Shown here piece after piece: positions 1 to 64,000 of a DNA stretch of 64,000 bases. The notes under the pieces were generated by a model, which ran no database searches, was not told the DNA's origin, and saw only the letters and a program-made list of their open reading frames with translations. The translations under genes were made by a program, and so were the position numbers. This stretch comes from an uncultured Lachnospiraceae bacterium (GTDB lineage Bacteria; Bacillota; Clostridia; Lachnospirales; Lachnospiraceae), in contig CAMEIX010000015.1 of NCBI GenBank assembly GCA_945919075.1, positions 1 to 64,000 of the forward strand, in the 5' to 3' direction. Each line of letters begins with the position of its first letter. The stretch's first letter is position 1.

Positions 1-44
1 TGCCTCCTGTCATGTTGTTGCCATTTATCTGTTAAGTAAAACAG

Positions 45-181
45 AAATGTTTAAGTAGAGTATAACATGTGTCAATGAGGATAGCAAGAAGAACTTAAAT
101 AAAAATGTTTAAGATTTTTCTACTAACCACTTGACTTAACGGAAAATGTTTAGTAGTATACAATACAAGAACTTAAACAAA
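45..181. repeat. TGTTTAAG-type arm repeats at the left end of the element
   Basis: AAATGTTTAAG occurs at 45-55 and 103-113, with a shortened copy AAATGTTTAG at 144-153. The opposite orientation, GAACTTAAA followed by TAAA or CAAA, occurs at 91-103 and 169-181. A matching ACTTAAACAAA is present at the right end (10673). Clustered short repeats at both ends of an integrase-carrying element are the usual layout of arm-type integrase sites; that role is inferred. Confidence 0.5.
131..159 (+). promoter_or_regulatory. Candidate promoter for the xis-int genes
   Basis: TTGACT (131-136) and TAGTAT (154-159) are separated by 17 bases and lie about 60 bases ahead of the excisionase-like gene. One of the arm-type repeats lies inside the spacer, so integrase binding could influence expression. 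This is pattern matching only. Confidence 0.4.
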
Positions 182-221
182 TAAAGTTAAGTACAAACTA
201 TTAAAGAAAGGGGGAGTCCAC

Positions 222-401
222 ATGGAGAGTAAGAACTTTATGACGGTGGATGAAGTGGCACAGGAGCTTAATGTTTCCAAGTCCTATGCCTACAAGGTTG
301 TCAGAGAGCTGAATGCGGAAATGCAGAAGCTTGGCTATTTGACAGTTACCGGAAGAGTGAATACCAACTTTTTCCGCAAGAAGTTATGTTACAGCGAATA
401 G
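222..401 (+). CDS. Excisionase-like helix-turn-helix protein (59 aa)
   Basis: This short gene encodes 59 residues, starting with ATG at 222 behind a strong GAAAGGGGGAG ribosome binding site. The protein opens with a predicted helix-turn-helix (TVDEVAQELNVSKSYAYKVV, residues 8-27) of the kind found in MerR/excisionase-like DNA-binding proteins. It lies 15 bases ahead of the integrase, the standard position of a recombination directionality factor. By analogy it would bind the element end and push the integrase toward excision. The small size, basic C-terminus and location agree with that role, but family assignment rests on the helix-turn-helix and position alone. Confidence 0.72.
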   Translation: MESKNFMTVDEVAQELNVSKSYAYKVVRELNAEMQKLGYLTVTGRVNTNFFRKKLCYSE

Positions 402-416
402 AGAGGAGATGATGTT

Positions 417-1499
417 ATGGCTGTATATAAAGACGGAGACAAGTGGCGTGTCATTTACCGCTACACCAATTATAAGGGCGAGCGGAAACAGACACAGAAA
501 CGTGGTTTTGCAACCAAACGAGAAGCACAGGCATGGGAGAGGGAGGTGATGTTAAAAAGTGAGTCCAAGCTGGATATGACTTTTGCCAGCTTCTTTGAGA
601 TTTATGAAGCCGACAAGAAAAAACGGGTAAAGGAAAACACATGGGAATCCAAAAGCCATATTATCCGTACCAAGATACTTCCTTATTTCGGGGAGCGTAA
701 GATTGCGGAGATTGAGCCGAAGGATGTGATTGCCTGGCAGAATGAGCTTCTTGCCTATAAGGGAGAGAATGGGGAAGTGTATTCTCCGACTTATCTTAAA
801 ACCATTCACAGCCAGCTCAGTGCAATTTTCAATCATGCAGTAAGATATTATCATCTTCCTACCAATCCGGCGCAGAGAGCCGGATCGATGGGAAGCGAGG
901 AACACAAGGAAATGCTGTTCTGGACGAAGGAGGAATATCTGAAATTTGCTGATGTGATGATGGATAAGCCTGTTTCCTATTATGCGTTTGAAATGCTCTA
1001 TTGGACGGGAATCCGGTGTGGAGAGTTGCTTGCCCTTACACCCAAGGACTTTAATTTCGAGCGTCAGGAGCTGACCATCAATAAGTCCTATCAGCGGTTA
1101 AATGGCAGGGATGTGATTACCACACCGAAAACCAAGAAAAGTAACCGGACAATCAAAATGCCGAAGTTTTTGTGTGAGGAAATGCAGGAGTATATCGATA
1201 TGCTGTATGAGATTGGTGAGGATGAAAGGCTGTTCCAGATTACCAAGTCGTATCTGCACCATGAGATGGACAGAGGGGCAAAGGCTGCAGGAGTAAAGCG
1301 TATCCGTATCCATGATCTTCGTCACAGTGCAATTTCACTTTTGATTGAGATGGGATTTTCTGCTTTGGCGATTGCGGAAAGGGTAGGACATGAAAGTATT
1401 GATATTACTTACCGGTATGCACATTTATTTCCGACGAAGCAGACGGAAATGGCAGACAAGTTGGACATTGAACGAATGGGAAAAGGAGAGATGGATTGA
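417..1499 (+). CDS. int: Tyrosine site-specific integrase
   Basis: This 360-residue protein is a phage/ICE-type tyrosine recombinase. The N-terminal ~55 residues form a basic arm-binding domain, residues about 60-165 the core-binding SAM-like domain, and the rest the catalytic domain. Visible catalytic residues are Arg200 (GIRCGELLAL), His299 and Arg302 (HDLRH), His325 (GHESID) and the nucleophile Tyr334 (YRYAHL). It would integrate and excise the element between attP and attB. A GAGAGGAGATGATGTT stretch supplies the ribosome binding site before ATG 417. The stop codon overlaps the start of the next gene, so the two are translationally coupled. The length is normal and all catalytic residues are present, so it is probably active. 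Confidence 0.95.
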   Translation: MAVYKDGDKWRVIYRYTNYKGERKQTQKRGFATKREAQAWEREVMLKSESKLDMTFASFFEIYEADKKKRVKENTWESKSHIIRTKILPYFGERKIAEIEPKDVIAWQNELLAYKGENGEVYSPTYLKTIHSQLSAIFNHAVRYYHLPTNPAQRAGSMGSEEHKEMLFWTKEEYLKFADVMMDKPVSYYAFEMLYWTGIRCGELLALTPKDFNFERQELTINKSYQRLNGRDVITTPKTKKSNRTIKMPKFLCEEMQEYIDMLYEIGEDERLFQITKSYLHHEMDRGAKAAGVKRIRIHDLRHSAISLLIEMGFSALAIAERVGHESIDITYRYAHLFPTKQTEMADKLDIERMGKGEMD

Positions 1500-1822
1500 T
1501 GGAGAAAAATTTAGACAGTAAAGGACGCTGGAGAAACAAACTTGTGGGATTTCGGGTATCAGAGGAAGAAGCAAAGCTGATTGATGACCTAGTGGCATTA
1601 TTCGGTCTTACCAAGCAGGACTATATTATCAGACGGTTGCAGTGTCGTGATGTGGTGGTGCAGGGTAATCCGAGAGTGTATAAGGCGTTAAGGAATCAGA
1701 TGGCAGATATTTATGAGGAATTGAAGCGTCTGGAGAGTTGCAGTGAAGCAAATGATGAATTGCTTTATACCATACAACTGATAACGGAAACCATGAACGG
1801 ACTGAGAGGAGAGAGTGAATGA
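1499..1822 (+). CDS. Small MobC-like relaxosome / ribbon-helix-helix protein
   Basis: This protein of about 107 residues has its ATG (1499) overlapping the integrase TGA; a TTG at 1496 is a less likely start. The middle (RVSEEEAKLIDDLVALFGLT, then KQDYIIRRL) resembles the ribbon-helix-helix segment of MobC-type relaxosome accessory proteins, which bind near oriT and help the relaxase melt the nick site. The C-terminal half is helical and acidic. It is followed by the ATPase gene with an ATGA overlap, so integrase, this gene and the ATPase form one coupled operon. A role as a plasmid-type repressor is an alternative. The function is inferred from fold and position. Confidence 0.6.
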   Translation: MEKNLDSKGRWRNKLVGFRVSEEEAKLIDDLVALFGLTKQDYIIRRLQCRDVVVQGNPRVYKALRNQMADIYEELKRLESCSEANDELLYTIQLITETMNGLRGESE

Positions 1823-2976
1823 GCGTAAAAGAAAAAGCGGCTGCTCCGGTTCCATCTGTTGGCGCAGATGGGAAGCAGCCACTATCTAAATCTAACAAAG
1901 AAAGTATAGCAGATTTGCCCGATAAGGGCAATCTGCAAGCAACAAATAATGGTGGTTCCGGTGCGGAAGTTCCGGCAGAGAAAAGAGATAGGATTGATGG
2001 ATTAGAGACAGTATCCATGACGGAACTTTACGATACTGTTTATCCACCCAAGATACCGATTGTGGACGGACTGATCTATGCAGGTACTTATCTTTTTGTA
2101 GGCGCACCAAAGGTAGGGAAATCCTTCTTTATGGCACAGCTCGGCTACCATGTAAGCATGGGGCTTGATTTGTGGGATTATCCGGTGCGGAAGGGCACGG
2201 TTTTGTATCTGGCATTAGAGGATGATTATGCAAGATTGCAGAAGCGTTTATCAAGGATGTTTGGTATGGAAAGCAGTGAGAATTTCTACTTTGCCACACA
2301 GTCCAAAACTCTGAATGAGGGATTGGAAGAACAGCTTAATCAGTTTGTAAAGGTGCATACGGACGCAAGGCTGATTATCATTGATACCTTGCAGAAGGTA
2401 AGGGAAGTTGGTGGAGATAAATTCAGCTATGCCAGTGACTATGAGATTGTAACCAAGCTGAAAGCCTTTAGTGATAAGCATGGTATCTGTCTGCTGGTGG
2501 TACACCACACAAGAAAGATGGAGTCTTCTGACAGCTTTGATATGATTTCCGGCACAAACGGACTGCTTGGAGCGGCGGACGGAGCATTTGTGATGCAGAA
2601 GGAAAAGAGGACGGATAATAAGGCGGTTTTAGAGGTGGCAGGACGTGACCAGCAAGACCGGCGACTGCTTCTCGATTTTGACAGAGAACAGTGTGTGTGG
2701 AAGCTGACAAAAGCAGAAACGGAGCTTTGGAAAGAGCCTGCTGATCCGGTGCTGGAAGCGATTGCAAAAGTGATATCAGAGGAACAGCCACAGTGGAGCA
2801 GAACCGCTTCGGAATTGTTACAGCTTTTGCCGGAGATGGATATGCAGCCAAATATCCTTACAAGAAAATTAAATATCAGCATGGAGCGTTTATTTGTGGA
2901 TTATGGTATCCGGTATGAGAGTAAACGAGGACACAGTTCACGAATGATTAAACTGACATTAGAACAGAGAGCGTGA
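1819..2976 (+). CDS. RepA-like AAA (RecA-fold) ATPase
   Basis: This 385-residue protein belongs to the AAA_25 / RepA-like hexameric helicase group found on plasmids and integrative elements. The first ~75 residues are low-complexity and probably disordered. Then come Walker A (GAPKVGKSFF), a LALEDD motif, Walker B (RLIIIDTLQ) and a LLVVHHTRK sensor-like strand. A small C-terminal domain, possibly a winged helix, ends the protein. Such ATPases help replication or unwinding of the excised circle. The ATG overlaps the preceding stop (ATGA). In an element without an obvious replication initiator this may support rolling-circle maintenance, which is inference. Confidence 0.8.
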   Translation: MSVKEKAAAPVPSVGADGKQPLSKSNKESIADLPDKGNLQATNNGGSGAEVPAEKRDRIDGLETVSMTELYDTVYPPKIPIVDGLIYAGTYLFVGAPKVGKSFFMAQLGYHVSMGLDLWDYPVRKGTVLYLALEDDYARLQKRLSRMFGMESSENFYFATQSKTLNEGLEEQLNQFVKVHTDARLIIIDTLQKVREVGGDKFSYASDYEIVTKLKAFSDKHGICLLVVHHTRKMESSDSFDMISGTNGLLGAADGAFVMQKEKRTDNKAVLEVAGRDQQDRRLLLDFDREQCVWKLTKAETELWKEPADPVLEAIAKVISEEQPQWSRTASELLQLLPEMDMQPNILTRKLNISMERLFVDYGIRYESKRGHSSRMIKLTLEQRA

Positions 2977-3086
2977 CGATTAGCGACGGTTGCGACGGTA
3001 TTTTATATAGCGGTGTCAGTATAAAAATAATCGTCGCAATCGTACGCAACCGTAACCGAAGATGATGGAAAGGATGGATTGATAGA

Positions 3087-3320
3087 TTGAAAAACGTACA
3101 GATTTCCGAGGAACTGTTCTTCGCACTTTTGAAGTATCACTTGGTGGAAATAGATGATGTTTTACCGGAGATTAAGAAGGGACTGGAGGACAAACTGGAT
3201 GCTATGGTAAGACGGGATTTATATACAAAATATAAGACTGCACCAACCGAGGAAGAACGGGAAAAGGCTCGGCAGGAGTATCTGGAAAAGGTAGGAATGC
3301 ATCGGGATTTCAGGTGGTAG
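3087..3320 (+). CDS. Small hypothetical protein of mobilizable elements
   Basis: This 77-residue protein starts with TTG at 3087, with GGAAAGGATGG about ten bases upstream. It is charged and helical: an N-terminal segment (FFALLKYHLVEIDDVLPEI) is followed by a Lys/Glu-rich region ending in a conserved-looking GMHRDFRW tail. No catalytic motif is visible. Small proteins of this type commonly sit between the ATPase and the relaxase of Clostridia elements, but I do not know their function. It lies just before the candidate oriT, so a transfer accessory role is conceivable. Confidence 0.6.
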   Translation: MKNVQISEELFFALLKYHLVEIDDVLPEIKKGLEDKLDAMVRRDLYTKYKTAPTEEEREKARQEYLEKVGMHRDFRW

Positions 3321-3345
3321 ATTTATCCTTTCGGTGTGTATGACG

Positions 3346-3703
3346 GGAGCGTGACACGCTCCTGTAAATATGGTTAAGGAGAAAGCTGTGTGAGGGAACA
3401 AATGGAAGGAGCCGGACTTCTCTCACAAGCCCTCGGCGTTTGAGAGCGAAATACCCCCATCGCACAAATCGAAGATTTGTACTCTGTGTATTTCGCCCTT
3501 GCAGGGGGCTGACATTCGCAATCCACTACGCTACTTGCTCATGAACGCAGCTGCTTTGCAGTACAGCGAAAGAGCATCGCTGTGTAAGCATTTACAATGC
3601 TTACCTGCGTTCAAATGCTGTCGCATTTGTGTCCATGCCGGATACGGCAATGAGTTCGTAAACGGACACCTATGTGTCCACTCACGATGGCATAATCGCC
3701 ATC
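3346..3703. other. Hairpin-rich region, candidate origin of transfer (oriT)
   Basis: This non-coding stretch holds a dense series of perfect inverted repeats. Arms are 3346-3352/3356-3362, 3446-3454/3488-3496 (GCGAAATAC) with ACAAATC 3464-3470/3474-3480 nested inside, 3543-3550/3605-3612 (GAACGCAG), 3551-3554/3558-3561, 3563-3569/3577-3583 (ACAGCGA), 3584-3592/3596-3604 (GTAAGCATT), 3612-3618/3623-3629 (CAAATGC), 3636-3640/3645-3649, 3664-3669/3674-3679 (GGACAC) and 3686-3691/3698-3703 (GATGGC). It ends about 20 bases before the relaxase start. Relaxases nick next to stem-loops, so oriT is the best reading. A structured leader RNA is an alternative. Confidence 0.6.
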
Positions 3704-3724
3704 ATTTTTCAAAGAAAGGGGGCA

Positions 3725-5245
3725 ATGCCTGTTGTAAGAAATTCATTTATACAGATGTCAAAACTGACAAATCTAAAAGGAAGGATTAACTATATCTCCA
3801 GTCACGCAAGGCAGGAAAATTTGTACGCAGTTTATGAAACGACTGACCGTAAATTTTGGACGAAACTTGCCAAGTGTAACCAAGAGGAATTTAAGAGAAG
3901 CGGAACAGAAGGTAAGTGCATTGAAGCAAGGGAACTGATTATTGCGCTGCCGGAAAGTTTTGTGGATTATGAGCCGGACAAGCTGCTGAAACTTTTTACG
4001 GAACACTTCAAACAAAAATATGGCGTGGAATGTATCGCTGCCTTGCACCACAACAAACGCAAGACAAATTATCATATCCATCTTATCTTTTCGGAGCGAA
4101 AACTACTTGATGAGCCTGTGGAGAAGATTGCCACAAGAAACATGTTTTATGATGAAAACGGAAAGCATGTACGCACCAAAAAAGAGATACTGGATGAAGC
4201 CGGACAGCTTCGAAGCGGTTGCAAAATTATTCCAAAGGGAGAGGTGTATGAGCGTAACATTTTTACCATCAAGGACAGCCGATTTAAGAGTGACAGTTTC
4301 CTTGATGAAGTAAAGCGTTCCTATACAGACCTTATCAATATTTATGTGCGGGGTGATAAGGAGAAGTTGAAAGTATTCGATAAGAAAGGTGTGTATCTGC
4401 CAATGAAAAAGGTTGGCAAAAACAATCCGAAAGCAGAGCAGATAGAAGCGGACAATCGGGTTCGTACTATGTGGAACCAGACGGTGGACAGGGCATTAGT
4501 GAGCGGTGTGCCGGAGAAACAGATTTTGGAAGTAAAACAGAGTGAAATCGGACAGAAAGCAAAGGCATCCATTCAGAAGTCAGGGAGAAATCCGGCACTG
4601 TTCAAAAGCCTAATTATGACAGCGATATATGCTTTGGAACTTCTGATCAGTAAGGTGCTTAAAATGGCTTTGGAAAAGGCTGATAAGGTGACGGAAGCGT
4701 TTGTAAAGTCAGAACTGGAGCAGACGAAGGTTCGGGCAGGCAATGAGCCTGTGATGGCGAAAAGTGAACGGATACCGGAAATGCCGAAGAAGTCCGAGCT
4801 TGCTTCCAAGTATCCAAGGCTTGCGGATATTTATAATAAGCTGGAAAAGCAGAATGAAGCCATTTATCATAGGGAGCAACAGCTTGCAAGTGTGGAGAAG
4901 GAGATTGCCGGAACGAAGGGTATCTTCAAAGGGAAACAGCGTAAGGAGTTGCATGAACAGTCGGAGCAGTTAAAAACGCAGATATCCAATATGAAGCAGT
5001 ATTTATCAAATATCGTGCAAGGATATGGCTATAAGAATGTAAAGGAGTTCTTGGCTGAATACAGAGCTTCCAAAGCTGAATACAGCGATTATCAGTCGGC
5101 AGTTACAAGGTGGGAACAGAAGACCGGAAACATGGCAGAGGTGGACAGCTTTAGGGCAAGGTTACAGCAGAAGCAGCAGGAAGTAAAGGAACGAGAAAAC
5201 AACAGACAGAGCCACTATTACAGGAATGACAGAGGTGGCAGATAG
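3725..5245 (+). CDS. mobA: MobA/MobL-family relaxase
   Basis: This protein of about 506 residues is a MOB relaxase that would nick oriT and pilot the single strand during mobilization. I chose ATG 3725, directly after AAAGAAAGGGGG, giving an MPVVRNSFIQMSKLTNLKGR start typical of the family. The upstream frame runs back to 3674 but would translate the last hairpins. The metal-binding HIH motif is at residues 117-119 (YHIHLIF). Residues about 350-506 are a long Lys/Glu-rich coiled coil ending in a basic tail. Candidate nucleophile tyrosines lie near the N-terminus (NYIS, ENLYAVYE). No VirD4/VirB genes are nearby, so transfer would need a helper element. Confidence 0.88.
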   Translation: MPVVRNSFIQMSKLTNLKGRINYISSHARQENLYAVYETTDRKFWTKLAKCNQEEFKRSGTEGKCIEARELIIALPESFVDYEPDKLLKLFTEHFKQKYGVECIAALHHNKRKTNYHIHLIFSERKLLDEPVEKIATRNMFYDENGKHVRTKKEILDEAGQLRSGCKIIPKGEVYERNIFTIKDSRFKSDSFLDEVKRSYTDLINIYVRGDKEKLKVFDKKGVYLPMKKVGKNNPKAEQIEADNRVRTMWNQTVDRALVSGVPEKQILEVKQSEIGQKAKASIQKSGRNPALFKSLIMTAIYALELLISKVLKMALEKADKVTEAFVKSELEQTKVRAGNEPVMAKSERIPEMPKKSELASKYPRLADIYNKLEKQNEAIYHREQQLASVEKEIAGTKGIFKGKQRKELHEQSEQLKTQISNMKQYLSNIVQGYGYKNVKEFLAEYRASKAEYSDYQSAVTRWEQKTGNMAEVDSFRARLQQKQQEVKERENNRQSHYYRNDRGGR

Positions 5246-5269
5246 ATAGTAATTTTATGTGAGGTATGA

Positions 5270-5294
5270 GGCGGAGTGTAATGCTCCGTCTTTT
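5270..5294 (+). terminator. Intrinsic terminator after the relaxase gene
   Basis: GGCGGAG (5270-5276) pairs with CTCCGTC (5284-5290) across a seven-base loop, with one G-T wobble, and TTTT follows. It separates the transfer module from the cargo genes. Confidence 0.7.
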
Positions 5295-5362
5295 ATAAAT
5301 TATAATGCGAAATAACTGATGTTATGATATAATTTAAGAAAACAATTGGTAGAGGTGAAAAC

Positions 5363-5860
5363 ATGTCTAAAGTGATAATACTTAGGGGAAATTCTGGTAG
5401 TGGAAAAACAACAATTGCAAAAGAAATTCAAAAGAACTTTGGCAGAAATACTATGTTGATTTCACAAGATGTTATCAGAAGGGATATGTTAAGGGTAAAG
5501 GATGGAGAAAATACAGAGGCGATATCTCTTATGAAGGAATTATTGGCATATGGTAGGGAACATAGTGATATTGTCATTTTAGAAGGAATTATGTATGCGG
5601 ATTGGTATAAACCTTTATTTGAGTTAGCTATCCAGTTATATGATACGAAAGTATATGCGTATTACTTTGATATTCCTTTTGAAGAAACGTTGAAAAGACA
5701 TCAGACGAAACCAAACTGTAACGAATTTGGAGAAGAAGCAATGCGTAAATGGTGGAGAGAAAAGGATTTTTCAGATGTATTAAAGGAAAGAATTATTACA
5801 TCTGAAAAAGATATTCAGGGCATTGTGAGTGATATTTGTGATAGTGTTTTAAATAGTTAA
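5363..5860 (+). CDS. P-loop kinase (AAA_33 / zeta-toxin-like)
   Basis: This 165-residue protein is a small nucleotide or metabolite kinase-like ATPase. Walker A is GNSGSGKTT near residues 9-17. SQDVIRRDML is placed like the acceptor-binding segment of gluconate/chloramphenicol-type kinases, and a later ETLKRHQTKP stretch supplies lid arginine and lysine. No substrate can be assigned. The ribosome binding site is GAGGTG, seven bases before ATG 5363. It is the first gene of an AT-rich cassette with a HAD hydrolase and an M24 peptidase directly downstream on the same strand, suggesting joint transfer. It could phosphorylate a small molecule, for example an antibiotic, but that is conjecture. Confidence 0.75.
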   Translation: MSKVIILRGNSGSGKTTIAKEIQKNFGRNTMLISQDVIRRDMLRVKDGENTEAISLMKELLAYGREHSDIVILEGIMYADWYKPLFELAIQLYDTKVYAYYFDIPFEETLKRHQTKPNCNEFGEEAMRKWWREKDFSDVLKERIITSEKDIQGIVSDICDSVLNS

Positions 5861-5903
5861 GTAATAAGTTGCTGAATTAAATTATTAGATGTGGAGATGG
5901 TGT

Positions 5904-6563
5904 ATGATAAAAGCATTCTTTCTGGATTTTTATGGAACAGTAGTTCATGAAGATGGTGAGATAATAAAGAAAATTACACAGATAATATACGATACTGGCG
6001 AAGCGGAAAATATGTCAGAGATTGATGCGTTTTGGTGGAATGATTTTCAAAATATGTTTACAAATTCTTATGGAGATTGTTTTGAGACACAAAGAGAATT
6101 AGAAAAGAAGTCCCTGAAGCATACATTGATAAAATTTGGTTCAATTGCTGATGTTGATAGATTAAGCAATTATATGTTTGAACATTGGGTAAAACCGCCT
6201 ATTTTTGAAGATTCATTAAAGTTTTTTGAATCCAGTCCAATTCCAATTTATATTGTCTCAAATATAGACACTGCGGATATTTTGAAAGCAATAGAGTTTC
6301 ATGGATTGACTCCGACAGATGTATTTACATCAGAGGATGCTAGAGCGTATAAGCCAAGGAAAGAACTATTTGAGCTTGCATTGAGAACTACAGGACTGAA
6401 GGCTGATGAAGTAATCCATATTGGAGATTCTTTGAGTAGTGACGTTAAGGGGGCTTCGTCAGCTGGTATTAATGCTTTGTGGCTAAACAGATTTGGTAAA
6501 CAGATTCCTGATGGAGTAGAAAGTATAGCAAGTTTACTAGGTGCTTTAGATAAAATTCGTTAG
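5904..6563 (+). CDS. HAD-superfamily hydrolase
   Basis: This protein of about 219 residues starts at ATG 5904, just after GGAGATGG; an in-frame ATG at 5889 lacks such a signal. HAD motifs are in order: motif I FLDFYGTVVH (nucleophile Asp, with the usual second Asp replaced by Tyr), motif II IYIVSNID, motif III Lys in YKPRKELF, and motif IV HIGDSLSSDVKGA. The Tyr in motif I is seen in YjjG-like members and may alter specificity away from classic phosphomonoesterases. It lies 43 bases after the kinase gene, so a kinase/phosphatase pair acting on related compounds is possible. Confidence 0.82.
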   Translation: MIKAFFLDFYGTVVHEDGEIIKKITQIIYDTGEAENMSEIDAFWWNDFQNMFTNSYGDCFETQRELEKKSLKHTLIKFGSIADVDRLSNYMFEHWVKPPIFEDSLKFFESSPIPIYIVSNIDTADILKAIEFHGLTPTDVFTSEDARAYKPRKELFELALRTTGLKADEVIHIGDSLSSDVKGASSAGINALWLNRFGKQIPDGVESIASLLGALDKIR

Positions 6564-6590
6564 CCTGATAATAGATTCTGACTGTAGAAT

Positions 6591-7325
6591 ATGGGAGAGA
6601 AATTAGGAGATTACATACGGATTGAGTTGGAGGTTATTTTGGAGTATAGAGAAGTACAACGAATTGCAAAGACAACTATTGAATATGCAAAGACCATAAT
6701 AAAGCCGGGAATGAATTTATTACATTTAAGAAAATTATGTGAGCAGAAAATGTTAGAATTAGGGGCAGATTCTTTCTGGTATTGGGATATTGGAGCCTTT
6801 GTATTTGCAGGAGATGAAACCACGGTATCGGTATCCGGAAAACAGTATGTTACAAGTAATAGGATTATTACAGAAAACGATATTGTGACAATTGATTTAA
6901 GCCCTCAGTGTGGAAATATCTGGGGAGACTATGCCAGAACAATAATACTTGAAAATGGTGTGGTAGTAGATAGATGTAAAGTTTCCAATGAAGAGTGGAA
7001 AAACGGCTTAATAATGGAAGACAGACTGCACCATGAATTAGTCGAGTTTGTGAGCAAGGAAACCACATTTGAAGAACTCTATTATCATATTAATGAGATT
7101 ATTTTGAAGGAAGGTTTCGTTAATCTCGATTTTATGGGAAACTTAGGGCATTCAATTGTGAAAGATAAGAATGATCGTGTATATATAGAAAAGGGTAATA
7201 CTCAAAAGATAAGTGATGTAGAATATTTTACTTTTGAACTGCATATAAGCATTCCTGATTCAAACTATGGATATAAGAATGAAAATATTTATTATTTTCA
7301 GAATGGGAAACTGGTTGAATTATAA
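6591..7325 (+). CDS. M24-family metallopeptidase (Xaa-Pro aminopeptidase-like)
   Basis: This 244-residue protein has the pita-bread fold of methionine aminopeptidase and aminopeptidase P. Metal ligands can be read as the two Asp residues in DIVTIDLS...IWGDYARTI, the His in NLGHSI, the Glu in FTFELH and the Glu in YKNENIYY. There is no N-terminal creatinase domain, so it is a minimal catalytic domain. A cytoplasmic peptidase or non-peptidase hydrolase role is plausible. It follows the HAD gene by 27 bases and appears to end the kinase-HAD-M24 cassette. The annotated start is at ATG 6591 with weak GAATATGGGAGAG context; GTG/TTG alternatives downstream cannot be excluded. Confidence 0.8.
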   Translation: MGEKLGDYIRIELEVILEYREVQRIAKTTIEYAKTIIKPGMNLLHLRKLCEQKMLELGADSFWYWDIGAFVFAGDETTVSVSGKQYVTSNRIITENDIVTIDLSPQCGNIWGDYARTIILENGVVVDRCKVSNEEWKNGLIMEDRLHHELVEFVSKETTFEELYYHINEIILKEGFVNLDFMGNLGHSIVKDKNDRVYIEKGNTQKISDVEYFTFELHISIPDSNYGYKNENIYYFQNGKLVEL

Positions 7326-7327
7326 AA

Positions 7328-7346
7328 CTCGCACCAGTGGTGCGAG
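7328..7346. terminator. Perfect hairpin after the M24 gene
   Basis: CTCGCACC (7328-7335) and GGTGCGAG (7339-7346) form a perfect eight-base stem with a three-base loop, three bases after the stop codon. There is no T run on the + strand, but the minus strand continues as TTTTATAA, so it would terminate leftward transcription better than rightward. It may still stabilise or end the cassette mRNA. Confidence 0.5.
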
Positions 7347-7549
7347 AAATTGAAAAGAGATTTAGAGACAACTGGAAGGAATGATTGGGGAAATACAATT
7401 GTTCAAGTACTTTCAACAGAGTTTTTTCTATTGATTTGTTACTGTTTCATAGAAGCAGGATAGCCATATAACCGAAATCGGTGAGTTTGAAGCAGAATAA
7501 GATGTGCGTATATGATGAAAAATGTTTATGAAATAGGATGTGATATGTA

Positions 7550-9037
7550 ATGAAATTGGAAGAGGAGTATGAGTCATATTTGATAGATGCGGATAATATG
7601 TATGACTTGATTGGAAATTGTTTCGGATTGTTATGTAATAATATATCGAATCAGCAGGCATTTATAAGTGAATATTTTGGAGAAGAATCTGGAGAAAACT
7701 GTAATCCTAATATTGAACAGCTAAATTCATTTTCAGAGAAGGTAATGAATGTGGTACATGAGTATGAACCTACTAAGTATAATGATATTTTTGATAAGAT
7801 TATGAAACTAGTTGATGACTTACAGTTGAAGGAATACCTAGATTTGAAGAAAAACCAACTTACAATTGTTTATTGTATTTTGGCTGCAATAGATGCAGAA
7901 GCCATGACTTGGAATATGAAAATGCTTTCCGGAATAATGGGACCATTAGATAGGCAACGAAAAACACAGTATAGAGTTTATTTTAATATGTCGAAAACTT
8001 TACATGGTGATTATATTGAGAATGTAGGGAGAGAAAGGGTACATGCAAGTACATTTTGTGAGTTGTTTAATAGTTTTAGGTTTATTGATGAAAATAGATG
8101 GAAAGAAAATATTAGTGTACCACAAGTGAAACTTGTGACAAGTGTGAGAAAGAGAGTAAAGCAGAGAGAGAAAAGTCCAAAACTACGGATAGGAGTTCTT
8201 CCTATTTCGAATAATATAAATTTTGACTTTATTCCAACCATCGGTAGTGGACTTAGGGTGGATTATTCAAATTCGGAACAAAAACACATTGTTCAAAGGG
8301 TATCATCTGCTTTAGACAGGGCTTTGGAAAAAGATTGCAATATAATTGTATTTCCAGAATATGTGGTGAGCCCTGAAGTATATACTGTTATTAAGGATAA
8401 GATTAGAAAAAACGCATTAAAGAATGGAGTGGATAAGAATCCCTATCTTATTTTTGCAGGAACGACATGGACTGATGATAACAATAATATTATGAGAATT
8501 CTTGATTCTTGGGGAGAAGAGGTAGGCGAATATTACAAATATAGTCCATTCACAAAACAAAAGAGTCAAGAACATAGATTTATTCAGTATGAAGCCTTAC
8601 AGAATCCAGGGAAAAAGTGTGAAGCATTTGCTGTGGAAGAAATTGGGATTTTTTTGCCTGCAATTTGTAGAGATGTTATAGATGGAGAATATACTGAAGA
8701 AATAACAAAGATGTTACTACCATTATTGGTTATTATTTCAGCATGGAGTCCATCTGTTGCTTCATTTGAGCAACGACAAAGAGAGTTGGCAAATAAGTAT
8801 TTTACTAGTTCACTTTTGGCAAATGCATGCAGTTCGGTTAAAAAAAACATATGCAAAATAGGAAATGGAGGTATAGTACATAAGGAGAATACGATTGCAG
8901 GGGTAGAAATAAGCGGGTTATGCCGTGATAACTGTGAAAAGATATGCGAAAATAAGAAGTGTCTTTTTATTGTTGATTATGATTTTTCTTATTCTAAAGA
9001 GGTTAATACAAACATTTGTGTTGATAAGTTAGAATAA
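7550..9037 (+). CDS. Nitrilase-fold (carbon-nitrogen hydrolase) protein with long helical N-terminus
   Basis: This 495-residue protein has two parts. Residues 1 to about 210 are helical and unrecognised. Residues from about 212 resemble the carbon-nitrogen hydrolase fold: the opening strand LRIGVLPISN, then Glu270 (IIVFPEYVVSP), Lys330 (EYYKYSPF) and Cys373 (LPAICRDVID), spaced as in nitrilase catalytic triads. The family hydrolyses amides or nitriles through the Cys. The fusion is not a housekeeping amidase. Nitrilase-like domains are known in some anti-phage proteins, for example beside reverse transcriptases in DRT type 1 systems, but no reverse-transcriptase YxDD motif is present here. 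Two uncharacterised genes follow on the same strand, in an AT-rich stretch of a mobile element. Confidence 0.72.
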   Translation: MKLEEEYESYLIDADNMYDLIGNCFGLLCNNISNQQAFISEYFGEESGENCNPNIEQLNSFSEKVMNVVHEYEPTKYNDIFDKIMKLVDDLQLKEYLDLKKNQLTIVYCILAAIDAEAMTWNMKMLSGIMGPLDRQRKTQYRVYFNMSKTLHGDYIENVGRERVHASTFCELFNSFRFIDENRWKENISVPQVKLVTSVRKRVKQREKSPKLRIGVLPISNNINFDFIPTIGSGLRVDYSNSEQKHIVQRVSSALDRALEKDCNIIVFPEYVVSPEVYTVIKDKIRKNALKNGVDKNPYLIFAGTTWTDDNNNIMRILDSWGEEVGEYYKYSPFTKQKSQEHRFIQYEALQNPGKKCEAFAVEEIGIFLPAICRDVIDGEYTEEITKMLLPLLVIISAWSPSVASFEQRQRELANKYFTSSLLANACSSVKKNICKIGNGGIVHKENTIAGVEISGLCRDNCEKICENKKCLFIVDYDFSYSKEVNTNICVDKLE

Positions 9038-9107
9038 ATATTGTTTGATTTGATAAAAATATTGTGGTAAACTGTTTATAAACTATTTAGTTGAAAGAAG
9101 AGATAGT

Positions 9108-9914
9108 ATGAAAGGGTTAATAAAAATATTATTAGAGTATATTTATAATTCAAAAGAAATTCCTGATGAGTTATTATATGAATTTTCACAGAAAACAATG
9201 CAAATAGTTCAAAGAAAGGCAACAGAAGAAATACCAGATGAATTTTGGGATTTTGAAAATTATGTAGAAATGTTTTGGCGTGGAAAAAAATATAATTATA
9301 TGAGTGATTCTTGTATGGTTTATCAAATGGGAAGGTTACTAGCATGTACAAATATGCTTAGTATTTTGGTTGATGAGAGAGAAAGAGAAGCATCATTAGA
9401 AGAGTATGCAGATTTATTAAAGAATAGATTTGAGGTTTTTGAGGGAATGTATAATACACGAGGAATTACTCATAAAGAATTAGCTGAACTATCAGGCGTG
9501 AGTGTCTCTGCATTGTCTCAGTTTATTAACAGAATTAAAGCGGAAGCATTTTTTACTTATCGTGTAATGGGAAGAGAAAAACATTACTATTTAACGGAAT
9601 ATGGTGAAAAATTGTATTTCTTAATGGCACAAAAAAATAATAAAAAGAAAATGAAATATGCTAAATTACGAGGGATAGTTAATGACGTTAATGAACAGAT
9701 TATGGAGGATACTTATTATAAAGTGATAATAAGTCAAAATGCAAACTCAGTAACAGAAAGTGTTTATATTAGTAATCAAGAAAGAAATGGGAAAAGATTT
9801 GAGAATTTGTTGAATATATCTGTTAACAAAAATGTCTTTGATTCAAATAGGGAGGATGACATATGGAAAATAGAAAAAAGCGAGATGTTGAAAATGTCCA
9901 GCAAAATATCATAA
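9108..9914 (+). CDS. Uncharacterised protein with MarR-like winged helix
   Basis: This 268-residue protein has an N-terminal helical segment of about 110 residues, then a winged helix-turn-helix around residues 115-175 (GITHKELAELSGVSVSALSQ, followed by a wing containing REKHYYLTEYG). A polar C-terminal tail follows. The winged helix resembles MarR-type repressors. It begins 70 bases after the nitrilase-like gene and overlaps the next gene by 52 bases. It could be the cassette's transcriptional regulator or a DNA-binding subunit. Upstream GAAAGAAGAGAT supplies the ribosome binding site. No substrate or operator can be named. Confidence 0.6.
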   Translation: MKGLIKILLEYIYNSKEIPDELLYEFSQKTMQIVQRKATEEIPDEFWDFENYVEMFWRGKKYNYMSDSCMVYQMGRLLACTNMLSILVDEREREASLEEYADLLKNRFEVFEGMYNTRGITHKELAELSGVSVSALSQFINRIKAEAFFTYRVMGREKHYYLTEYGEKLYFLMAQKNNKKKMKYAKLRGIVNDVNEQIMEDTYYKVIISQNANSVTESVYISNQERNGKRFENLLNISVNKNVFDSNREDDIWKIEKSEMLKMSSKIS

Positions 9915-10558
9915 ATATTTTAAAGAGTGCCTCAGGAGACAAGGAAGATATTGCATATCGAATATATACTGAAATAACATGCTTGGAAGAGGAAGGATCC
10001 GAAGCTTTAGAGTTCTTCTTAGAAAATTCGGAACAAATTGAATCAACTGAAGAAAAAAGAGTTGAGAAAATTTTTTCAGAAGAGGAAAAATATCAATATG
10101 CGAAGACATACGGAAAGATTATAGACGGAACATTAGAAATCCTTTTGAAAAAGGGACTTAACAAAAAGCAGTTTTATGTAGAATTATGGAAATTTATCTA
10201 CGAGAATCCTATTCTTGAGGGGGATAAATTAAAAGCATTTGCACTATTTTATATATGGATAGATGTTAGGGTTCCGTATTATGAAATGGAGTCTGGCATG
10301 AAAATGGGAAATGATGAATATGCTGAAATTTGCAAGGAATTATTTGAGAAGATTAGGAAGGCTAGATTTATTTTGAATATTCCAACCGAGCAGAAAACGG
10401 AGAGAGCATCAAGACTTATAAATTTGTTGAATGAAGTAAAATCACAAAGAGAGCAAGTAGTTTTAATGACCCAGATCCTTAATTTAAGTGATAAATCGGA
10501 AATGATAATATCTCAGTTAATCAAAGATAAAGTGTTAGAAGAAGGAAAGATTCAATAA
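9863..10558 (+). CDS. Uncharacterised helical protein, third gene of the nitrilase cassette
   Basis: This 231-residue protein is acidic and largely helical, with no motif I recognise. The start at ATG 9863 is well supported by GGGAGGATG six bases upstream, even though it overlaps the previous gene by 52 bases. Such a long overlap implies coupled translation and suggests that the two proteins work together. The last ~60 residues (RLINLLNEVKSQREQVVLMT region) could form a coiled coil. It is the last gene before the right end of the element. Confidence 0.55.
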   Translation: MENRKKRDVENVQQNIINILKSASGDKEDIAYRIYTEITCLEEEGSEALEFFLENSEQIESTEEKRVEKIFSEEEKYQYAKTYGKIIDGTLEILLKKGLNKKQFYVELWKFIYENPILEGDKLKAFALFYIWIDVRVPYYEMESGMKMGNDEYAEICKELFEKIRKARFILNIPTEQKTERASRLINLLNEVKSQREQVVLMTQILNLSDKSEMIISQLIKDKVLEEGKIQ

Positions 10559-10687
10559 GATTTATTAGCATAGTTCAGTGTTAATTCTAGTGGCAACACT
10601 TTGGCAACAGAAAATCAGTAAGCCAAAATAAAATATGTAAATAAAGTAAAGTATCGGCATTTTTTGAATAAAACTTAAACAAAATAA
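10559..10687. other. Right end of the element
   Basis: This AT-rich non-coding stretch carries two direct TGGCAACA copies (10591-10598 and 10602-10609) and ACTTAAACAAA (10673-10683). Both words also occur at the left end, TGGCAACA there in inverted orientation. They are probable integrase-binding sites. Nothing else was recognised. Confidence 0.5.
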
Positions 10688-10954
10688 TTTAAGATAAATA
10701 AAGAATTTGCCGAGTGGAAGTATGGATTATGGTTATGGACATATGAGGGGTGGCCGCTAAGTTTTCAGAACAGGATCTCGGTCATAAGCAGTTGCATATT
10801 TGGTGTGATGGCGGTTTTCTTTATGAAAATAATTAATCCGGGAATAGACAGGATTTTTCATTCTCGTGTAAGGAAAGTAATTGCCGGCATGGTTTTCCTG
10901 CTGGTTCTGGGCGGTACTTTTTGGGAGTGGATCGTCTGGTCAAAACTTCAGTAG
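10688..10954 (+). pseudogene. 3' remnant of a CmpB-like (putative ABC transporter permease) membrane protein gene
   Basis: An open frame of 88 codons without a start runs to TAG at 10952-10954. It reads EWKYGLWLWTYEGWPLSFQN and continues with a glycine/hydrophobic-rich transmembrane stretch. This matches the C-terminal part of the CmpB-like 'putative ABC transporter permease' family (typically WWDYS..P.N..GRI, then membrane helices). The coding similarity starts right after the arm-type repeat at 10673-10683, so the frame was probably cut by element insertion. The 5' part is expected to the left of position 1. Its C-terminal codons lie in the first copy of a 26-base repeat. Confidence 0.6.
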
Positions 10955-10987
10955 TCCTACACTGGTCAAAACTTAGGTAGTCCTCTT
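10936..10987. repeat. 26-base tandem repeat
   Basis: CTGGTCAAAACTT followed by a GTAGTCCT word occurs at 10936-10961 and again at 10962-10987, with two mismatches in the first 23 bases. The first copy contains the stop codon of the CmpB-like remnant. TGGTCAAA-type repeats occur at the ends of some IS21-family insertion sequences, so this could be a relic, but no transposase is present. Confidence 0.55.
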
Positions 10988-11058
10988 TTTCTTGCCTTTC
11001 TATGGAAGACTATGGTAAAATTACATTTTAAGATACTTGAGAGTGTATGTCAGTTTGA

Positions 11059-11646
11059 GTGAACAGGATAATGCTTATGATGGCAGTGAAAGATTTTGCA
11101 AATGTGTTTAATGAGATACATCCTGATTTTTTTGAACAGGAATTTATAAAGGAGCGGCCTGCTGAGATTTACAGTGAGGAGATGCTGTTAGACCTGGCCG
11201 GATTTGATAAGAACCGGTATATGATCGAGGTACCGGAGAATATTATATTCGGATTTTATCAGGGAGATCCCGAGGTTCTGAAAGCATCCGTCATGCAGGT
11301 TGAGGAAAACTGGGTGCAGTACTTTGGAGGGAATGCAAGAATTTTCTGCGCCATGGCCGGAAATGAGGTTGCGAGCTTCTGCCTTTTAGATGACTTTGGT
11401 GCTCATAACTATACCGGGAAAATGTTGAGCTTTGGCGGACCCGGATGTGTCGGAACCGTACCGAAATTCCGAAGGCAGGGTATTGGCCTTAAAATGGTTT
11501 TGGAGGCAACGCAGATACTGAAAAAGGAAGGTTATGATCTGAGTTATATTCATTACACAGGTGTGGCACCTTGGTATGCGAAAATAGGATATACCACCGT
11601 TCTTAAGTGGAATTGTAACGGATTTAAAGTGGAGGAAGGAGATTAA
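11059..11646 (+). CDS. GNAT-family N-acetyltransferase
   Basis: This 195-residue protein transfers an acetyl group from acetyl-CoA to an unknown amine. The acetyl-CoA-binding motif A is clear (VGTVPKFRRQGIGLKMVLEA), followed by LSYIHYTGVAPWYAKIGY as motif B. The N-terminal ~80 residues are extra and may recognise substrate. The frame opens with GTG at 11059; ATG at 11071 is an equally good start and no clear ribosome binding site decides. A promoter-like pair, TTGCCT (10992-10997) and TAAAAT (11016-11021), lies upstream. The Dabb gene follows after three bases, so the two are co-transcribed. Confidence 0.82.
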   Translation: MNRIMLMMAVKDFANVFNEIHPDFFEQEFIKERPAEIYSEEMLLDLAGFDKNRYMIEVPENIIFGFYQGDPEVLKASVMQVEENWVQYFGGNARIFCAMAGNEVASFCLLDDFGAHNYTGKMLSFGGPGCVGTVPKFRRQGIGLKMVLEATQILKKEGYDLSYIHYTGVAPWYAKIGYTTVLKWNCNGFKVEEGD

Positions 11647-11649
11647 ACA

Positions 11650-11940
11650 ATGATAAGACATGTTTGTATGTTTACGATGAAAGAGGAGAACAAGGAAGCT
11701 CACATTGCAGAGTTTTTTAAACGAGCGGAAAGTCTTAGAGCAATCGAAAATATCAAGAATTTTCTTGTAGTGAGAAACGCAGACAGGACCCCTGCTTCCA
11801 ATTATGATGTGGCACTGATTTTTGATTTTGATTCTGTGGAATCTCTGGAAGTTTATCAGAATTCTGAAATCCATAAGGAATTTGGCAAATTTGTAGGGAC
11901 TGTGAGAGAACAAAGAGCATGCATCGATTATGAGTTTTAA
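11650..11940 (+). CDS. Dabb-family (stress-responsive alpha/beta barrel) protein
   Basis: This 96-residue protein is a single ferredoxin-like alpha/beta barrel of the Dabb family. Hallmarks are the opening IRHVCMFTMK, the middle strand YDVALIFDFDSVESLEVYQN and the terminal CIDYEF. Members form dimers with a hydrophobic cavity and are of uncertain function. GGAGGAAGGAG precedes ATG 11650. It is the second gene of an operon with the GNAT protein. Confidence 0.85.
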   Translation: MIRHVCMFTMKEENKEAHIAEFFKRAESLRAIENIKNFLVVRNADRTPASNYDVALIFDFDSVESLEVYQNSEIHKEFGKFVGTVREQRACIDYEF

Positions 11941-11969
11941 GAGAGAGCTAAAGAAGTGTATTCTCCCTG

Positions 11970-11999
11970 TTGACATGAAAAGTCGGATTATGCTAAAAT
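11970..11999 (+). promoter_or_regulatory. Promoter of the ABC-F leader
   Basis: A perfect -35 box TTGACA (11970-11975) and a TAAAAT -10 box (11994-11999) are separated by 18 bases. They lie just ahead of a 260-base leader and far upstream of the ABC-F start. Confidence 0.65.
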
Positions 12000-12009
12000 G
12001 ACTTCATCT

Positions 12010-12142
12010 TAAGGAGAGGGGTGAAAGGATGAGAATATAGTTTACTTTTGATTGCATGAGTTGTTTGGACGGTATGGATAGGATATGCATACTGTCAGTC
12101 ATGTTGCCAAAAGTGGATTATGTTCTCATAACCTCTCTTTTT
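12010..12142 (+). promoter_or_regulatory. Transcription attenuator leader of the ABC-F gene
   Basis: The 5' arm (GAGAGG near 12015 and ATGAGAA at 12029-12035) can pair with TTCTCATAACCTCTC (12123-12137), and TTTTT (12138-12142) follows, giving a terminator. The 5' arm also contains the ribosome binding site and start of a tiny reading frame, so a ribosome stalled there would prevent terminator folding. An internal GTATG/CATAC pair (12072-12076/12088-12092) is a possible competing stem. Leaders of this kind are known for antibiotic-inducible ABC-F genes; here it is inferred from sequence. Confidence 0.6.
12029..12040 (+). CDS. Three-residue leader peptide Met-Arg-Ile (uORF)
   Basis: ATG AGA ATA TAG follows the strong ribosome binding site AAGGAGAGG. 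Its Shine-Dalgarno region and codons form the 5' arm of the attenuator, so ribosome position on it could set the choice between termination and read-through. It is too short for homology, and the case rests on the arrangement. Confidence 0.4.
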   Translation: MRI

Positions 12143-12220
12143 GTGTGCAAAAATATGGTAAGTGATGATGGATACGCCATCTCTCTGAATATATGTTATA
12201 TGAGGGTATAGAATGTAATG

Positions 12221-12251
12221 GAACTGTTTGGCAACGAATGGTTCTTTTTTT
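12221..12251 (+). terminator. Second leader terminator ahead of the ABC-F gene
   Basis: GAAC (12221-12224) pairs with GTTC (12241-12244), helped by an inner TGTT/AACG pairing, and seven T residues follow (12245-12251). The stem is short and bulged, so it is a weaker terminator than the first. Confidence 0.4.
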
Positions 12252-12284
12252 ATGCACTATACGATTTAGTGAGGAGGGATGTAT

Positions 12285-13811
12285 ATGGCACAGATTCGGG
12301 TAAATAATCTTACCTTTTATTACGATGGAAGTGTGGAGCCTGTTTTTGAGAATGTTTCATTTTCCATTGATACAAACTGGAAACTGGGGTTTATCGGAAG
12401 AAATGGGAAGGGAAAAACTACTTTTCTGAACTTACTTTTGGGGAAATATGCCTATCAGGGGACTATTTCTGCATCCGTATTTTTTGACTATTTTCCCTAT
12501 ACCATACCGGAACAGTGGATGCAGCTTACGGCGGCGGATTTTGTGGAGAATCTGAAAGCCGGGTGCGAAATCTGGCGCGTCATCTGTGAACTGGAGTGTT
12601 TGGGAGAAAGTGCGGAAATTCTTTACCGTACCTTTGGAACGCTGAGCCCGGGAGAACGTACCAAGGTATTGTTGGCGGTTCTGTTCTCCGGAGAAAACGA
12701 CTTTTTGCTGATTGACGAGCCTACGAATCATTTGGATGGGGATGCGAGGGACACGGTGAAAGAGTACCTTGCATCCAAGAAAGGCTATATTCTGGTATCC
12801 CATGACAGGGATTTTTTGGATGCATGCACCGACCATTGTCTGGTGTTGAACCGTAAGAGTATAGAAGTGCAGAACGGTAATTTCTCTGTCTGGTGGGAAA
12901 ATAAGCAACGGAAAGACCAATTTGCCATGGCAGAAAATGAAAAGCATAAGCGTGAGATTCAGAAATTAAAGCAGGCAGCAGCAAGAACTATGGAATGGGC
13001 AGAGAAGAATGAACGCACCAAAATCGGATATGACCCTATCAAAGAGCACGACAGATTCTTGGATACAAGGGCATACATCGGCGCAAAAACCAAGAAGATG
13101 CAAAGCAAGGTCAGCCAGATGGAGAAGAGGATTAGCCGCGAAATAGAGGAAAAAGAAGGTCTTTTACAGGATTTGGAGACCCCGGTGGACTTAAAACTTA
13201 AAAATCTGATTCATCATAAGGGTACTTTGGTGAATATAAAGGATTACAGTTTAAGGTACGCCGACGGGGATTATCCGGTTCTTTCCGGACTCACTTTTGC
13301 AGTGAAGAGAGGAGACCGGGTTGCACTGGCGGGGAAAAACGGGTGTGGGAAGTCCACTCTAATCAAAAGGATTTTACAAGAGGTGGGATTTTCAGATTCT
13401 GCCATGGAAATTGTGGAAGAGGGGGTATGTGAGACCGCATCCGGGCTGGTCATTTCTTATGTGGGACAGGATACCACATGGTTAAAAGGAGATATAAACA
13501 GCTTTTGCAGGGATCATAATCTGGAGTTAAGTCTGTTTTGCACCATATTACGACAGCTTGATTTTGAAAGAGTGCAGTTCCTGAAGAATATGGAGGATTA
13601 TTCGGAAGGACAGAAGAAAAAGGTGCTGCTTGCGGCAAGTCTGCTGACGCCGGCTCACCTCTACATCTGGGATGAACCTCTCAATTATATCGACCTGTTT
13701 TCCCGGATGCAGATTGAAAAACTCATACTGGAATACCGGCCTAACATGTTATTTGTGGAGCATGATGCAAAGTTTCGCGAGAAAATTGCAACCATGACCA
13801 TAGAACTGTAA
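12285..13811 (+). CDS. ABC-F ribosomal protection protein (Lsa/Vga-like)
   Basis: This protein of about 508 residues has two ATPase domains and no membrane segments, as in ABC-F translation factors that displace antibiotics from the ribosome exit region. Domain 1 has Walker A GRNGKGKTT, signature LSPGE and Walker B LLIDEPTNHLD. Domain 2 has GKNGCGKST, YSEGQKKK and IWDEPLNYID. The linker between them (around residues 190-290) is Lys/Glu-rich, as expected for the drug-resistance arm. I prefer ATG 12285, which is spaced six bases from AGGAGGG; ATG 12279 touches that site. The attenuator leader supports drug-induced expression. Lsa-type members act against lincosamides, streptogramin A and pleuromutilins, but specificity cannot be read here. 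Confidence 0.88.
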   Translation: MAQIRVNNLTFYYDGSVEPVFENVSFSIDTNWKLGFIGRNGKGKTTFLNLLLGKYAYQGTISASVFFDYFPYTIPEQWMQLTAADFVENLKAGCEIWRVICELECLGESAEILYRTFGTLSPGERTKVLLAVLFSGENDFLLIDEPTNHLDGDARDTVKEYLASKKGYILVSHDRDFLDACTDHCLVLNRKSIEVQNGNFSVWWENKQRKDQFAMAENEKHKREIQKLKQAAARTMEWAEKNERTKIGYDPIKEHDRFLDTRAYIGAKTKKMQSKVSQMEKRISREIEEKEGLLQDLETPVDLKLKNLIHHKGTLVNIKDYSLRYADGDYPVLSGLTFAVKRGDRVALAGKNGCGKSTLIKRILQEVGFSDSAMEIVEEGVCETASGLVISYVGQDTTWLKGDINSFCRDHNLELSLFCTILRQLDFERVQFLKNMEDYSEGQKKKVLLAASLLTPAHLYIWDEPLNYIDLFSRMQIEKLILEYRPNMLFVEHDAKFREKIATMTIEL

Positions 13812-13837
13812 AATCATGACCATAGAATTGTAAAAGA
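13794..13837 (+). repeat. 22-base tandem duplication at the end of the ABC-F gene
   Basis: ATGACCATAGAACTGTAAAA (plus TC) at 13794-13815 is followed directly by a near-identical copy at 13816-13837. The first copy encodes the terminal residues and stop codon; the second lies outside the gene. It looks like a recent slippage duplication. Confidence 0.7.
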
Positions 13838-13840
13838 AAT

Positions 13841-13869
13841 TTGACAAAGGAGGAATTACATGATAAAAT
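13841..13869 (+). promoter_or_regulatory. Promoter of the NiCo riboswitch transcript
   Basis: TTGACA (13841-13846) and TAAAAT (13864-13869) are separated by 17 bases, about 35 bases ahead of the aptamer. The AGGAGG within the spacer is therefore promoter DNA rather than a ribosome binding site. Confidence 0.7.
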
Positions 13870-13902
13870 AAATAAACTCTTTGCACTGCATATAAATCTA
13901 CA

Positions 13903-14020
13903 GTACAAACTGAGCAGACCGTGACAGAGGTCATGGAGTCGGGTCACACAGGTGACAGTGGAATTTTCTACATCCACGGGACAGTAGTTGCTAATACTGA
14001 TTCGTGGGTGTTTTCTTTTT
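13903..14020 (+). promoter_or_regulatory. NiCo (czcD) riboswitch with expression-platform terminator
   Basis: The aptamer region (about 13903-13991) carries the conserved ACTGAGCAG, the AGTCGGG core and CCACGGGACAG of the NiCo class, with stem-forming pairs GTGAC/GGTCA and GTCAC/GTGAC between them. NiCo aptamers bind Co2+ or Ni2+ cooperatively at a four-way junction. Downstream CGTGGGTG (14003-14010) can pair with CATCCACG (13971-13978) to form a terminator followed by TTTTCTTTTT. The CATCCACG arm belongs to the last aptamer stem, so metal binding should block termination and turn on the cation transporter gene. Identification is by recalled consensus; a covariance-model search would be decisive. 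Confidence 0.85.
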
Positions 14021-14089
14021 AAACGCATCTTAAAAATCCCCACATTGCACAAGTGCCATAGAGCTATCTTTATTTTGGAGGTAACGAAT

Positions 14090-15016
14090 ATGGAAGAAAA
14101 CAAAATGTGTAGCAAGGCAAGTTCGGAAAAGGATGACTTTCAGAAAATTGCAAACAAGGTATCTTTTTATACCATTATCTGGAATGTGGTGTTGTCTGTC
14201 GTAAAATTTCTGGCAGGTGTTATAGCGCATTCCAATGCCATGATCAGCGATGCCGTTCATTCGGCATCCGATGTATTCAGTACCATTGTGGTGATTATCG
14301 GTATCCGTCTGGCATCGAAGGAGGCGGATAAGGAGCATCCCTACGGACATGAGAGACTGGAATGTGTGGCTGCCATTATTCTGGCGGTGGTTCTTTTTAT
14401 TACGGGATTGGGAATCGGATTTGAGGCTCTAAAAAATATATTTGCCGGGGATTATTCCAAGATACAGGTTCCCGGAATTTTGGCCCTGGCAGCGGCAATT
14501 CTGTCCATTGTTGTAAAAGAAGCAATGTACTGGTATACCCGGCATTATGCGAAAAAGATAGATTCTGCCGCATTGATGGCGGATGCGTGGCATCATCGCT
14601 CCGATGCCCTCTCTTCCGTGGGGGCACTGGTGGGAATCGGAGGAGCCAGAATGGGTTATCCGGTCATGGATTCCGTTGCCAGCCTGGTAATATTTGTCTT
14701 TATTGTAAAGGCTGCCTATGAAATTTTTAAAGATGCCATGGATAAAATGGTGGATCATTCCTGTGATGAAGAAACGGAAAAACAGATTTATGACTGTGTG
14801 ATGGAAAATGAACAGGTAAGAGGAATTGATCTGTTGCAGACCCGTATTTTCGGAAATAAAATCTACGTGGATGTGGAGATTCTGGTAGATGCTTCCTATA
14901 CCCTGGGGGAAGCGCACCGGATAGCGGAGTCGGTGCATGATCATATTGAACAGAAGTTTTCTAAGGTAAAACATATTATGGTGCATGTAAATCCCTGGGA
15001 AGAAAATCCATCCTGA
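14090..15016 (+). CDS. czcD: Cation diffusion facilitator (CDF) metal exporter
   Basis: This protein of about 308 residues exports divalent metal ions across the inner membrane by proton exchange. The start is ATG 14090 behind TTGGAGGT; the open frame reaches back to 13988 through the riboswitch terminator and is not credible as coding. Six membrane segments fit residues about 25-210. Metal-site motifs are DAVHSASDVFST in helix 2 and DAWHHRSDALSS in helix 5, with HPYGHERLE in the connecting loop. A C-terminal ferredoxin-like dimerisation domain ends with VHVNPWEE. The NiCo riboswitch immediately upstream points to cobalt or nickel as the physiological substrate. Confidence 0.9.
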   Translation: MEENKMCSKASSEKDDFQKIANKVSFYTIIWNVVLSVVKFLAGVIAHSNAMISDAVHSASDVFSTIVVIIGIRLASKEADKEHPYGHERLECVAAIILAVVLFITGLGIGFEALKNIFAGDYSKIQVPGILALAAAILSIVVKEAMYWYTRHYAKKIDSAALMADAWHHRSDALSSVGALVGIGGARMGYPVMDSVASLVIFVFIVKAAYEIFKDAMDKMVDHSCDEETEKQIYDCVMENEQVRGIDLLQTRIFGNKIYVDVEILVDASYTLGEAHRIAESVHDHIEQKFSKVKHIMVHVNPWEENPS

Positions 15017-15074
15017 CCGGCACAAAAATGCAAAGAATACATAGGATATTCTAAAATGAAATTGGTGTGGTTTT

Positions 15075-15509
15075 ATGAAATTCTATTATGATACCCGGAA
15101 GGCAGATCATGGTGGGGAACCATATGTTACCAATGTGGAGCGAAATGCAGTACAGAATACCAATTTCCGCACGGCAATCTGGACCGGGGAACACATGCAA
15201 ATGACGTTAATGTGTATTCCGCCCTGCGGAGAAATCGGGCTGGAGATTCATCCTGATACGGACCAGTTTATCCGTATAGAGCAGGGAAGAGCTGTTGTAA
15301 AAATGGGGGAATGCAAAACGGACCGGGATTTTGAACAGAGCATGTATAAGGGGGATGTTACATTTATCCCGGCAGGGACATGGCATAATGTCCTGAATGT
15401 GGGGAATATCCCGCTAAAGGTCTCTGTAATCTATGCACCGCCCAACCACCCGAAGTATACAATCCATCGTACCAGGGAAGATGCAGAGAGAGAGGAGCAT
15501 ACCTACTAA
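15075..15509 (+). CDS. Cupin-domain protein
   Basis: This 144-residue protein is a single cupin barrel. Motif 1 reads GEIGLEIHPDTDQFIRIEQG and motif 2 has PAGTWHNVLN; only part of the usual His-x-His metal site is present in motif 1. The C-terminal tail with NHPKYTIHRT and DAEREEHTY is typical of the mannose-6-phosphate-isomerase-like cupins of Firmicutes, which lack a proven substrate. It lies 58 bases after the CDF gene with GGTGTGGTTTT before its ATG. Co-transcription with the metal exporter is possible, though a metal role is not shown. Confidence 0.82.
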   Translation: MKFYYDTRKADHGGEPYVTNVERNAVQNTNFRTAIWTGEHMQMTLMCIPPCGEIGLEIHPDTDQFIRIEQGRAVVKMGECKTDRDFEQSMYKGDVTFIPAGTWHNVLNVGNIPLKVSVIYAPPNHPKYTIHRTREDAEREEHTY

Positions 15510-15603
15510 ACGGAGTAAAATTTTGGGCATCCGGCGGAAAAATGACTATGCAGCCGCCCGTTAAAATGGTACAATTGGCATATACAGAAAGGAAGAGGCG
15601 GCA

Positions 15604-17088
15604 GTGAAAAAGAGCAATCAGTTTTCCATACGAAAAAAATTATTATTACTATCACTGTCTGTTGCACTTCCTTTTTTGTGTATGGTCATTTATCTTTTGA
15701 TGTCCATGGCAAATTACAGTGAGAGTTACGGAAAAATTGTGACCAACCTGACCATTGCAAACAATTATAACTTAAATTTTAGGGAAGAAATGGATGAAAG
15801 TCTGTACAAACTTGTAGTGGGCTATGTTACTTTTGATACCATTTCTTCCGACAGAACCTTAAAAGACCCCTATGTACTGATTGAGGAGCTTCGCTGTGAG
15901 TTTACCAAACTAAATGAGGTTACGACAGAGCCAGAAAGCCGTGTATGGCTGGAGAGTCTGCTCCGTAACATTAATACGCTGGAAGACCGGGTCCGGGATG
16001 TGGAACAGGATATTGAATCCGGAACCGAATACAGTGTGAATATTGAAGGACTGGATAACAATATTTATATCTTGACAGAATTAATTCAGGATGATATTCA
16101 GTATTACATTTATTACCAGACACGCAGTATGGAACGTGTCAACGAAAAACTCAATGAGCGAATTGAGCAGTTCTATGCGCTGATGATGTTTGCTGTAGGT
16201 ATTATGATTATTTTGGTAGCCATTATCACGTTTTTCATAGTACGCAGTATTATCCGGCCTATCCGGGAATTGGATCAGGTAACAAAAAGAGTTGCAGAGG
16301 GTGATTTTACAGCCCGGGCGCACGTCAATTCCCATGACGAAATAGAAGTGCTGGCAAAAGGTTTTAATAATATGGCGGAAAATATGGAAGCTCTTCTGGC
16401 GAAAATGAAAGAGGATGAGGGGAAACTCAGGCGAATGGACCTGCGGCTCTTACAGGAACAGATTAATCCGCATTTCTTATACAATACCCTGGATACCATA
16501 GTGTGGCTGATTGAAGGGGAGGAAAATCAGAAAGCGGTGGATATGGTTGTAACGCTTTCACAGTTTTTCCGTATTGTGCTGAGCAAAGGAAAAGAGCATG
16601 TTTCTATTTTGGATGAGGAACTGTACATAAAGAGCTATTTGGAAATTCAGAGTGTCCGCTATGGGGATATCATGGAATATGATATTCAGATTGACAAGGT
16701 GCTGTATGAATATCAGATTTTGAAACTGACTTTGCAACCGATTGTGGAAAATGCGTTGTATCATGGGCTGAAATATAAGCGTGCCAAGGGTTATATACAT
16801 ATTAACGGACAAAAAGAAGATGACATAATTCGGTTAACAGTCCGTGACAACGGCGTGGGTATGGATGCTGAGGAATTAGAAAAATTGCGTGAGACGATTA
16901 CAAAGCCCTGCCAGGAGACGACCAGAGGATTTGGACTGGCCAATGTGAATGAACGGATTCGCATGTACTTCGGTAATGAATATGGTATGACGATACAATC
17001 TGAAAAAGGGATTGGTACAACAGTGGAAATCGTAATTCCCGCAATCCGAATTAGGGAGCAGGAGGAAAAGGCAGAGGAAGAGGTATGA
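15604..17088 (+). CDS. YesM-type sensor histidine kinase
   Basis: This 494-residue membrane kinase starts with GTG at 15604 behind AGGAAGAGG. Membrane helices around residues 10-32 and 190-215 enclose an extracytoplasmic sensor domain. HAMP follows, then the His_kinase domain with QINPHFLYNTLDTI (phospho-acceptor His290) and a C-terminal HATPase with an N box (PIVENALYHGLKYK) and G boxes (DNGVGMD, GFGLANV). It phosphorylates the response regulator two genes downstream. The neighbouring sugar-binding lipoprotein overlaps its stop by four bases and is probably the ligand-binding partner that signals to the sensor domain. Location beside the arabinose locus suggests pentose sensing. Confidence 0.92.
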   Translation: MKKSNQFSIRKKLLLLSLSVALPFLCMVIYLLMSMANYSESYGKIVTNLTIANNYNLNFREEMDESLYKLVVGYVTFDTISSDRTLKDPYVLIEELRCEFTKLNEVTTEPESRVWLESLLRNINTLEDRVRDVEQDIESGTEYSVNIEGLDNNIYILTELIQDDIQYYIYYQTRSMERVNEKLNERIEQFYALMMFAVGIMIILVAIITFFIVRSIIRPIRELDQVTKRVAEGDFTARAHVNSHDEIEVLAKGFNNMAENMEALLAKMKEDEGKLRRMDLRLLQEQINPHFLYNTLDTIVWLIEGEENQKAVDMVVTLSQFFRIVLSKGKEHVSILDEELYIKSYLEIQSVRYGDIMEYDIQIDKVLYEYQILKLTLQPIVENALYHGLKYKRAKGYIHINGQKEDDIIRLTVRDNGVGMDAEELEKLRETITKPCQETTRGFGLANVNERIRMYFGNEYGMTIQSEKGIGTTVEIVIPAIRIREQEEKAEEEV

Positions 17089-18125
17089 AAAAACGATTGC
17101 AGTTTATTATAGTAGGAGTTTTGGTGCTTTCACTTTTGTTTTTAGCTTCCTGCGGTGCTGATTTTGGTGTGGATGGCAATGCAGAACAGACCGATGAAAG
17201 TGCTGACGGGGATATCCCTGAAAGAGAGGACCTTATTGTGGTGGGAGTCTGTCAGGTTGGCAGTGAATCCGTGTGGCGCACAGCCAATACCGAGTCCATT
17301 CAGCAGACATTTACAGGTGAAAACGGATATTTTCTGATTTTTAACAATGCCAGACAAAAGCAGGAGAATCAGATTAAAGCGGTTCGTCGCTTTATATCCC
17401 AGAAGGTGGACTATATTGTGATTTCTCCTATTACAGAGGATGGATGGGATACGGTGTTAAAGGAAGCACAGGATGCGGAAATTCCGGTAATTCTTATGGA
17501 TCGTAAGGTCAATGTATCCGATCCGGGGCTTTATACGGCCTGGGTAGGCTCGGATTTCTTTCTTGAGGGTAAGAACGCCGGAGAATGGCTGGAACAGTAC
17601 CTAGAAGAGAAGGGAATGAGCGAGGAAGAAATTTATATCGTGGTATTGCAGGGAACTGAAGGTTCTTCCGCCATGATAGGTCGTTCCAAAGGCTTTGAGT
17701 CGGTGGCGGACAAGCATAAAAACTGGATTATTTTGGAGAAGGCAGGGGCGGAATATACCACGGCAAAAGCAAAGGAAGAAATGAAACGGATGTTAGGCAA
17801 ATATCCGGATATCAATGTGGTGGTAAGCCAGAACGACGATATGACCTTCGGAGCCATTGATGCCATAGAAGAATGCGGATTGACCGTGGGGGAAGAAGGA
17901 GATGTAATATTAATCTCTTTTGATGCGGTTTATACAGCACTCAAACTGGTAGAAGCCGGTAAAATCGGTGTGGATGTGGAATGTAATCCGCTTCAGGGAC
18001 CGTATGTGGAAAGTATTATCAAGGCATTAGAATACAATTGGGGTTTTGAAAAAGAAAACTATGTTCCGGAGCAGGTATTTTATAAGGAAAATGTTTCCGA
18101 ATTTTTACCGGACAGAAAGTATTAG
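17085..18125 (+). CDS. Sugar-binding lipoprotein associated with the two-component system
   Basis: This 346-residue protein has a lipoprotein signal peptide (LFLASCGAD, Cys23) and a periplasmic-binding-protein type I fold of the ribose/galactose class (Peripl_BP_4), with motifs such as SPITEDGWDTVLKEAQDAEI and VVSQNDDMTFGAIDA. It resembles the transporter-linked binding protein encoded at 21275. The start overlaps the kinase stop (ATGA), so the two are translationally coupled. This placement between kinase and regulator suggests that it presents a sugar to the kinase rather than feeding a transporter. Ligand identity, perhaps arabinose or an arabino-oligosaccharide, is inferred from the neighbours. 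Confidence 0.88.
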   Translation: MKKRLQFIIVGVLVLSLLFLASCGADFGVDGNAEQTDESADGDIPEREDLIVVGVCQVGSESVWRTANTESIQQTFTGENGYFLIFNNARQKQENQIKAVRRFISQKVDYIVISPITEDGWDTVLKEAQDAEIPVILMDRKVNVSDPGLYTAWVGSDFFLEGKNAGEWLEQYLEEKGMSEEEIYIVVLQGTEGSSAMIGRSKGFESVADKHKNWIILEKAGAEYTTAKAKEEMKRMLGKYPDINVVVSQNDDMTFGAIDAIEECGLTVGEEGDVILISFDAVYTALKLVEAGKIGVDVECNPLQGPYVESIIKALEYNWGFEKENYVPEQVFYKENVSEFLPDRKY

Positions 18126-18140
18126 AAAGCGGGATTTAAT

Positions 18141-19757
18141 ATGCTTAAGGTTTTTTTGGTGGAAGATGAAAGTGTTATCAGGGAAATGCTCAGGGACAAA
18201 ATTCTGTGGGAGGAATACGGATATGAGTTTGTAGGGGAGGCTTCCGACGGAGAAATGGCGCTGCCTCTTATCCGGAAGTTAAAACCCCATGTCCTGATCA
18301 CGGATATCAAGATGCCCTTTATGGATGGACTGTCCTTAAGTAAGATTGTCAGTGCGGAATTGCCTAAAACCAAAATCATAATTATCAGTGGCTATGACGA
18401 TTTTGAATATGCCAGAACGGCATTGGAACTTGGCGTGACCCAGTATCTGCTTAAACCCATTACCAGAATGGCACTGCGTAAGACACTGCTTGAACTCAAG
18501 GATAAACTGGAGCAGGAAAATAAGCAGCAGGATTATCAGGTACAGTTCCAGGATGAAATGCTGGAGTATGAGCAGTTTTCCAGAAGAATTTTCTTTGAAA
18601 AGATGTTCCGTGGAGACAGCAGTGTTTCGGAAATGTATGAGGAGGCTCAAAAACTTTCCATGGATATTACGGCAGCCGCATACAATCTGGTGTTCTTTCA
18701 TATGGAGCCGAAATTAACCGGAACCGCAAAGATGGATGAAGAGCATTATATGTTAAAACAGAACGATATATTTCATTATATATTGAGACATCCCCAGTAC
18801 ATTCTGTTCAGATGGAATGTCAATTGCTTTGGAGTTTTAGTAAAGACTGATTTTGACTACATAGAGGAAGCAACTAAAAACTGTATACAAAAAATTGCAC
18901 AGGTATGTAAAGGAGAAGAGGGAATTAACTGGTATGTTGCCGAAGGCAGCCCTGTGGAGCGTCTCAGTACATTAAGCGAGGTCTATCAGAATGTGAACCG
19001 GTATATGTCCTACCGTTTTCTGGTGCCGGATATGCATCTTCTTAACCGCGAGAGTCTGGCTGGTTATATGAGTACGGAAAGAGATAAGGACATGGGATAT
19101 GTGGACCCTTCCAGGATTGATCCGGAAATCATCAAGGATTTCTTAAGGTACGGAAACAGTCAGGAGATTCATGAGTTTGTGGAATCCTATCTGGCACATT
19201 TGCAGGATGCGATGAAGTCGGAAATGTTCCGTACGTATATTCTGCTTAGTATACGATTCACCACCCTTGCCTATCTGGATTCCATGGGAAATGTCTCCGA
19301 AGAGGACAGAGGCAGGATTACCGGAATGAATCCGGATGTCAGTATGAAAGCAGAGCAGGTAGCCGGTTACTTTGTGGAAATTCTGGAAAGAGCATTGGAA
19401 ATCCGCAACAGGGAAAGTGATTTCCAGAGTAAATATATGCTTAGAAAGGTTCAGGAATATATAGACAGCAATTATGAAAAGGAGAACCTTTCCTTAAACG
19501 AAGTAGCCGGTGCAGTAGGAGTGAGCGCCAATTATCTGAGTGCTGTTTTCAGTCAGAGTATGAACCGTACATTCGTTGAATATGTGACGGATAAGAGGAT
19601 GGAGAAGGCTAAAAAACTGCTTCGGGATACGGACGAGTCCTCCGGTGAAATTGCTACACTTGTCGGATATAAGGACCCACATTATTTTAGTTTTGTATTT
19701 AAGAAAACACAGGGCATCAGTCCTCGTGAATATCGGAACCGAAAAAAGGGCCAGTGA
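18141..19757 (+). CDS. YesN-type response regulator (AraC family)
   Basis: This 538-residue regulator has an N-terminal receiver domain with phospho-acceptor Asp55 (LITDIKMPFMDG), the conserved Lys in YLLKPI, a middle segment of about 280 residues, and a C-terminal AraC-type double helix-turn-helix (LSLNEVAGAVGVSANYLSAV, then GEIATLVGYKDPHYFSFVFK). It would be phosphorylated by the kinase at 15604 and activate sugar-uptake genes, most likely the neighbouring ABC transporter operon. It begins 15 bases after the binding protein and ends immediately next to araR on the other strand, with no bases between the stop codons. Confidence 0.92.
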   Translation: MLKVFLVEDESVIREMLRDKILWEEYGYEFVGEASDGEMALPLIRKLKPHVLITDIKMPFMDGLSLSKIVSAELPKTKIIIISGYDDFEYARTALELGVTQYLLKPITRMALRKTLLELKDKLEQENKQQDYQVQFQDEMLEYEQFSRRIFFEKMFRGDSSVSEMYEEAQKLSMDITAAAYNLVFFHMEPKLTGTAKMDEEHYMLKQNDIFHYILRHPQYILFRWNVNCFGVLVKTDFDYIEEATKNCIQKIAQVCKGEEGINWYVAEGSPVERLSTLSEVYQNVNRYMSYRFLVPDMHLLNRESLAGYMSTERDKDMGYVDPSRIDPEIIKDFLRYGNSQEIHEFVESYLAHLQDAMKSEMFRTYILLSIRFTTLAYLDSMGNVSEEDRGRITGMNPDVSMKAEQVAGYFVEILERALEIRNRESDFQSKYMLRKVQEYIDSNYEKENLSLNEVAGAVGVSANYLSAVFSQSMNRTFVEYVTDKRMEKAKKLLRDTDESSGEIATLVGYKDPHYFSFVFKKTQGISPREYRNRKKGQ

Positions 19758-20831
19758 CTATAAAGTACTGTCACGGGTAATCAGAAACCAGGGGATTTCC
19801 TTTGAAATAGAAGGAAGTCCCTTTATTTTTTGAAGCAGTGTTTCGGCAGCAGAAGTACCCATTTCCCCAAAACGGTGTGAAAGTGTGGTGATGGAAACCA
19901 CTTCATGGCTACTTAAATAGGTATTGTCAAAAGCGGTAACTGCCATATCCCTGGGCAGACGGTAGCCTGCCGACATCAGTTCATGAATGAGCCAGTAGGC
20001 AATTTCGTCATTGTAACAGACGATTCCGGTGCAGTCCCTGAAATTCTCTTTTATCATAGAACGGAGAAAGCCGGTATCCTGTTTTTCTCTCAAGGCGGCA
20101 AGAGTCCGGGAATCGAAAAAACATATCTGCTCATCCCCTACGATGATATTTTCCTGATACAGGGCTTCTACAAAACCACGGTATCTTCCCTGGCCCTGAT
20201 AATCATCCGATTTAAAAATTCCGCCGATATTCTTGTGCCCTTTTGATAGTAAATGTCTCACAAGCAGGGCACTTCCCTCCGCATTTTCGTCCGTAACGGA
20301 AATACAATCCTCATAGTTGGAATAGCGGGTATAGAGAAAAACGGTGGGAATGCCTTTTGCATCCAACTTTCGGTATAAGGGAACATTTGGATTGGGAAGC
20401 GCACTCTTACAGCCTTCGGCAATAATTCCGCGGATGGGGGAGGAAAGTAAACGGTTCAGAATTTCATTTTCTTTGGAAACCAGGTTACCGGTCTCATATA
20501 TTTTCATCATAAACCCGCTTCGAAGCAGTGTTTCCCGGATACAGGAAATGGCATCGGGATACAGATATTCATGTTCACTGGATATGAGAAGTGCAATTTC
20601 GTTTCGTTCCATACCCGGAAGAATTCCCGTGATGTAAGAACCGCTTCCCTGTCTTTTTTCAATGAGTCCTTCCTCCTGTAAGAGGTGAAGAGCTTCGCGT
20701 ACAGTCTGGCGGCTTACCTGATAGGTTTTGCAGAGATCCTGTTCGGTTGGCAGCTTTTCGATTCCCCGGGATATCTTTTTATGTATTTCACTGCGAAGAA
20801 CGTCTGCCAGCCATTTGTATTTAATTGCCAT
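19758..20831 (-). CDS. araR: AraR-type GntR/LacI-hybrid repressor
   Basis: This protein of about 357 residues combines an N-terminal GntR winged helix (LPTEQDLCKTYQVSRQTVRE) with a C-terminal LacI-like sugar-binding domain, the architecture of Bacillus AraR, which represses arabinose genes until L-arabinose binds. I chose the ATG at 20831, which has AGGAAAGGATC before it; the open frame extends to 20861. It is divergent from the arabinose transporter operon and shares its 443-base control region, where several ATTTGTA/TACAAAT-like inverted repeats lie. Gene order with araA, araB and araD supports the assignment. Confidence 0.88.
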   Translation of the reverse strand: MAIKYKWLADVLRSEIHKKISRGIEKLPTEQDLCKTYQVSRQTVREALHLLQEEGLIEKRQGSGSYITGILPGMERNEIALLISSEHEYLYPDAISCIRETLLRSGFMMKIYETGNLVSKENEILNRLLSSPIRGIIAEGCKSALPNPNVPLYRKLDAKGIPTVFLYTRYSNYEDCISVTDENAEGSALLVRHLLSKGHKNIGGIFKSDDYQGQGRYRGFVEALYQENIIVGDEQICFFDSRTLAALREKQDTGFLRSMIKENFRDCTGIVCYNDEIAYWLIHELMSAGYRLPRDMAVTAFDNTYLSSHEVVSITTLSHRFGEMGTSAAETLLQKIKGLPSISKEIPWFLITRDSTL

Positions 20832-21274
20832 AAAATGATCCTTTCCTGAAATGTCCGGCATATTCCGAATGGGATGCCGACAGATTGCAATAATTGAAAA
20901 ATTTTTGTAAATATTGTAAGATTTTATATTCTGTCTTCTTACAAAAACAAAAAAGGAACAGTAAAAAACGAACTTTTAAAATAAGAAATCTAACTTTTTC
21001 TGCCGAATTGTTAAAAAATCATGATGAAAATTTAACAATACCTGCTCAAAACATCTGAAAAATGGCAGAATACCTTAAAAAATTGTATTTAAAATAAAAT
21101 AATCAAACAAAAGTTAAAATTGTATTTAAAATTGATTTTAACATACTAAATTTGTATTGTAAATATATTACAAATAGTTAAAATACAGGCATTTTTATTT
21201 GAAGCAGATAATAGTATTTGATAGAATTATGACATGGGGATAGCCCCAAAATGTAAAAGGGAGGAAATAAAGAG
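20832..21274. promoter_or_regulatory. Divergent control region between araR and the arabinose operon, with candidate operators
   Basis: This very AT-rich region holds inverted repeats resembling AraR half-sites. TTTTTGTAA/TTACAAAAA (20902-20910/20939-20947) nests TTGTAAGA/TCTTACAA (20914-20921/20937-20944) on the araR side. ATTTGTA/TACAAAT (21150-21156/21169-21175) lies on the operon side. AAATTGTATTTAAAAT is repeated directly at 21080-21095 and 21117-21132. Known AraR sites have an ATTTGTACGTACAAAT core, so half-sites match but spacing differs. The direct repeats are candidates for the AraC-type response regulator. Confidence 0.5.
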
Positions 21275-22246
21275 ATGAAGAAAAAGTTATTATCACTTAT
21301 TTTGGTAGCTTGTATGGCAGTTGGTCTTGTAGGCTGTGGTGGTGGAGACGGAAAGAAAAGCGGGGACCTGATTAAAGTAGGTATTATCAACAATGACCCG
21401 AATGAATCCGGTTACCGTACCGCAAATGACAAGAGCATGAAGGAAATGTTTACCAAAGAAAATGGTTACGATGCTTCCTTTGCTTACAGCTTAAAGAATG
21501 ATGAGCAGATCAGTTCTGCTAAGAAATTCATTCAGGACGGTTGTGATTACATTCTTCTTTCCGCTGCTGATACAGCAGGTTGGGATTCCGTATTAAAGGA
21601 TGCACAGAATGCAGGCGTTAAGGTTATTCTTTTCGACCGTACCATTGATGCAGATGAAAGTCTTTATGAAGCTTCCATCGTATCCGATATGGCAAAAGAA
21701 GGGGAAACAGCAGTTAACTGGTTAAAGGGACAGAACCTCAGTGAATATAAGATTATCCATATCCAGGGTGTTATGGGTACCGCAGCACAGAAGGGTCGTT
21801 CCGGTGCATTGGACGCACAGGTTGCAGCAGATGCTAACTGGTCTCTCGTTACCCAGCAGACCGCTGAGTGGAACGCTGAAAAAGCACAGCAGATTGTACA
21901 GTCCGTTATCGATTCCGGTGAATCCTTCAACGTTATCTACGCTGAAAACGACGACATGGCAAAAGGTGCTGTAGCAGCTCTTGACAAGGCAAATATTTCC
22001 CACGGTGTTGGTAAAGATGTCATCATCATGGGCTTTGACTGCAACAAGTGGGCACTTCAGGAACTGAAGGCTCAGAATTGGAACTATGATGGACAGTGCA
22101 ATCCTTTCCAGGCTTCCTATATTGATGAAATCATCAAGAAACTGGAAAACGGTGAAAAACTTTCCCAGAAAGTTGTTATCATGGATGAAAAAGGATTTGA
22201 CGCAACCACCATTACAGATGAAGACGTTGAAAACTATGGTATCTAA
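21275..22246 (+). CDS. ABC transporter sugar-binding lipoprotein (arabinose locus)
   Basis: This 323-residue protein is a lipid-anchored periplasmic-binding-protein of the ribose/galactofuranose class (YtfQ-like). The signal peptide ends at the lipobox VGLVGC (Cys21). The fold is marked by ILLSAADTAGWDSVLKDAQN and NVIYAENDDMAKGAVAAL. It captures a sugar outside the membrane for the two permeases encoded downstream. AGGGAGGAAATAAAG gives a strong ribosome binding site. The downstream hairpin lets it be made in excess over the transporter. The araA, FGGY kinase and araD genes in the same run suggest L-arabinose as substrate. Confidence 0.92.
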   Translation: MKKKLLSLILVACMAVGLVGCGGGDGKKSGDLIKVGIINNDPNESGYRTANDKSMKEMFTKENGYDASFAYSLKNDEQISSAKKFIQDGCDYILLSAADTAGWDSVLKDAQNAGVKVILFDRTIDADESLYEASIVSDMAKEGETAVNWLKGQNLSEYKIIHIQGVMGTAAQKGRSGALDAQVAADANWSLVTQQTAEWNAEKAQQIVQSVIDSGESFNVIYAENDDMAKGAVAALDKANISHGVGKDVIIMGFDCNKWALQELKAQNWNYDGQCNPFQASYIDEIIKKLENGEKLSQKVVIMDEKGFDATTITDEDVENYGI

Positions 22247-22274
22247 TGGTTAACAGAATCTAAGTGATCTTAAA

Positions 22275-22319
22275 GGGCGCGGACGTGTGAACTTAAGTTT
22301 GCACCTACGTGCCCTTTTT
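22275..22319 (+). terminator. Leaky terminator between binding protein and ATPase genes
   Basis: GGGCGCG (22275-22281) pairs with CGTGCCC (22308-22314), with one G-T wobble, and TTTTT follows. Such hairpins after the binding-protein gene commonly reduce but do not abolish transcription of the transporter genes. Confidence 0.65.
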
Positions 22320-22339
22320 GAAAGTAAGGAGAGAAGGCA

Positions 22340-23866
22340 GTGAAAGAAAAAGCGATTTTGGAAATGAAAGGTATCTACAAGTCCTTTCCCGGTGTAAAGG
22401 CACTGCAGGATGTAAATTTTACATTGTGTGAAGGTGAGGTTCATGCACTGATGGGAGAAAACGGTGCGGGAAAATCTACCTTAATCAAGGTTTTGACCGG
22501 TGTCTATGAAAAAGACGGCGGTGAAATTTATTTGCGCGGTTTAGAGAAAGCAGCCGTAATCCGTTCTCCCCAGGATGCTCAGAGACTGGGAATCAGTACG
22601 GTATATCAGGAAATTACTCTGTGTCCCAATCTGTCCGTGGCAGAAAATATGTACATAGGACGTGGCACGGGAGTAGCACAGAATTGGAAAAAAATGAATG
22701 AAGCCGCAGATAAGATTCTGCAGTCGTTAGACATTCCGGCAAAGGCTTCCCAACAATTATCCAGTTGCTCCATTGCAATCCAGCAGATGGTAGCAATAGC
22801 AAGAGCTGTGGATATGGAATGTAAGGTTCTTATTTTAGATGAACCGACTTCTTCCCTGGATGAACAGGAAGTAGCAAAATTATTTGGACTTATGCGTGAT
22901 CTGAAAAAACGTGGTGTGGGTATTATATTTGTTACCCATTTTCTGGATCAGGTCTATGAGATTTGTGACAAGATTACCGTTCTGCGTGACGGCAAACTTG
23001 TAGGTGAGTATGAAATTAAAGATTTGCCTCGTGTACAATTGGTATCTAAAATGCTTGGTAAGGAATTGGATGACATGTCCGATATCAAGAGCGATGCCAA
23101 GAAATATGAAGGAAAAGATGCTGATATAGATGTGTTTGAGGCAGAAAATTTACAGAGCAATGCAGGTATTAAGCCCTTCGATTTCCATATTAAGAAAGGG
23201 GAAGTAAATGGCTTTACAGGACTTTTAGGTTCCGGACGAAGCGAATGTGTTCGCGCAATTTTTGGTGCTGATAAGGTGATCAATGGTTCTGTAAAGAAAA
23301 ACGGCAAAACCATTCGTATTAAGAAGCCTATCGATGCAATGAAGAATAAGATTGCATATCTTCCTGAAGACAGAAAGAAGGATGGTATCGTGGGCGACCT
23401 TTCTGTAAGAGATAATATTATTCTGGCAACACAGGTGCTTAGAGGACCTTTCAAACCGTTTTCTAAGGCAGAAGCAAATAAGGTTGCAGATGAGTATATC
23501 AAACTGTTACAGATTAAGACAGCTTCTGCGGATACTCCGATTAAATCCTTATCCGGTGGTAATCAGCAGAAAGTTATTTTAGCCCGTTGGCTTTTATCAC
23601 ATCCGGATTACCTTATTTTGGATGAACCTACAAGAGGTATTGATGTAGGTACCAAAATTGAGATTCAGAAATTAGTGTTAAAACTTGCGTCGGAAGGAAT
23701 GAGTGTAACCTTTATTTCCTCCGAAACAGATGAAATGCTTCGTACCTGCTCCAGACTTGTCGTCATGAGGGACAGAAAAGTAGTTGGAGAATTAAGCGGT
23801 GAAGATATGACACAGAATAAGATTATGAGTACGATAGCAGGAGGAGGCTTGGAAAATGCAGAATAA
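22340..23866 (+). CDS. Sugar ABC transporter ATP-binding protein (two fused ATPase domains)
   Basis: This 508-residue protein has the RbsA/MglA/YtfR layout of two ATPase domains in one chain. Domain 1 has Walker A GENGAGKSTLIK, Walker B VLILDEPTSSLD and a degenerate signature (SSCSIAIQQMV). Domain 2 has a substituted Walker A (GLLGSGRSECV) with intact signature LSGGNQQK and Walker B LILDEPTRGIDVG, as usual for this family. It energises the two permeases. The start is GTG 22340 behind AAGGAGAGAAG, and the gene overlaps the first permease by 11 bases. Confidence 0.93.
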   Translation: MKEKAILEMKGIYKSFPGVKALQDVNFTLCEGEVHALMGENGAGKSTLIKVLTGVYEKDGGEIYLRGLEKAAVIRSPQDAQRLGISTVYQEITLCPNLSVAENMYIGRGTGVAQNWKKMNEAADKILQSLDIPAKASQQLSSCSIAIQQMVAIARAVDMECKVLILDEPTSSLDEQEVAKLFGLMRDLKKRGVGIIFVTHFLDQVYEICDKITVLRDGKLVGEYEIKDLPRVQLVSKMLGKELDDMSDIKSDAKKYEGKDADIDVFEAENLQSNAGIKPFDFHIKKGEVNGFTGLLGSGRSECVRAIFGADKVINGSVKKNGKTIRIKKPIDAMKNKIAYLPEDRKKDGIVGDLSVRDNIILATQVLRGPFKPFSKAEANKVADEYIKLLQIKTASADTPIKSLSGGNQQKVILARWLLSHPDYLILDEPTRGIDVGTKIEIQKLVLKLASEGMSVTFISSETDEMLRTCSRLVVMRDRKVVGELSGEDMTQNKIMSTIAGGGLENAE

Positions 23867-24902
23867 AAAACAGATTTTTATTCCTTTGGCAGCACTGATT
23901 GTGCTTGCACTTTTTAACTTAATTATGGATCCCTCCTTCTTCAAAATCACAATGGGATTAAACAGTGAGGGATATCAGGTATTATCCGGTCCCCTGATTA
24001 CCATTTTGGACAGTGGTTCCGAACTTGCTATTTTAGCAATCGGTATGACTTTGGTTACAGCAGCCAGTGGGGGACAGGATATTTCCGTAGGTGCAGCAGT
24101 AGCAATCGCAGGTTCTGTAATGCTTAGAGTCCTTTGTGGTACAGAGGCAAGCGTGTCCGAATTAAAAGCTCCGGTAATCGTAGCTTTCTTAATTGCATGT
24201 GTAGTTGCGATGCTCTTTGGAGCATTTAACGGTATACTTGTAGCTTACTTTAGGATTCAGCCCATGATTGCAACCTTGATTTTATTTACAGCAGGTCGTT
24301 CTATTGCAGCCTGGATTAACAACAACAGATTGCCAAATATCAGCAATCAGGCATTTACCTATTATGGTGGCTTTATCCCCGGAATTCCTATTCCTACGCC
24401 ATTCATCATTGCGGTTGCCTGTATGATTGTAATCGCACTTGTTATGAAGTTTACAACACTTGGACTTTACACTCAGTCTGTAGGTATTAATGAGCATTCT
24501 TCCAAATTGAATGGTCTTAATCCTGCAGTAATCAAGTTGATCAGTTTTGTTATTTTAGGGCTTTGCGTAGCGGTAGTTGCTTTGATTAAAGTAAGCCGTG
24601 TTTCTTCTATCAACTATTCCGTTATAGCAAAGGATATCGAAATGGATGCCATTCTTGCGGTCGCTCTTGGCGGTAATGCATTAAGTGGCGGTAAATTTAA
24701 TATGGCAGCTTCAATTTTAGGTGCGTACGTAATTCAGTTCTTAACTACAACCCTTTACAAATTTAAGGTTCGTTCTGATGCGCTTCCCGCTTATAAAGCA
24801 GTGGTGGTTATTTTGTTGGTAGTCTTAAGTGCTCCCATTGTCAGAAAGAAACTTTCCGAACTAGCAAAGAAATTGAAACCCGCAAAAAAGGAGGTTGCAT
24901 AA
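23856..24902 (+). CDS. Sugar ABC transporter permease 1
   Basis: This 348-residue membrane protein of the ribose/galactofuranose permease family (BPD_transp_2) has about eight to ten hydrophobic helices. The family hallmark follows the third helix (LVTAASGGQDISVGAAVAIA). The loop FTTLGLYTQSVGINEHSSKLNGL is the ATPase-coupling region. It pairs with the second permease to form the channel, as YtfT pairs with YjfF. It overlaps the ATPase gene by 11 bases and ends one base-pair step before the next start, so the three are tightly coupled. Confidence 0.92.
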   Translation: MQNKKQIFIPLAALIVLALFNLIMDPSFFKITMGLNSEGYQVLSGPLITILDSGSELAILAIGMTLVTAASGGQDISVGAAVAIAGSVMLRVLCGTEASVSELKAPVIVAFLIACVVAMLFGAFNGILVAYFRIQPMIATLILFTAGRSIAAWINNNRLPNISNQAFTYYGGFIPGIPIPTPFIIAVACMIVIALVMKFTTLGLYTQSVGINEHSSKLNGLNPAVIKLISFVILGLCVAVVALIKVSRVSSINYSVIAKDIEMDAILAVALGGNALSGGKFNMAASILGAYVIQFLTTTLYKFKVRSDALPAYKAVVVILLVVLSAPIVRKKLSELAKKLKPAKKEVA

Positions 24903-25937
24903 ATGAAAAATAAAACCTCACAGAACAAATTTAAGAATTTATCAGATACTAGTTTGTTACTTACCATCACAATCATTGTTTTCTTTGTAATGTATATTGG
25001 CGCCATTATTTTTCAGGGATCAGGCTTCTTAAAAGCACAGACTTTCTTTGACATCTTAAATGACCAGGCGGCACTGATTATTGTAGCATGTGGCATGAGT
25101 CTGGTTATGATTACCGGAGGAATTGATATTTCCGTAGGTGGTGTAGTTGCCTTAGTGAGTATGAGTTGTGCAGTAGGGTTGGATTACAAAGGAATGAATA
25201 TATTTCAGGCAATCCTGCTTGCACTTGGTATTGGCCTGGCCTTTGGTCTTGTACAGGGATTTTTGGTAGCTTATCTCGAAATCCAGCCCTTTATTGTAAC
25301 CCTTGCAGGTATGTTCTTTGCTCGTGGTATGACCACCATTGTACATACCGATCCTTTTAACGTTGCAAATGAGAGTCTTGTAAAATTAAAAGATACAAGA
25401 ATTCATGTTCCTTTTATGGGATATGTAAATAAAGTTGGAAATTATGTTCCTGCTTATATCGAAATTGGCGTGATCGTAGCATTACTTGTTGTTGCAATTA
25501 CTTTTGTGGCTTTAAGATGGACCAAGGTTGGGCGTCACTTCTATGCAGTAGGCGGAAACAGACAGAGTGCCATTATGTTAGGAATCAATGCCAAAAGAAC
25601 GGTATTCCTTTCCCATATCATCTGTGGATTGTTTGCCGGAGTGGCAGGCTTTGTATATTTCTTACACGTAGGTTCAGGTTCCCCTTCCCATGCAGCAGGT
25701 ATGGAAATGGATGCCATTGCATCTTCCATCATTGGCGGTACCATGCTTACCGGCGGTGTAGGAAACGTGATAGGTTCCTTCTTTGGTGTCCTTTCCCTAA
25801 ATACCATTAAGAAGATTGTAAGCAGTGCAGGTCTTGGCGATGCATGGTGGACGGGAATTACCACCGCAGCAATGCTTTGTTTATTCCTTGTCGTACAGAG
25901 TGTAGTTATGGCAAGAAAAAGAAATGCAGAACAATAA
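24903..25937 (+). CDS. Sugar ABC transporter permease 2
   Basis: This 344-residue protein is the second membrane subunit. It shows the same SLVMITGGIDISVGGVVALV hallmark and a coupling loop GRHFYAVGGNRQSAIMLGI. Its start codon immediately follows the stop of permease 1. The heteromeric permease pair is characteristic of YtfT/YjfF-type importers of furanose sugars; an arabinofuranose preference is possible but not demonstrable from sequence. Confidence 0.92.
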   Translation: MKNKTSQNKFKNLSDTSLLLTITIIVFFVMYIGAIIFQGSGFLKAQTFFDILNDQAALIIVACGMSLVMITGGIDISVGGVVALVSMSCAVGLDYKGMNIFQAILLALGIGLAFGLVQGFLVAYLEIQPFIVTLAGMFFARGMTTIVHTDPFNVANESLVKLKDTRIHVPFMGYVNKVGNYVPAYIEIGVIVALLVVAITFVALRWTKVGRHFYAVGGNRQSAIMLGINAKRTVFLSHIICGLFAGVAGFVYFLHVGSGSPSHAAGMEMDAIASSIIGGTMLTGGVGNVIGSFFGVLSLNTIKKIVSSAGLGDAWWTGITTAAMLCLFLVVQSVVMARKRNAEQ

Positions 25938-25955
25938 CTATCCGGAGGATTAAAG

Positions 25956-27443
25956 ATGAAGAATTATCAGTTTTGGTTTTGTACCGGTTCCCAGGACCTT
26001 TATGGGGATGAGTGTCTAAGAAAGGTTGCGGATCACTCTGCAAAAATTGTGGAGGGGCTGAATGCATCCGGTCATCTACCCTTTGAAGTAATATTAAAGC
26101 CTACTTTAATCAGTCAGGCTTCTATTCGGAAGACTTTCAACGATGCAAACAACAATCCGGATTGCGCGGGTGTTATTACCTGGATGCATACATTTTCCCC
26201 TGCCAAAATGTGGATTTTGGGGCTGAAGGAATTTAAGAAACCTCTGTGCCATCTGCACACCCAGTTTAATGAGGCACTTCCCTACGGAACCATTGATATG
26301 GATTTTATGAATGAAAACCAGTCTGCCCATGGGGACAGAGAGTATGGACATATCGTATCACGCATGGGAATTGAAAGAAAAATCATTGTGGGACATTGGG
26401 CAAATGAGGGCATTCAGAAACAACTCGGTTCCTGGATGAGGACTGCCATTGGTATCATTGAATCTTCCCATATCCGTGTATGCCGTTTTGGTGACAACAT
26501 GAACAATGTAGCGGTAACAGAGGGGGACAAGGTAGAGGCACAGATTAAATTTGGCTGGGAGATTGATCATTATTGTGTAAATGATCTGGTGGAATATGTA
26601 GATACAGTAAACGATGGTGATGTAAATGCTTTAGTAGAGGAGTATTACAGCAAATACAAAATCCTCAACGAGGGAAGGAACCCGGAAGAATTCAGGCGCC
26701 ATGTAGCGGTACAGGCAAGGCAGGAGATCGGAATTGAAAAATTCTTAAAGGAGAATGATTATCATGCCGTAGTAACTCATTTTGGCATGTTGGGAGGATT
26801 AGAGCAGTTGCCGGGCCTTTCTATTCAGAGACTGATGGAAAAGGGCTATGGTTTCGGAGCAGAAGGAGACTGGAAGGTTGCTGCCATGGTCCGTTTAATG
26901 AAACTTATGACAGCCGGTATCAAAGATGCAAAGGGGACTTCCATGATGGAAGATTACACCAACCATCTGGTTCCCGGAGAGGAAGGAATTCTACAGGCCC
27001 ATATGCTGGAGGTTTGTCCTTCCGTTGCGGATGGTGAAATCGGCATTAAGGTATGCCCGCTGTCTATGGGTAACAGGGAAGATCCCGCAAGACTGGTCTT
27101 TACATCCAAAGAAGGACCGGGTATTGCCTGCTCGTTAGTTGATCTGGGCACGAGATTTCGCCTGATTATCAATGCAGTGGATTGTAAGAAGGTAAAAGAA
27201 CCCATGCCGAAGCTCCCCGTAGGTACTGCATTCTGGACTCCCAGACCCTCTCTTCAGGTGGGAACAACTGCCTGGATTTTGGCGGGAGGTGCCCATCATA
27301 CTGCATTTACCTATGACTTGTCCGTAGAACAAATGGTGGATTGGGCAGATGCCATGGGTATCGAGAGTCTGGTCATTGATGAAAAGACCGACATCCGCAG
27401 CTTTAAGAATGAACTTAAGTGGAATGAGGCATTCTACGGATAG
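25956..27443 (+). CDS. araA: L-arabinose isomerase
   Basis: This 495-residue enzyme converts L-arabinose to L-ribulose in the cytoplasm using Mn2+. It is full length. Conserved segments include the opening FWFCTGSQDLYG, the MHTFSPAKMWI substrate loop, LHTQFNEALP, GFGAEGDWKVAAMVR and MMEDYTNHL around the metal-binding Glu/His residues, and the C-terminal GGAHHTAF with the last metal His. It follows the permeases by 18 bases with a CCGGAGGATT ribosome binding site, so transport and catabolism are one operon. Confidence 0.97.
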   Translation: MKNYQFWFCTGSQDLYGDECLRKVADHSAKIVEGLNASGHLPFEVILKPTLISQASIRKTFNDANNNPDCAGVITWMHTFSPAKMWILGLKEFKKPLCHLHTQFNEALPYGTIDMDFMNENQSAHGDREYGHIVSRMGIERKIIVGHWANEGIQKQLGSWMRTAIGIIESSHIRVCRFGDNMNNVAVTEGDKVEAQIKFGWEIDHYCVNDLVEYVDTVNDGDVNALVEEYYSKYKILNEGRNPEEFRRHVAVQARQEIGIEKFLKENDYHAVVTHFGMLGGLEQLPGLSIQRLMEKGYGFGAEGDWKVAAMVRLMKLMTAGIKDAKGTSMMEDYTNHLVPGEEGILQAHMLEVCPSVADGEIGIKVCPLSMGNREDPARLVFTSKEGPGIACSLVDLGTRFRLIINAVDCKKVKEPMPKLPVGTAFWTPRPSLQVGTTAWILAGGAHHTAFTYDLSVEQMVDWADAMGIESLVIDEKTDIRSFKNELKWNEAFYG

Positions 27444-27470
27444 AATCGGAACAAGTAAAGGAGAGTTTAC

Positions 27471-29063
27471 ATGGAAATCAAAGAATATATAGAGAGCGGT
27501 AAAGCCATTCTCGGGATTGAATTCGGTTCTACCAGAATAAAAGCGGTTGTAATTGATGATAAGGGCAATGTGCTTGCTGGTGGCGGGCATGGATGGGAAA
27601 ACCGTTTCGAAGATGGTGTATGGACCTATACTTTGGAAGATATCTGGGGCGGTTTGCAGGACTGCTATCAGGATATGTTAAAGGATGTGAAGGAAAAATA
27701 CGGGGTGAGCGTGACTTCCTTTGCTTCCATTGGGTTTTCCGCAATGATGCATGGCTATCTTGCTTTCGACAAAGAGGGGGAACTTCTGGTTCCCTTCCGT
27801 ACCTGGCGTAATACCATTACGGAAGAGGCAGCAGGAATTTTAACCAATGAATTTCAGTATAATATCCCTCAAAGATGGAGTATTTCCCATTTGTATCAGG
27901 CAATTTTAAACCGGGAGGCACATGTGGACCAGGTTTCTTTCTTTACCACACTTGCCGGATATGTACACTGGAAACTGACCGGACAAAAGGTGCTGGGAGT
28001 GGGGGATGCTTCCGGCATGTTCCCGATTGATACGAAAACCGGAAATTATGATACATCCATGCTTAATAAGTTTGATGCATTGGTAGCGGACCGGAAATTT
28101 ACCTGGAAACTTTCTGATATTCTCCCCAAAGTATTATCTGCGGGAGAGCCGGCAGGTACCCTGACAGAAGAGGGTGCAAAATTATTGGATATTACCGGAA
28201 CCTTAAAGGCAGGAATTTCCCTTTGTCCTCCCGAGGGGGATGCCGGAACCGGTATGGTGGCTACCAACAGTGTATCGGTAAGAACCGGTAATATTTCCGC
28301 GGGCACCAGTGTTTTTGCCATGGTGGTTTTGGAGAAGGAACTTTCCAAAGTATATCCGGAAATCGACCTGGTAACGACACCGGACGGTGCACTTGTTGGA
28401 ATGGTTCACTGCAATAACTGTACCTCCGAAATCAATGCATGGGTAAATCTTTTTGAGGAATTTGCTGTGGCAAGCGGCATTTCCATGGATAAAAATCAAC
28501 TCTTTACCATGCTTTACGGCAAAGCACTGGAAGGCGACCCTGATTGCGGCGGATTATTATCCTATAACTATTTTTCCGGCGAACCGGTAACCGGTTTTGA
28601 TAAGGGTGCCATTGTATTTGCCAGAAGTCAGGAATCTAAGTTTACTCTGGCCAATGTAATGAGGATGCATTTGTATTCTGCGCTGGGTGCGCTAAAGACG
28701 GGGCTTGATCTGATGTTGAAGGAAGAGGGCGTCAAGGTGGATGCCATGCTCGGTCACGGCGGCTATTTTAAGACCAGGGGTGTGGGGCAGCAGATTGCAG
28801 CAGATGCCATCGATGCGCCCGTATCGGTTATGGAGACCGCAGGAGAAGGCGGCGCATGGGGAATTGCTGTGCTTGCTGCATTCATGGCAGGTAGGAAGGA
28901 TGGAGAAAAACTGCCTGCTTATCTGAATCACGTTATCTTTAAGGAGCAGCAGGCCGAAACGCTGTATCCCATTGCCGAAAATGTAGCCGGATTTGACAAG
29001 TTTATGAAATTGTATCATGATGGTCTTAGTATGGAAAAAGAGGCTACCGAAATTTTCGGATAG
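27471..29063 (+). CDS. araB: FGGY-family carbohydrate kinase, probable L-ribulokinase
   Basis: This 530-residue kinase has the two-domain FGGY/actin-like fold: ATP-binding loops [18 protein letters not shown] near the N-terminus and GISAGTS-like [16 protein letters not shown] in the middle, with the catalytic-base region [12 protein letters not shown]. Phosphorylating L-ribulose to L-ribulose-5-phosphate is the missing step between araA and araD, which flank it. The sequence is closer to xylulokinase-like FGGY proteins than to classical enterobacterial AraB as I recall them, so the symbol is assigned by operon position. AAAGGAGAG precedes the ATG. Confidence 0.85.
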
Positions 29064-29118
29064 AACGGAAAGGTTTCAGCGACTTTTGAAATAGAACATG
29101 ATCCAAAGGAGAACGGAA

Positions 29119-29817
29119 ATGTTAGAAGAACTTAAAAAAGTAGTCTACGAAGCAAATATGCTTCTGCCTAAATATGGACTGGTTACTTTTACCTGGGGAA
29201 ATGTAAGTGCAATAGACCGCGAAAAGGGGCTTTTTGTAATCAAACCCAGTGGCGTGGATTATGAAAAAATGACACCGGAAGATATGGTGGTGATGGATCT
29301 TAACGGCAATAAGGTGGAAGGAAGATTAAACCCTTCTTCTGATACGGCAACCCATCTGGAGCTGTATAAGGCGTTTCCGGAAATCGGAGGCGTGGTACAT
29401 ACCCATTCCTCCTACGCAACCAGTTGGGCTCAAAGCGGCAGAAGCATTCCCTGTTACGGAACCACGCATGCGGATTATTTTTATGGGGAGATTCCCTGTG
29501 TAAGATGCCTGACCAAGGAAGAAATCGAGGATGCGTATGAGGCAAACACCGGTCATCTGATTGTGAAGGAATTTAAGCGTATGGCAAAAGATCCGGTGGC
29601 AGTTCCCGCTGTCCTTTGCAAAAATCACGGACCATTTGCATGGGGGAAGGATGCCCACGAAGCGGTACATAATGCAGTAGTACTTGAGGAAGTTGCCAAG
29701 ATGGCCTATCGCACGGAGTTAATCAACCGGGATGCAAAACCGGCGCCGGATGAACTGCAGGATAAACATTATTATCGAAAACATGGTGCAAATGCTTATT
29801 ATGGACAGAAAGAGTAA
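29119..29817 (+). CDS. araD: L-ribulose-5-phosphate 4-epimerase
   Basis: This protein of about 232 residues is a class II aldolase-fold epimerase that turns L-ribulose-5-phosphate into D-xylulose-5-phosphate for the pentose phosphate pathway. The start is ATG 29119, which has AAAGGAGAACGG before it; the frame extends to 29098. Zn ligands are the His pair in VVHTHSSYA and the later His of the family's third position, with TWGNVSA and KPSGVDY forming the phosphate site. HADYF and the C-terminal [10 protein letters not shown] are family signatures. It is the last gene of the arabinose operon, followed by a terminator. Confidence 0.95.
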
Positions 29818-29842
29818 AATATAATATAATGGTAAAAAATAG

Positions 29843-29869
29843 AAAGTTTGGTGAAAAGCCAAACTTTTT
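29843..29869 (+). terminator. Terminator of the arabinose operon
   Basis: AAAGTTTGG (29843-29851) and CCAAACTTT (29859-29867) form a perfect nine-base stem with a seven-base loop, running into a T-rich tail. It lies about 25 bases after the araD stop. Confidence 0.85.
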
Positions 29870-30009
29870 ATTTTATATAAACCGCATATTTAGGGCGTTT
29901 TGGGGCATGTAAACTGCCGGTTGACAAAAATACAACCCGAATTTGTTGTGTTTTGTGAGCCGGATTGTTAGGATTGGAACATCCAAAGACCAATCATTTG
30001 GGAGGATTC

Positions 30010-30792
30010 ATGACAGTAGGTCAAAGAATACAGGAACTTCGAAAAAATAAATACTTATCGCAGGAAGAGATGGCAGAGCAGCTTGAAGTAAGTAAACAAT
30101 CCATTTCCAAATGGGAGCTGGACAAAGCAGTTCCCGGCATAGACAAAATTATCAGGATGTGTGAATTGTATGGGGTGACCTCGGATTATCTGCTGATGGG
30201 GAAAGAAAACACTGCTTCAGCAGAGAGCCAGCGGACGGAAGAGAGCCAGCGGACGGAAGAGAGTCAGCAGACGGTAGAGAGTCAGTCATTAGAGAGTCAG
30301 CCGGATGGCTGTGAAGATAGGGTTGTTCATGCAGAAGGCGCGAATTACGAAGGCTCACATAAGAAGGAATTGAAGAACTTATATCTCGTGCTTGGCATAT
30401 TATGTGTTGTTATATCCGGATTCTTTCTGATTGTATTTGCAAAATTTGCAATTCACTATATCGGTTTTTCCAAAGGTACACAGCAGGATGTTATTTTAGT
30501 GGATCGGATATACCGGCAGCAGACAGAGGCAGATGTCTCTTATTGGGGAGACGACAATACTTTCTATACCAAAAGAGTTCTGCTGGATACGAACGGGGTG
30601 AATGAGGGGGATTGGATTTTTGGATACCGGAATGACAGGAACGAGATTTATTTCCCTTATAAGAAAGAGCCTCTTGTAATGATTGTTCTGTTTTCCGTGT
30701 TATTTATGGTGGTAGCGGTTCTTTGTATCATCCGTTATGCACGCATTGGGAAGAGGGAGAAAGAAGATGGAAAAAAGCAATCTGAAAATTAA
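30010..30792 (+). CDS. Membrane-bound XRE-family regulator
   Basis: This protein of about 260 residues starts at ATG 30010 after TTGGGAGGATTC; a longer TTG frame begins at 29965. Residues about 5-58 form a Cro/C1-type helix-turn-helix (LSQEEMAEQLEVSKQSISKW). A Glu/Ser/Gln repeat linker follows, then two hydrophobic helices around residues 125-150 and 215-240 with an extracytoplasmic segment between them. This is the layout of membrane-tethered XRE regulators of Clostridia. It overlaps the next gene by 26 bases and leads an operon of envelope proteins, which it may control in response to an outside signal. Confidence 0.82.
   Translation: MTVGQRIQELRKNKYLSQEEMAEQLEVSKQSISKWELDKAVPGIDKIIRMCELYGVTSDYLLMGKENTASAESQRTEESQRTEESQQTVESQSLESQPDGCEDRVVHAEGANYEGSHKKELKNLYLVLGILCVVISGFFLIVFAKFAIHYIGFSKGTQQDVILVDRIYRQQTEADVSYWGDDNTFYTKRVLLDTNGVNEGDWIFGYRNDRNEIYFPYKKEPLVMIVLFSVLFMVVAVLCIIRYARIGKREKEDGKKQSEN
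30224..30300 (+). repeat. In-frame repeats encoding an ESQ-rich linker
   Basis: Fifteen-base units GAGAGCCAGCGGACG plus GAA variants are repeated four to five times, encoding ESQRTE-like units between the DNA-binding and membrane parts of the XRE protein. Tandem units of a multiple of three bases can change linker length without breaking the frame. Confidence 0.7.
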
Positions 30793-31936
30793 AGTTGTCA
30801 TTGGCGTTATGATAGGCTTAATTGTGGTACTTCTGGGTGTCATTCTCTATTTGCTTCTGGGGAAAAGTCCTGTGGATTCTGCGTCCCCTGCAAAGCCGGA
30901 CGATCCGGAACAGATAACTTCCATAGAGCTGGAAATACCGGGGAAAACAGCGGAAAAAAGTGAGCCGGGTACGGCGGATGAAAAAGTAGATATTACACAG
31001 GGAACATCCATCAATACAGGAGAAGCAAGAAACCTTGTAAAGGATGGTTTTGAGTTTATGATTCCCAATGATTACGGGGTAATCTTTTCTGATGAGATTG
31101 GGATTGTTGTTTATATGAGTGACATTTTCCAGGTGAAGCTTGCCGTGATTGCGGAAGATGAGGATACTTATGCATCCTATCGGGAGGAGCCTTCCGTACT
31201 TACCAAAAAGGCGATTGCGGCGGGAGCAGAGATTTTGCAGGAATGCAGGGTACAGGAGGTAAATGGACTTGAGGTATTCTGTTTCAAAATGGAGTTATCC
31301 GGAGATACCTGCGCCGTGTTTCGGACCAGACTGGATGAGGAACACAGTTTAGCCGGGCAGATGGTCCTCCAGTCCAAAGATCTTACGGAGAAAGATTATC
31401 TGCAGATTTTTGCGGGACTTGCACAGACTGCCCAAAAAACAGATAAGGCAGATACCACTTCAGAAGAATTCCGTCATGCAGAAGTGAAAATTGATGTGGG
31501 AACCGTTCGGGAACAGGCAACCATCGATACGGGGAAATTGAAAGTTACCTATAAGGTACCGGAAGGATTTTTCTGCACCATGGAAGAAACGTATAAGGAC
31601 GACAAGCTGGATTACTTCAGCGACTCCTATATGACCAATAACTACGACATGATTGATATTGTTGTCAGTAACTATGAGGGAGGGGCAAAAGCTCGCGTGG
31701 AACAGGATTTTTCTTTAGGAGGATGTGACATAAAGGAAATAGAAGTGGAAGGTCATTTGTTCTATGCTGTGGAGTCACTGGAAAATGATGGGGAGAAAAC
31801 TATACAGAAAATTTTAATTGCAAGTGATATTAATGCAGATGACTGGGTTTATGCAGTCAGACTTTTTTCAAGCAATCCCGAAGAACCACTTACCGTGGAA
31901 GATTTGCAGGACTTCCTGATTTATACGGTGAAGTAA
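30767..31936 (+). CDS. Membrane-anchored extracytoplasmic protein, unknown function
   Basis: This protein of about 389 residues starts at ATG 30767 after GGGAGAAAGAAG. A single N-terminal membrane helix (VVIGVMIGLIVVLLGVILYL) anchors a large outside domain. The outside part may hold two related lobes, beginning near DGFEFMIPNDYGVIF and KVTYKVPEGFFCTME, both followed by YxSDxYxT/N-like acidic segments. No enzyme motif is visible. It lies between the XRE regulator and the HELGH protease and probably belongs to the same operon. A surface binding or substrate role for the protease is possible, but I cannot name a family. Confidence 0.7.
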   Translation: MEKSNLKIKVVIGVMIGLIVVLLGVILYLLLGKSPVDSASPAKPDDPEQITSIELEIPGKTAEKSEPGTADEKVDITQGTSINTGEARNLVKDGFEFMIPNDYGVIFSDEIGIVVYMSDIFQVKLAVIAEDEDTYASYREEPSVLTKKAIAAGAEILQECRVQEVNGLEVFCFKMELSGDTCAVFRTRLDEEHSLAGQMVLQSKDLTEKDYLQIFAGLAQTAQKTDKADTTSEEFRHAEVKIDVGTVREQATIDTGKLKVTYKVPEGFFCTMEETYKDDKLDYFSDSYMTNNYDMIDIVVSNYEGGAKARVEQDFSLGGCDIKEIEVEGHLFYAVESLENDGEKTIQKILIASDINADDWVYAVRLFSSNPEEPLTVEDLQDFLIYTVK

Positions 31937-31943
31937 TGAGAAC

Positions 31944-32978
31944 ATGGCTATGAGGAAGAGAGATAAAATATGGATTTTATGTTTGTCACTTATTCTGGTT
32001 GTATTACTTTTGGGGATAACCATCATTCTCATGATACAGAACCGGACGGCTCATCAGGAGAAAGAGGACAATTGGAGCATTGAGTCACTGAAAAAAGGAC
32101 GCATTACTGCGATCGAACACAACAAACTCTACAGCGCCTGTATCAGGGATAAGAGTGCAGCAGAAGAGGAACTGGTTCTGTTTGGAGAAGAGCAGCGAGA
32201 AAAATATGATAATCCGAAAGTCAGTGCGATTGAAAAAAGGATGCAGGAAGAGTACCGGATTTTTGCGGTAAATCTGGGGGAAATGGATGAGGATACCGCA
32301 AAAGATGTGGAGCGGGCCTTTGCCTATATGTATGAACGTTATCCGGAGCTGTATGGAAAACTTACGAATGTAACCCTGGCGAATCCGGATGGTTTTTCCT
32401 CCGGGCATCTTGCCATTACGGAGATGAAGGAATATATTATTAATGGGGAGTATGCAGTTTGTCCTTTTGTAGTAAAGCATCAGATACTTCTTAGTGCATC
32501 GGCATTCTTAAAAAGAGAAGAACTCTTAAAGAAATGTGAAGAAAATGTGTTAAGCGGATATTGGCCGAAAGATGCGGACATTTCAGCTATTGTGGTGCAT
32601 GAACTGGGGCACCAGCTCCTAAATGCGTATGCCATGCAGGTTTTTGAATTTGAAGATATCTACTATATAACGGACCAGAACGATGCACAGTACGCAGCAT
32701 ATTTGACGGATTTTACAAAAATGAACCAGACCGTTCCGAAAGAAATTACAAAACAGGCTTTTGCAAGATGGAGAGAAGAGTATCCGGAAGAGGATTATGA
32801 GGCATTTTGTGCCTCCATATCCGGCTATGCCATGGGAATTCAGAAGGATGGAGGTATCTCCTATACGGAAACGGTTGCGGAAGCTATAACGGATGTTTAT
32901 TTACATGGAGATGCTGCGGCACCTGCCAGTAAAATGATAGAAGAAACATTAACAGAAAATTTAAGAAGAGGGAAGTAG
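31944..32978 (+). CDS. Membrane-anchored HELGH zinc metalloprotease-like protein
   Basis: This 344-residue protein has one N-terminal membrane helix (ILCLSLILVVLLLGITIILM) and an outside domain carrying VVHELGHQL (zinc-binding His219 and His223, catalytic Glu220). A downstream ETVAEAITDVYLHG segment offers the third Glu ligand, as in gluzincins. It would act outside the membrane on an unknown substrate. The gene follows its neighbour by seven bases and is followed after one base by the lipoprotein gene, so the three are surely co-expressed. Family membership beyond the zinc motif is not recognised. Confidence 0.72.
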   Translation: MAMRKRDKIWILCLSLILVVLLLGITIILMIQNRTAHQEKEDNWSIESLKKGRITAIEHNKLYSACIRDKSAAEEELVLFGEEQREKYDNPKVSAIEKRMQEEYRIFAVNLGEMDEDTAKDVERAFAYMYERYPELYGKLTNVTLANPDGFSSGHLAITEMKEYIINGEYAVCPFVVKHQILLSASAFLKREELLKKCEENVLSGYWPKDADISAIVVHELGHQLLNAYAMQVFEFEDIYYITDQNDAQYAAYLTDFTKMNQTVPKEITKQAFARWREEYPEEDYEAFCASISGYAMGIQKDGGISYTETVAEAITDVYLHGDAAAPASKMIEETLTENLRRGK

Positions 32979-32979
32979 A

Positions 32980-34428
32980 ATGAAAAAGAAAACAAAATGG
33001 TTACTGTTAACAATGATGCTGATACTGGTATTTTCCATGACCGGATGTGGGTTTAGCGTCGGGAATAAGAAAGACCCGATACTGAATAAGGATTTTTACG
33101 AGATCTTTGACCGGGAAAAACCAAGGGGAGCATACAAAAACAGCATGTTGACGTATGAGGTAAAGACCCAGAATTACGGTAAGATGTACGTCGTGTTAGA
33201 TACTTCCGAAGGTCATAAGTTCAAGATGGATGAGAGCGGAGATTTCTTTACCATTTATGACAAGGACGGCGAAGAGGTAATTAAGACTAATTTCTATCTA
33301 CCTGAGAATTATAAGAAAGATACAGCCAATCTGACAGATATCGAAGAAATCAATTTCCGTGATTTCTTTGTGGGAGAATATAATGGCGGTTATTATGCGA
33401 TGTCCTATATGGCAGATTGCGGGCTTGATCTTGGCATTTTCATGCAGGCAGATGATATGGACAGTTTTCAACTGGTTGCATTTGACGGTGAACCACTGGA
33501 AGGCAGTTCCTCCGATATTCATTTTTATCAGGGAGAAAAGGAGGAAAAAGAGCCGGAAGTAAAGGAACCGGAGGTGAAGGAACCGGAAGTAAAAGAGCCT
33601 GATACTCCATCAATGAGTGATAACATCATGACTTTTGAAAACGGAAGAAGTATGGTGGTAAACGATTATCAGGTAACAGACAAGGGGAGTAATGTATATG
33701 AACTTGCCGATGAACTGGGTGTCGTTGAGGTTCACTCCTATCAGGGTACCACGACTTCAGAGGTCACAGAACTTTTGAGAGATTTGCTTAGCGACGAGGA
33801 ACCTGTTCCGGTGGTGGATTATCATACCGAAGGAAATTACGTTACCGGAATTTATAACAGCCAGCTGGTCTGCGGATTTATTGCTGCGGATGAGGAAGGA
33901 ACCGTTTATACCATCATTCTCTATACCCTGGATTCCGGAAATGCCGTAATGGTTGCCAATTCCCTTGTGGATGATTTCCTGGCCTGTGATTTTATGGGTG
34001 GAAGTGTAAGAACGGTGTACGGAGAACCGGTGAACGGGAATAGCAACGGTGCTTCCGGAAACAGTACCGGAAAATATTATACGATTCCGGAAGGGTATGA
34101 ATGCACCTACACAAGTGATTATTTTGAGGCATATATGGGAGATGACGGAAGTATTACATTTAATTATATGGTAAATTCGGAAATTGAAGATTTCCTGTCC
34201 GGTGGAGATGATTCCTACTATGATATGTATAAGCTTTCCATAGTGTCAACCCTGGATACATCCAAAGGAAAAGTATATCTTGTGAAAGCTTATGACAGTG
34301 AAATAGATTATGCTTTTTACTATGGTATGAGTGAGGATAAGAGCATTAACTTTGAATTTGATTTGTATAAGGAAGGAGAAATCACAGCAAAGGACTGTGA
34401 GGACTTTGTGAAGAAATTCATTCGGTAG
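32980..34428 (+). CDS. Large lipoprotein, unknown function
   Basis: This 482-residue protein has a lipoprotein signal peptide (LVFSMTGCGF). An N-terminal domain is followed by a Pro/Glu/Lys linker of repeated EPEVK units around residue 195, then a domain (FENGRSMVVNDYQV onward) and a C-terminal part beginning TIPEGYECTYTSDYFEAYMG. The latter echoes the VPEGFFCTMEETY segment of the upstream anchored protein, suggesting a shared fold. AGAAGAGGGAAG precedes the ATG. It ends the envelope operon, just before a long stem. Confidence 0.75.
   Translation: MKKKTKWLLLTMMLILVFSMTGCGFSVGNKKDPILNKDFYEIFDREKPRGAYKNSMLTYEVKTQNYGKMYVVLDTSEGHKFKMDESGDFFTIYDKDGEEVIKTNFYLPENYKKDTANLTDIEEINFRDFFVGEYNGGYYAMSYMADCGLDLGIFMQADDMDSFQLVAFDGEPLEGSSSDIHFYQGEKEEKEPEVKEPEVKEPEVKEPDTPSMSDNIMTFENGRSMVVNDYQVTDKGSNVYELADELGVVEVHSYQGTTTSEVTELLRDLLSDEEPVPVVDYHTEGNYVTGIYNSQLVCGFIAADEEGTVYTIILYTLDSGNAVMVANSLVDDFLACDFMGGSVRTVYGEPVNGNSNGASGNSTGKYYTIPEGYECTYTSDYFEAYMGDDGSITFNYMVNSEIEDFLSGGDDSYYDMYKLSIVSTLDTSKGKVYLVKAYDSEIDYAFYYGMSEDKSINFEFDLYKEGEITAKDCEDFVKKFIR
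33549..33602 (+). repeat. EPEVK-encoding 15-base repeats
   Basis: Three to four imperfect copies of a 15-base unit encode (E/K)EPEVK in the linker of the lipoprotein. They probably form an extended spacer across the cell wall. Confidence 0.7.
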
Positions 34429-34446
34429 CCGGCGGAAAAATAATAG

Positions 34447-34513
34447 TTGACAGAAAATAAAAAGTGTACCATATTGCCGCATTGACAAATGAAAGGCGAT
34501 GTGGTACACTTTT
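34447..34513. promoter_or_regulatory. Nineteen-base-pair inverted repeat with embedded trp promoter
   Basis: Arms 34460-34478 and 34495-34513 pair over all 19 positions, with two wobbles. The promoter TTGACA (34482-34487) and TACACT (34505-34510), spaced by 17, lies with its -35 in the loop and its -10 in the 3' arm. A second TTGACA is at 34447-34452. The stem can act as terminator for the upstream lipoprotein gene, and as DNA it is a candidate operator over the trp promoter. Confidence 0.55.
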
Positions 34514-34529
34514 CCCAATTAAAGAGATA

Positions 34530-34800
34530 AACTGTTGAAGTGGAGATAAAGGCGGAACATGCCTCTACAGAGAGCCCGGATGCTGAGAAAGGGTAAGAAA
34601 CAAGCCGTCAAATGGACCACTGAGGGCACAGTCAAAGGCTAAGCCGAGTATTCTGTGATGTGAAGGCATACGTCAGTTGCCGGGAATATGTTGGTATTCT
34701 GATGAGCGCACGACAAGTGAAATCAAGGTGGCACCGCGGATAAGTTTATTCGTCCTTGACAGAATTTAGATTCTGTCAGGGATTTTTTATTTTGTACCGC
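34530..34800 (+). promoter_or_regulatory. T-box riboswitch (tryptophan) with terminator
   Basis: The conserved T-box AAGGTGGCACCGCGG is at 34725-34739, preceded by a structured stem I. A TGG triplet at 34613-34615, followed by ACC in the usual specifier position, suggests that tRNA-Trp is sensed. The terminator pairs TCCTTGACAGAA (34753-34764) with TTCTGTCAGGGA (34771-34782), one wobble, then TTTTTT. Uncharged tRNA-Trp would stabilise the antiterminator and switch on trpE and trpG when tryptophan is short. Confidence 0.92.
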
Positions 34801-34844
34801 ACCGTATCTGTTTCTGACAGAATAAACATGACAGGAGGAAGAGT

Positions 34845-36254
34845 ATGAAAGTATTACCAGGTTTGGAAGAAGTAAAGAGGATTGCAGAAACCGGAAAATA
34901 TAAAGTGGTTCCGGTCAGTATGGAGATTTTATCCGATATTTGTACCCACATTGAGGCAATGAAGGTATTGAAGAATGTTTCCACCCATTGCTATATGTTG
35001 GAATCGGTTGCAGAGAAGGAAACCTGGGGACGGTATACCTTTTTAGGGTATGACCCCAAGATGGAAATTACCTGCATTGACGGAGAACTGTGCGCAGGCA
35101 ATATCAAAGTCAAAACCCATAATCCCTCGGATTTTCTGCGGCAGATTCTGGAAGATTATAAGAGCCCCAGATTTGACTACCTGCCCTCTTTTACCGGCGG
35201 CCTCGTAGGGTATTTTTCCTACGATTACCTGGCATATAGCGAACCCTCCGTTAAGGTCAAGGTAGAAGACAACGAAGCATTTAAAGATGTGGATTTAATG
35301 TTGTTTGATAAAGTGATTGCATTTGATAATTTCAGACAGAAAATCGTGTTAATTGCCAATATGTTTCTGGATGAGCCGGAAACGAATTATAACAAAGCCG
35401 TTATGGAATTGAAACAGATGAGCGAACTTTTAAAGAACGGGGAAAAGAAAAATGAGCCCGGAGGACGGCTTCTGCCCGAGGTTAAGCCGTTATTTGAAAA
35501 AGAAGCCTATTGTGAAATGGTGGAAAAGGCAAAAAAACACATTAAGGAGGGGGATATTTTTCAAATCGTTTTATCCAATCGCCTGAGTGCCGATTTTGAG
35601 GGAAGTCTGCTGAATACTTACCGGATTTTGAGAACCGTAAACCCTTCCCCGTATATGTTCTATTTTTCCGGCACCGATGTGGAAGTGGCGGGTGCAAGTC
35701 CGGAAACACTGGTGAAACTGGAGAACGGTATCCTTCACACCTTTCCCCTGGCAGGGACCAGACCCCGGGGGAAAAATCCAGAAGAGGACCTTGCTCTTGA
35801 GGCGGATCTGCTTTCCGATGAAAAAGAACTGGCAGAACACAACATGCTTGTGGACCTTGGAAGAAATGACCTGGGTAAAATCAGTAAATTCGGTACCGTT
35901 GCAGTAGAAAAACTGCATTCCATAGAACGCTATTCCCATGTCATGCATATCGGCTCCACGGTTCGAGGAGAAATTGCAGAGGGCTATGATGCATTTGACG
36001 CTATTTCCGCAGTGCTTCCGGCAGGAACTCTCTCCGGGGCACCCAAAATCCGTGCCTGTCAGTTGATTGGCGAGCTGGAGAATAACAAACGGGGCATTTA
36101 CGGAGGAGCCATCGGGTATATTGATTTTACCGGAAATATGGATACCTGTATTGCAATTCGGATTGCGTATAAGAAAAATGGAAAGGTGTTTATCAGAAGC
36201 GGAGCCGGAATCGTGTATGATTCCGTTCCAAAAAAAATTTCAGGAATGTATTAA
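34845..36254 (+). CDS. trpE: Anthranilate synthase component I, frameshifted near the C-terminus
   Basis: The 469-codon frame carries nearly all of TrpE, which with TrpG makes anthranilate from chorismate. The chorismate-binding signature is present (FPLAGTRPRGK, then LPAGTLSGAPKIRACQLIGE), as is the terminal RSGAGIVYDSVP. The normal tail, however, lies in the +1 frame after a run of eight A residues (36230-36237), so the read protein ends KKISGMY instead of the expected FQECINKAKAV tail. Without the shift the gene would reach 36309 and overlap trpG by ATGA. The lost tail is one terminal helix. Polymerase slippage on A8, a real mutation or a sequencing error are all possible. AGGAGGAAGAG supplies the ribosome binding site. 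Confidence 0.9.
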   Translation: MKVLPGLEEVKRIAETGKYKVVPVSMEILSDICTHIEAMKVLKNVSTHCYMLESVAEKETWGRYTFLGYDPKMEITCIDGELCAGNIKVKTHNPSDFLRQILEDYKSPRFDYLPSFTGGLVGYFSYDYLAYSEPSVKVKVEDNEAFKDVDLMLFDKVIAFDNFRQKIVLIANMFLDEPETNYNKAVMELKQMSELLKNGEKKNEPGGRLLPEVKPLFEKEAYCEMVEKAKKHIKEGDIFQIVLSNRLSADFEGSLLNTYRILRTVNPSPYMFYFSGTDVEVAGASPETLVKLENGILHTFPLAGTRPRGKNPEEDLALEADLLSDEKELAEHNMLVDLGRNDLGKISKFGTVAVEKLHSIERYSHVMHIGSTVRGEIAEGYDAFDAISAVLPAGTLSGAPKIRACQLIGELENNKRGIYGGAIGYIDFTGNMDTCIAIRIAYKKNGKVFIRSGAGIVYDSVPKKISGMY

Positions 36255-36309
36255 CAAAGCAAAGGCAGTGGTGAAGGCATTGGAAATTGCCGGGGAGGAA
36301 GAGTTATGA
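36238..36309 (+). pseudogene. trpE: Out-of-frame C-terminal tail of trpE
   Basis: Twenty-three codons (FQECINKAKAVVKALEIAGE, then EEL) followed by TGA match the usual end of TrpE but are in a different frame from the main gene. The TGA overlaps the trpG ATG, showing that the ancestral trpE ended here. Confidence 0.8.
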
Positions 36310-36890
36310 TTTTGCTGATTGATAATTACGATAGTTTTTCTTACAACTTATACCAATACATTGGGGAAATCAGTTCCGACATTAAAGTGATTCGTAATGA
36401 TGAAATGACAGTAGAAGAAATTCGTGCTCTCAAACCGGATTGTATTATCCTGTCACCGGGGCCCGGAAGACCGGAGGATGCGGGCATTATTGTAGAAGCA
36501 GCAGGAATTCTTGGAAAAGAGATTCCCATTCTGGGTGTCTGTCTCGGACACCAGGCAATCTGCGCAGCCTTTGGAGCAAAGGTCACCTATGCAAAACAAC
36601 TGATGCACGGGAAACAGTCCCGGGTATCCTTAGATACGGATTCTGTTCTTTTTGAGGGGCTTAACAGGGAAACACTGGTGGCAAGATACCATTCACTGGC
36701 AGCAGAAAGGGACACCATACCGGAGTGCTTAAAGATTACCGCCCTTACCACAGATGGGGAAGTGATGGCGGTGCAGCACAGGGAGTATCCGATTTATGGT
36801 GTTCAGTTCCATCCGGAATCCATTATGACTCCGGATGGCAAACGGATGATTCAAAACTTCATTGGCTCATCTCAAAGGACTATCAGGTAA
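36306..36890 (+). CDS. trpG: Anthranilate synthase component II (glutamine amidotransferase)
   Basis: This 194-residue class I glutamine amidotransferase supplies ammonia to TrpE. The catalytic Cys is in GVCLGHQAI, and the His/Glu pair is in QFHPESIMT. The oxyanion-loop SPGPGRPEDAG and IDNYDSFSYN opening are typical. In some Firmicutes the same subunit also serves p-aminobenzoate synthesis. It overlaps the ancestral trpE end by ATGA and sits under the Trp T-box. No trpD, C, F, B or A genes follow, so the rest of the pathway must be elsewhere. Confidence 0.93.
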   Translation: MILLIDNYDSFSYNLYQYIGEISSDIKVIRNDEMTVEEIRALKPDCIILSPGPGRPEDAGIIVEAAGILGKEIPILGVCLGHQAICAAFGAKVTYAKQLMHGKQSRVSLDTDSVLFEGLNRETLVARYHSLAAERDTIPECLKITALTTDGEVMAVQHREYPIYGVQFHPESIMTPDGKRMIQNFIGSSQRTIR

Positions 36891-36904
36891 ACACAGCCCA
36901 AAAT

Positions 36905-37339
36905 CTATTTGATGGGCTTGATACACTTATCGCAGGGCTGCATTTTGTGCTCTGTAGCATAACTAAGGTCACAGTATTCAATGGAGGACGCATCCTCTAA
37001 CATATAGCACCAGCGAACGGAATGATAGTAATTGGTTTCGGGGTCATAACAAATATTGTCACGGTTAAATTTGGGGTAGAGAATCATGGAACGCTGCACA
37101 TCGGAAAGGTTACCCCTTGGCAGTTCGCCGCAGTTCCATATGTACAAATCACCCCAGGTAGAGGAAAAGTCGGTGCCATATTCCGGCTCCTCGGAACTTT
37201 CGTCAGAATTAGCATTTTCTTCTACACTATTTTCGGTATTACCAGTATTGTTTTCAACATTCTCTTTGCCGGCACCGCAAGCGGTTAAAAGAAGCATGAC
37301 AAATGTAAGGGTCAGAATGACAATCTTTTTTCTTTTCAT
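36905..37339 (-). CDS. Small lipoprotein with Cys-rich C-terminal module
   Basis: This 144-residue protein has a lipobox (MLLLTACGAG) and an acidic, Asn/Glu-rich linker. The C-terminal ~45 residues have the pattern YYHSVRWCYML...ATEHKMQPCDKC. It resembles the Ada-like metal-binding module (YH..xC..L......A...G..PC..C) found at the ends of nuclease-like and surface proteins. Zinc binding by the Cys/His set is likely. AGGAGGAAAATC precedes the ATG at 37339. It converges with trpG at a 14-base gap with no clear terminator. Confidence 0.75.
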   Translation of the reverse strand: MKRKKIVILTLTFVMLLLTACGAGKENVENNTGNTENSVEENANSDESSEEPEYGTDFSSTWGDLYIWNCGELPRGNLSDVQRSMILYPKFNRDNICYDPETNYYHSVRWCYMLEDASSIEYCDLSYATEHKMQPCDKCIKPIK

Positions 37340-37541
37340 GATTTTCCTCCTAAAGTGGGTCTATGTTGATTGTAGGAAAAAAATGAAGTTCTGTCAATAT
37401 ATCAGGGGAGATGACAAAGGAAAATAAGGCAGGATATTTTATAAAAAATTAATGATTGGTTTCTTGCAAGTAACGAAAATCTGTAATAACATTATATCGG
37501 TTTTACATATTAATTCGCTAAAGTAAGCAGGGGAGAAAAGT

Positions 37542-40259
37542 ATGCTTCAGATTAAAGAAATCAGTAAGAAATATGTTACAGGTGAATTAGAGCAGATGGC
37601 CTTGAACAAGGTCAGCTTAAACCTGAGGGATAATGAATTTGTGGCCATTCTCGGACCTTCCGGTTCCGGTAAGACCACGCTTTTAAACATTATCGGTGGT
37701 TTGGACCGGTATGATGAAGGAGACCTTGTCATCAACAATATCTCTACCAAAAAGTATAAGGACAGGGATTGGGATTCTTATCGGAATCATACCATTGGTT
37801 TTGTATTCCAAAGTTACAACCTGATTCCCCACCAGACTGTTCTGGCCAATGTGGAACTGGCGCTTACCATTTCCGGTATTTCCCGCTCAGAGCGTAGAAA
37901 ACGTGCCAAGGAAGCGCTGGAAAAAGTAGGACTTGGTGATCAGATACATAAAAAACCGAATCAGATGTCCGGAGGACAGATGCAGCGTGTTGCCATTGCA
38001 CGTGCGCTGGTAAATAATCCGGATATTTTACTTGCAGATGAACCTACGGGGGCGCTGGATACGGAAACCAGTGTGCAGGTTATGGATTTGTTAAAGGAAG
38101 TGGCAAAGGACCGCCTGGTGGTGATGGTTACCCACAATCCGGAGCTTGCAGAACAGTATGCAACCCGTATTGTGAAACTGCGGGATGGGGTCATTACCGA
38201 TGACAGTAATCCCTTCGAAATAGAGGAAGAAAAGCAGGAAAAAGCAACCCATAAGAATATGGGGAAGTCCTCCATGTCCTTTTTTACCGCACTGGCGCTT
38301 AGCTTCAATAACCTTTGGACCAAGAAGGGCCGAACCTTCCTGACAGCTTTTGCCGGTTCTATCGGTATTATCGGAATCGCTTTGATTCTGTCCCTTTCTA
38401 CCGGTGTAAACCAGTATATTACGGATATTCAGAGAAGCACCATGACTTCTTATCCCATTACCATCAATGCCCATACCATTGATTTGTCCAGTATGGTGCA
38501 GACCGGCGGCGGACATAAACAAGAGGTGGAACATGATTTTGAAGGGATTTACACCAACGTATTTAACTTTGAAATGGCTTCTGCCATGACAACCAGCATT
38601 ACGGAAAATAACCTGACGGAATTCAAAAAATATCTGGAAGACCCGAACAGTGAAATTCACCAGTATATCGGGGAAAATGGTGTGGTTTATTCTTATGATA
38701 CGAAATTTGATGTCTATACCTATGATCCGGACGGTGTGTTTATGAATACGGACGGTAGTATTCTGACAGGAAATAATACCAATCCCATGATGAGTATGAT
38801 GGGCAGTGATCTGAGCAGTGTGATGCCGACCAGACCCAACTTCGGGGAACTGACTCCGGGCCGGGACGGCGAACTGCTTGCTCCTGCTGTCTATGATAAT
38901 TATGAACTGGTTTATGGTAAATGGCCGGAAAATTATGACGAAGTCGTTCTGATTATGGATAAGAATCATGAAATTCTTGCCATGTCCCTGTATGAAATCG
39001 GTATGCTGCCATCTGCAGAATATAAGGATTATACCAAAAAGATTCTGCAGGGTGAGGAAATCGATATCCAGTCCGTACATTTTACCTATGAAGATATCTG
39101 CAAGCAGGAGTTTTACATGATTCCGGCATGTGATACCTATGTAAAACAGGCAAACGGCAATTTCAAGTGTGTAAAAGATGACAATATCCAGATGGAAAAA
39201 CTGGCAAAGGATGCCGTAAAACTGAAAATTGTGGGTGTTATCATGTCTGACAATGAAACCAATGGTGCCAGTGAAATCGGGATTATCGGTTATACCAAGG
39301 CATTGTCGGATTACATTATTGAACATACGGATGAAAGCGAAATTGTGAAGGCCCAGCTTGCAAGCAAGGACACCAGCGTTTTAAACGGTATGACCTTCTC
39401 CCCTTCGGATGATGCGGCTAAGATTGCAGACTGCAAATCCTATCTTGCCAATGCGGGGATTAGCGAAAAGGCAAATATTGCAAAAAGTATCTTGCCCATG
39501 GTATATGCACAGAACCCGGAAATGTTAGAGCAGGTCTCCATGATGCCGGAAACGGATTTGGCCTACAGTCTGGATGCCATGATGGCAGACCCCCAGATGC
39601 AGGACAGTATGTTACTGGGAATTTACGATAACTATATTTCCGCAGGAACCTATGAGGATAATATGAGTGCTTTCGGTGTGGTAAGCCTGGATGCACCTAA
39701 GGCAATCAACATTTATGCAGATTCTTTTGAGGCAAAAGATTACATCAGCGACTGCATTCAGAATTATAATGATTCTGCTACTGAAGAAAATCAGATTACC
39801 TATACAGATTATGTGGGACTTTTAATGTCGTCCGTTACCACCATAATCAATGTTATTTCCTATGTTTTGATGGCCTTTGTAGCGGTTTCCCTGATTGTCT
39901 CCTCCATCATGATTGGAATTATTACCTATATTTCTGTTCTGGAAAGAACGAAGGAGATTGGTATTCTGCGTGCCATCGGTGCCTCCAAGCATAATATCTC
40001 CCAGGTATTCAATGCAGAGACCTTTATCATCGGTCTTTGTTCCGGTCTGATAGGTATCGGCGTGACATTATTGCTCCTTTTCCCGATTAACTCCCTGATT
40101 CATGCAATTGCGGATAATCAGGACGTAAATGCAATCCTGCCCATGGGTGGGGCGCTTATTCTGATAGTGCTCAGTATGGTACTTACCATGATCGGTGGTT
40201 TAATTCCGTCCAAGAAAGCGGCTAAGAAGGATCCGGTAACAGCACTCCGTACGGAATAA
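37542..40259 (+). CDS. MacB-type ABC transporter, ATPase fused to FtsX-like permease
   Basis: This 905-residue protein has an N-terminal ATPase of the LolD/MacB class (Walker A GPSGSGKTT, signature MSGGQMQRVAIARA, Walker B LLADEPTGALD) and then a permease. One membrane helix near residues 265-285 is followed by a ~480-residue outside domain, then three C-terminal helices with the FtsX motif ISVLERTKEIGILRAIGASK. These transporters act by mechanotransmission on lipoproteins, peptides or antibiotics. The outside domain is larger than usual for MacB. A TTGCAA/TAACAT promoter-like pair (37464-37492) is upstream. It stands alone as a single-gene unit. Confidence 0.88.
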   Translation: MLQIKEISKKYVTGELEQMALNKVSLNLRDNEFVAILGPSGSGKTTLLNIIGGLDRYDEGDLVINNISTKKYKDRDWDSYRNHTIGFVFQSYNLIPHQTVLANVELALTISGISRSERRKRAKEALEKVGLGDQIHKKPNQMSGGQMQRVAIARALVNNPDILLADEPTGALDTETSVQVMDLLKEVAKDRLVVMVTHNPELAEQYATRIVKLRDGVITDDSNPFEIEEEKQEKATHKNMGKSSMSFFTALALSFNNLWTKKGRTFLTAFAGSIGIIGIALILSLSTGVNQYITDIQRSTMTSYPITINAHTIDLSSMVQTGGGHKQEVEHDFEGIYTNVFNFEMASAMTTSITENNLTEFKKYLEDPNSEIHQYIGENGVVYSYDTKFDVYTYDPDGVFMNTDGSILTGNNTNPMMSMMGSDLSSVMPTRPNFGELTPGRDGELLAPAVYDNYELVYGKWPENYDEVVLIMDKNHEILAMSLYEIGMLPSAEYKDYTKKILQGEEIDIQSVHFTYEDICKQEFYMIPACDTYVKQANGNFKCVKDDNIQMEKLAKDAVKLKIVGVIMSDNETNGASEIGIIGYTKALSDYIIEHTDESEIVKAQLASKDTSVLNGMTFSPSDDAAKIADCKSYLANAGISEKANIAKSILPMVYAQNPEMLEQVSMMPETDLAYSLDAMMADPQMQDSMLLGIYDNYISAGTYEDNMSAFGVVSLDAPKAINIYADSFEAKDYISDCIQNYNDSATEENQITYTDYVGLLMSSVTTIINVISYVLMAFVAVSLIVSSIMIGIITYISVLERTKEIGILRAIGASKHNISQVFNAETFIIGLCSGLIGIGVTLLLLFPINSLIHAIADNQDVNAILPMGGALILIVLSMVLTMIGGLIPSKKAAKKDPVTALRTE

Positions 40260-40286
40260 ATAGACGGGAATAATCAAAAGAATACA

Positions 40287-40340
40287 TTGCATTTTTATAA
40301 ATAAAGTGGTATATTATGCAAAATGATGTATTAAAATACA
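40287..40340 (+). promoter_or_regulatory. Promoter and ARG-box-like operator of the amino-acid transporter
   Basis: TTGCAT (40287-40292) and TATATT (40310-40315) are spaced by 17 bases. TGTATTAAAATACA (40327-40340), directly downstream, fits the ArgR box pattern TGNATWWWWATNCA exactly and overlaps the expected start of transcription. A further inverted repeat, ATGGCA and TGCCAT, lies at about 40345-40362. Repression by ArgR with arginine is suggested. Confidence 0.5.
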
Positions 40341-40381
40341 TTAAATGGCATGATTGTGCCATAAATTAGGAGGAGAATGTT

Positions 40382-41230
40382 ATGAAAAAAGTATTGGTAA
40401 CCATACTTTCCTGCGTGCTTGCTGTTTCCTGCCTTGCAGGCTGTGGCGGTGATGCAAAGAAAGCAAAAGTAGTTGAAATCGAACTGACTCAGGAAGAATA
40501 TGCATTTGGTGTGGATAAGACACAGCCTGAATTATTGGATCAGGTGAATGCATTTATTGCGGAAATTCAGGGAAATGGTGAATTTGATGAAATCTGTAAT
40601 CACTATTTCGGTGACGGCACACCTGTTGCAGTAAAGTCCGCAGCTTATGATGAAAGCAAGGATCAGCTTGTAGTAGCAACCAACGCAGCATTTGAGCCCT
40701 TTGAATATACACAGGGTGACAGTTACTACGGAATCGATATGGAAATCGCTGCAAAACTGGCAGACTATCTTGGTAAAGAACTGGTAATCCAGAACATGGA
40801 TTTTGATGCAGTATGCCTTTCCGTAGGTCAGCAGAAATGCGACATTGCAATGGCAGGTCTTACCGTAAAAGAAGACAGAAAAGAGTATGTAAACTTTACC
40901 ACATCTTATTACAGTGCATCCCAGAAACTGATTGTTCTGGACGGTGACAAGGATTTTGATGACTGCAAGGATGCAGCAGCAGTAGAAGCGAAATTAAAAG
41001 AAAAAGCAGCAGCCGGCAATGTTAAGGTTGGTGTTCAGAACGGTACTACAGGTCAGTTCTATGTAGAAGGTGATGAAGACTGGGGATTTGAAGGCCTCGG
41101 TGTGGAATGTGTAGGCTACAAGAACGGCTCTCTGGCAGTTCAGGATCTTCTCAACGGAAACATTACCTACGTTATCATTGACTCTGCACCTGCAAAATGT
41201 ATTACAGAAGCAATCAACAAGATGCAGTAA
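40382..41230 (+). CDS. Amino-acid ABC transporter binding lipoprotein, apparently circularly permuted
   Basis: This 282-residue lipoprotein (lipobox CLAGCGG) belongs to the SBP_bac_3 family of polar amino-acid binding proteins. The order of parts is unusual. A segment that normally ends the family, of the form YGI.V.K..PELL..IN..L......ID.I...YFG (here EEYAFGVDKTQPELLDQVNA to NHYFGDG), is at residues about 38-78 directly after the signal peptide. The normal start (LVVATNAAFEPFEY, then YYGIDMEIAAKLADYLGKE) follows it, and the protein stops at VIIDSAPAKCITEAINKMQ where others continue into that tail. All parts of the fold are present. The permease and ATPase genes follow. Confidence 0.88.
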   Translation: MKKVLVTILSCVLAVSCLAGCGGDAKKAKVVEIELTQEEYAFGVDKTQPELLDQVNAFIAEIQGNGEFDEICNHYFGDGTPVAVKSAAYDESKDQLVVATNAAFEPFEYTQGDSYYGIDMEIAAKLADYLGKELVIQNMDFDAVCLSVGQQKCDIAMAGLTVKEDRKEYVNFTTSYYSASQKLIVLDGDKDFDDCKDAAAVEAKLKEKAAAGNVKVGVQNGTTGQFYVEGDEDWGFEGLGVECVGYKNGSLAVQDLLNGNITYVIIDSAPAKCITEAINKMQ

Positions 41231-41256
41231 TCTGCCGGAAGGGTACATAAAGTTTT

Positions 41257-41967
41257 ATGGGAAATTTCAGTCAGAAAGTCGATAAGTTCATAGAGATCTT
41301 TATTGCACAGAACGGCTATGTAAAAGTAATAGAAGGCTTAAAGAATACCATGTTGATTGCCGTACTCGGTCTGATCATCGGTATTATAATCGGTACCTTG
41401 ATTGCAACGGTCAGAGTCATTCCGAAATACAAGGTTTTACCGAGAATATTAAATGGTTTCTGCAGCTTTTATGTAGGGCTTTTCCGCGGTACGCCCATGG
41501 TAGTCCAGCTTTTGGTTGTCTACTATGTTTTACTGCCCATTTTTGGAATGAAGATGACCGGTGTTCAGGTTGCGGTAATGGTATTTGGCTTAAACAGTGG
41601 AGCCTATATCTCCGAAATCATGCGAAGCGGTATTCTTTCCGTAGATCACGGGCAGATGGAAGCAGGTCGTGCGGTAGGGCTTAGTTTTGGAACCACGATG
41701 ATGAAAATTGTGATTCCGCAGGCAGTCAAGAATATTTTACCCACATTGGGCAATGAATTTATCGCCCTGATTAAAGAAACCTCTGTTGTAAGCTTTGTAG
41801 GCGCGGCAGACCTTTATGTAGCTTTCAATTATATCGGTAGTAACAGTTATGAATTCATGGTTCCTTATCTCGTAATGGCAATGATTTACATTGTCATTGT
41901 GCTGGTTATCAGTGCCGCAATTAAAATTATGGAAAGGAGCCTGAGAAAAAGTGATAGACGTCATTAA
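41257..41967 (+). CDS. Amino-acid ABC transporter permease
   Basis: This 236-residue membrane protein of the HisM/GlnP family has about five helices. The N-terminal helix is [19 protein letters not shown], and the ATPase-coupling EAA motif reads [25 protein letters not shown]. It forms a homodimeric channel for polar amino acids with the ATPase encoded next. It begins 26 bases after the binding-protein gene and overlaps the ATPase gene by 17 bases. Confidence 0.92.
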
Positions 41968-42718
41968 TCTGAAAAAGAAATTTGGTGACAACGAAATTTT
42001 AAGAGGCATCGATATCACAATTGAAAAAGGAGATATCGTTGTCGTAATCGGTCCTTCCGGCTCAGGCAAGAGTACCTTTCTTCGTTGTCTTAACTGTATG
42101 GAGGATCCCACAAGCGGACAGATTATTTTCAAAGGTACCGACATTGCAGACATGAAGGTCGATATCAATGAACACAGACGCCACATGGGAATGGTTTTCC
42201 AGCATTTTAACCTCTTCAATAACAAGACGGTTATCGAAAATATTATGCTGGCTCCCGTAATTCTTCAGACAAAAGATCTGAAAAAAGGGAGAATAAAAGG
42301 AACCACCAAAAAGCAGATCAAGGAAGAGGCAAGAGAAAATGCTCTTAAACTCTTGAAAAGAATCGGTTTGGAAGATAAGGCGGATGTGTATCCCTCTACT
42401 TTGTCCGGTGGGCAGAAGCAGCGTGTGGCGATTGTCCGCGCACTTGCCATGAATCCGGATGTGATCCTTTTTGATGAGCCTACAAGTGCTCTGGATCCTG
42501 AAATGGTTGGGGAAGTACTGGATCTTATGAAGGAACTCGCCAAGGAAGGTATGACCATGGTCATCGTTACACATGAGATGGGCTTTGCCAAGGAAGTGGC
42601 GAATAAAGTGATATTCATTGATGAAGGTAAAATTCTGGAAAGCGGTACCCCGAAAGAATTTTTCGGGAATCCCCAGAACGAACGCTTGAAAGAGTTCTTA
42701 TCCAAAGTACTGGTATAA
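41951..42718 (+). CDS. Amino-acid ABC transporter ATP-binding protein
   Basis: This 255-residue ATPase of the GlnQ/HisP family has Walker [12 protein letters not shown]-loop FQHFNLF, signature [11 protein letters not shown], Walker [15 protein letters not shown] and the H-loop VTHEMGFA. An insertion around residues 95-120 ([19 protein letters not shown]) is longer than in typical GlnQ. The start is GTG at 41951, with AAAGGAG about 12 bases upstream inside the permease gene. It is the last gene of the transporter operon. Confidence 0.93.
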
Positions 42719-42734
42719 GAGAATCAGAAAAATA

Positions 42735-42782
42735 AAAATCCTCATTGGGACTGCGAAGGGGCAGCCCGCATGGGGATTTTTT
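42735..42782. terminator. Bidirectional terminator between transporter and alaX-like genes
   Basis: AAAAATCC pairs with GGATTTTT and an inner GGGACTGC pairs with GCAGCCC, giving a long stem between two convergent genes, with A and T runs on both sides. It can stop transcription in both directions. Confidence 0.8.
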
Positions 42783-42784
42783 CT

Positions 42785-43948
42785 TTAAATTTCGAAAATC
42801 TCAAAGAGTCGGTCCTTAGAGGCATTGACGCTGCCCTGAATCATTTTGGCATTGCCACCGCATTTGGCAAAAACAATTTCACGCAGACGAAGGGATAACG
42901 GATTACAGTCCCCTTCACAACCGGCACCTATAATAAAATTGTATCCGCACTCATCAGAGCCGGAAAAAATGGCACAATAGTCCCTATAGGACTCGGTCAG
43001 ATGATTAACTATATTTCGGACCGCTTTCATATCCATGCTGTCCACAAAAAGGATTGCACGGTTACTCTCCGAAGGGGAGGGAAGGGAATCAATACGGCAT
43101 TGCAAAAGCTTTTCCTGCAATTCATTGATGCGGGATTGCTTTAAAAGAGTTTCTTCTTTCAGGCGGCAAAATGCCTCCTCAATTCTCTCAAAAGGAACGG
43201 AGAGTTCCCGGGAGAGATAGGAGAGAGTTCTTTCATTCGCCGTGGAATAGGCAAGGGCACGCATACCGCAAAGAATGGTAAGCCGCATGCCGCCGCGATG
43301 GTTTTTGTAATCAACAATTTTAATCATACCGATCTGCCCCGTGCAATCCACATGGGGTGCGCAGCAGGCACAAAGATCAATGCCCGGAATTTCTACCAGA
43401 CGAACAGGGCCGTCGATTTCCATTTTGCTCCGATAGGAGAGGGTTTCCAGTTCCTCTTTTTTGGGATAGAAAGCTCGGACCTTCAAATTGGAGAAGACCA
43501 CCTTGTTGGCATCCGCCTCCAAAGTACGAATTTCTTCATCTGAGAGTGTACCACTTGTATCAAAAGTGGTATAATCATTGCTTAGATGAAATCCCACATT
43601 GTGAAAGCCAAAGCGATTGTGAATGAGACCCGAAAGAATGTGTTCCCCGGTGTGCTGCTGCATACGGTCAAAGCGAAGGCTGTAATTTACTTTACCGGTT
43701 ACGGTATCCCCTACGGTAAGTGGGGAAGTAAGAAAATGGGTCAGGACATTTTCCTTATCGATGGCAACATGAAGTATTTTTTGATTTGCCAGCATACCTT
43801 CGTCACACCCCTGTCCGCCTTCTTCGGGGAAAAAGGCAGTACGGTCCAAAATAACGGCATAAGTTTCGTCCTCTGTTTTTTCGCAGGAAAGAACGGTTGC
43901 CTCAAATTCCGCGATATGCGGATCCATATCATATAATTTCTCGGTCAT
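42785..43948 (-). CDS. AlaX-like alanyl-tRNA editing protein with DHHA1 domain
   Basis: This 387-residue protein matches the editing part of alanyl-tRNA synthetase as a free-standing protein that deacylates Ser- or Gly-tRNA-Ala. The zinc site is HTGEH (QQHTGEHILSG) with CACCAPHVDCTG further on; the N-terminal barrel has TAFFPEEGGQGCD. A coiled coil (LLKQSRINELQEKLLQ) and a C-terminal DHHA1-type domain with GAGCEGDCNPLSLRL complete the AlaX-L layout. The ATG at 43948 follows GGAGGTTCC on the minus strand. The gene is alone, divergent from carA. Confidence 0.9.
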   Translation of the reverse strand: MTEKLYDMDPHIAEFEATVLSCEKTEDETYAVILDRTAFFPEEGGQGCDEGMLANQKILHVAIDKENVLTHFLTSPLTVGDTVTGKVNYSLRFDRMQQHTGEHILSGLIHNRFGFHNVGFHLSNDYTTFDTSGTLSDEEIRTLEADANKVVFSNLKVRAFYPKKEELETLSYRSKMEIDGPVRLVEIPGIDLCACCAPHVDCTGQIGMIKIVDYKNHRGGMRLTILCGMRALAYSTANERTLSYLSRELSVPFERIEEAFCRLKEETLLKQSRINELQEKLLQCRIDSLPSPSESNRAILFVDSMDMKAVRNIVNHLTESYRDYCAIFSGSDECGYNFIIGAGCEGDCNPLSLRLREIVFAKCGGNAKMIQGSVNASKDRLFEIFEI

Positions 43949-44148
43949 AGGAACCTCCTACTGTCAACTTGTCATGATTCTGAAAGAATCGTTATGTATC
44001 CCATTATATCGGGAATCCTGCAGGTTGTCCACGACATTTCGGCTTAAGAGGGGACCGGAAATAAAATCAAATAAGAAAACAACACATTTATGTGTGGCAA
44101 TAAATCAGTAATAAAGGACATGGATTACCATGTGGAGAGGAGCAGGTA

Positions 44149-45246
44149 ATGAAGGCATTTTTGATTTTGGAAGACGGCACGGTATTCGAAGGAGTTTCCA
44201 TTGGTGCCAGAAAAGAGATCATAAGTGAAATTGTTTTCAATACTTCTATGGCAGGATATCTGGAAGTGCTCACAGATCCCTCATATGCAGGGCAGGCGGT
44301 TTGCATGACCTATCCGTTAATTGGAAATTATGGAATCTGCAGGGAGGATGCGGAGTCGAAAAGGCCCTGGCCGGATGGCTTTATTGTCAGGGAGCTTTCC
44401 AGAATTCCCTCAAACTTCCGTTCCGATTTAAGTATACAGGAATATCTGGAGGAATATGATGTACCCGGTATTGCAGGCATAGATACCAGGGCACTGGTCA
44501 GAATCTTACGTGAAAAAGGAACCATGAATGGTATGATTACCACCAATGAGCACTACAATCTGGAAGAGGTGCTGCCTAAGTTAAAATCCTATACCACGGG
44601 GAATGTGGTAGAGAAGGTTACCTGTAGTGAAAAATCCGTGCTGAATCCGGGAGGCACTTACAAAGTGGCTTTGATGGATTTTGGTGCCAAAAATAATATT
44701 CCCAAATCCCTTGCGAAGAGAGGCTGTGAAGTCACCATATATCCGGCACTTACCACGGCGGAAGAAATTCTGGGCACAAATCCCGACGGGATTATGTTAA
44801 GCAACGGCCCCGGGGACCCCAAGGAATGTAAGAGTATCATTGCGGAGATTAAGAAATTATACGATTCGGATGTGCCCATATTTGCAATCTGTCTGGGGCA
44901 TCAGTTAATGGCGCTTGCCACCGGTGCGGATACCTACAAACTGAAATACGGACACAGGGGCGGCAATCATCCGGTAAAGGATTTAAAAACCGGCAGGGTA
45001 TATATCTCCTCCCAGAATCATGGTTATGTGGTGGATATGGACAGGTTGGACCCGACAATCGCAGTACCTGCCTTTGTCAATGTCAATGATGGCACCAACG
45101 AGGGGCTGGCTTATACCGGGAAGAATATCTTTACGGTGCAGTATCATCCCGAAGCATGTCCCGGTCCGCAGGACTCCGGCTATCTGTTTGACCGCTTTAT
45201 TGATATGATGAAAGAAAACAAAGAAGGAGGAAAGGACAATGCCTAA
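44149..45246 (+). CDS. carA: Carbamoyl-phosphate synthase small subunit
   Basis: This 365-residue protein is the glutaminase subunit that hands ammonia to CarB for arginine and pyrimidine synthesis. The N-terminal domain starts AFLILEDGTVFEG and holds GIAGIDTRALVRILREKG. The C-terminal amidotransferase domain has the catalytic Cys in FAICLGHQLMA and the His/Glu pair in QYHPEACPGP. GTGGAGAGGAGCAG precedes the ATG. It overlaps carB by eight bases. No PyrR or ARG-box sequence was seen in the 200 bases upstream, so its control is not clear. Confidence 0.96.
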   Translation: MKAFLILEDGTVFEGVSIGARKEIISEIVFNTSMAGYLEVLTDPSYAGQAVCMTYPLIGNYGICREDAESKRPWPDGFIVRELSRIPSNFRSDLSIQEYLEEYDVPGIAGIDTRALVRILREKGTMNGMITTNEHYNLEEVLPKLKSYTTGNVVEKVTCSEKSVLNPGGTYKVALMDFGAKNNIPKSLAKRGCEVTIYPALTTAEEILGTNPDGIMLSNGPGDPKECKSIIAEIKKLYDSDVPIFAICLGHQLMALATGADTYKLKYGHRGGNHPVKDLKTGRVYISSQNHGYVVDMDRLDPTIAVPAFVNVNDGTNEGLAYTGKNIFTVQYHPEACPGPQDSGYLFDRFIDMMKENKEGGKDNA

Positions 45247-48200
45247 GAATCCCAATGTAAAACGTGTTATGGTAATCGGTTCCGGTCCCATTGTAATCGG
45301 ACAGGCCGCTGAATTTGACTATGCCGGAACACAGGCGTGTCGTTCCTTAAAAGAAGAGGGTGTAGAAGTAATTCTGGTCAATTCCAACCCTGCAACCATC
45401 ATGACGGACCGTGATATTGCGGATAAGGTTTATATTGAACCCCTCACCATAAAAGTACTGGAACAGATTATTGAAAAGGAAAAGCCCGATTCCATTCTTC
45501 CTACGCTGGGAGGACAGGCCGGGCTGAACTTAGGGATGGAACTGGAGGAATCCGGTTTTCTTGCATCCCACAATGTAACATTACTGGGGACCACGGCTGC
45601 TACCATTCGAAATGCAGAAGGTCGTCAGGAATTTAAGGATTTAATGGAGCGAATCGGGGAACCCTGTGCACCCTCCCAGGTTGTGGAAACCGTCGAAGAC
45701 GGAATTGCATTTACCAACGAGATTGGTTATCCGGTGGTACTTCGTCCTGCCTATACCTTAGGCGGCTCAGGTGGCGGAATTGCCCATAACCAGGCAGAAC
45801 TGTGTGAAATTCTGGAGAACGGTCTTCGACTTTCTCGCGTAGGACAGGTATTGGTAGAACGTTGTATTGCAGGCTGGAAAGAAATTGAATACGAAGTAAT
45901 GCGGGATAGTGCAGGAAACTGTATCACCGTTTGTAACATGGAAAATATTGACCCCGTAGGCGTGCACACCGGCGACAGTATTGTAGTGGCACCCTCCCAG
46001 ACGTTAGGGGACAAGGAATACCAGATGTTACGCAGTTCTGCATTGAATATTATTAATGAACTGGGAATTACCGGCGGATGTAACGTGCAGTTCGCATTGC
46101 ATCCGGAAAGCTTTGAATATTGTGTCATCGAAGTAAATCCCCGTGTAAGCCGTTCCTCCGCACTGGCAAGTAAGGCTACCGGTTATCCGATTGCCAAGGT
46201 TGCGGCTAAGATTGCACTGGGCTATACCTTGGATGAAATTAAAAATGCCATTACCGGCAAAACCTATGCAAGCTTTGAACCGGCACTGGATTACTGCGTA
46301 GTTAAGATGCCCAGACTTCCTTTTGATAAGTTTATTACGGCAAAGAGAACCCTGACTACCCAGATGAAGGCTACCGGTGAAGTTATGAGCATCTGCACCA
46401 ATTTTGAAGGGGCTCTTATGAAGGCAATCCGTTCTCTGGAACAGCATGTGGACTGCCTTAGAAGCTATGATTTCTCTGATCTCTCCCGGGAGGACCTTTT
46501 AGAAAGACTGACCAAGGTGGACGATCAGAGAATCTGGGTGATTGCGGAAGCATTAAGAAAAGGCATTTCTTACGATGAAATTCATGACATTACCAAGATT
46601 GATAAGTGGTTTATCGATAAAATAGCCATCATCGTAGAGATGGAAGATGCCCTTGAAAAGGGCCCTTTCACCTTGGAATTATTAAGAGAAGCCAAGAGAA
46701 TGGAATTTCCGGATAATGTCATTGCACGTCTGGTAAAAGACATGACCGAAGCAGATATTAAGAAGATGCGTTATGAAAACGGAATCACGGCTGTTTTCAA
46801 AATCGTAGATACCTGTGCTGCGGAATTTGAAGCCGCAACTCCCTATTACTATTCCTGTTACGGCGGTGAATGTGAGGCAAAGGGAGAAAAGACAAGAAAG
46901 AAAGTACTGGTATTAGGCTCCGGACCTATCCGTATCGGACAGGGTATCGAATTCGACTATTGCTCCGTGCATGCAACATGGTCCTTCTCCAAGGCAGGTT
47001 ATGAGACGATTATCATAAATAATAACCCCGAAACCGTCAGTACGGACTTTGATATTGCGGATAAGCTTTATTTTGAGCCCCTTACTCCGGAAGATGTGGA
47101 AAACATCGTCAATATTGAAAAACCGGATGGGGCTGTGGTACAGTTCGGCGGTCAGACGGCGATTAAACTGACCGAAAGCCTGATGAAGATGGGAGTACCT
47201 ATTTTAGGCACCAAGGCAGAGGATGTGGATGCGGCAGAAGACCGTGAACTTTTCGATGAGATTTTGCAGAAGACCGAAATACCCAGAGCTGCCGGCGGAA
47301 CTGTTTATACTGCCGAAGAAGCAAAAGCAGTGGCAAACCGCTTAGGCTATCCGGTACTGGTAAGACCCTCTTACGTACTTGGCGGACAGGGTATGCAGAT
47401 TGCAACCAATGATGAAGAAATCGAAGTCTTTATGGAAATCATTAACCGCATTGCACAGGATCACCCGATTCTGGTGGATAAATATTTGCAGGGAAAAGAA
47501 ATCGAGGTGGATGCGGTATGTGACGGGGAAGACATTTTGATTCCCGGTATCATGGAGCATATCGAGAGAACCGGTATCCATTCCGGCGACTCTATTTCCG
47601 TGTACCCGGCACCGACCATCAATCAGACGGTGAAAGAAAAAATTGCGGAATATACGAGACGGCTCGCCATGGCTCTTCATGTAAAGGGGCTGATTAACAT
47701 TCAGTTCATAGCCATTGGGGAAGAGGTTTACGTCATCGAAGTGAACCCACGTTCCAGCCGTACCGTACCCTATATCAGTAAGGTAACCGGTATTCCCATT
47801 GTGGATCTGGCGACGGAGGTGATTCTGGGTCATACCATCAAAGAACTGGGTTATAAGCCGGGACTTCAGCCCGAAGCAGCATATTTTGCCATCAAGATGC
47901 CGGTGTTCTCCTTTGAAAAAATCCGTGGTGCGGAAATCAGTTTAGGACCGGAAATGAAGTCCACCGGTGAATGTCTGGGAATTGCAAAGACCTTCAACGA
48001 AGCACTTTACAAGGCATTCCTCGGGGCAGGTGTGGTACTGCCGAGACATAAACAGATGATTATGACAGTCAAGGATGCGGATAAAACGGAAGCCGTGGAA
48101 ATCGGCCGCAGATTTGCCGATTTAGGCTATACTATTTACGCAACCAGAAGTACTGCAAAGGCGCTTGCCGATGCGGGTGTGAAGGTACGTAAAATCAATA

Positions 48201-48436
48201 AGATTTCCCAGGAATCCCCGAACGTCATGGACCTTCTTTTAGGTCACAAGATTGACCTTGTGATTGATACCCCGACACAGGGGCGGGATAAATCCAGGGA
48301 TGGTTTCCTGATTCGCCGTACCGCAATTGAGACAGGGGTTTATTGCATTACCGCAATGGATACCGCCAATGCCCTGGTTACCAGTTTAGAGAATGCGGCA
48401 GAGGAATTATCTCTTGTGGATGTGGCATCTTTATAA
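45239..48436 (+). CDS. carB: Carbamoyl-phosphate synthase large subunit
   Basis: This 1065-residue, full-length subunit has two homologous halves. Each begins with a VMVIGSGPIVIGQAAEFDYA or VLVLGSGPIRIGQGIEFDYC nucleotide-binding motif and holds an ATP-grasp domain. The first makes carboxyphosphate and the second phosphorylates carbamate. An oligomerisation region (residues about 400-550) and a C-terminal allosteric domain (PRHKQMIMTVKDADK onward) are present. A tunnel connects it to CarA. It is translationally coupled to carA through an eight-base overlap. Confidence 0.97.
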   Translation: MPKNPNVKRVMVIGSGPIVIGQAAEFDYAGTQACRSLKEEGVEVILVNSNPATIMTDRDIADKVYIEPLTIKVLEQIIEKEKPDSILPTLGGQAGLNLGMELEESGFLASHNVTLLGTTAATIRNAEGRQEFKDLMERIGEPCAPSQVVETVEDGIAFTNEIGYPVVLRPAYTLGGSGGGIAHNQAELCEILENGLRLSRVGQVLVERCIAGWKEIEYEVMRDSAGNCITVCNMENIDPVGVHTGDSIVVAPSQTLGDKEYQMLRSSALNIINELGITGGCNVQFALHPESFEYCVIEVNPRVSRSSALASKATGYPIAKVAAKIALGYTLDEIKNAITGKTYASFEPALDYCVVKMPRLPFDKFITAKRTLTTQMKATGEVMSICTNFEGALMKAIRSLEQHVDCLRSYDFSDLSREDLLERLTKVDDQRIWVIAEALRKGISYDEIHDITKIDKWFIDKIAIIVEMEDALEKGPFTLELLREAKRMEFPDNVIARLVKDMTEADIKKMRYENGITAVFKIVDTCAAEFEAATPYYYSCYGGECEAKGEKTRKKVLVLGSGPIRIGQGIEFDYCSVHATWSFSKAGYETIIINNNPETVSTDFDIADKLYFEPLTPEDVENIVNIEKPDGAVVQFGGQTAIKLTESLMKMGVPILGTKAEDVDAAEDRELFDEILQKTEIPRAAGGTVYTAEEAKAVANRLGYPVLVRPSYVLGGQGMQIATNDEEIEVFMEIINRIAQDHPILVDKYLQGKEIEVDAVCDGEDILIPGIMEHIERTGIHSGDSISVYPAPTINQTVKEKIAEYTRRLAMALHVKGLINIQFIAIGEEVYVIEVNPRSSRTVPYISKVTGIPIVDLATEVILGHTIKELGYKPGLQPEAAYFAIKMPVFSFEKIRGAEISLGPEMKSTGECLGIAKTFNEALYKAFLGAGVVLPRHKQMIMTVKDADKTEAVEIGRRFADLGYTIYATRSTAKALADAGVKVRKINKISQESPNVMDLLLGHKIDLVIDTPTQGRDKSRDGFLIRRTAIETGVYCITAMDTANALVTSLENAAEELSLVDVASL

Positions 48437-48522
48437 ACAGAGATTGCAAATAAGAATAACGCCTTGTTTTTTCGAAGAAAAGTCTGTATACTCAAACTAT
48501 GGAAAGAAATCGGAGAAATGGT

Positions 48523-48936
48523 ATGGCAGATCAGAAAAAGAAAAAAGCAAATGGAAAAGCAGGAAAACCGACAGTAGAAAAGCATGAAAGAAGTGTTCTC
48601 TTTCTATTACCGGAGAAAGTAACCGCGGCAGAACTTGCGGGAGAACTTGCCTTTCTTGACAGAAAACAGATAGAAGTATGGACGGATGTTAATATTCTGG
48701 AATTAACCTTTGAAAACGGCACCCTTACTTTTGAGGACATTATGGAAGATTTGGGGGCAGGAGATGAAGCTCTTTTAACCTCAATAGGGAAGAAGCAGGT
48801 TTATGCCTGTGATTATCTGGAAGAAGACAGGGAAATGGTTAAGAAGGTTATGAAAATCCTGATAGAGAAGTGGCTTGGAGTACTTGCAAGCGACACCGAG
48901 GATTTCCGGCCATACCTTTCTTTGGAAGATTTGTAA
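48523..48936 (+). CDS. Conserved hypothetical protein
   Basis: This protein of about 137 residues starts at ATG 48523, which is spaced from GGAG; the frame extends to 48499. A basic N-terminus (DQKKKKANGKAGK) is followed by an alpha/beta part with hydrophobic strands RSVLFLLP, IEVWTDVNILELTF and a helix-rich end (VKKVMKILIEKWLGVL). No family is recognised. It lies between carB and queH on the same strand and is probably co-expressed with queH. Confidence 0.65.
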   Translation: MADQKKKKANGKAGKPTVEKHERSVLFLLPEKVTAAELAGELAFLDRKQIEVWTDVNILELTFENGTLTFEDIMEDLGAGDEALLTSIGKKQVYACDYLEEDREMVKKVMKILIEKWLGVLASDTEDFRPYLSLEDL

Positions 48937-48975
48937 GGATACAGATAAGTCATAAACATTTGCAGAGGTTTATAA

Positions 48976-49761
48976 ATGCAGATAGTAAATTATCAAAAAG
49001 AACTGGATAAATTGATTAAAAAGATAGAGCAGGGTACGGACGAAAAGGCACCGACCCTGTTTCTTCATAGTTGTTGTGCGCCCTGCAGCAGTTATGTTTT
49101 GAAATACCTGCGAAAGTATTTTGCCATTACGGTTTTCTATTACAATCCCAATATCTCGGAAAGGGCCGAGTATGAAAAACGTGTGGAGGAGCAGAAGAGA
49201 CTGATACAGATTTATAATGCACAACTGGCAGATAAGCCTGTAAATCCGAAAGCAGAAGGCTTCCCCGGCTATCCCATTGCCATTGTGGAAGGGGATTATG
49301 ACTGTGAAAATTTCTACAAATTTGCAGCGCCCCTGGCGAATTGTCCCGAAGGCGGCGAACGCTGCTTTTTGTGCTATGAACTGCGTCTTAGAAAGACAGC
49401 GCAGTTAGCAGAGGAAGGCAGCTTTGACTATTTCGGAACCACATTGACCATCAGCCCTCTTAAAAATGCGGCCAAGTTAAATGAAATCGGACTGAAACTG
49501 GAGCAGGAGATGAGTGGGACCAAAGAAAGCAGGCAGGATGGCATGACGCTTGGAACACCTAAGTGGCTTGTCTCCGACTTTAAGAAAAAAGAGGGCTATA
49601 AGCAGTCCATCGAATTATCCCATGAATACAATCTGTATCGCCAGGATTTTTGCGGCTGTGTCTATTCCAAGGCTGAACGAGACAGAATTTCCAAGCGAAG
49701 CATAAGCAGGATTAGGGAAGATAATGGCGAAAATATTATTGTAATTAAGAGAAAACCATGA
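48976..49761 (+). CDS. queH: Epoxyqueuosine reductase QueH
   Basis: This 261-residue enzyme performs the last step of queuosine tRNA modification, reducing epoxyqueuosine to queuosine with an iron-sulfur cluster. The Cys ligands are in HSCCAPCSSYV near the N-terminus, RCFLCYELRL in the middle and DFCGCVYSKAE near the end. FYYNPNISE and the YFGTTLTISPLKN segments are family features. The gene follows the hypothetical protein by 39 bases. GCAGAGG lies about ten bases before the ATG. Confidence 0.93.
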   Translation: MQIVNYQKELDKLIKKIEQGTDEKAPTLFLHSCCAPCSSYVLKYLRKYFAITVFYYNPNISERAEYEKRVEEQKRLIQIYNAQLADKPVNPKAEGFPGYPIAIVEGDYDCENFYKFAAPLANCPEGGERCFLCYELRLRKTAQLAEEGSFDYFGTTLTISPLKNAAKLNEIGLKLEQEMSGTKESRQDGMTLGTPKWLVSDFKKKEGYKQSIELSHEYNLYRQDFCGCVYSKAERDRISKRSISRIREDNGENIIVIKRKP

Positions 49762-49770
49762 TACAATAAA

Positions 49771-49789
49771 GCAACTAAAAAATAGTTGC
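49771..49789. promoter_or_regulatory. Palindrome upstream of the hic operon
   Basis: GCAACTA (49771-49777) and TAGTTGC (49783-49789) form a perfect seven-base inverted repeat 33 bases ahead of hicA. HicB-type antitoxins bind such palindromes to repress their own operon. It could also be a weak terminator of queH. Confidence 0.45.
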
Positions 49790-49821
49790 ATAAAATAGAG
49801 CAATGGTGGTGATAAATATAG

Positions 49822-50082
49822 ATGCCTAAGAAAAAGGATTTACTTGAAAAACTATGCAGAAAGCCAAGTCCTAAAAACTTTACAACAAGAGAATTGGATT
49901 TGCTTATGGGAAAATGTGATTGTGAAAAATTTTCCGGCGGGAGAGGTTCAGGGATAGACTTTGTCCATAACGGAACAAAAAGAGTTTTGCAATTTGATGA
50001 ACCACATCCGGGAAAGGAATTATATAGATACCAGATAAATAAAACCATACAGTTTTTAAAGGATATAGGTGAATTAGATTAA
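49822..50082 (+). CDS. hicA: HicA-family toxin
   Basis: This 86-residue protein has the compact double-stranded-RNA-binding-like fold of HicA mRNA interferases. The family's SGGRGSGIDFVHNG hairpin and HPGKELYRYQINKTIQFLKD end are visible. In the best-studied HicA proteins a catalytic His follows GS in the hairpin; here the residue is Gly, so activity may rely on another His (FVH, or the conserved HPGKEL). GGTGGTGATAAATATAG precedes the ATG. The hicB gene starts about 20 bases later. Confidence 0.8.
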   Translation: MPKKKDLLEKLCRKPSPKNFTTRELDLLMGKCDCEKFSGGRGSGIDFVHNGTKRVLQFDEPHPGKELYRYQINKTIQFLKDIGELD

Positions 50083-50101
50083 GTAGATGAGAGGTGATAT
50101 G

Positions 50102-50584
50102 ATGAATTCAATGTTAGAATATAAAGGATATCATGCTTCTATAGAATATGATGCAGAAGATAATATATTTGTGGGAGAAGTATTTGGGATTACAGATTCT
50201 TTGAACTTTCATGGAACATCAGTTACAGAATTAAGAGAAATGTTCGAACAAAGTGTCGATAATTATTTGGAGTTATGTGAGAAAATAGGTAAAAATCCTG
50301 ATAAAGAATTCAAAGGTACTTTTAATGTCAGGATACCTCCGGAGATGCATAAAAAAGTTGCATTGGAGGCTGCAAAACAGAAAATAACATTAAACCAATA
50401 TGTAGTGAAAGCTATCAATCAATCTCTTGAAAAAAACAATGTCATGAAAGAAACTGTGATATATATACCATATGGAGCCAAACAAATGGATTGGGAAAAC
50501 CAAGGGGATATTGGATTTACAACAATGTATCATGATGCACCAATTTGGTCTAAAAAGGAGAGCTTAGTGTATGCAGGAAATTAA
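50102..50584 (+). CDS. hicB: HicB-family antitoxin
   Basis: This protein of about 160 residues neutralises HicA and represses the operon. The N-terminal half is the degraded RNase H-like HicB fold (ASIEYDAEDNIFVGEVFGIT), and the middle holds a ribbon-helix-helix DNA-binding segment (FNVRIPPEMHKKVALEAAKQ). I chose ATG 50102, six bases from AGAGGTGAT; the frame reaches 50087. A further C-terminal tail (residues about 120-160) is longer than typical and may contact the SecB-like partner, whose gene overlaps its end by 14 bases. Confidence 0.82.
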   Translation: MNSMLEYKGYHASIEYDAEDNIFVGEVFGITDSLNFHGTSVTELREMFEQSVDNYLELCEKIGKNPDKEFKGTFNVRIPPEMHKKVALEAAKQKITLNQYVVKAINQSLEKNNVMKETVIYIPYGAKQMDWENQGDIGFTTMYHDAPIWSKKESLVYAGN

Positions 50585-50936
50585 TGTAAAAATTGTAAAA
50601 CAAAGAATTGTTAGTTCCAATATTTTTATTTCTCAAGATATATCAAAAAAGTTAGAACTTAATATGGAATGTAAGGCTCAAATGAAGACTTCAAGAAATG
50701 AGGAGGATAAAAGTGTTTTATTAAATATTGAACTGAATATCGGTACAAAAGATGATAAATTGAGAATAGAGTTGGTATCCGATACAATTTTTGAATTAGA
50801 TTTATTGCCCGATGATTATAATGAAATTGCAGAACAAAAATTGGTTCCAATGGCAAGAGAAACATTATTAAATTCCTTGGATGAAATGTTACTTGTTATG
50901 GGATATAGTAAAATGGAGTTAGCGAAAAAAATGTGA
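50571..50936 (+). CDS. SecB-like chaperone associated with HicAB
   Basis: This 121-residue protein resembles SecB-fold proteins: beta strands (NVKIVKQRIVSSNIFIS, then CKAQMKTSRNEEDKSVLLNI) are followed by a hydrophobic VPMARETLLNSLDEMLLVMG segment that parallels the LFPYAR helix of SecB. Its gene overlaps hicB by 14 bases. Toxin-antitoxin-chaperone systems use SecB-like proteins to fold or protect an antitoxin, and such a role is likely here. The identification is from pattern and context, and the similarity is weak. Confidence 0.55.
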   Translation: MQEINVKIVKQRIVSSNIFISQDISKKLELNMECKAQMKTSRNEEDKSVLLNIELNIGTKDDKLRIELVSDTIFELDLLPDDYNEIAEQKLVPMARETLLNSLDEMLLVMGYSKMELAKKM

Positions 50937-51004
50937 CGCGGTGGTTTGAACATTAATGATAAGGCAATAGCTTGCCGATAGACAGTATTTTTATGGAGGA
51001 TTCT

Positions 51005-52771
51005 ATGAAGAAGATTTTGGAACTGATTTCGGAAGAAATGCAGGAGGCTTTTGAAAAAGCCGGTTATGAGAAAACTTTGGGAAGGGTCACAATATCCAAT
51101 CGTCCCGACCTTTGTGAATACCAGTGCAACGGCGCTATGGCCGGTGCAAAACAGTACAAAAAAGCACCCATTATGATTGCAAACGAAGTGGCAGCAAATC
51201 TTTCTGACAGCAAAGTATTTGCAAATGTGGAAGCTGTCATGCCCGGTTTCCTTAACCTGAAGGTCAAGGAAAGCTTTTTAACCTCTTATTTGCAGGAAAT
51301 GAATGATACGGACAAGTTTGGCCTTGAGAAGCCGCATAAACCAATGAAGGTGGTAGTGGATTACGGCGGAGCAAATATAGCGAAGCCCCTTCATGTCGGA
51401 CATATCCGTTCAGCGGTAATCGGCGAAAGCGTAAAACGAATTTTACGTTACTGCGGGCATGAAGTAATCGGTGATGTGCATCTGGGGGACTGGGGACTTC
51501 AGATGGGACTTGTTATTACCGAGTTAAAGGAAAGACAGCCCGATTTAGTGTATTTCGATGAAAGTTACGAGGGCGAATACCCCACCGAGGCTCCTTTTAC
51601 CATCTCTGAACTGGAGGAGCTGTATCCTACCGCAAGCAAAAAGAGCAAAGAAGATGCAGAGTATAAGGCAAAGGCCATGGATGTTACCTTCAAAATGCAG
51701 AGCGGCGTAAGAGGCTACCGCGCAGTCTGGAAGCACATCCTGAATGTTTCCGTAGCGGACTTAAAGAAAAATTACGGCAGCTTGAATGTAGACTTTGACC
51801 TGTGGAAGGGGGAATCTGATGTCCATGATCTGATTCCTTCCATGGTAAAATATATGAAAGACAACGGCTATGCGCATGAAAGTGAAGGAGCGCTGGTTGT
51901 GGATGTAAAGGAGGACACCGATACCAAGGAAATTCCTCCCTGTATGATTTTAAAATCCGATGGTGCGGCACTTTATAATACCACCGACCTTGCAACCATT
52001 ATGGACCGTATGGAAAATATCGGGCCGGACAAGATAATTTACCTCACCGATAAACGTCAGGAACTGTATTTTGAACAGGTATTCCGTTGTGCACGAAAGA
52101 CCAAGCTGGTGAAGCCGGAAACAGAGCTTAAGTGGATTGGTTTCGGCACCATGAACGGAAAAGACGGCAAGCCTTTCAAGACCCGTGACGGCGGTGTAAT
52201 GCGTTTGGAAGTGCTGATTAAAGAGACTACCGACGAGATGTATCGCAAGATTACCGAGAACCATGACCTTCCTAAAGAAGAAGCGGAAGAGACCGCAAAA
52301 CTGATTGCATTATCCGCGTTAAAGTATGGGGATCTTTCTAATCAGGCAAGCAAGGATTATATATTTGATATTGAGCGTTTCACTTCTTTTGAAGGCGATA
52401 CCGGTCCGTACATCCTTTATACAATTGTGCGCATTAAGTCTATCCTGAATAAATACAAAGAGCAGGGCGGCGATATTGCCGGCTTGAAGCTTATGGACGC
52501 ACAGAATGCATCCGAAAAAGATCTGATGATGCAGCTTGTGGGCTTCAACACCGTTATGGAAAGTGCATGTGAGGAAGTTGCACCGCACAAAATCTGTGCT
52601 TATATCTATGACCTCGCCAATGCCTTTAACCGTTTCTATCATGAAACAAAGATTTTGTCAGAGGAAAACGAGGAACGTAAAAGTGGTCTGATTGCCCTTT
52701 TGGTACTTACAAAGAATGTGCTTGAAACCTGTATTGACGTGCTGGGATTCTCAGCACCGGACAGGATGTAA
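51005..52771 (+). CDS. argS: Arginyl-tRNA synthetase
   Basis: This class I synthetase of about 588 residues charges tRNA-Arg. The start is ATG 51005, five bases from GGAGG; the open frame reaches back to 50972. The N-terminal Add-1 domain recognises the tRNA D-loop. The HIGH-type motif is ANIAKPLHVGHIRSA, followed by GDVHLGDWGLQMG. As in many ArgS proteins a clear KMSKS is lacking; KPFKTRDGG stands in its place. A helical anticodon-binding domain ends with VLGFSAPDRM. A strong terminator follows. Confidence 0.96.
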   Translation: MKKILELISEEMQEAFEKAGYEKTLGRVTISNRPDLCEYQCNGAMAGAKQYKKAPIMIANEVAANLSDSKVFANVEAVMPGFLNLKVKESFLTSYLQEMNDTDKFGLEKPHKPMKVVVDYGGANIAKPLHVGHIRSAVIGESVKRILRYCGHEVIGDVHLGDWGLQMGLVITELKERQPDLVYFDESYEGEYPTEAPFTISELEELYPTASKKSKEDAEYKAKAMDVTFKMQSGVRGYRAVWKHILNVSVADLKKNYGSLNVDFDLWKGESDVHDLIPSMVKYMKDNGYAHESEGALVVDVKEDTDTKEIPPCMILKSDGAALYNTTDLATIMDRMENIGPDKIIYLTDKRQELYFEQVFRCARKTKLVKPETELKWIGFGTMNGKDGKPFKTRDGGVMRLEVLIKETTDEMYRKITENHDLPKEEAEETAKLIALSALKYGDLSNQASKDYIFDIERFTSFEGDTGPYILYTIVRIKSILNKYKEQGGDIAGLKLMDAQNASEKDLMMQLVGFNTVMESACEEVAPHKICAYIYDLANAFNRFYHETKILSEENEERKSGLIALLVLTKNVLETCIDVLGFSAPDRM

Positions 52772-52822
52772 GGAAACCACAGTGTAAAAGACATGGGTCA
52801 AAATCGAATAAAGAAAATCCGG

Positions 52823-52854
52823 TATGAGGCTGTGAAAACAGCCTCATATTTTTT
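52823..52854 (+). terminator. Terminator of argS
   Basis: TATGAGGCTG (52823-52832) and CAGCCTCATA (52839-52848) form a perfect ten-base stem with a six-base loop, and six T residues follow. Confidence 0.92.
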
Positions 52855-52924
52855 AATGAGGGGCTTTGCGGCTCCTCTTTTGTTATTCGGATGTAAATAT
52901 TTGTTGCTTTTTGCGATAAAGGTA

Positions 52925-52953
52925 GTGACTTTTATGTTATAATCATATATAAT
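52925..52953 (+). promoter_or_regulatory. Promoter outside the left end of the invertible segment
   Basis: GTGACT (52925-52930) and TATAAT (52948-52953) are spaced by 17 bases; an overlapping TGTTATAAT extended -10 lies at 52936-52944. It points right, toward the left inverted repeat 58 bases away. Because it lies outside the repeat it would stay fixed when the segment inverts and serve whichever gene faces it. Confidence 0.6.
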
Positions 52954-53010
52954 AGCAGTTGATTAGATTAAATTATACATACCGTTGAAGCAGAGGTAAT
53001 CATTGAGCTG

Positions 53011-53052
53011 TGAAGGATAATAGAGGATTATCTGTTGGTTATGTATACGGAT
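53011..53052 (+). repeat. Left copy of the perfect 42-bp inverted repeat
   Basis: All 42 bases are the exact reverse complement of 57158-57199; matching stops at the next base on both sides. It lies between the fixed promoter and the STAND NTPase start, in the 5' untranslated region. Confidence 0.97.
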
Positions 53053-53114
53053 TATATAAAAAGAATAATTATAAATTCTTCAAATTTACTATGAAACATT
53101 CAGAGGAAAACAGT

Positions 53115-55622
53115 ATGCAACAGTTATTACCAAATGAAGAACGATTTATTAATGAAATATACAATCAGATGCACGCTGCAAATACACTTTTTTTTATTTC
53201 CGGAAAGTCTGGTCATGGAAAGACTTTTAGCATTCATCAAGTAACACAAGCATTGGAACAATCAGGGTATTTATTGGTGTCATTTACTGGAGACTCTGTA
53301 CTTTCTGAAAGGGAATATCATCCATTCTACAAGGCCCTGTCAGAAGTTCTTCCATTTAGTGCGGAATATGGACCTAAAAAAGTATTGTCAGACTGTGTTG
53401 ATAGTATTCCAAAGGTGGGACAAGGGGTTAATAAAATATTGAATTTTCTTTCCAAAAGGAATGCTGCACAAAAGAAGATTAGAGATCTGATACTAAATGA
53501 AAAAGAACAAGATATAATGTGTAAACTACAGTATTTGGCAGAACAGAAGGATCTTTTGTTTGTATGTGACAATATAAACTATTGGGATGAAAAATCGCTG
53601 AGATTATTGTACCTTATTTTGCAGAATAGATATACAAAATATGACTTTTTATCAGGAAGTATTTTTATTTTTTTATATACCAGTGATAAAAAGTCAATGA
53701 ATAATGACTTGATCTGTGCAATCAAGGATAGTGTTGATAAAAATGGTAAAATTGATTTTCCCGAATTAAAATGCACGGAATTCAAAGATGCATTAAATAT
53801 TTTAGGATATAAACGTTCACTTTCTGAAAAGGAATGTGAACTGCTGTTTTCCCTAATTAATGGACACATTCGGATGTTAGTAGAACTGATAGATGAATTA
53901 AACCAAAACCGATTAACACTAAACTCAGCAGAAGGTAAACCAAAAGAAATTTTAACCACCATTATTCATCAACGACTAAAGGATTATGGGGCTACTGGCG
54001 AACAAATTAAAATCACCTTAGAATATGCCGCTTTGCTGGGTCTATCTTTTTCAAGTTATGAATTGAACAAAATAATGCAATTGAAAAGCAGTCTATTCGA
54101 AATAATTATCAAACACTCGAATGAAATGAAACTTATTGAAAGGCAAAGTGAAAAAAATAATACATTACAGTTTGCTCATGATATTATACATGAAATATTT
54201 CAGAGTGAGATTTCGGAAAACGGTGCAGAGTACTATGAAAGAATAGAATTATGTCTTAGAGAAATAGAGCCAGGACAATATATCAGGAGATCACAGTATG
54301 CGTTTAAGGCTGGAAATATGAATAGAGCCATTATTTTAGCTGTTTTGAATATTCTTAAACAAATCAGAGAAGATGGTACTATCTCCGATCAAGATTTACT
54401 TAAATATCAAGGACTGTTTGCAAAAGAAAACTCATTTTTTATGTATTACGAATATATTAAACGTATGAAAGAGGGATATGATCTTTATAGACAAGGAGAC
54501 TACGAAAAAGCCCTAAAGACAGTTCTACTAATTGACAAAATATATCCTGTAGAATTTCTTGTAGAAAAAGAAATATTGTGCTCTTATTGTTATACGAAAA
54601 AAATAGAATCCTGTTATAGATATACTGGATTAACGCGCCTTAATAATTATGCTTCAATTGAAAAATGCAACAATGAGCGTGATCTATATGAAAGAGTGCT
54701 TGTACGTTTAACAATATTGGAGGCTCATCTTGGAAATATCAGCGCTGCTCGAACTGCTGAAAGCGAAATAATTCGCTCTCTAAGCAACAGAGTAAATCAT
54801 GATGAGCAAGCTCAAATGCGTTTTCATACATTGAATAGAATTTCCAATGCTTTTTATGATTGTGAAACAGCTGCTGACAAAATGAAAAAAGCTGTAAAAT
54901 ATTTTGGAACCGACTTTGAAAAAGGTGGTCTATGGAGAAACACAAAACAATACTATTTGTCACAAGTTAATTATGCAGGAGTATTGTGCTTGAATGGTGA
55001 GTTCAAAGAGAGCTATGAAAGAAACGAAAAAATATTAGCACTATGTCAGCAGTTTCCAGACTTTCCTTTTCCAAGAACCAATATATTTCTGAATAATTAT
55101 TTGATTTCAGGTTATTTAGCTCATCAATTGACAGTCGAGGAATGCGCCCAAAGTTTTAAGGAATTAGTGGATTCGTTAGATCCTTGTGCAGAAAGATTGT
55201 TTTTCGTTGCTAATTTTTCAATTTTTTTGGCATTGTCTGGAAATGTAAGAGAGGCACTCTTACGATTACAACAAGAAGCGAAAATACAAGATATAAAAGA
55301 AGATAAGGAAAAAATATATAATTATAGAATAGTGTTCAATTCTGGTGTATATCAGTTTTTGCTAAATAATAAGGAGGAAGCTCTTAATATATTTACTAAA
55401 TTAGATGAGCAAATGATTTCTGTGGGGCTAAAGAATGATGAAATATATGCCGAAAAGCGTGTTTCACAAGTAGTACAGTATATATCAAATATGAACTTTC
55501 CAGTTACACCTAAACAGTGGGAAGATATTTTACTACAGAATAGTAGCGAATTCCAACCTACTCCGTGGAATTACTATGGTAAAGGTTATGCTTTTACAAC
55601 TGTATTTAACTGGGATTTATAA
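53115..55622 (+). CDS. STAND-type NTPase with helical repeat region
   Basis: This protein of about 835 residues has an N-terminal NTPase with Walker A GKSGHGKT (residues 30-37) and Walker B LLFVCDNINYWDE. A winged-helix-like middle follows, and a long helical, TPR-like C-terminal half begins near residue 400. This is the layout of STAND signal-transducing NTPases and of MalT-like regulators, but no C-terminal DNA-binding domain is visible. The start is ATG 53115 behind AGAGGAAA. The frame opens at GTG 53010 inside the repeat, so a read-through product would carry repeat-encoded residues. It overlaps the convergent GNAT gene by 17 bases. The gene is AT-rich. Confidence 0.72.
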   Translation: MQQLLPNEERFINEIYNQMHAANTLFFISGKSGHGKTFSIHQVTQALEQSGYLLVSFTGDSVLSEREYHPFYKALSEVLPFSAEYGPKKVLSDCVDSIPKVGQGVNKILNFLSKRNAAQKKIRDLILNEKEQDIMCKLQYLAEQKDLLFVCDNINYWDEKSLRLLYLILQNRYTKYDFLSGSIFIFLYTSDKKSMNNDLICAIKDSVDKNGKIDFPELKCTEFKDALNILGYKRSLSEKECELLFSLINGHIRMLVELIDELNQNRLTLNSAEGKPKEILTTIIHQRLKDYGATGEQIKITLEYAALLGLSFSSYELNKIMQLKSSLFEIIIKHSNEMKLIERQSEKNNTLQFAHDIIHEIFQSEISENGAEYYERIELCLREIEPGQYIRRSQYAFKAGNMNRAIILAVLNILKQIREDGTISDQDLLKYQGLFAKENSFFMYYEYIKRMKEGYDLYRQGDYEKALKTVLLIDKIYPVEFLVEKEILCSYCYTKKIESCYRYTGLTRLNNYASIEKCNNERDLYERVLVRLTILEAHLGNISAARTAESEIIRSLSNRVNHDEQAQMRFHTLNRISNAFYDCETAADKMKKAVKYFGTDFEKGGLWRNTKQYYLSQVNYAGVLCLNGEFKESYERNEKILALCQQFPDFPFPRTNIFLNNYLISGYLAHQLTVEECAQSFKELVDSLDPCAERLFFVANFSIFLALSGNVREALLRLQQEAKIQDIKEDKEKIYNYRIVFNSGVYQFLLNNKEEALNIFTKLDEQMISVGLKNDEIYAEKRVSQVVQYISNMNFPVTPKQWEDILLQNSSEFQPTPWNYYGKGYAFTTVFNWDL

Positions 55623-56022
55623 TGAGTTCCATCCCCATTCCCTTAGTTCGACCATCTCGTTTTTGAAATCCTATTTTTTCATAAAACGATTCCCTCTCTT
55701 TAGAAGCCATGAGACTTACGACTGCAAAGGAAGAAGCATGCCTATAAACATAGTCAAGAAGAGAATTGACTAACAAAGTTCCAACTCCCTTGTTTTGATA
55801 ATCTGGCAATACCACGATATCTTGAATGAAAAAAGAAAGTATGTTGTCACCGGTCATACGTCCCATTCCTATAATATTGTCATCGTAATATGCAGAAACA
55901 GTTAATATACTGTTCTCTATTGCAGTGGTGAAAATCTCCTTGGGCTGTGAAGTCCAAGGAGTACTGGCTCTAAGATAAGCCCATTCTTCAGCTGTTAATG
56001 TATTATATTCTATCTTTAACAT
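55606..56022 (-). CDS. GNAT-family N-acetyltransferase of the invertible module
   Basis: This 138-residue acetyltransferase has the acetyl-CoA motif IQDIVVLPDYQNKGVGTLLV and the motif B FAVVSLMASKERESFYEKIGF. Its substrate is unknown. It overlaps the end of the ATP-grasp gene by seven bases, so the two are made together, and it converges with the STAND gene. Acetylation of a product of the ligase, or of a toxic compound, is possible. Confidence 0.82.
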   Translation of the reverse strand: MLKIEYNTLTAEEWAYLRASTPWTSQPKEIFTTAIENSILTVSAYYDDNIIGMGRMTGDNILSFFIQDIVVLPDYQNKGVGTLLVNSLLDYVYRHASSFAVVSLMASKERESFYEKIGFQKRDGRTKGMGMELIINPS

Positions 56023-57101
56023 AAACTCTCCCAGGACAGGGTCAAACCTATCAATGTGTCTAAAACATCTGCATACGTTAATCCAAATTCTTGATATTCA
56101 TAATAGAACGTCATACTTTTTGTAATATGAGGATTGGTGGCTATATCTGTGACGTACGCGTTGCCCATAGAATCAATGCGGTAGTCTATGCGTCCCATGT
56201 TTTTGATTCCAATTGCGGTAGCAATATCTTCTGTTAAATACTCAAGACTTGCCGCTAACTCAGGTTTAATTTCGTGAAAATTATAATGCTTAAACTTATG
56301 GTTGCCACGTATATCATAATCTAAAATCTTATTACCAAGGCATTTATTGTTCTCTATGGAAATGCCGGCCGGGAACAGACTGCAGCATTCTGTTGCAGAG
56401 ATAAGTACAGGAACTTCAGTTTCGAATCCACTTATAAATTTTTCAACAATAACATCTTGATTAAATTTTTTTGACATCTCGATAATGAAAGTATCAGTTG
56501 TCAAATTATACTCTACAATATTGGAATGCGTTAAGCCAATACTTGATGATTCAGAATTAACCTTCAAAATTACGGTTTCACCAATAGGTGGACATTTTTT
56601 AGCTATCCATCCGTCCCTTTTGCTGAAATACCAGCTTGGGCATACGGGGAATCCCATTTCTTTTAGAAAACAATACCAGTGGAACTTGTTTCGTGCAAAA
56701 CTAACTGTATATGGATCACTGCTTGCACATAAGATATTGTGTAATTGGCAAAAGGCAGGAATAAGCGATTTTCGCCCTATACCGATACCCTTTTGGGCCG
56801 AGTTAATAACTAACATCTTTCGAGGATAGTTATTTCTGATAATGCCACTTTCATAGTCTGCAATAAAATCATTTTCATCAAAATAGCACTTTACGGAATA
56901 ATCGTTAAACTTGATAGTATTAAAAATTTCTTCGTATTGTGAGTACGAATAATACTCACTTATTACAGAACTTTGAGAATAATCGTTAAAGTTATTTGTA
57001 ACCCCTTTTACATTCATAACAAGAATTATAAGTAATTTTTCTTTATTTTTATGAGCATAATCAATATATTTACGTACAAATTCTCTTTGCTTTTGGTACA
57101 T
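56016..57101 (-). CDS. ATP-grasp ligase (D-Ala-D-Ala ligase-like)
   Basis: This 361-residue protein has an N-terminal pre-ATP-grasp domain and a C-terminal ATP-grasp domain: SESSSIGLTHSNIVEY, DVIVEKFISGFETEVPVLI and GRIDYRIDSMGNAYVTDIAT with NPH as the metal-binding end. Such enzymes form amide or ester bonds between a carboxylate and an amine or hydroxyl. TTAGGAGAAGATTGTT precedes the ATG on the minus strand. In the present orientation the only transcription into it would come from the recombinase side across the right repeat. Confidence 0.8.
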   Translation of the reverse strand: MYQKQREFVRKYIDYAHKNKEKLLIILVMNVKGVTNNFNDYSQSSVISEYYSYSQYEEIFNTIKFNDYSVKCYFDENDFIADYESGIIRNNYPRKMLVINSAQKGIGIGRKSLIPAFCQLHNILCASSDPYTVSFARNKFHWYCFLKEMGFPVCPSWYFSKRDGWIAKKCPPIGETVILKVNSESSSIGLTHSNIVEYNLTTDTFIIEMSKKFNQDVIVEKFISGFETEVPVLISATECCSLFPAGISIENNKCLGNKILDYDIRGNHKFKHYNFHEIKPELAASLEYLTEDIATAIGIKNMGRIDYRIDSMGNAYVTDIATNPHITKSMTFYYEYQEFGLTYADVLDTLIGLTLSWESLC

Positions 57102-57157
57102 AACAATCTTCTCCTAAATAATATACAGAATAATTTGATATATGGTTTTCTATAAAG

Positions 57158-57199
57158 ATCCGTATACATAACCAACAGATAATCCTCTATTATCCTTCA
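57158..57199 (-). repeat. Right copy of the perfect 42-bp inverted repeat
   Basis: This copy is the exact reverse complement of 53011-53052. It lies upstream of the ATP-grasp gene and contains the last codons and the stop codon of the recombinase, so inversion would leave the recombinase intact. Confidence 0.97.
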
Positions 57200-58155
57200 T
57201 CCACCATAATGGGCTCCTGTAGAAAAGTTTGTGACCCGATATGAAATTTCTGCCGGGGATGTTTGGTAGTGAGGATGTCTTTCTGCTTGGACATAGCAAC
57301 GTGTGTATAAATTTCGGTAATGTTTATGGAACTGTGTCCGAGGATATTCTGTATGTATCGAATATCTACGTCGGCCTCTAAAAGACTGGTAGCAAAAGTG
57401 TGGCGGAACATGTGCGGGGTTATGTGCAGGTTAATGGCGGCAAGAGAGGTGTATTTGTTTATCATACGTCGTACCGCCTGATCGGAAAATGGCTTGCCGG
57501 ATTGATTTACAAAAAAGTGGTTGGATTGCAGAATTTCATTTTGGTAACAGTCACGGTATTCCTTTAGTATCTTAATGACATCTACATTGCCAAGCTGCAC
57601 GCGGCGCTCTTTGCAGCCTTTTCCGTAAATTAGGATTACCCCATCCCGCAGGTCTACATTTGCAGGAGTGAGGGAGCATAATTCTGAAATTCTGATTCCG
57701 GTGGCAAAAAGCATTTCAATCACAGCAATATCTCTAAGGGCATTTTTTTCCTGACAGGGGGTCTTGGAAAGGGCACGCTTCCTATAAATGAAACTCATAA
57801 AGTTTTCTATTGTGTGAAGAGGAATGGTTTTAGGCAATATCACAGGTTCTCGCAGCTTTATCTGCAATTTGTTAAATGGATTTATTGCAATAATATCTTT
57901 GTATTCCAAGTAGTGGAAGAAGGTTTTGAGGGAGGCAATTTTTCGCTTAACAGTTTTGGGTTTATATTTTTGATTTAAGGTTGCAATATAGCTTTCCAAC
58001 TCCAATTGCGTAATCTGGTCTAGGGGCATTTCATTCATCATATACCTGAATTGGGTTAAATCGATTCGGTATGCTTTAATGGATTTCTTGTCCAGTCTTT
58101 TTTGATTCATACAATATTCTAAGTAATTTTGGATCAGTAATTCTAATTGTTTCAT
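57190..58155 (-). CDS. XerC/XerD-like tyrosine recombinase (probable invertase)
   Basis: This 321-residue recombinase has an N-terminal core-binding domain and a catalytic domain with Arg in TGIRISELCS, the HxxR in HMFRHTFATS, a His in GHSSINI and the nucleophile Tyr in IYTHVAM. All catalytic residues are present. AAGGAGAAATAAG precedes ATG 58155 on the minus strand. Unlike chromosomal XerC/D, its 3' end lies inside one of the 42-bp repeats, a typical position for DNA invertases that act on the sites beside them. It is the likely enzyme for the inversion. Confidence 0.92.
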   Translation of the reverse strand: MKQLELLIQNYLEYCMNQKRLDKKSIKAYRIDLTQFRYMMNEMPLDQITQLELESYIATLNQKYKPKTVKRKIASLKTFFHYLEYKDIIAINPFNKLQIKLREPVILPKTIPLHTIENFMSFIYRKRALSKTPCQEKNALRDIAVIEMLFATGIRISELCSLTPANVDLRDGVILIYGKGCKERRVQLGNVDVIKILKEYRDCYQNEILQSNHFFVNQSGKPFSDQAVRRMINKYTSLAAINLHITPHMFRHTFATSLLEADVDIRYIQNILGHSSINITEIYTHVAMSKQKDILTTKHPRQKFHIGSQTFLQEPIMVDEG

Positions 58156-58244
58156 CTTATTTCTCCTTTTCCGTCATTAATGGTTTATAAACAAAACAGA
58201 CAAAATTTGACTGCATTCATTATTTTAATTAGTTTTTGATGCAA

Positions 58245-58263
58245 ATTGTATATTTTATACAAT
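58245..58263. promoter_or_regulatory. Palindrome between recombinase and YD-repeat gene
   Basis: ATTGTATA (58245-58252) and TATACAAT (58256-58263) form a perfect inverted repeat with a three-base centre in the divergent intergenic region. It is a candidate operator for control of the recombinase or of the surface-protein genes. Confidence 0.4.
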
Positions 58264-58383
58264 AATAAAGATACTGGAAAAATATAATAAAAATAATTTA
58301 TAAAAAAAATTACAAATCAATGTAACGAAATGGCTGTCTGAACACATATATAAGTAGAGGGATAAATTTTGACAGGGGGACAA

Positions 58384-58869
58384 ATGATGAAGATTAGACA
58401 GAGAAAAAAGAGTAAAAAGAGCAAGAGACTGATTATTTTAATGGTTACGATTAGTCTTTTCATGATACTTTCTGACAATGTAAATGCGGAAAGCTATGAA
58501 TATGACAAGCTGGGTCGGGTGCGAAAGGTAACTTATGATGACGGATCATGTATTACCTATGAATATGATGCAAACGGAAATATTACAAATAAGAAGGCAT
58601 CAGTCGTAAAGAAGCCCGGACAGGAACCAGGATCGGGAACAGGAACAGAGCCGGGAGCGGGAACGGATCCGGGAACGGGAACAGAGCCGGGAACGGGAAC
58701 AGAGCCGGGAGCGGGAACGGATCCGGGAACGGGAACAGAGTCGGGAACAGGAACAGATCCGGAGGAGAAAAAGACATTCTGGGAAAAGATATGGGATTCC
58801 GAAACGGGTTTTTTCAAAAATGTCTGGAAGTGGATAAAGTTATTATTTGGAAATACGGAGGAAGAATAG
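58384..58869 (+). CDS. Secreted YD-repeat miniprotein
   Basis: This protein of about 161 residues starts at ATG 58384 behind AGGGGGACAA. A basic, hydrophobic signal peptide ends near VNAES. Two YD-type RHS repeat units follow (YEYDKLGRVRKVTYDDGS and YEYDANGNITNK). Then comes a PGTGTEPGAGTD linker and a C-terminal aromatic, basic helix (FFKNVWKWIKLLFG). YD repeats normally occur in long arrays, so a protein with only two is unusual. It is followed after one base by the giant surface protein, with which it may interact. Confidence 0.75.
   Translation: MMKIRQRKKSKKSKRLIILMVTISLFMILSDNVNAESYEYDKLGRVRKVTYDDGSCITYEYDANGNITNKKASVVKKPGQEPGSGTGTEPGAGTDPGTGTEPGTGTEPGAGTDPGTGTESGTGTDPEEKKTFWEKIWDSETGFFKNVWKWIKLLFGNTEEE
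58620..58755 (+). repeat. PGTGTE/PGAGTD-encoding tandem repeats
   Basis: Eighteen-base units of CCGGGAACGGGAACAGAG type alternate with GGAGCGGGAACGGATC variants over about 135 bases, giving six to seven copies in frame. Repeat number is likely variable between strains. Confidence 0.85.
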
Positions 58870-58870
58870 C

Positions 58871-61800
58871 ATGAATAGGATATTTCGGAAAGTACTTGCA
58901 TGGATTCTTATAGTCGTTATGCTTCCCATCAGCAGTTTTCAGGATTGTTTTGCTATGTCAGCCTACGCGGCAGAGGATACATGGGTAAGTGGAACGGAAA
59001 ATGAAAATCAAGAGTTGTCAGAAGGGGAAGAGGTCAGCAGCGGTGACGCAGGAAACCGGGAAGATGAGGAGCTGGAAGTACAAAGTATGACCATTACCTC
59101 TGACTATACACTGTCGGAGAATCTGATTGTCAACGATTTAAATCTGACGGGTGGAACTTTAAATCTGAATGGATACCGTATAGAGGTACAGGGGAATTGT
59201 TATGTAGAAAGCGGCACATTGAATCTGGGCGGTGGTGCTGTTTCCTGTGAAGGAAATTTAGTAGTGGGCAGTAACGCCACAGTATACATGAGAAATGCAA
59301 ATGACTATCTGAGGGTTGCCGGAAATATTGAATGGAATAAATACGGAAATGGCGCACAATGCTTAACCAAAGGTTTAATAGAATGCGGGGGAGACTTTAG
59401 TGCAGCAGCCGGATTTGTTGGCTCCGACAGTCACAGAGTTGTATTTAGCGGAACCGGAAAACAGACGGTTTTTCTGGCAGAGGGTGGAAAATTCGGGATT
59501 TTTGAATTAAAGAATTTCAGCACGGATGGAGTTTATACGGAAAACGTTTTTACTTATGACTCTTTCATAGGGAATGACTGTGTATTTCGCGTGGGAACGA
59601 CAACCGGCATCTGTGGGTTTACACTTAAAGAGGATATGGTCTACGACAAGGATTTGCTTCTGGTAATGGGAGCCCTTGATTTAAGTGGTCATACCCTGAC
59701 TGTACAGGGCGATTTAATCCAACAGGGTGGAGAAGTGTTTCTAAACGGAGGACAACTCATAGTAGAGGGGGATTATCGAATTCAGTCCCGGACGGAAACA
59801 GAGGATGGCTTTGAATATGGTGACAGTACCGGTATTTTAAAGATGACAGAGGAGAAAGAAAGTGTTCTGGTAAAGGGGGATTTTGTTTCTTCTTCCACCA
59901 GAGATGAGACCGGACTGTTGACCGCCGGTGTATTGGAAGTGCAGGGGAATTTTACCATTCTTGGCTGCAAAAATACCGCACTGTATTCCGAAAAATCTTT
60001 CCCTGCTTCCGGAACGCATACCGTAAAGCTGTCCGGTGAAAAGAGACAGGAAGTCTCCATGCGCTATGCCACCGATTATAGTTCGCATATCCAGAACCTG
60101 GAATTAGCCAATACCGGTGAGGAAGGAATCTTTTTCTCTGCGGACGATATGGTATGTGTTACCGGGAATATAAAGGATTTGTCAAGCCAGGTTACGGGTT
60201 GCATCAGAGTGGAAGCATCCACAACCTATGAGGACGGTTATTTTGGCGGAAGCATTTATATGTGCAGCGGCAGAACTATGCCGGACAATCTGCATATAGG
60301 GGAGGATATTATATTCTCTGCGGAGTCCCGGTTTGCAACCTATTCTATTGCCGGCAAAATACAGGTGGATGGAAATGTAAGGTTACAGTCATTCTGCGAA
60401 ATTAACATGAACAGAGGAAGCCTCATGGTAGGAGGCAATATGGATGTAGCCACACCGGTTAATCATAATGGTGGAATCAATATGACTCATGAGGAGGACT
60501 ACATTCACGTATATGGGGATTTTACTCACGAGAATTACTACCCTTATCTGTGGACTGCCGGTACATTGGAAGTAGGCGGGAACTTTTACAGTAAAGGCAG
60601 ACTCGCTGCAAGTAACACCCATCGCCTGTTATTGTCAGGGAAACAAAAACAGATTGTTTTAATGGATGATGGTGATTATTTTGCAACCATAGAATTGCAG
60701 AACAGCTCAGAAGACGGTGTCTATTCTGACAAGCCGTTTACCAAAAACCAATTGATTACTCATGATACAAAACTGACCTACGGAGATTTTGAAGGGGAGA
60801 TTGGCTATATTTTGACGGAAGATACCGTTTATGAAGGTGACTTCACATTATTGGAAGGCGTACTGGATTTAAATGGTTATCAATTAACGATTCGCGGTAA
60901 TTTTACGCAGATAGCAGGAGAAGTTTTGGTTCATGGGGGCAGTCTCAGGATAGAAGGTGACTATCGGATGCAGGCCGGTGATAGCAAGAGCTCCGGTATG
61001 CTTACCATGACGGATTCGGAGGATTTTGTCCATGTTTCCGGGGACTTTATTACGGCAACTTCCGTGGATCATACCGGGAAATTGACCGCAGGTGTTTTAG
61101 AGGTCTCAGGAAATGTGAAGGTATTTGCAACATATTCCGATAAGGCATTTGTTTCCACAGGTAGTCATACTTTTCGTTTATCCGGTGAAATGCAGCAAAA
61201 GGTATTCTTTGAAATATCCGGACCTGCTACTTCAAGAGTAGGAACCCTGGAAATAACAAATACAAGCGAAGAGGGGGTTTTGTTTGACGAGAATGATCCT
61301 CTCTATGTTTCCTCCTTGTTAAATGATCATGGCAACCGAAGTAAGGGTTATGTCAGCATTGGTGGAAGTACGGTGGTGGAAAACGAATCTTTCAGTGGAG
61401 ACTTGCAGATCGAGGCTGATCGTAGAATCGAAGCCGAACATAAATTAAATGTAGGGGGTAATCTGCGTGCAATCCGATATGACAGCAGTAGGGTATTTTA
61501 TCTTACTTGCAATGGAGAACTCCATGTGGGCGGAGATTTTATCCAGGAAAGAGTTTTATTACAAATCGGTACAGGAACCGTGACCGTAGACGGAAATTAT
61601 GTTTCATGTGGCGTTGGGATGGATAATGCCGAAGGGTTCATTCATGTTTCCGGTAATTGTACATTTACCGCAGATGCCTCTTACATGAACATGAGTGCAG
61701 GTGTTTTTGAGGTAGGCGGTGACCTGACGGTAAACGGCGGACTTCATGCCACCGGAACCAACCGGTTTATTTTCTGCGGGGACAGGCTTCAGACCATACG

Positions 61801-64000
61801 AATTGCAGATGGAAATTACTTTGCAGACGTAGAATTACATAATTACAGTGAAGAAGGCGTTTACAGTGAAACGGTATTTGCCAGAAATAATCTTTTCCGA
61901 AATGGCTGTAGGTTAAGATACGGTACATTACAGGGTGAATTCGGGGATATCCTGACGGAAGATATGGTTTACGAGGGCGACTATTGCCTGATTGACGATA
62001 CACTGGACTTAAATGGACATAAACTGACGGTTACCGGTGATTTTATACATATGGCGGGAACCGTAAAGGTAAATGGCGGAACCCTGATTGTGGAAGGGGA
62101 TTATCGGATTCAGAGCCGTGAAAAGGAAGGGGAAAGCTATATCTACAAAGCCGGTGCCGGCAAACTTCTCATGGAAAATGAGGACGACTATGTGCTCGTA
62201 AAGGGCAGCTTTGTAAATGAGAGCAGTGTCAATCATACCGGGTGTCTGAAAGCGGGTACACTGGAGATAAGGGGTGATATAACCGTATCCGGAAGTGCCA
62301 GCGGATACAACTACGAGGATTACAGCTTTATCGGAACGGACGATTTTACCCTGCAATTAAGCGGTGATGGCATACAGACCGTGGAGATTTCCCATTCTTC
62401 TGAAAAATACTCCCGTCTGGCCAATCTGGAAATTACCAATACGACAGGGGTCAGATTACTTGGGGATATTTACATTACAGGAAACATTAATGATCATGGA
62501 AATCCTGTGGAAGGCCGTTATACAGCCACCAAAGGGACAAGCTTTACGGACAATATCTGTAACCATGACCTGTTGCTTGCCAGCGGAGTGGAAATTAAGA
62601 GTCCCTTAACCGTTAAGGGCAATGTTACCGCCTGCAATATTTCCATCAGCTCGACTTTGGAGGTGGAAGGAAATTACACCCAGATTTTTGGCAGTAACAC
62701 ACAAATGGTAGAAGGTCAGCTCATTGTGCATGGGAACTATACCGCATCGGGAGGGACTTTTTCTAACAATACCGGTATCAGCATGACCCACGAAAAGGAC
62801 TATGTACATATCTTGGGAAATGTAACTTATTCCACCTATGGACAGCCTCTTAGTGATGGGGTTTACGAGATAGGCGGCGACTTAACCTCTTACGTAGGAA
62901 TTGGAGCTACGAATAACCATAAATTTGTCTTTAGCGGGGAGGCTCTGCAGACCGTCTCTCTGGGGGGAAACGAATACTTTGCAACTGTGGAATTAAAGAA
63001 TTACAGTGTGGACGGCGTGTGTTTTAACGGACCAATTATAAGGCAGAAGTTAATCCGAAACGGCTGCCGCCTGACCATTTTAGGGGAGGAGGCAACCATC
63101 GGATTTACCCTGGAAGAGGACCGTGTTATAGAAGGGGATTTGTTCCTTACGGAAGATACGATTGACCTAAATGGTCATTCCCTTACCGTAAAAGGTAATT
63201 TTATCCAGAGCGGCGGGGATGTACTCCTGAACGGAGGAAGTCTTTCTGTAGAGGGAGATTATCGCATTCAGTCTTATACCACAACCGGAAACAGCATGAC
63301 TTACGGAACCGGAAGCGGACGGCTGATGATGGTTAATGAAAATGACCGGCTTAAGGTAGGCGGTACATTTGCCATGCAGACAAAAACATTCTCCGGCGGG
63401 ATGTTCACAGCCGGTACCATGAATCTGGCAGGGGATGTCAATATCGCCGGAAACTGGAATTTCCAAGCTACCGGAAGTCATACCGTGATACTGGATGGAG
63501 CCGGTGTCCAGACCATATCGGCCGGAACGGGAAATGTTTTTCAGAATCTGTTTATTAAGAACGGCAATCAGGTAATCTTAGGTTCCTCCCTGTCGGTTAT
63601 AGGAGAGGTCCGGGATGAGGGCAGAAGCATAACCGGTACCGGTAATGTTTCCATCAAAGAGCTCTCGCAGTTAGCAGACAATACCTTCAGCGGGAATCTG
63701 GTGCTGACCGAAAACAATGTGTTAGACAGCGACTTATGGGTCGGCGGAACACTTTATGTCAATGCGTCGCTTGAAGGGAAGAAATATGAAATTCAGGCCG
63801 GCAGACTGGAGATTTCCGGTTCTCTATGTGTACAAAATGCACAGGTATATTGCCTGGACTCCTGCGTAATAGCCTATCGTGGCAAAATAGTTATGCAGGA
63901 AGAAGCGGGCTACCTGCTTTGCGGCGGCGATTTTCTCATGCATTCCTGCGTCAATCACAGAGGAATACTGACCGCCGGAACATTGGAAATCCGCGGAAAT
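58871..64000 (+). CDS. Giant repeat-containing surface protein (3' end beyond the window)
   Basis: An uninterrupted frame of 1,710 codons runs from ATG 58871 to the last base. A signal peptide (VLAWILIVVMLPISSF, ending near YAAED) is followed by a beta-rich region made of short N-G-G turns. Four long units are recognisable by an anchor of the form LDLNGHxLTVxGDFIQxGG, then NGGxLxVEGDYRIQS, at about 59678, 60866, 62006 and 63164. Spacing is 396, 380 and 386 codons. Each unit also has a (S/N)HxxxLSGxxxQ segment. It is probably a cell-surface beta-solenoid-like protein; RHS repeats may follow further on, as suggested by the YD miniprotein. Confidence 0.8.
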   Translation, partial: MNRIFRKVLAWILIVVMLPISSFQDCFAMSAYAAEDTWVSGTENENQELSEGEEVSSGDAGNREDEELEVQSMTITSDYTLSENLIVNDLNLTGGTLNLNGYRIEVQGNCYVESGTLNLGGGAVSCEGNLVVGSNATVYMRNANDYLRVAGNIEWNKYGNGAQCLTKGLIECGGDFSAAAGFVGSDSHRVVFSGTGKQTVFLAEGGKFGIFELKNFSTDGVYTENVFTYDSFIGNDCVFRVGTTTGICGFTLKEDMVYDKDLLLVMGALDLSGHTLTVQGDLIQQGGEVFLNGGQLIVEGDYRIQSRTETEDGFEYGDSTGILKMTEEKESVLVKGDFVSSSTRDETGLLTAGVLEVQGNFTILGCKNTALYSEKSFPASGTHTVKLSGEKRQEVSMRYATDYSSHIQNLELANTGEEGIFFSADDMVCVTGNIKDLSSQVTGCIRVEASTTYEDGYFGGSIYMCSGRTMPDNLHIGEDIIFSAESRFATYSIAGKIQVDGNVRLQSFCEINMNRGSLMVGGNMDVATPVNHNGGINMTHEEDYIHVYGDFTHENYYPYLWTAGTLEVGGNFYSKGRLAASNTHRLLLSGKQKQIVLMDDGDYFATIELQNSSEDGVYSDKPFTKNQLITHDTKLTYGDFEGEIGYILTEDTVYEGDFTLLEGVLDLNGYQLTIRGNFTQIAGEVLVHGGSLRIEGDYRMQAGDSKSSGMLTMTDSEDFVHVSGDFITATSVDHTGKLTAGVLEVSGNVKVFATYSDKAFVSTGSHTFRLSGEMQQKVFFEISGPATSRVGTLEITNTSEEGVLFDENDPLYVSSLLNDHGNRSKGYVSIGGSTVVENESFSGDLQIEADRRIEAEHKLNVGGNLRAIRYDSSRVFYLTCNGELHVGGDFIQERVLLQIGTGTVTVDGNYVSCGVGMDNAEGFIHVSGNCTFTADASYMNMSAGVFEVGGDLTVNGGLHATGTNRFIFCGDRLQTIRIADGNYFADVELHNYSEEGVYSETVFARNNLFRNGCRLRYGTLQGEFGDILTEDMVYEGDYCLIDDTLDLNGHKLTVTGDFIHMAGTVKVNGGTLIVEGDYRIQSREKEGESYIYKAGAGKLLMENEDDYVLVKGSFVNESSVNHTGCLKAGTLEIRGDITVSGSASGYNYEDYSFIGTDDFTLQLSGDGIQTVEISHSSEKYSRLANLEITNTTGVRLLGDIYITGNINDHGNPVEGRYTATKGTSFTDNICNHDLLLASGVEIKSPLTVKGNVTACNISISSTLEVEGNYTQIFGSNTQMVEGQLIVHGNYTASGGTFSNNTGISMTHEKDYVHILGNVTYSTYGQPLSDGVYEIGGDLTSYVGIGATNNHKFVFSGEALQTVSLGGNEYFATVELKNYSVDGVCFNGPIIRQKLIRNGCRLTILGEEATIGFTLEEDRVIEGDLFLTEDTIDLNGHSLTVKGNFIQSGGDVLLNGGSLSVEGDYRIQSYTTTGNSMTYGTGSGRLMMVNENDRLKVGGTFAMQTKTFSGGMFTAGTMNLAGDVNIAGNWNFQATGSHTVILDGAGVQTISAGTGNVFQNLFIKNGNQVILGSSLSVIGEVRDEGRSITGTGNVSIKELSQLADNTFSGNLVLTENNVLDSDLWVGGTLYVNASLEGKKYEIQAGRLEISGSLCVQNAQVYCLDSCVIAYRGKIVMQEEAGYLLCGGDFLMHSCVNHRGILTAGTLEIRGN

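What the first reader, a model, noticed from the sequence alone, without database searches (positions are those of the whole stretch)
52925..58155. Invertible two-state module: one fixed promoter, two alternative operons
A perfect 42-bp inverted repeat (53011-53052 and 57158-57199) encloses 4.1 kb containing two convergent units, each starting next to one repeat: a STAND-type NTPase (+) and an ATP-grasp ligase plus GNAT (-). A promoter lies just outside the left repeat and a XerC/D-like recombinase gene lies at the right repeat. Inversion would couple the fixed promoter to the ligase operon instead of the NTPase, and the recombinase side to the NTPase. Known invertons mostly flip a short promoter; switching a promoter between two large, dissimilar cargo operons would be a novel phase-variable system.
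Basis: partly seen in the sequence, partly recalled or inferred. Interest (0 to 1): 0.95.

Follow-up and report, generated by a model that had tools for sequence, protein, structure and literature searches.

The report
Flippable cassette of two rival operons
A 4.1-kilobase stretch bounded by a perfect 42-base inverted repeat, with a recombinase gene at one end, carries two head-on operons (a predicted sensor ATPase of the STAND type and a predicted peptide-ligase-like enzyme) and is likely flipped so that one outside promoter would drive one operon or the other; dozens of related loci, mostly in Lachnospiraceae bacteria, show the same layout with many different gene pairs, and the assembly of one named strain of a relative contains both orientations.

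Summary
The 42-nt inverted repeat is perfect; its 19-nt core pattern GGATAAT-N5-RTTATCY matches nowhere else in the 3.0-Mb genome. It belongs to a large family. Of 131 distinct recombinase relatives (window included), 73 have this core at the gene's 3' end; 38 loci have an inverted partner, none a direct one. Both arms have the same 5-nt spacer in 24 of 24 loci, with 15 different spacers. 36 of 38 cargos are two convergent units, whose 3' ends overlap unusually often. Promoter-like sequence is enriched outside the arm farther from the recombinase. In Hominisplanchenecus murintestinalis NM72_1-8 the recombinase flank is joined to one cargo end in one contig and to the other end in another: both orientations. 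A distant relative carries the window's type of pair the other way round. Cargos often face STAND, TIR, SIR2 or Mrr proteins against enzymes. The topology has precedents (phage Mu G segment, Moraxella pilin); new are the recombinase family, the unlike cargos and the scale. Expression switching is inferred, and this genome's assembly shows one orientation only.

The parts
52925..52953 (+). predicted fixed promoter, -35 GTGACT / 17 nt / -10 TATAAT, outside the left arm and pointing into the cassette
   Evidence: similar sites (ATGACT, GTGACA, GTGATT, each 17 nt before TATAAT) lie outside the far arm of L039, L045 and G105
53011..53052 (+). left arm of the 42-nt inverted repeat (core GGATAATAGAGGATTATCT, 53015-53033)
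53115..55622 (+). STAND-type NTPase with C-terminal TPR-like helices (835 aa, probable start)
55606..56022 (-). GNAT acetyltransferase (138 aa)
56016..57101 (-). ATP-grasp ligase of the D-Ala-D-Ala ligase fold (361 aa)
57158..57199 (-). right arm of the inverted repeat (core 57177-57195), overlapping the recombinase stop codon
57190..58155 (-). XerC/D-like tyrosine recombinase (321 aa); R155, K179, H248, R251, H274, Y283 conserved (catalytic assignment recalled)

Best explanation
This is a site-specific inversion switch: a XerC/D-like tyrosine recombinase likely recombines two inverted GGATAAT-N5-RTTATC sites and would thereby flip a 4.1-kb cassette of two convergent operons, so that a predicted promoter fixed outside the far arm would drive either the STAND NTPase or the ATP-grasp/GNAT operon. 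Shown by sequence: the perfect arms, their being the only two matches to the core pattern in the genome, the conserved catalytic residues, the convergent units with overlapping 3' ends, and, in relatives, matched spacers and both orientations (in one strain's assembly and between genomes). Inferred: recombination at this locus, activity of the promoter, and the change of expression. Also inferred: the 3' overlap leaves no room between the operons for a separate terminator, so the promoter-proximal transcript would probably run antisense through the other operon. In this locus the recombinase-side operon may still be read at some level together with the recombinase.
For: Perfect 42-nt arms; core pattern found only at the two arms. 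R155, K179, H248, R251, H274, Y283 each at 1.00 in the alignment of 131 recombinases. 30 of 131 loci have an inverted partner of a site at the recombinase 3' end; no direct partner in the 76 loci with such a site nor in the 58 without, within the stretches fetched; 9 more loci have an inverted pair elsewhere, one of them (L161) probably chance. Same spacer in both arms in 24 of 24 loci with exact cores, 15 different spacers. 36 of 38 cargos convergent; 3' overlap in 20 of 37 cargo pairs against 20 of 143 other convergent ORF pairs, p=1e-6. Both orientations in strain NM72_1-8. In six more genomes two contigs share only 19-29 nt around the site, at least one ending exactly there. The window's type of pair in opposite orientation in L195; TIR/SIR2 opposite in L051 and L220 at 74-77% identity. 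Contigs end within 250 bp after the recombinase in 30 of 73 loci with the site against 1 of 58 without. Promoter score of the far flank exceeds that of the near flank (p=0.002), its own reverse strand (p=0.001) and shuffles (p=0.0002); the inner arms score below shuffles.
Against: Only one orientation is assembled in this genome. L195 is a distant relative (28% and 45% identity). In L051 and L220 the two arms carry Thoeris-like halves (SIR2-STALD and TIR), which are expected to be needed together, so strict one-or-the-other expression would be odd there. The window and 17 other loci have the site at or within 12 nt of the recombinase stop, with no terminator between recombinase and near operon, and 36 of 55 loci with a gap show no terminator by my criterion. 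31 of 50 far flanks score below 9 in the promoter scan; 5 of 50 near flanks and 5 of 50 reversed far flanks reach 9. 58 of 131 recombinase relatives have no such site at the 3' end; a few carry one upstream of the gene.
Confidence: 0.82

Rival explanations
1. The recombinase is an integrase that captures and exchanges whole gene cassettes at the site beside its own gene (integron-like), and inversion is a by-product.
For: The site abuts the recombinase gene; in L039/L045 and L051/L092 the recombinase and flanks are alike while the cargos show no DNA similarity at E<=1e-5.
Against: The cargos found are bounded by an inverted pair; no direct partners in the fetched stretches; no arrays of cassettes seen; both orientations coexist. 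Exchange of cargo may happen, but by another route such as homologous recombination in the flanks.
Confidence: 0.08
2. Inversion happens but is not a promoter switch: both operons are expressed in both states, or the inversion mainly sets the ratio of two partners of one system.
For: Thoeris-like halves on opposite arms in L051 and L220; site at or near the recombinase stop without terminator in 18 loci; partner pairs recur in distant genomes, and relatives of the window's two genes are listed on contigs of the same lengths.
Against: Promoter-like signal lies mainly outside the far arm and is depleted inside both arms; terminator-like hairpins between recombinase and site in 19 of 55 loci with a gap, against 0.9 expected from shuffles.
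Confidence: 0.25
3. The repeat in this genome is a frozen relic, no longer inverted.
For: A single orientation in the window genome's assembly.
Against: Recombinase with conserved catalytic residues, perfect arms, open reading frames.
Confidence: 0.1

Closest known systems
Phage Mu G segment (Gin), and the related e14 P segment (PinE/PinQ)
   Same: Invertible segment beside the recombinase gene; inversion decides which of two gene pairs (S-U or S'-U') is expressed (PMC4406740, passages read); e14 P-segment inversion yields a phage-blocking protein (PMC12529663, abstract and Discussion read)
   Different: Those use serine recombinases (stated for PinQ; recalled for Gin) and alternative versions of tail-fibre genes; here a tyrosine recombinase, unlike partners, bacterial chromosomes, immune-type and enzyme genes
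Moraxella pilin inversion
   Same: Invertible locus behind pilin phase variation (listed in PMC11868660, passages read; the two-gene, one-promoter detail is recalled)
   Different: Two homologous pilin genes, a different recombinase, one function (recalled)
Short invertible promoters: fim, Clostridioides difficile Cdi switches
   Same: Inverted repeats, tyrosine or serine recombinases, phase variation (PMC5903667, passages read)
   Different: There a 154-314 bp intergenic segment (966 bp in the Salmonella flagellar switch) moves; here the promoter is predicted to be fixed and 1.9-6.7 kb of genes move
Inverton group 139 with tyrosine invertase group 35 in Clostridia (PMC11892184, passages read)
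   Same: 32 of its 33 invertons are from Clostridia; a nearby tyrosine recombinase
   Different: The one example with coordinates in the passages spans about 0.2 kb between its repeats; its repeat motif is in supplements that I could not read, so kinship of the recombinases is untested
Thoeris
   Same: Cargos of L051 and L220 match ThsA (E 1e-59, 1e-60) and, more weakly, ThsB-like TIR models (E 6e-12, 2e-12)
   Different: The two genes lie head-on inside an invertible cassette, one at each arm

Membership tests
Site-specific inversion switch (inverton) | Two inverted copies of one recombination site | tested here: met
Site-specific inversion switch (inverton) | Intact recombinase of a site-specific class | tested here: met
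Site-specific inversion switch (inverton) | Both orientations occur | tested here: inconclusive
   Shown for relatives; only one orientation assembled in the window's own genome
Site-specific inversion switch (inverton) | Expression changes with orientation | not testable with these tools
   needs RNA data
Mu G-segment type switch | Promoter fixed outside, two convergent alternative units inside | tested here: met
   (promoter by sequence score only)
Mu G-segment type switch | Serine recombinase, homologous alternative genes | tested here: not met
   tyrosine recombinase; partners match different Pfam families
XerC or XerD (host dimer resolution) | NCBIfam equivalog cut-off | tested here: not met
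   238.1 against 335.15 and 230.1 against 329.6 bits; a second Xer-like gene (35% identical) lies elsewhere in the genome
Integron or cassette array | Directly repeated sites or cassette arrays | tested here: not met
   no direct partners in the stretches fetched for 131 loci
Known anti-phage system (window cargo) | Match to a PADLOC model | tested here: not met
   0 families for the window NTPase; ligase and GNAT not scanned in PADLOC
STAND NTPase | P-loop NTPase with a C-terminal repeat domain | tested here: met
   AAA_16 at E 1.5e-5 (26 bits, below the cut-off of 32.6); Walker A GKSGHGKT (motif recalled); best fold match is a STAND-TPR protein, 6mfv, with only moderate TM-scores of 0.36/0.44

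The most novel reading that the evidence does not exclude
A widespread, so far undescribed class of split immune switches in Lachnospiraceae: each cassette holds a signal- or product-making enzyme on one arm and an NLR-like (STAND/SIR2/TIR/Mrr) sensor-effector on the other, and one recombinase toggles clonal cells between the two halves, giving the population a division of labour in defence, with whole cassettes exchanged at fixed chromosomal sites.
Probability: 0.4. Interest if true: 0.93.

Novelty: new variant of a known kind. Interest (0 to 1): 0.83.

Why it matters
Phase variation is mostly known for surface structures and restriction specificity. Here a recombinase family, found in 51 of 397 sampled genomes of the window's taxonomic family, its own included, appears to put NLR-like immune-type genes and partner enzymes under one flip switch, with many interchangeable gene pairs. 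That makes it directly testable whether bacterial innate immunity is phase-variable at the level of whole systems, and it offers a simple sequence signature (GGATAAT-N5-RTTATC pair plus recombinase) for finding new immune-type gene pairs.

Tried and rejected
Chance repeat: rejected. Integron-like capture: no direct partners found. Start of the NTPase inside the repeat: rejected, homologues are shorter at that end. Closer carriers of the window cargo with the opposite orientation: an ATP-grasp search of 138 same-genus genomes (own included) found only the window's own. Of 30 viral-contig relatives only one recombinase (L161, 66%) is close; its site pair lies among repeat-like genes and is probably chance, so it is left out of the cargo counts. 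Plasmid records hold two distant ATP-grasp relatives. PADLOC did not recognise the window NTPase; over only 7 of 20 cargo proteins scanned match a PADLOC model at E<=1e-10. The c6/c0 pair (L223 against L236/L241) is opposite relative to the recombinase but not relative to the flank with the better promoter score, so I do not count it as opposite in expression state; for L218/L246 and L075/L101 the promoter side is unclear or the far flank was too short. My promoter matrix uses recalled consensus weights. Assembler k values (55, 127, 141) are recalled, not read from the records.

Searches behind 'not described': judged from the titles and abstract starts listed (lists were capped: 25 of 78, 24 of 26, 15 of 48). 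Most subscription papers and bioRxiv are not held.

Full report
THE LOCUS. The inverted repeat is exact: 53011-53052 and 57158-57199, 42 nt, 100% complementary, 4105 nt apart. It holds a partly palindromic core, GGATAAT-AGAGG-ATTATCT. In the 3.0-Mb genome the pattern GGATAATNNNNNRTTATCY matches once in each direction, and these are the two arms. Inside, a STAND-type NTPase (+) and an ATP-grasp ligase with a GNAT acetyltransferase (-) converge, overlapping by 17 bp. The recombinase (57190-58155, -) scores well to XerC/XerD models but far below their equivalog cut-offs; a second Xer-like gene (35% identical) lies elsewhere in the genome. Its stop codon sits inside the right arm.

THE FAMILY. In 397 genomes of the window's taxonomic family 51, the own included, had one at E<=1e-75. 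With 60 further stretches, one viral contig and the window, 142 loci were examined, 11 duplicates removed, 131 kept. R155, K179, H248, R251, H274 and Y283 are each conserved at 1.00 in the alignment of the 131. 73 of 131 have the core (at most 1 mismatch) at the recombinase 3' end (76 with up to 2 mismatches). 30 of 131 have an inverted partner on the same stretch; no direct partner was found for the 76 sites tested nor among the 58 other loci. 9 more loci have an inverted pair elsewhere, one of which (L161) I regard as chance. Looking only for exact cores with any spacer, 24 of 24 loci with a candidate partner had one with the same spacer (one locus, L223, also had a candidate with another spacer), and 15 different spacers occur. 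That is expected of a strand-exchange region. In four loci (L088, L204, L206, L224) the two arms share only the 17-nt core, too short for ordinary homologous recombination (recalled).

ARCHITECTURE. 36 of 38 cargos (without L161) are strictly convergent two-unit cassettes (exceptions L111 and L246); the 38 span 1.9-6.7 kb. ORFs were called mechanically. The 3' ends overlap in 20 of 37 convergent cargo pairs, against 20 of 143 other convergent ORF pairs in the fetched stretches (p=1e-6). A consensus promoter score, by a matrix of my own, was computed for 50 loci with usable flanks on both sides (37 cassettes with pairs would be 38 less L075 and L246, dropped for short flanks, that is 36, plus 14 broken assemblies; L161 left out). 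It is higher outside the far arm (mean 8.05) than outside the recombinase-side arm (6.28, p=0.002), than on the opposite strand of the far flank (6.47, p=0.001) and than in shuffles (6.41, p=0.0002); the near flank does not differ from shuffles (p=0.74). A score of 9 is reached by 19 far flanks, 5 near flanks, 5 reversed far and 3 reversed near flanks; at 8 the numbers are 21, 11, 13 and 4. The near flanks at 9 or more are L098 (site upstream of the recombinase), L236, L241 and G545 (recombinases of 46-47% identity), where the far flank scores low, and G177, where the far flank scores higher still. The first 100 bp inside the arms score below shuffles (5.39 against 6.18, p=0.0004), 3 of 76 reaching 9. 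Terminator-like hairpins lie between recombinase and site in 19 of 55 loci that have a gap, 0.9 expected; in 18 loci, the window among them, the site begins at or within 12 nt of the recombinase stop.

BOTH ORIENTATIONS. The clearest case is H. murintestinalis NM72_1-8 (G105; a strain record, not labelled a MAG). Contig C63 reads recombinase, site, then cargo end B up to 28 bp past the shared 55 nt. Contig C129 reads far flank, site, B ... A, site, then 26 bp of recombinase flank. The recombinase flank is thus joined to A in one contig and to B in the other. Thirty-six other genomes were searched for the site pattern, and contig ends sharing the site were compared in 13 of them. In G545, G577, G113, G177, G110 and G117 two contigs share only 19-29 nt around the site, at least one of them ending exactly there. 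A repeat that short should not break an assembly unless both junctions were in the reads (inference). In G112 and G056 the same cargo end is joined to two flanks with overlaps of 127 and 141 nt; these fit both orientations but could also come from a repeat that long (the longest arm in an intact locus is 126 nt). G099 (34-36 nt), G315 (38), G102 (55) and G100 (55, with a gap of N) are less telling. Over the whole set, contigs end within 250 bp after the recombinase in 30 of 73 loci with the site and in 1 of 58 without. Between genomes, the window's type of pair lies the other way round in L195 (ATP-grasp 45%, NTPase 28% identical), and a TIR/SIR2 pair is opposite in L051 and L220 (77%, 74%). 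Three more pair types are opposite relative to the recombinase, but not demonstrably relative to the promoter.

CARGO. One arm tends to carry STAND, TIR, SIR2, Mrr-nuclease, TPR or pentapeptide proteins; the other ATP-grasp, glycosyltransferase, radical SAM, aminotransferase, SHMT-like, carbamoyltransferase or polyprenyl-synthetase enzymes (40 relatives' proteins scanned, 7 without any Pfam match; L051 and L220, with TIR facing SIR2, fit the division only if TIR counts as the enzyme). Against known defence models, 7 of 20 proteins scanned match at E<=1e-10. L051 and L220 match Thoeris ThsA and a ThsB-like TIR, one on each arm; G099 has a similar-looking pair that was not scanned. Partner pairs recur in distant genomes. 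Relatives of the window's NTPase and ligase are listed with longest contigs of identical length: ten lengths are shared between the two result lists, nine of them 4.09-4.30 kb, about the cassette's size (the ligase list shows 120 of 197). This shows that the pair travels together; it is not evidence of inversion, since a 42-nt repeat can end short-k contigs by itself. The ligase model (pLDDT 91.7) matches D-Ala-D-Ala ligases; the NTPase model (76.4) best matches a STAND-TPR protein, with moderate TM-scores; no solved chain matches it by sequence. In L039/L045 and L051/L092 the recombinase (91% and 80% DNA identity) and the far flank (88% and 81% in the longest alignment) are alike while the cargos show no DNA similarity, so whole cassettes seem to be replaced in place.

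READING. I conclude that this is a tyrosine-recombinase inversion switch with the promoter logic of phage Mu's G segment, in which unlike operons, often an immune-type sensor and an enzyme, alternate. Recombination at this very locus, and its effect on expression, remain to be shown. The Thoeris-like halves on opposite arms are the main result against strict exclusivity: either both arms are expressed to some degree, or switching separates the halves of one system on purpose. The second possibility is the most novel reading.

LITERATURE. Nine searches listed no title or abstract start that describes such cassettes; three of the lists were capped. Papers read in part: PMC12529663 (outline, abstract, Discussion), PMC11868660 (passages), PMC5903667 (passages), PMC4406740 (passages) and PMC11892184 (passages).

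Noticed in passing
L155 (G111:C44) 4908-9084: A cassette with paired inverted sites, a 1032-aa gene facing a glycosyltransferase-like gene (by eye, not scanned), and no recombinase of this family at E<=1e-20 in the fetched 17 kb; perhaps served in trans by a recombinase elsewhere in the genome.
   Followed up: partly
L144 7-76, L043 10995-11044, L063 10927-10994: A second palindromic GGATAAT-like motif 33-51 bp (start to start) inside the core, toward the cargo; possibly an accessory recombinase or regulator site.
   Followed up: no
L088, L097, L098, L239, L240: Recombinase relatives with the site upstream of the gene instead of downstream; in L088, L097 and L098 the recombinase-side flank has the better promoter score.
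   Followed up: partly
window 58369-64000: A gene with an RHS-repeat match and a tandem-repeat region (58608-58769), followed by a long stretch with degenerate repeats, just beyond the recombinase.
   Followed up: no
P0059, P0063, P0066, P0069: Proteins of 508-510 aa (one named from Enterococcus) that carry GNAT and the same ATP-grasp family in one chain, which supports a joint function of the two window genes.
   Followed up: no
window 52822-52855: Terminator-like hairpin after argS, which would separate the cassette's predicted promoter from upstream transcription (seen by eye).
   Followed up: no
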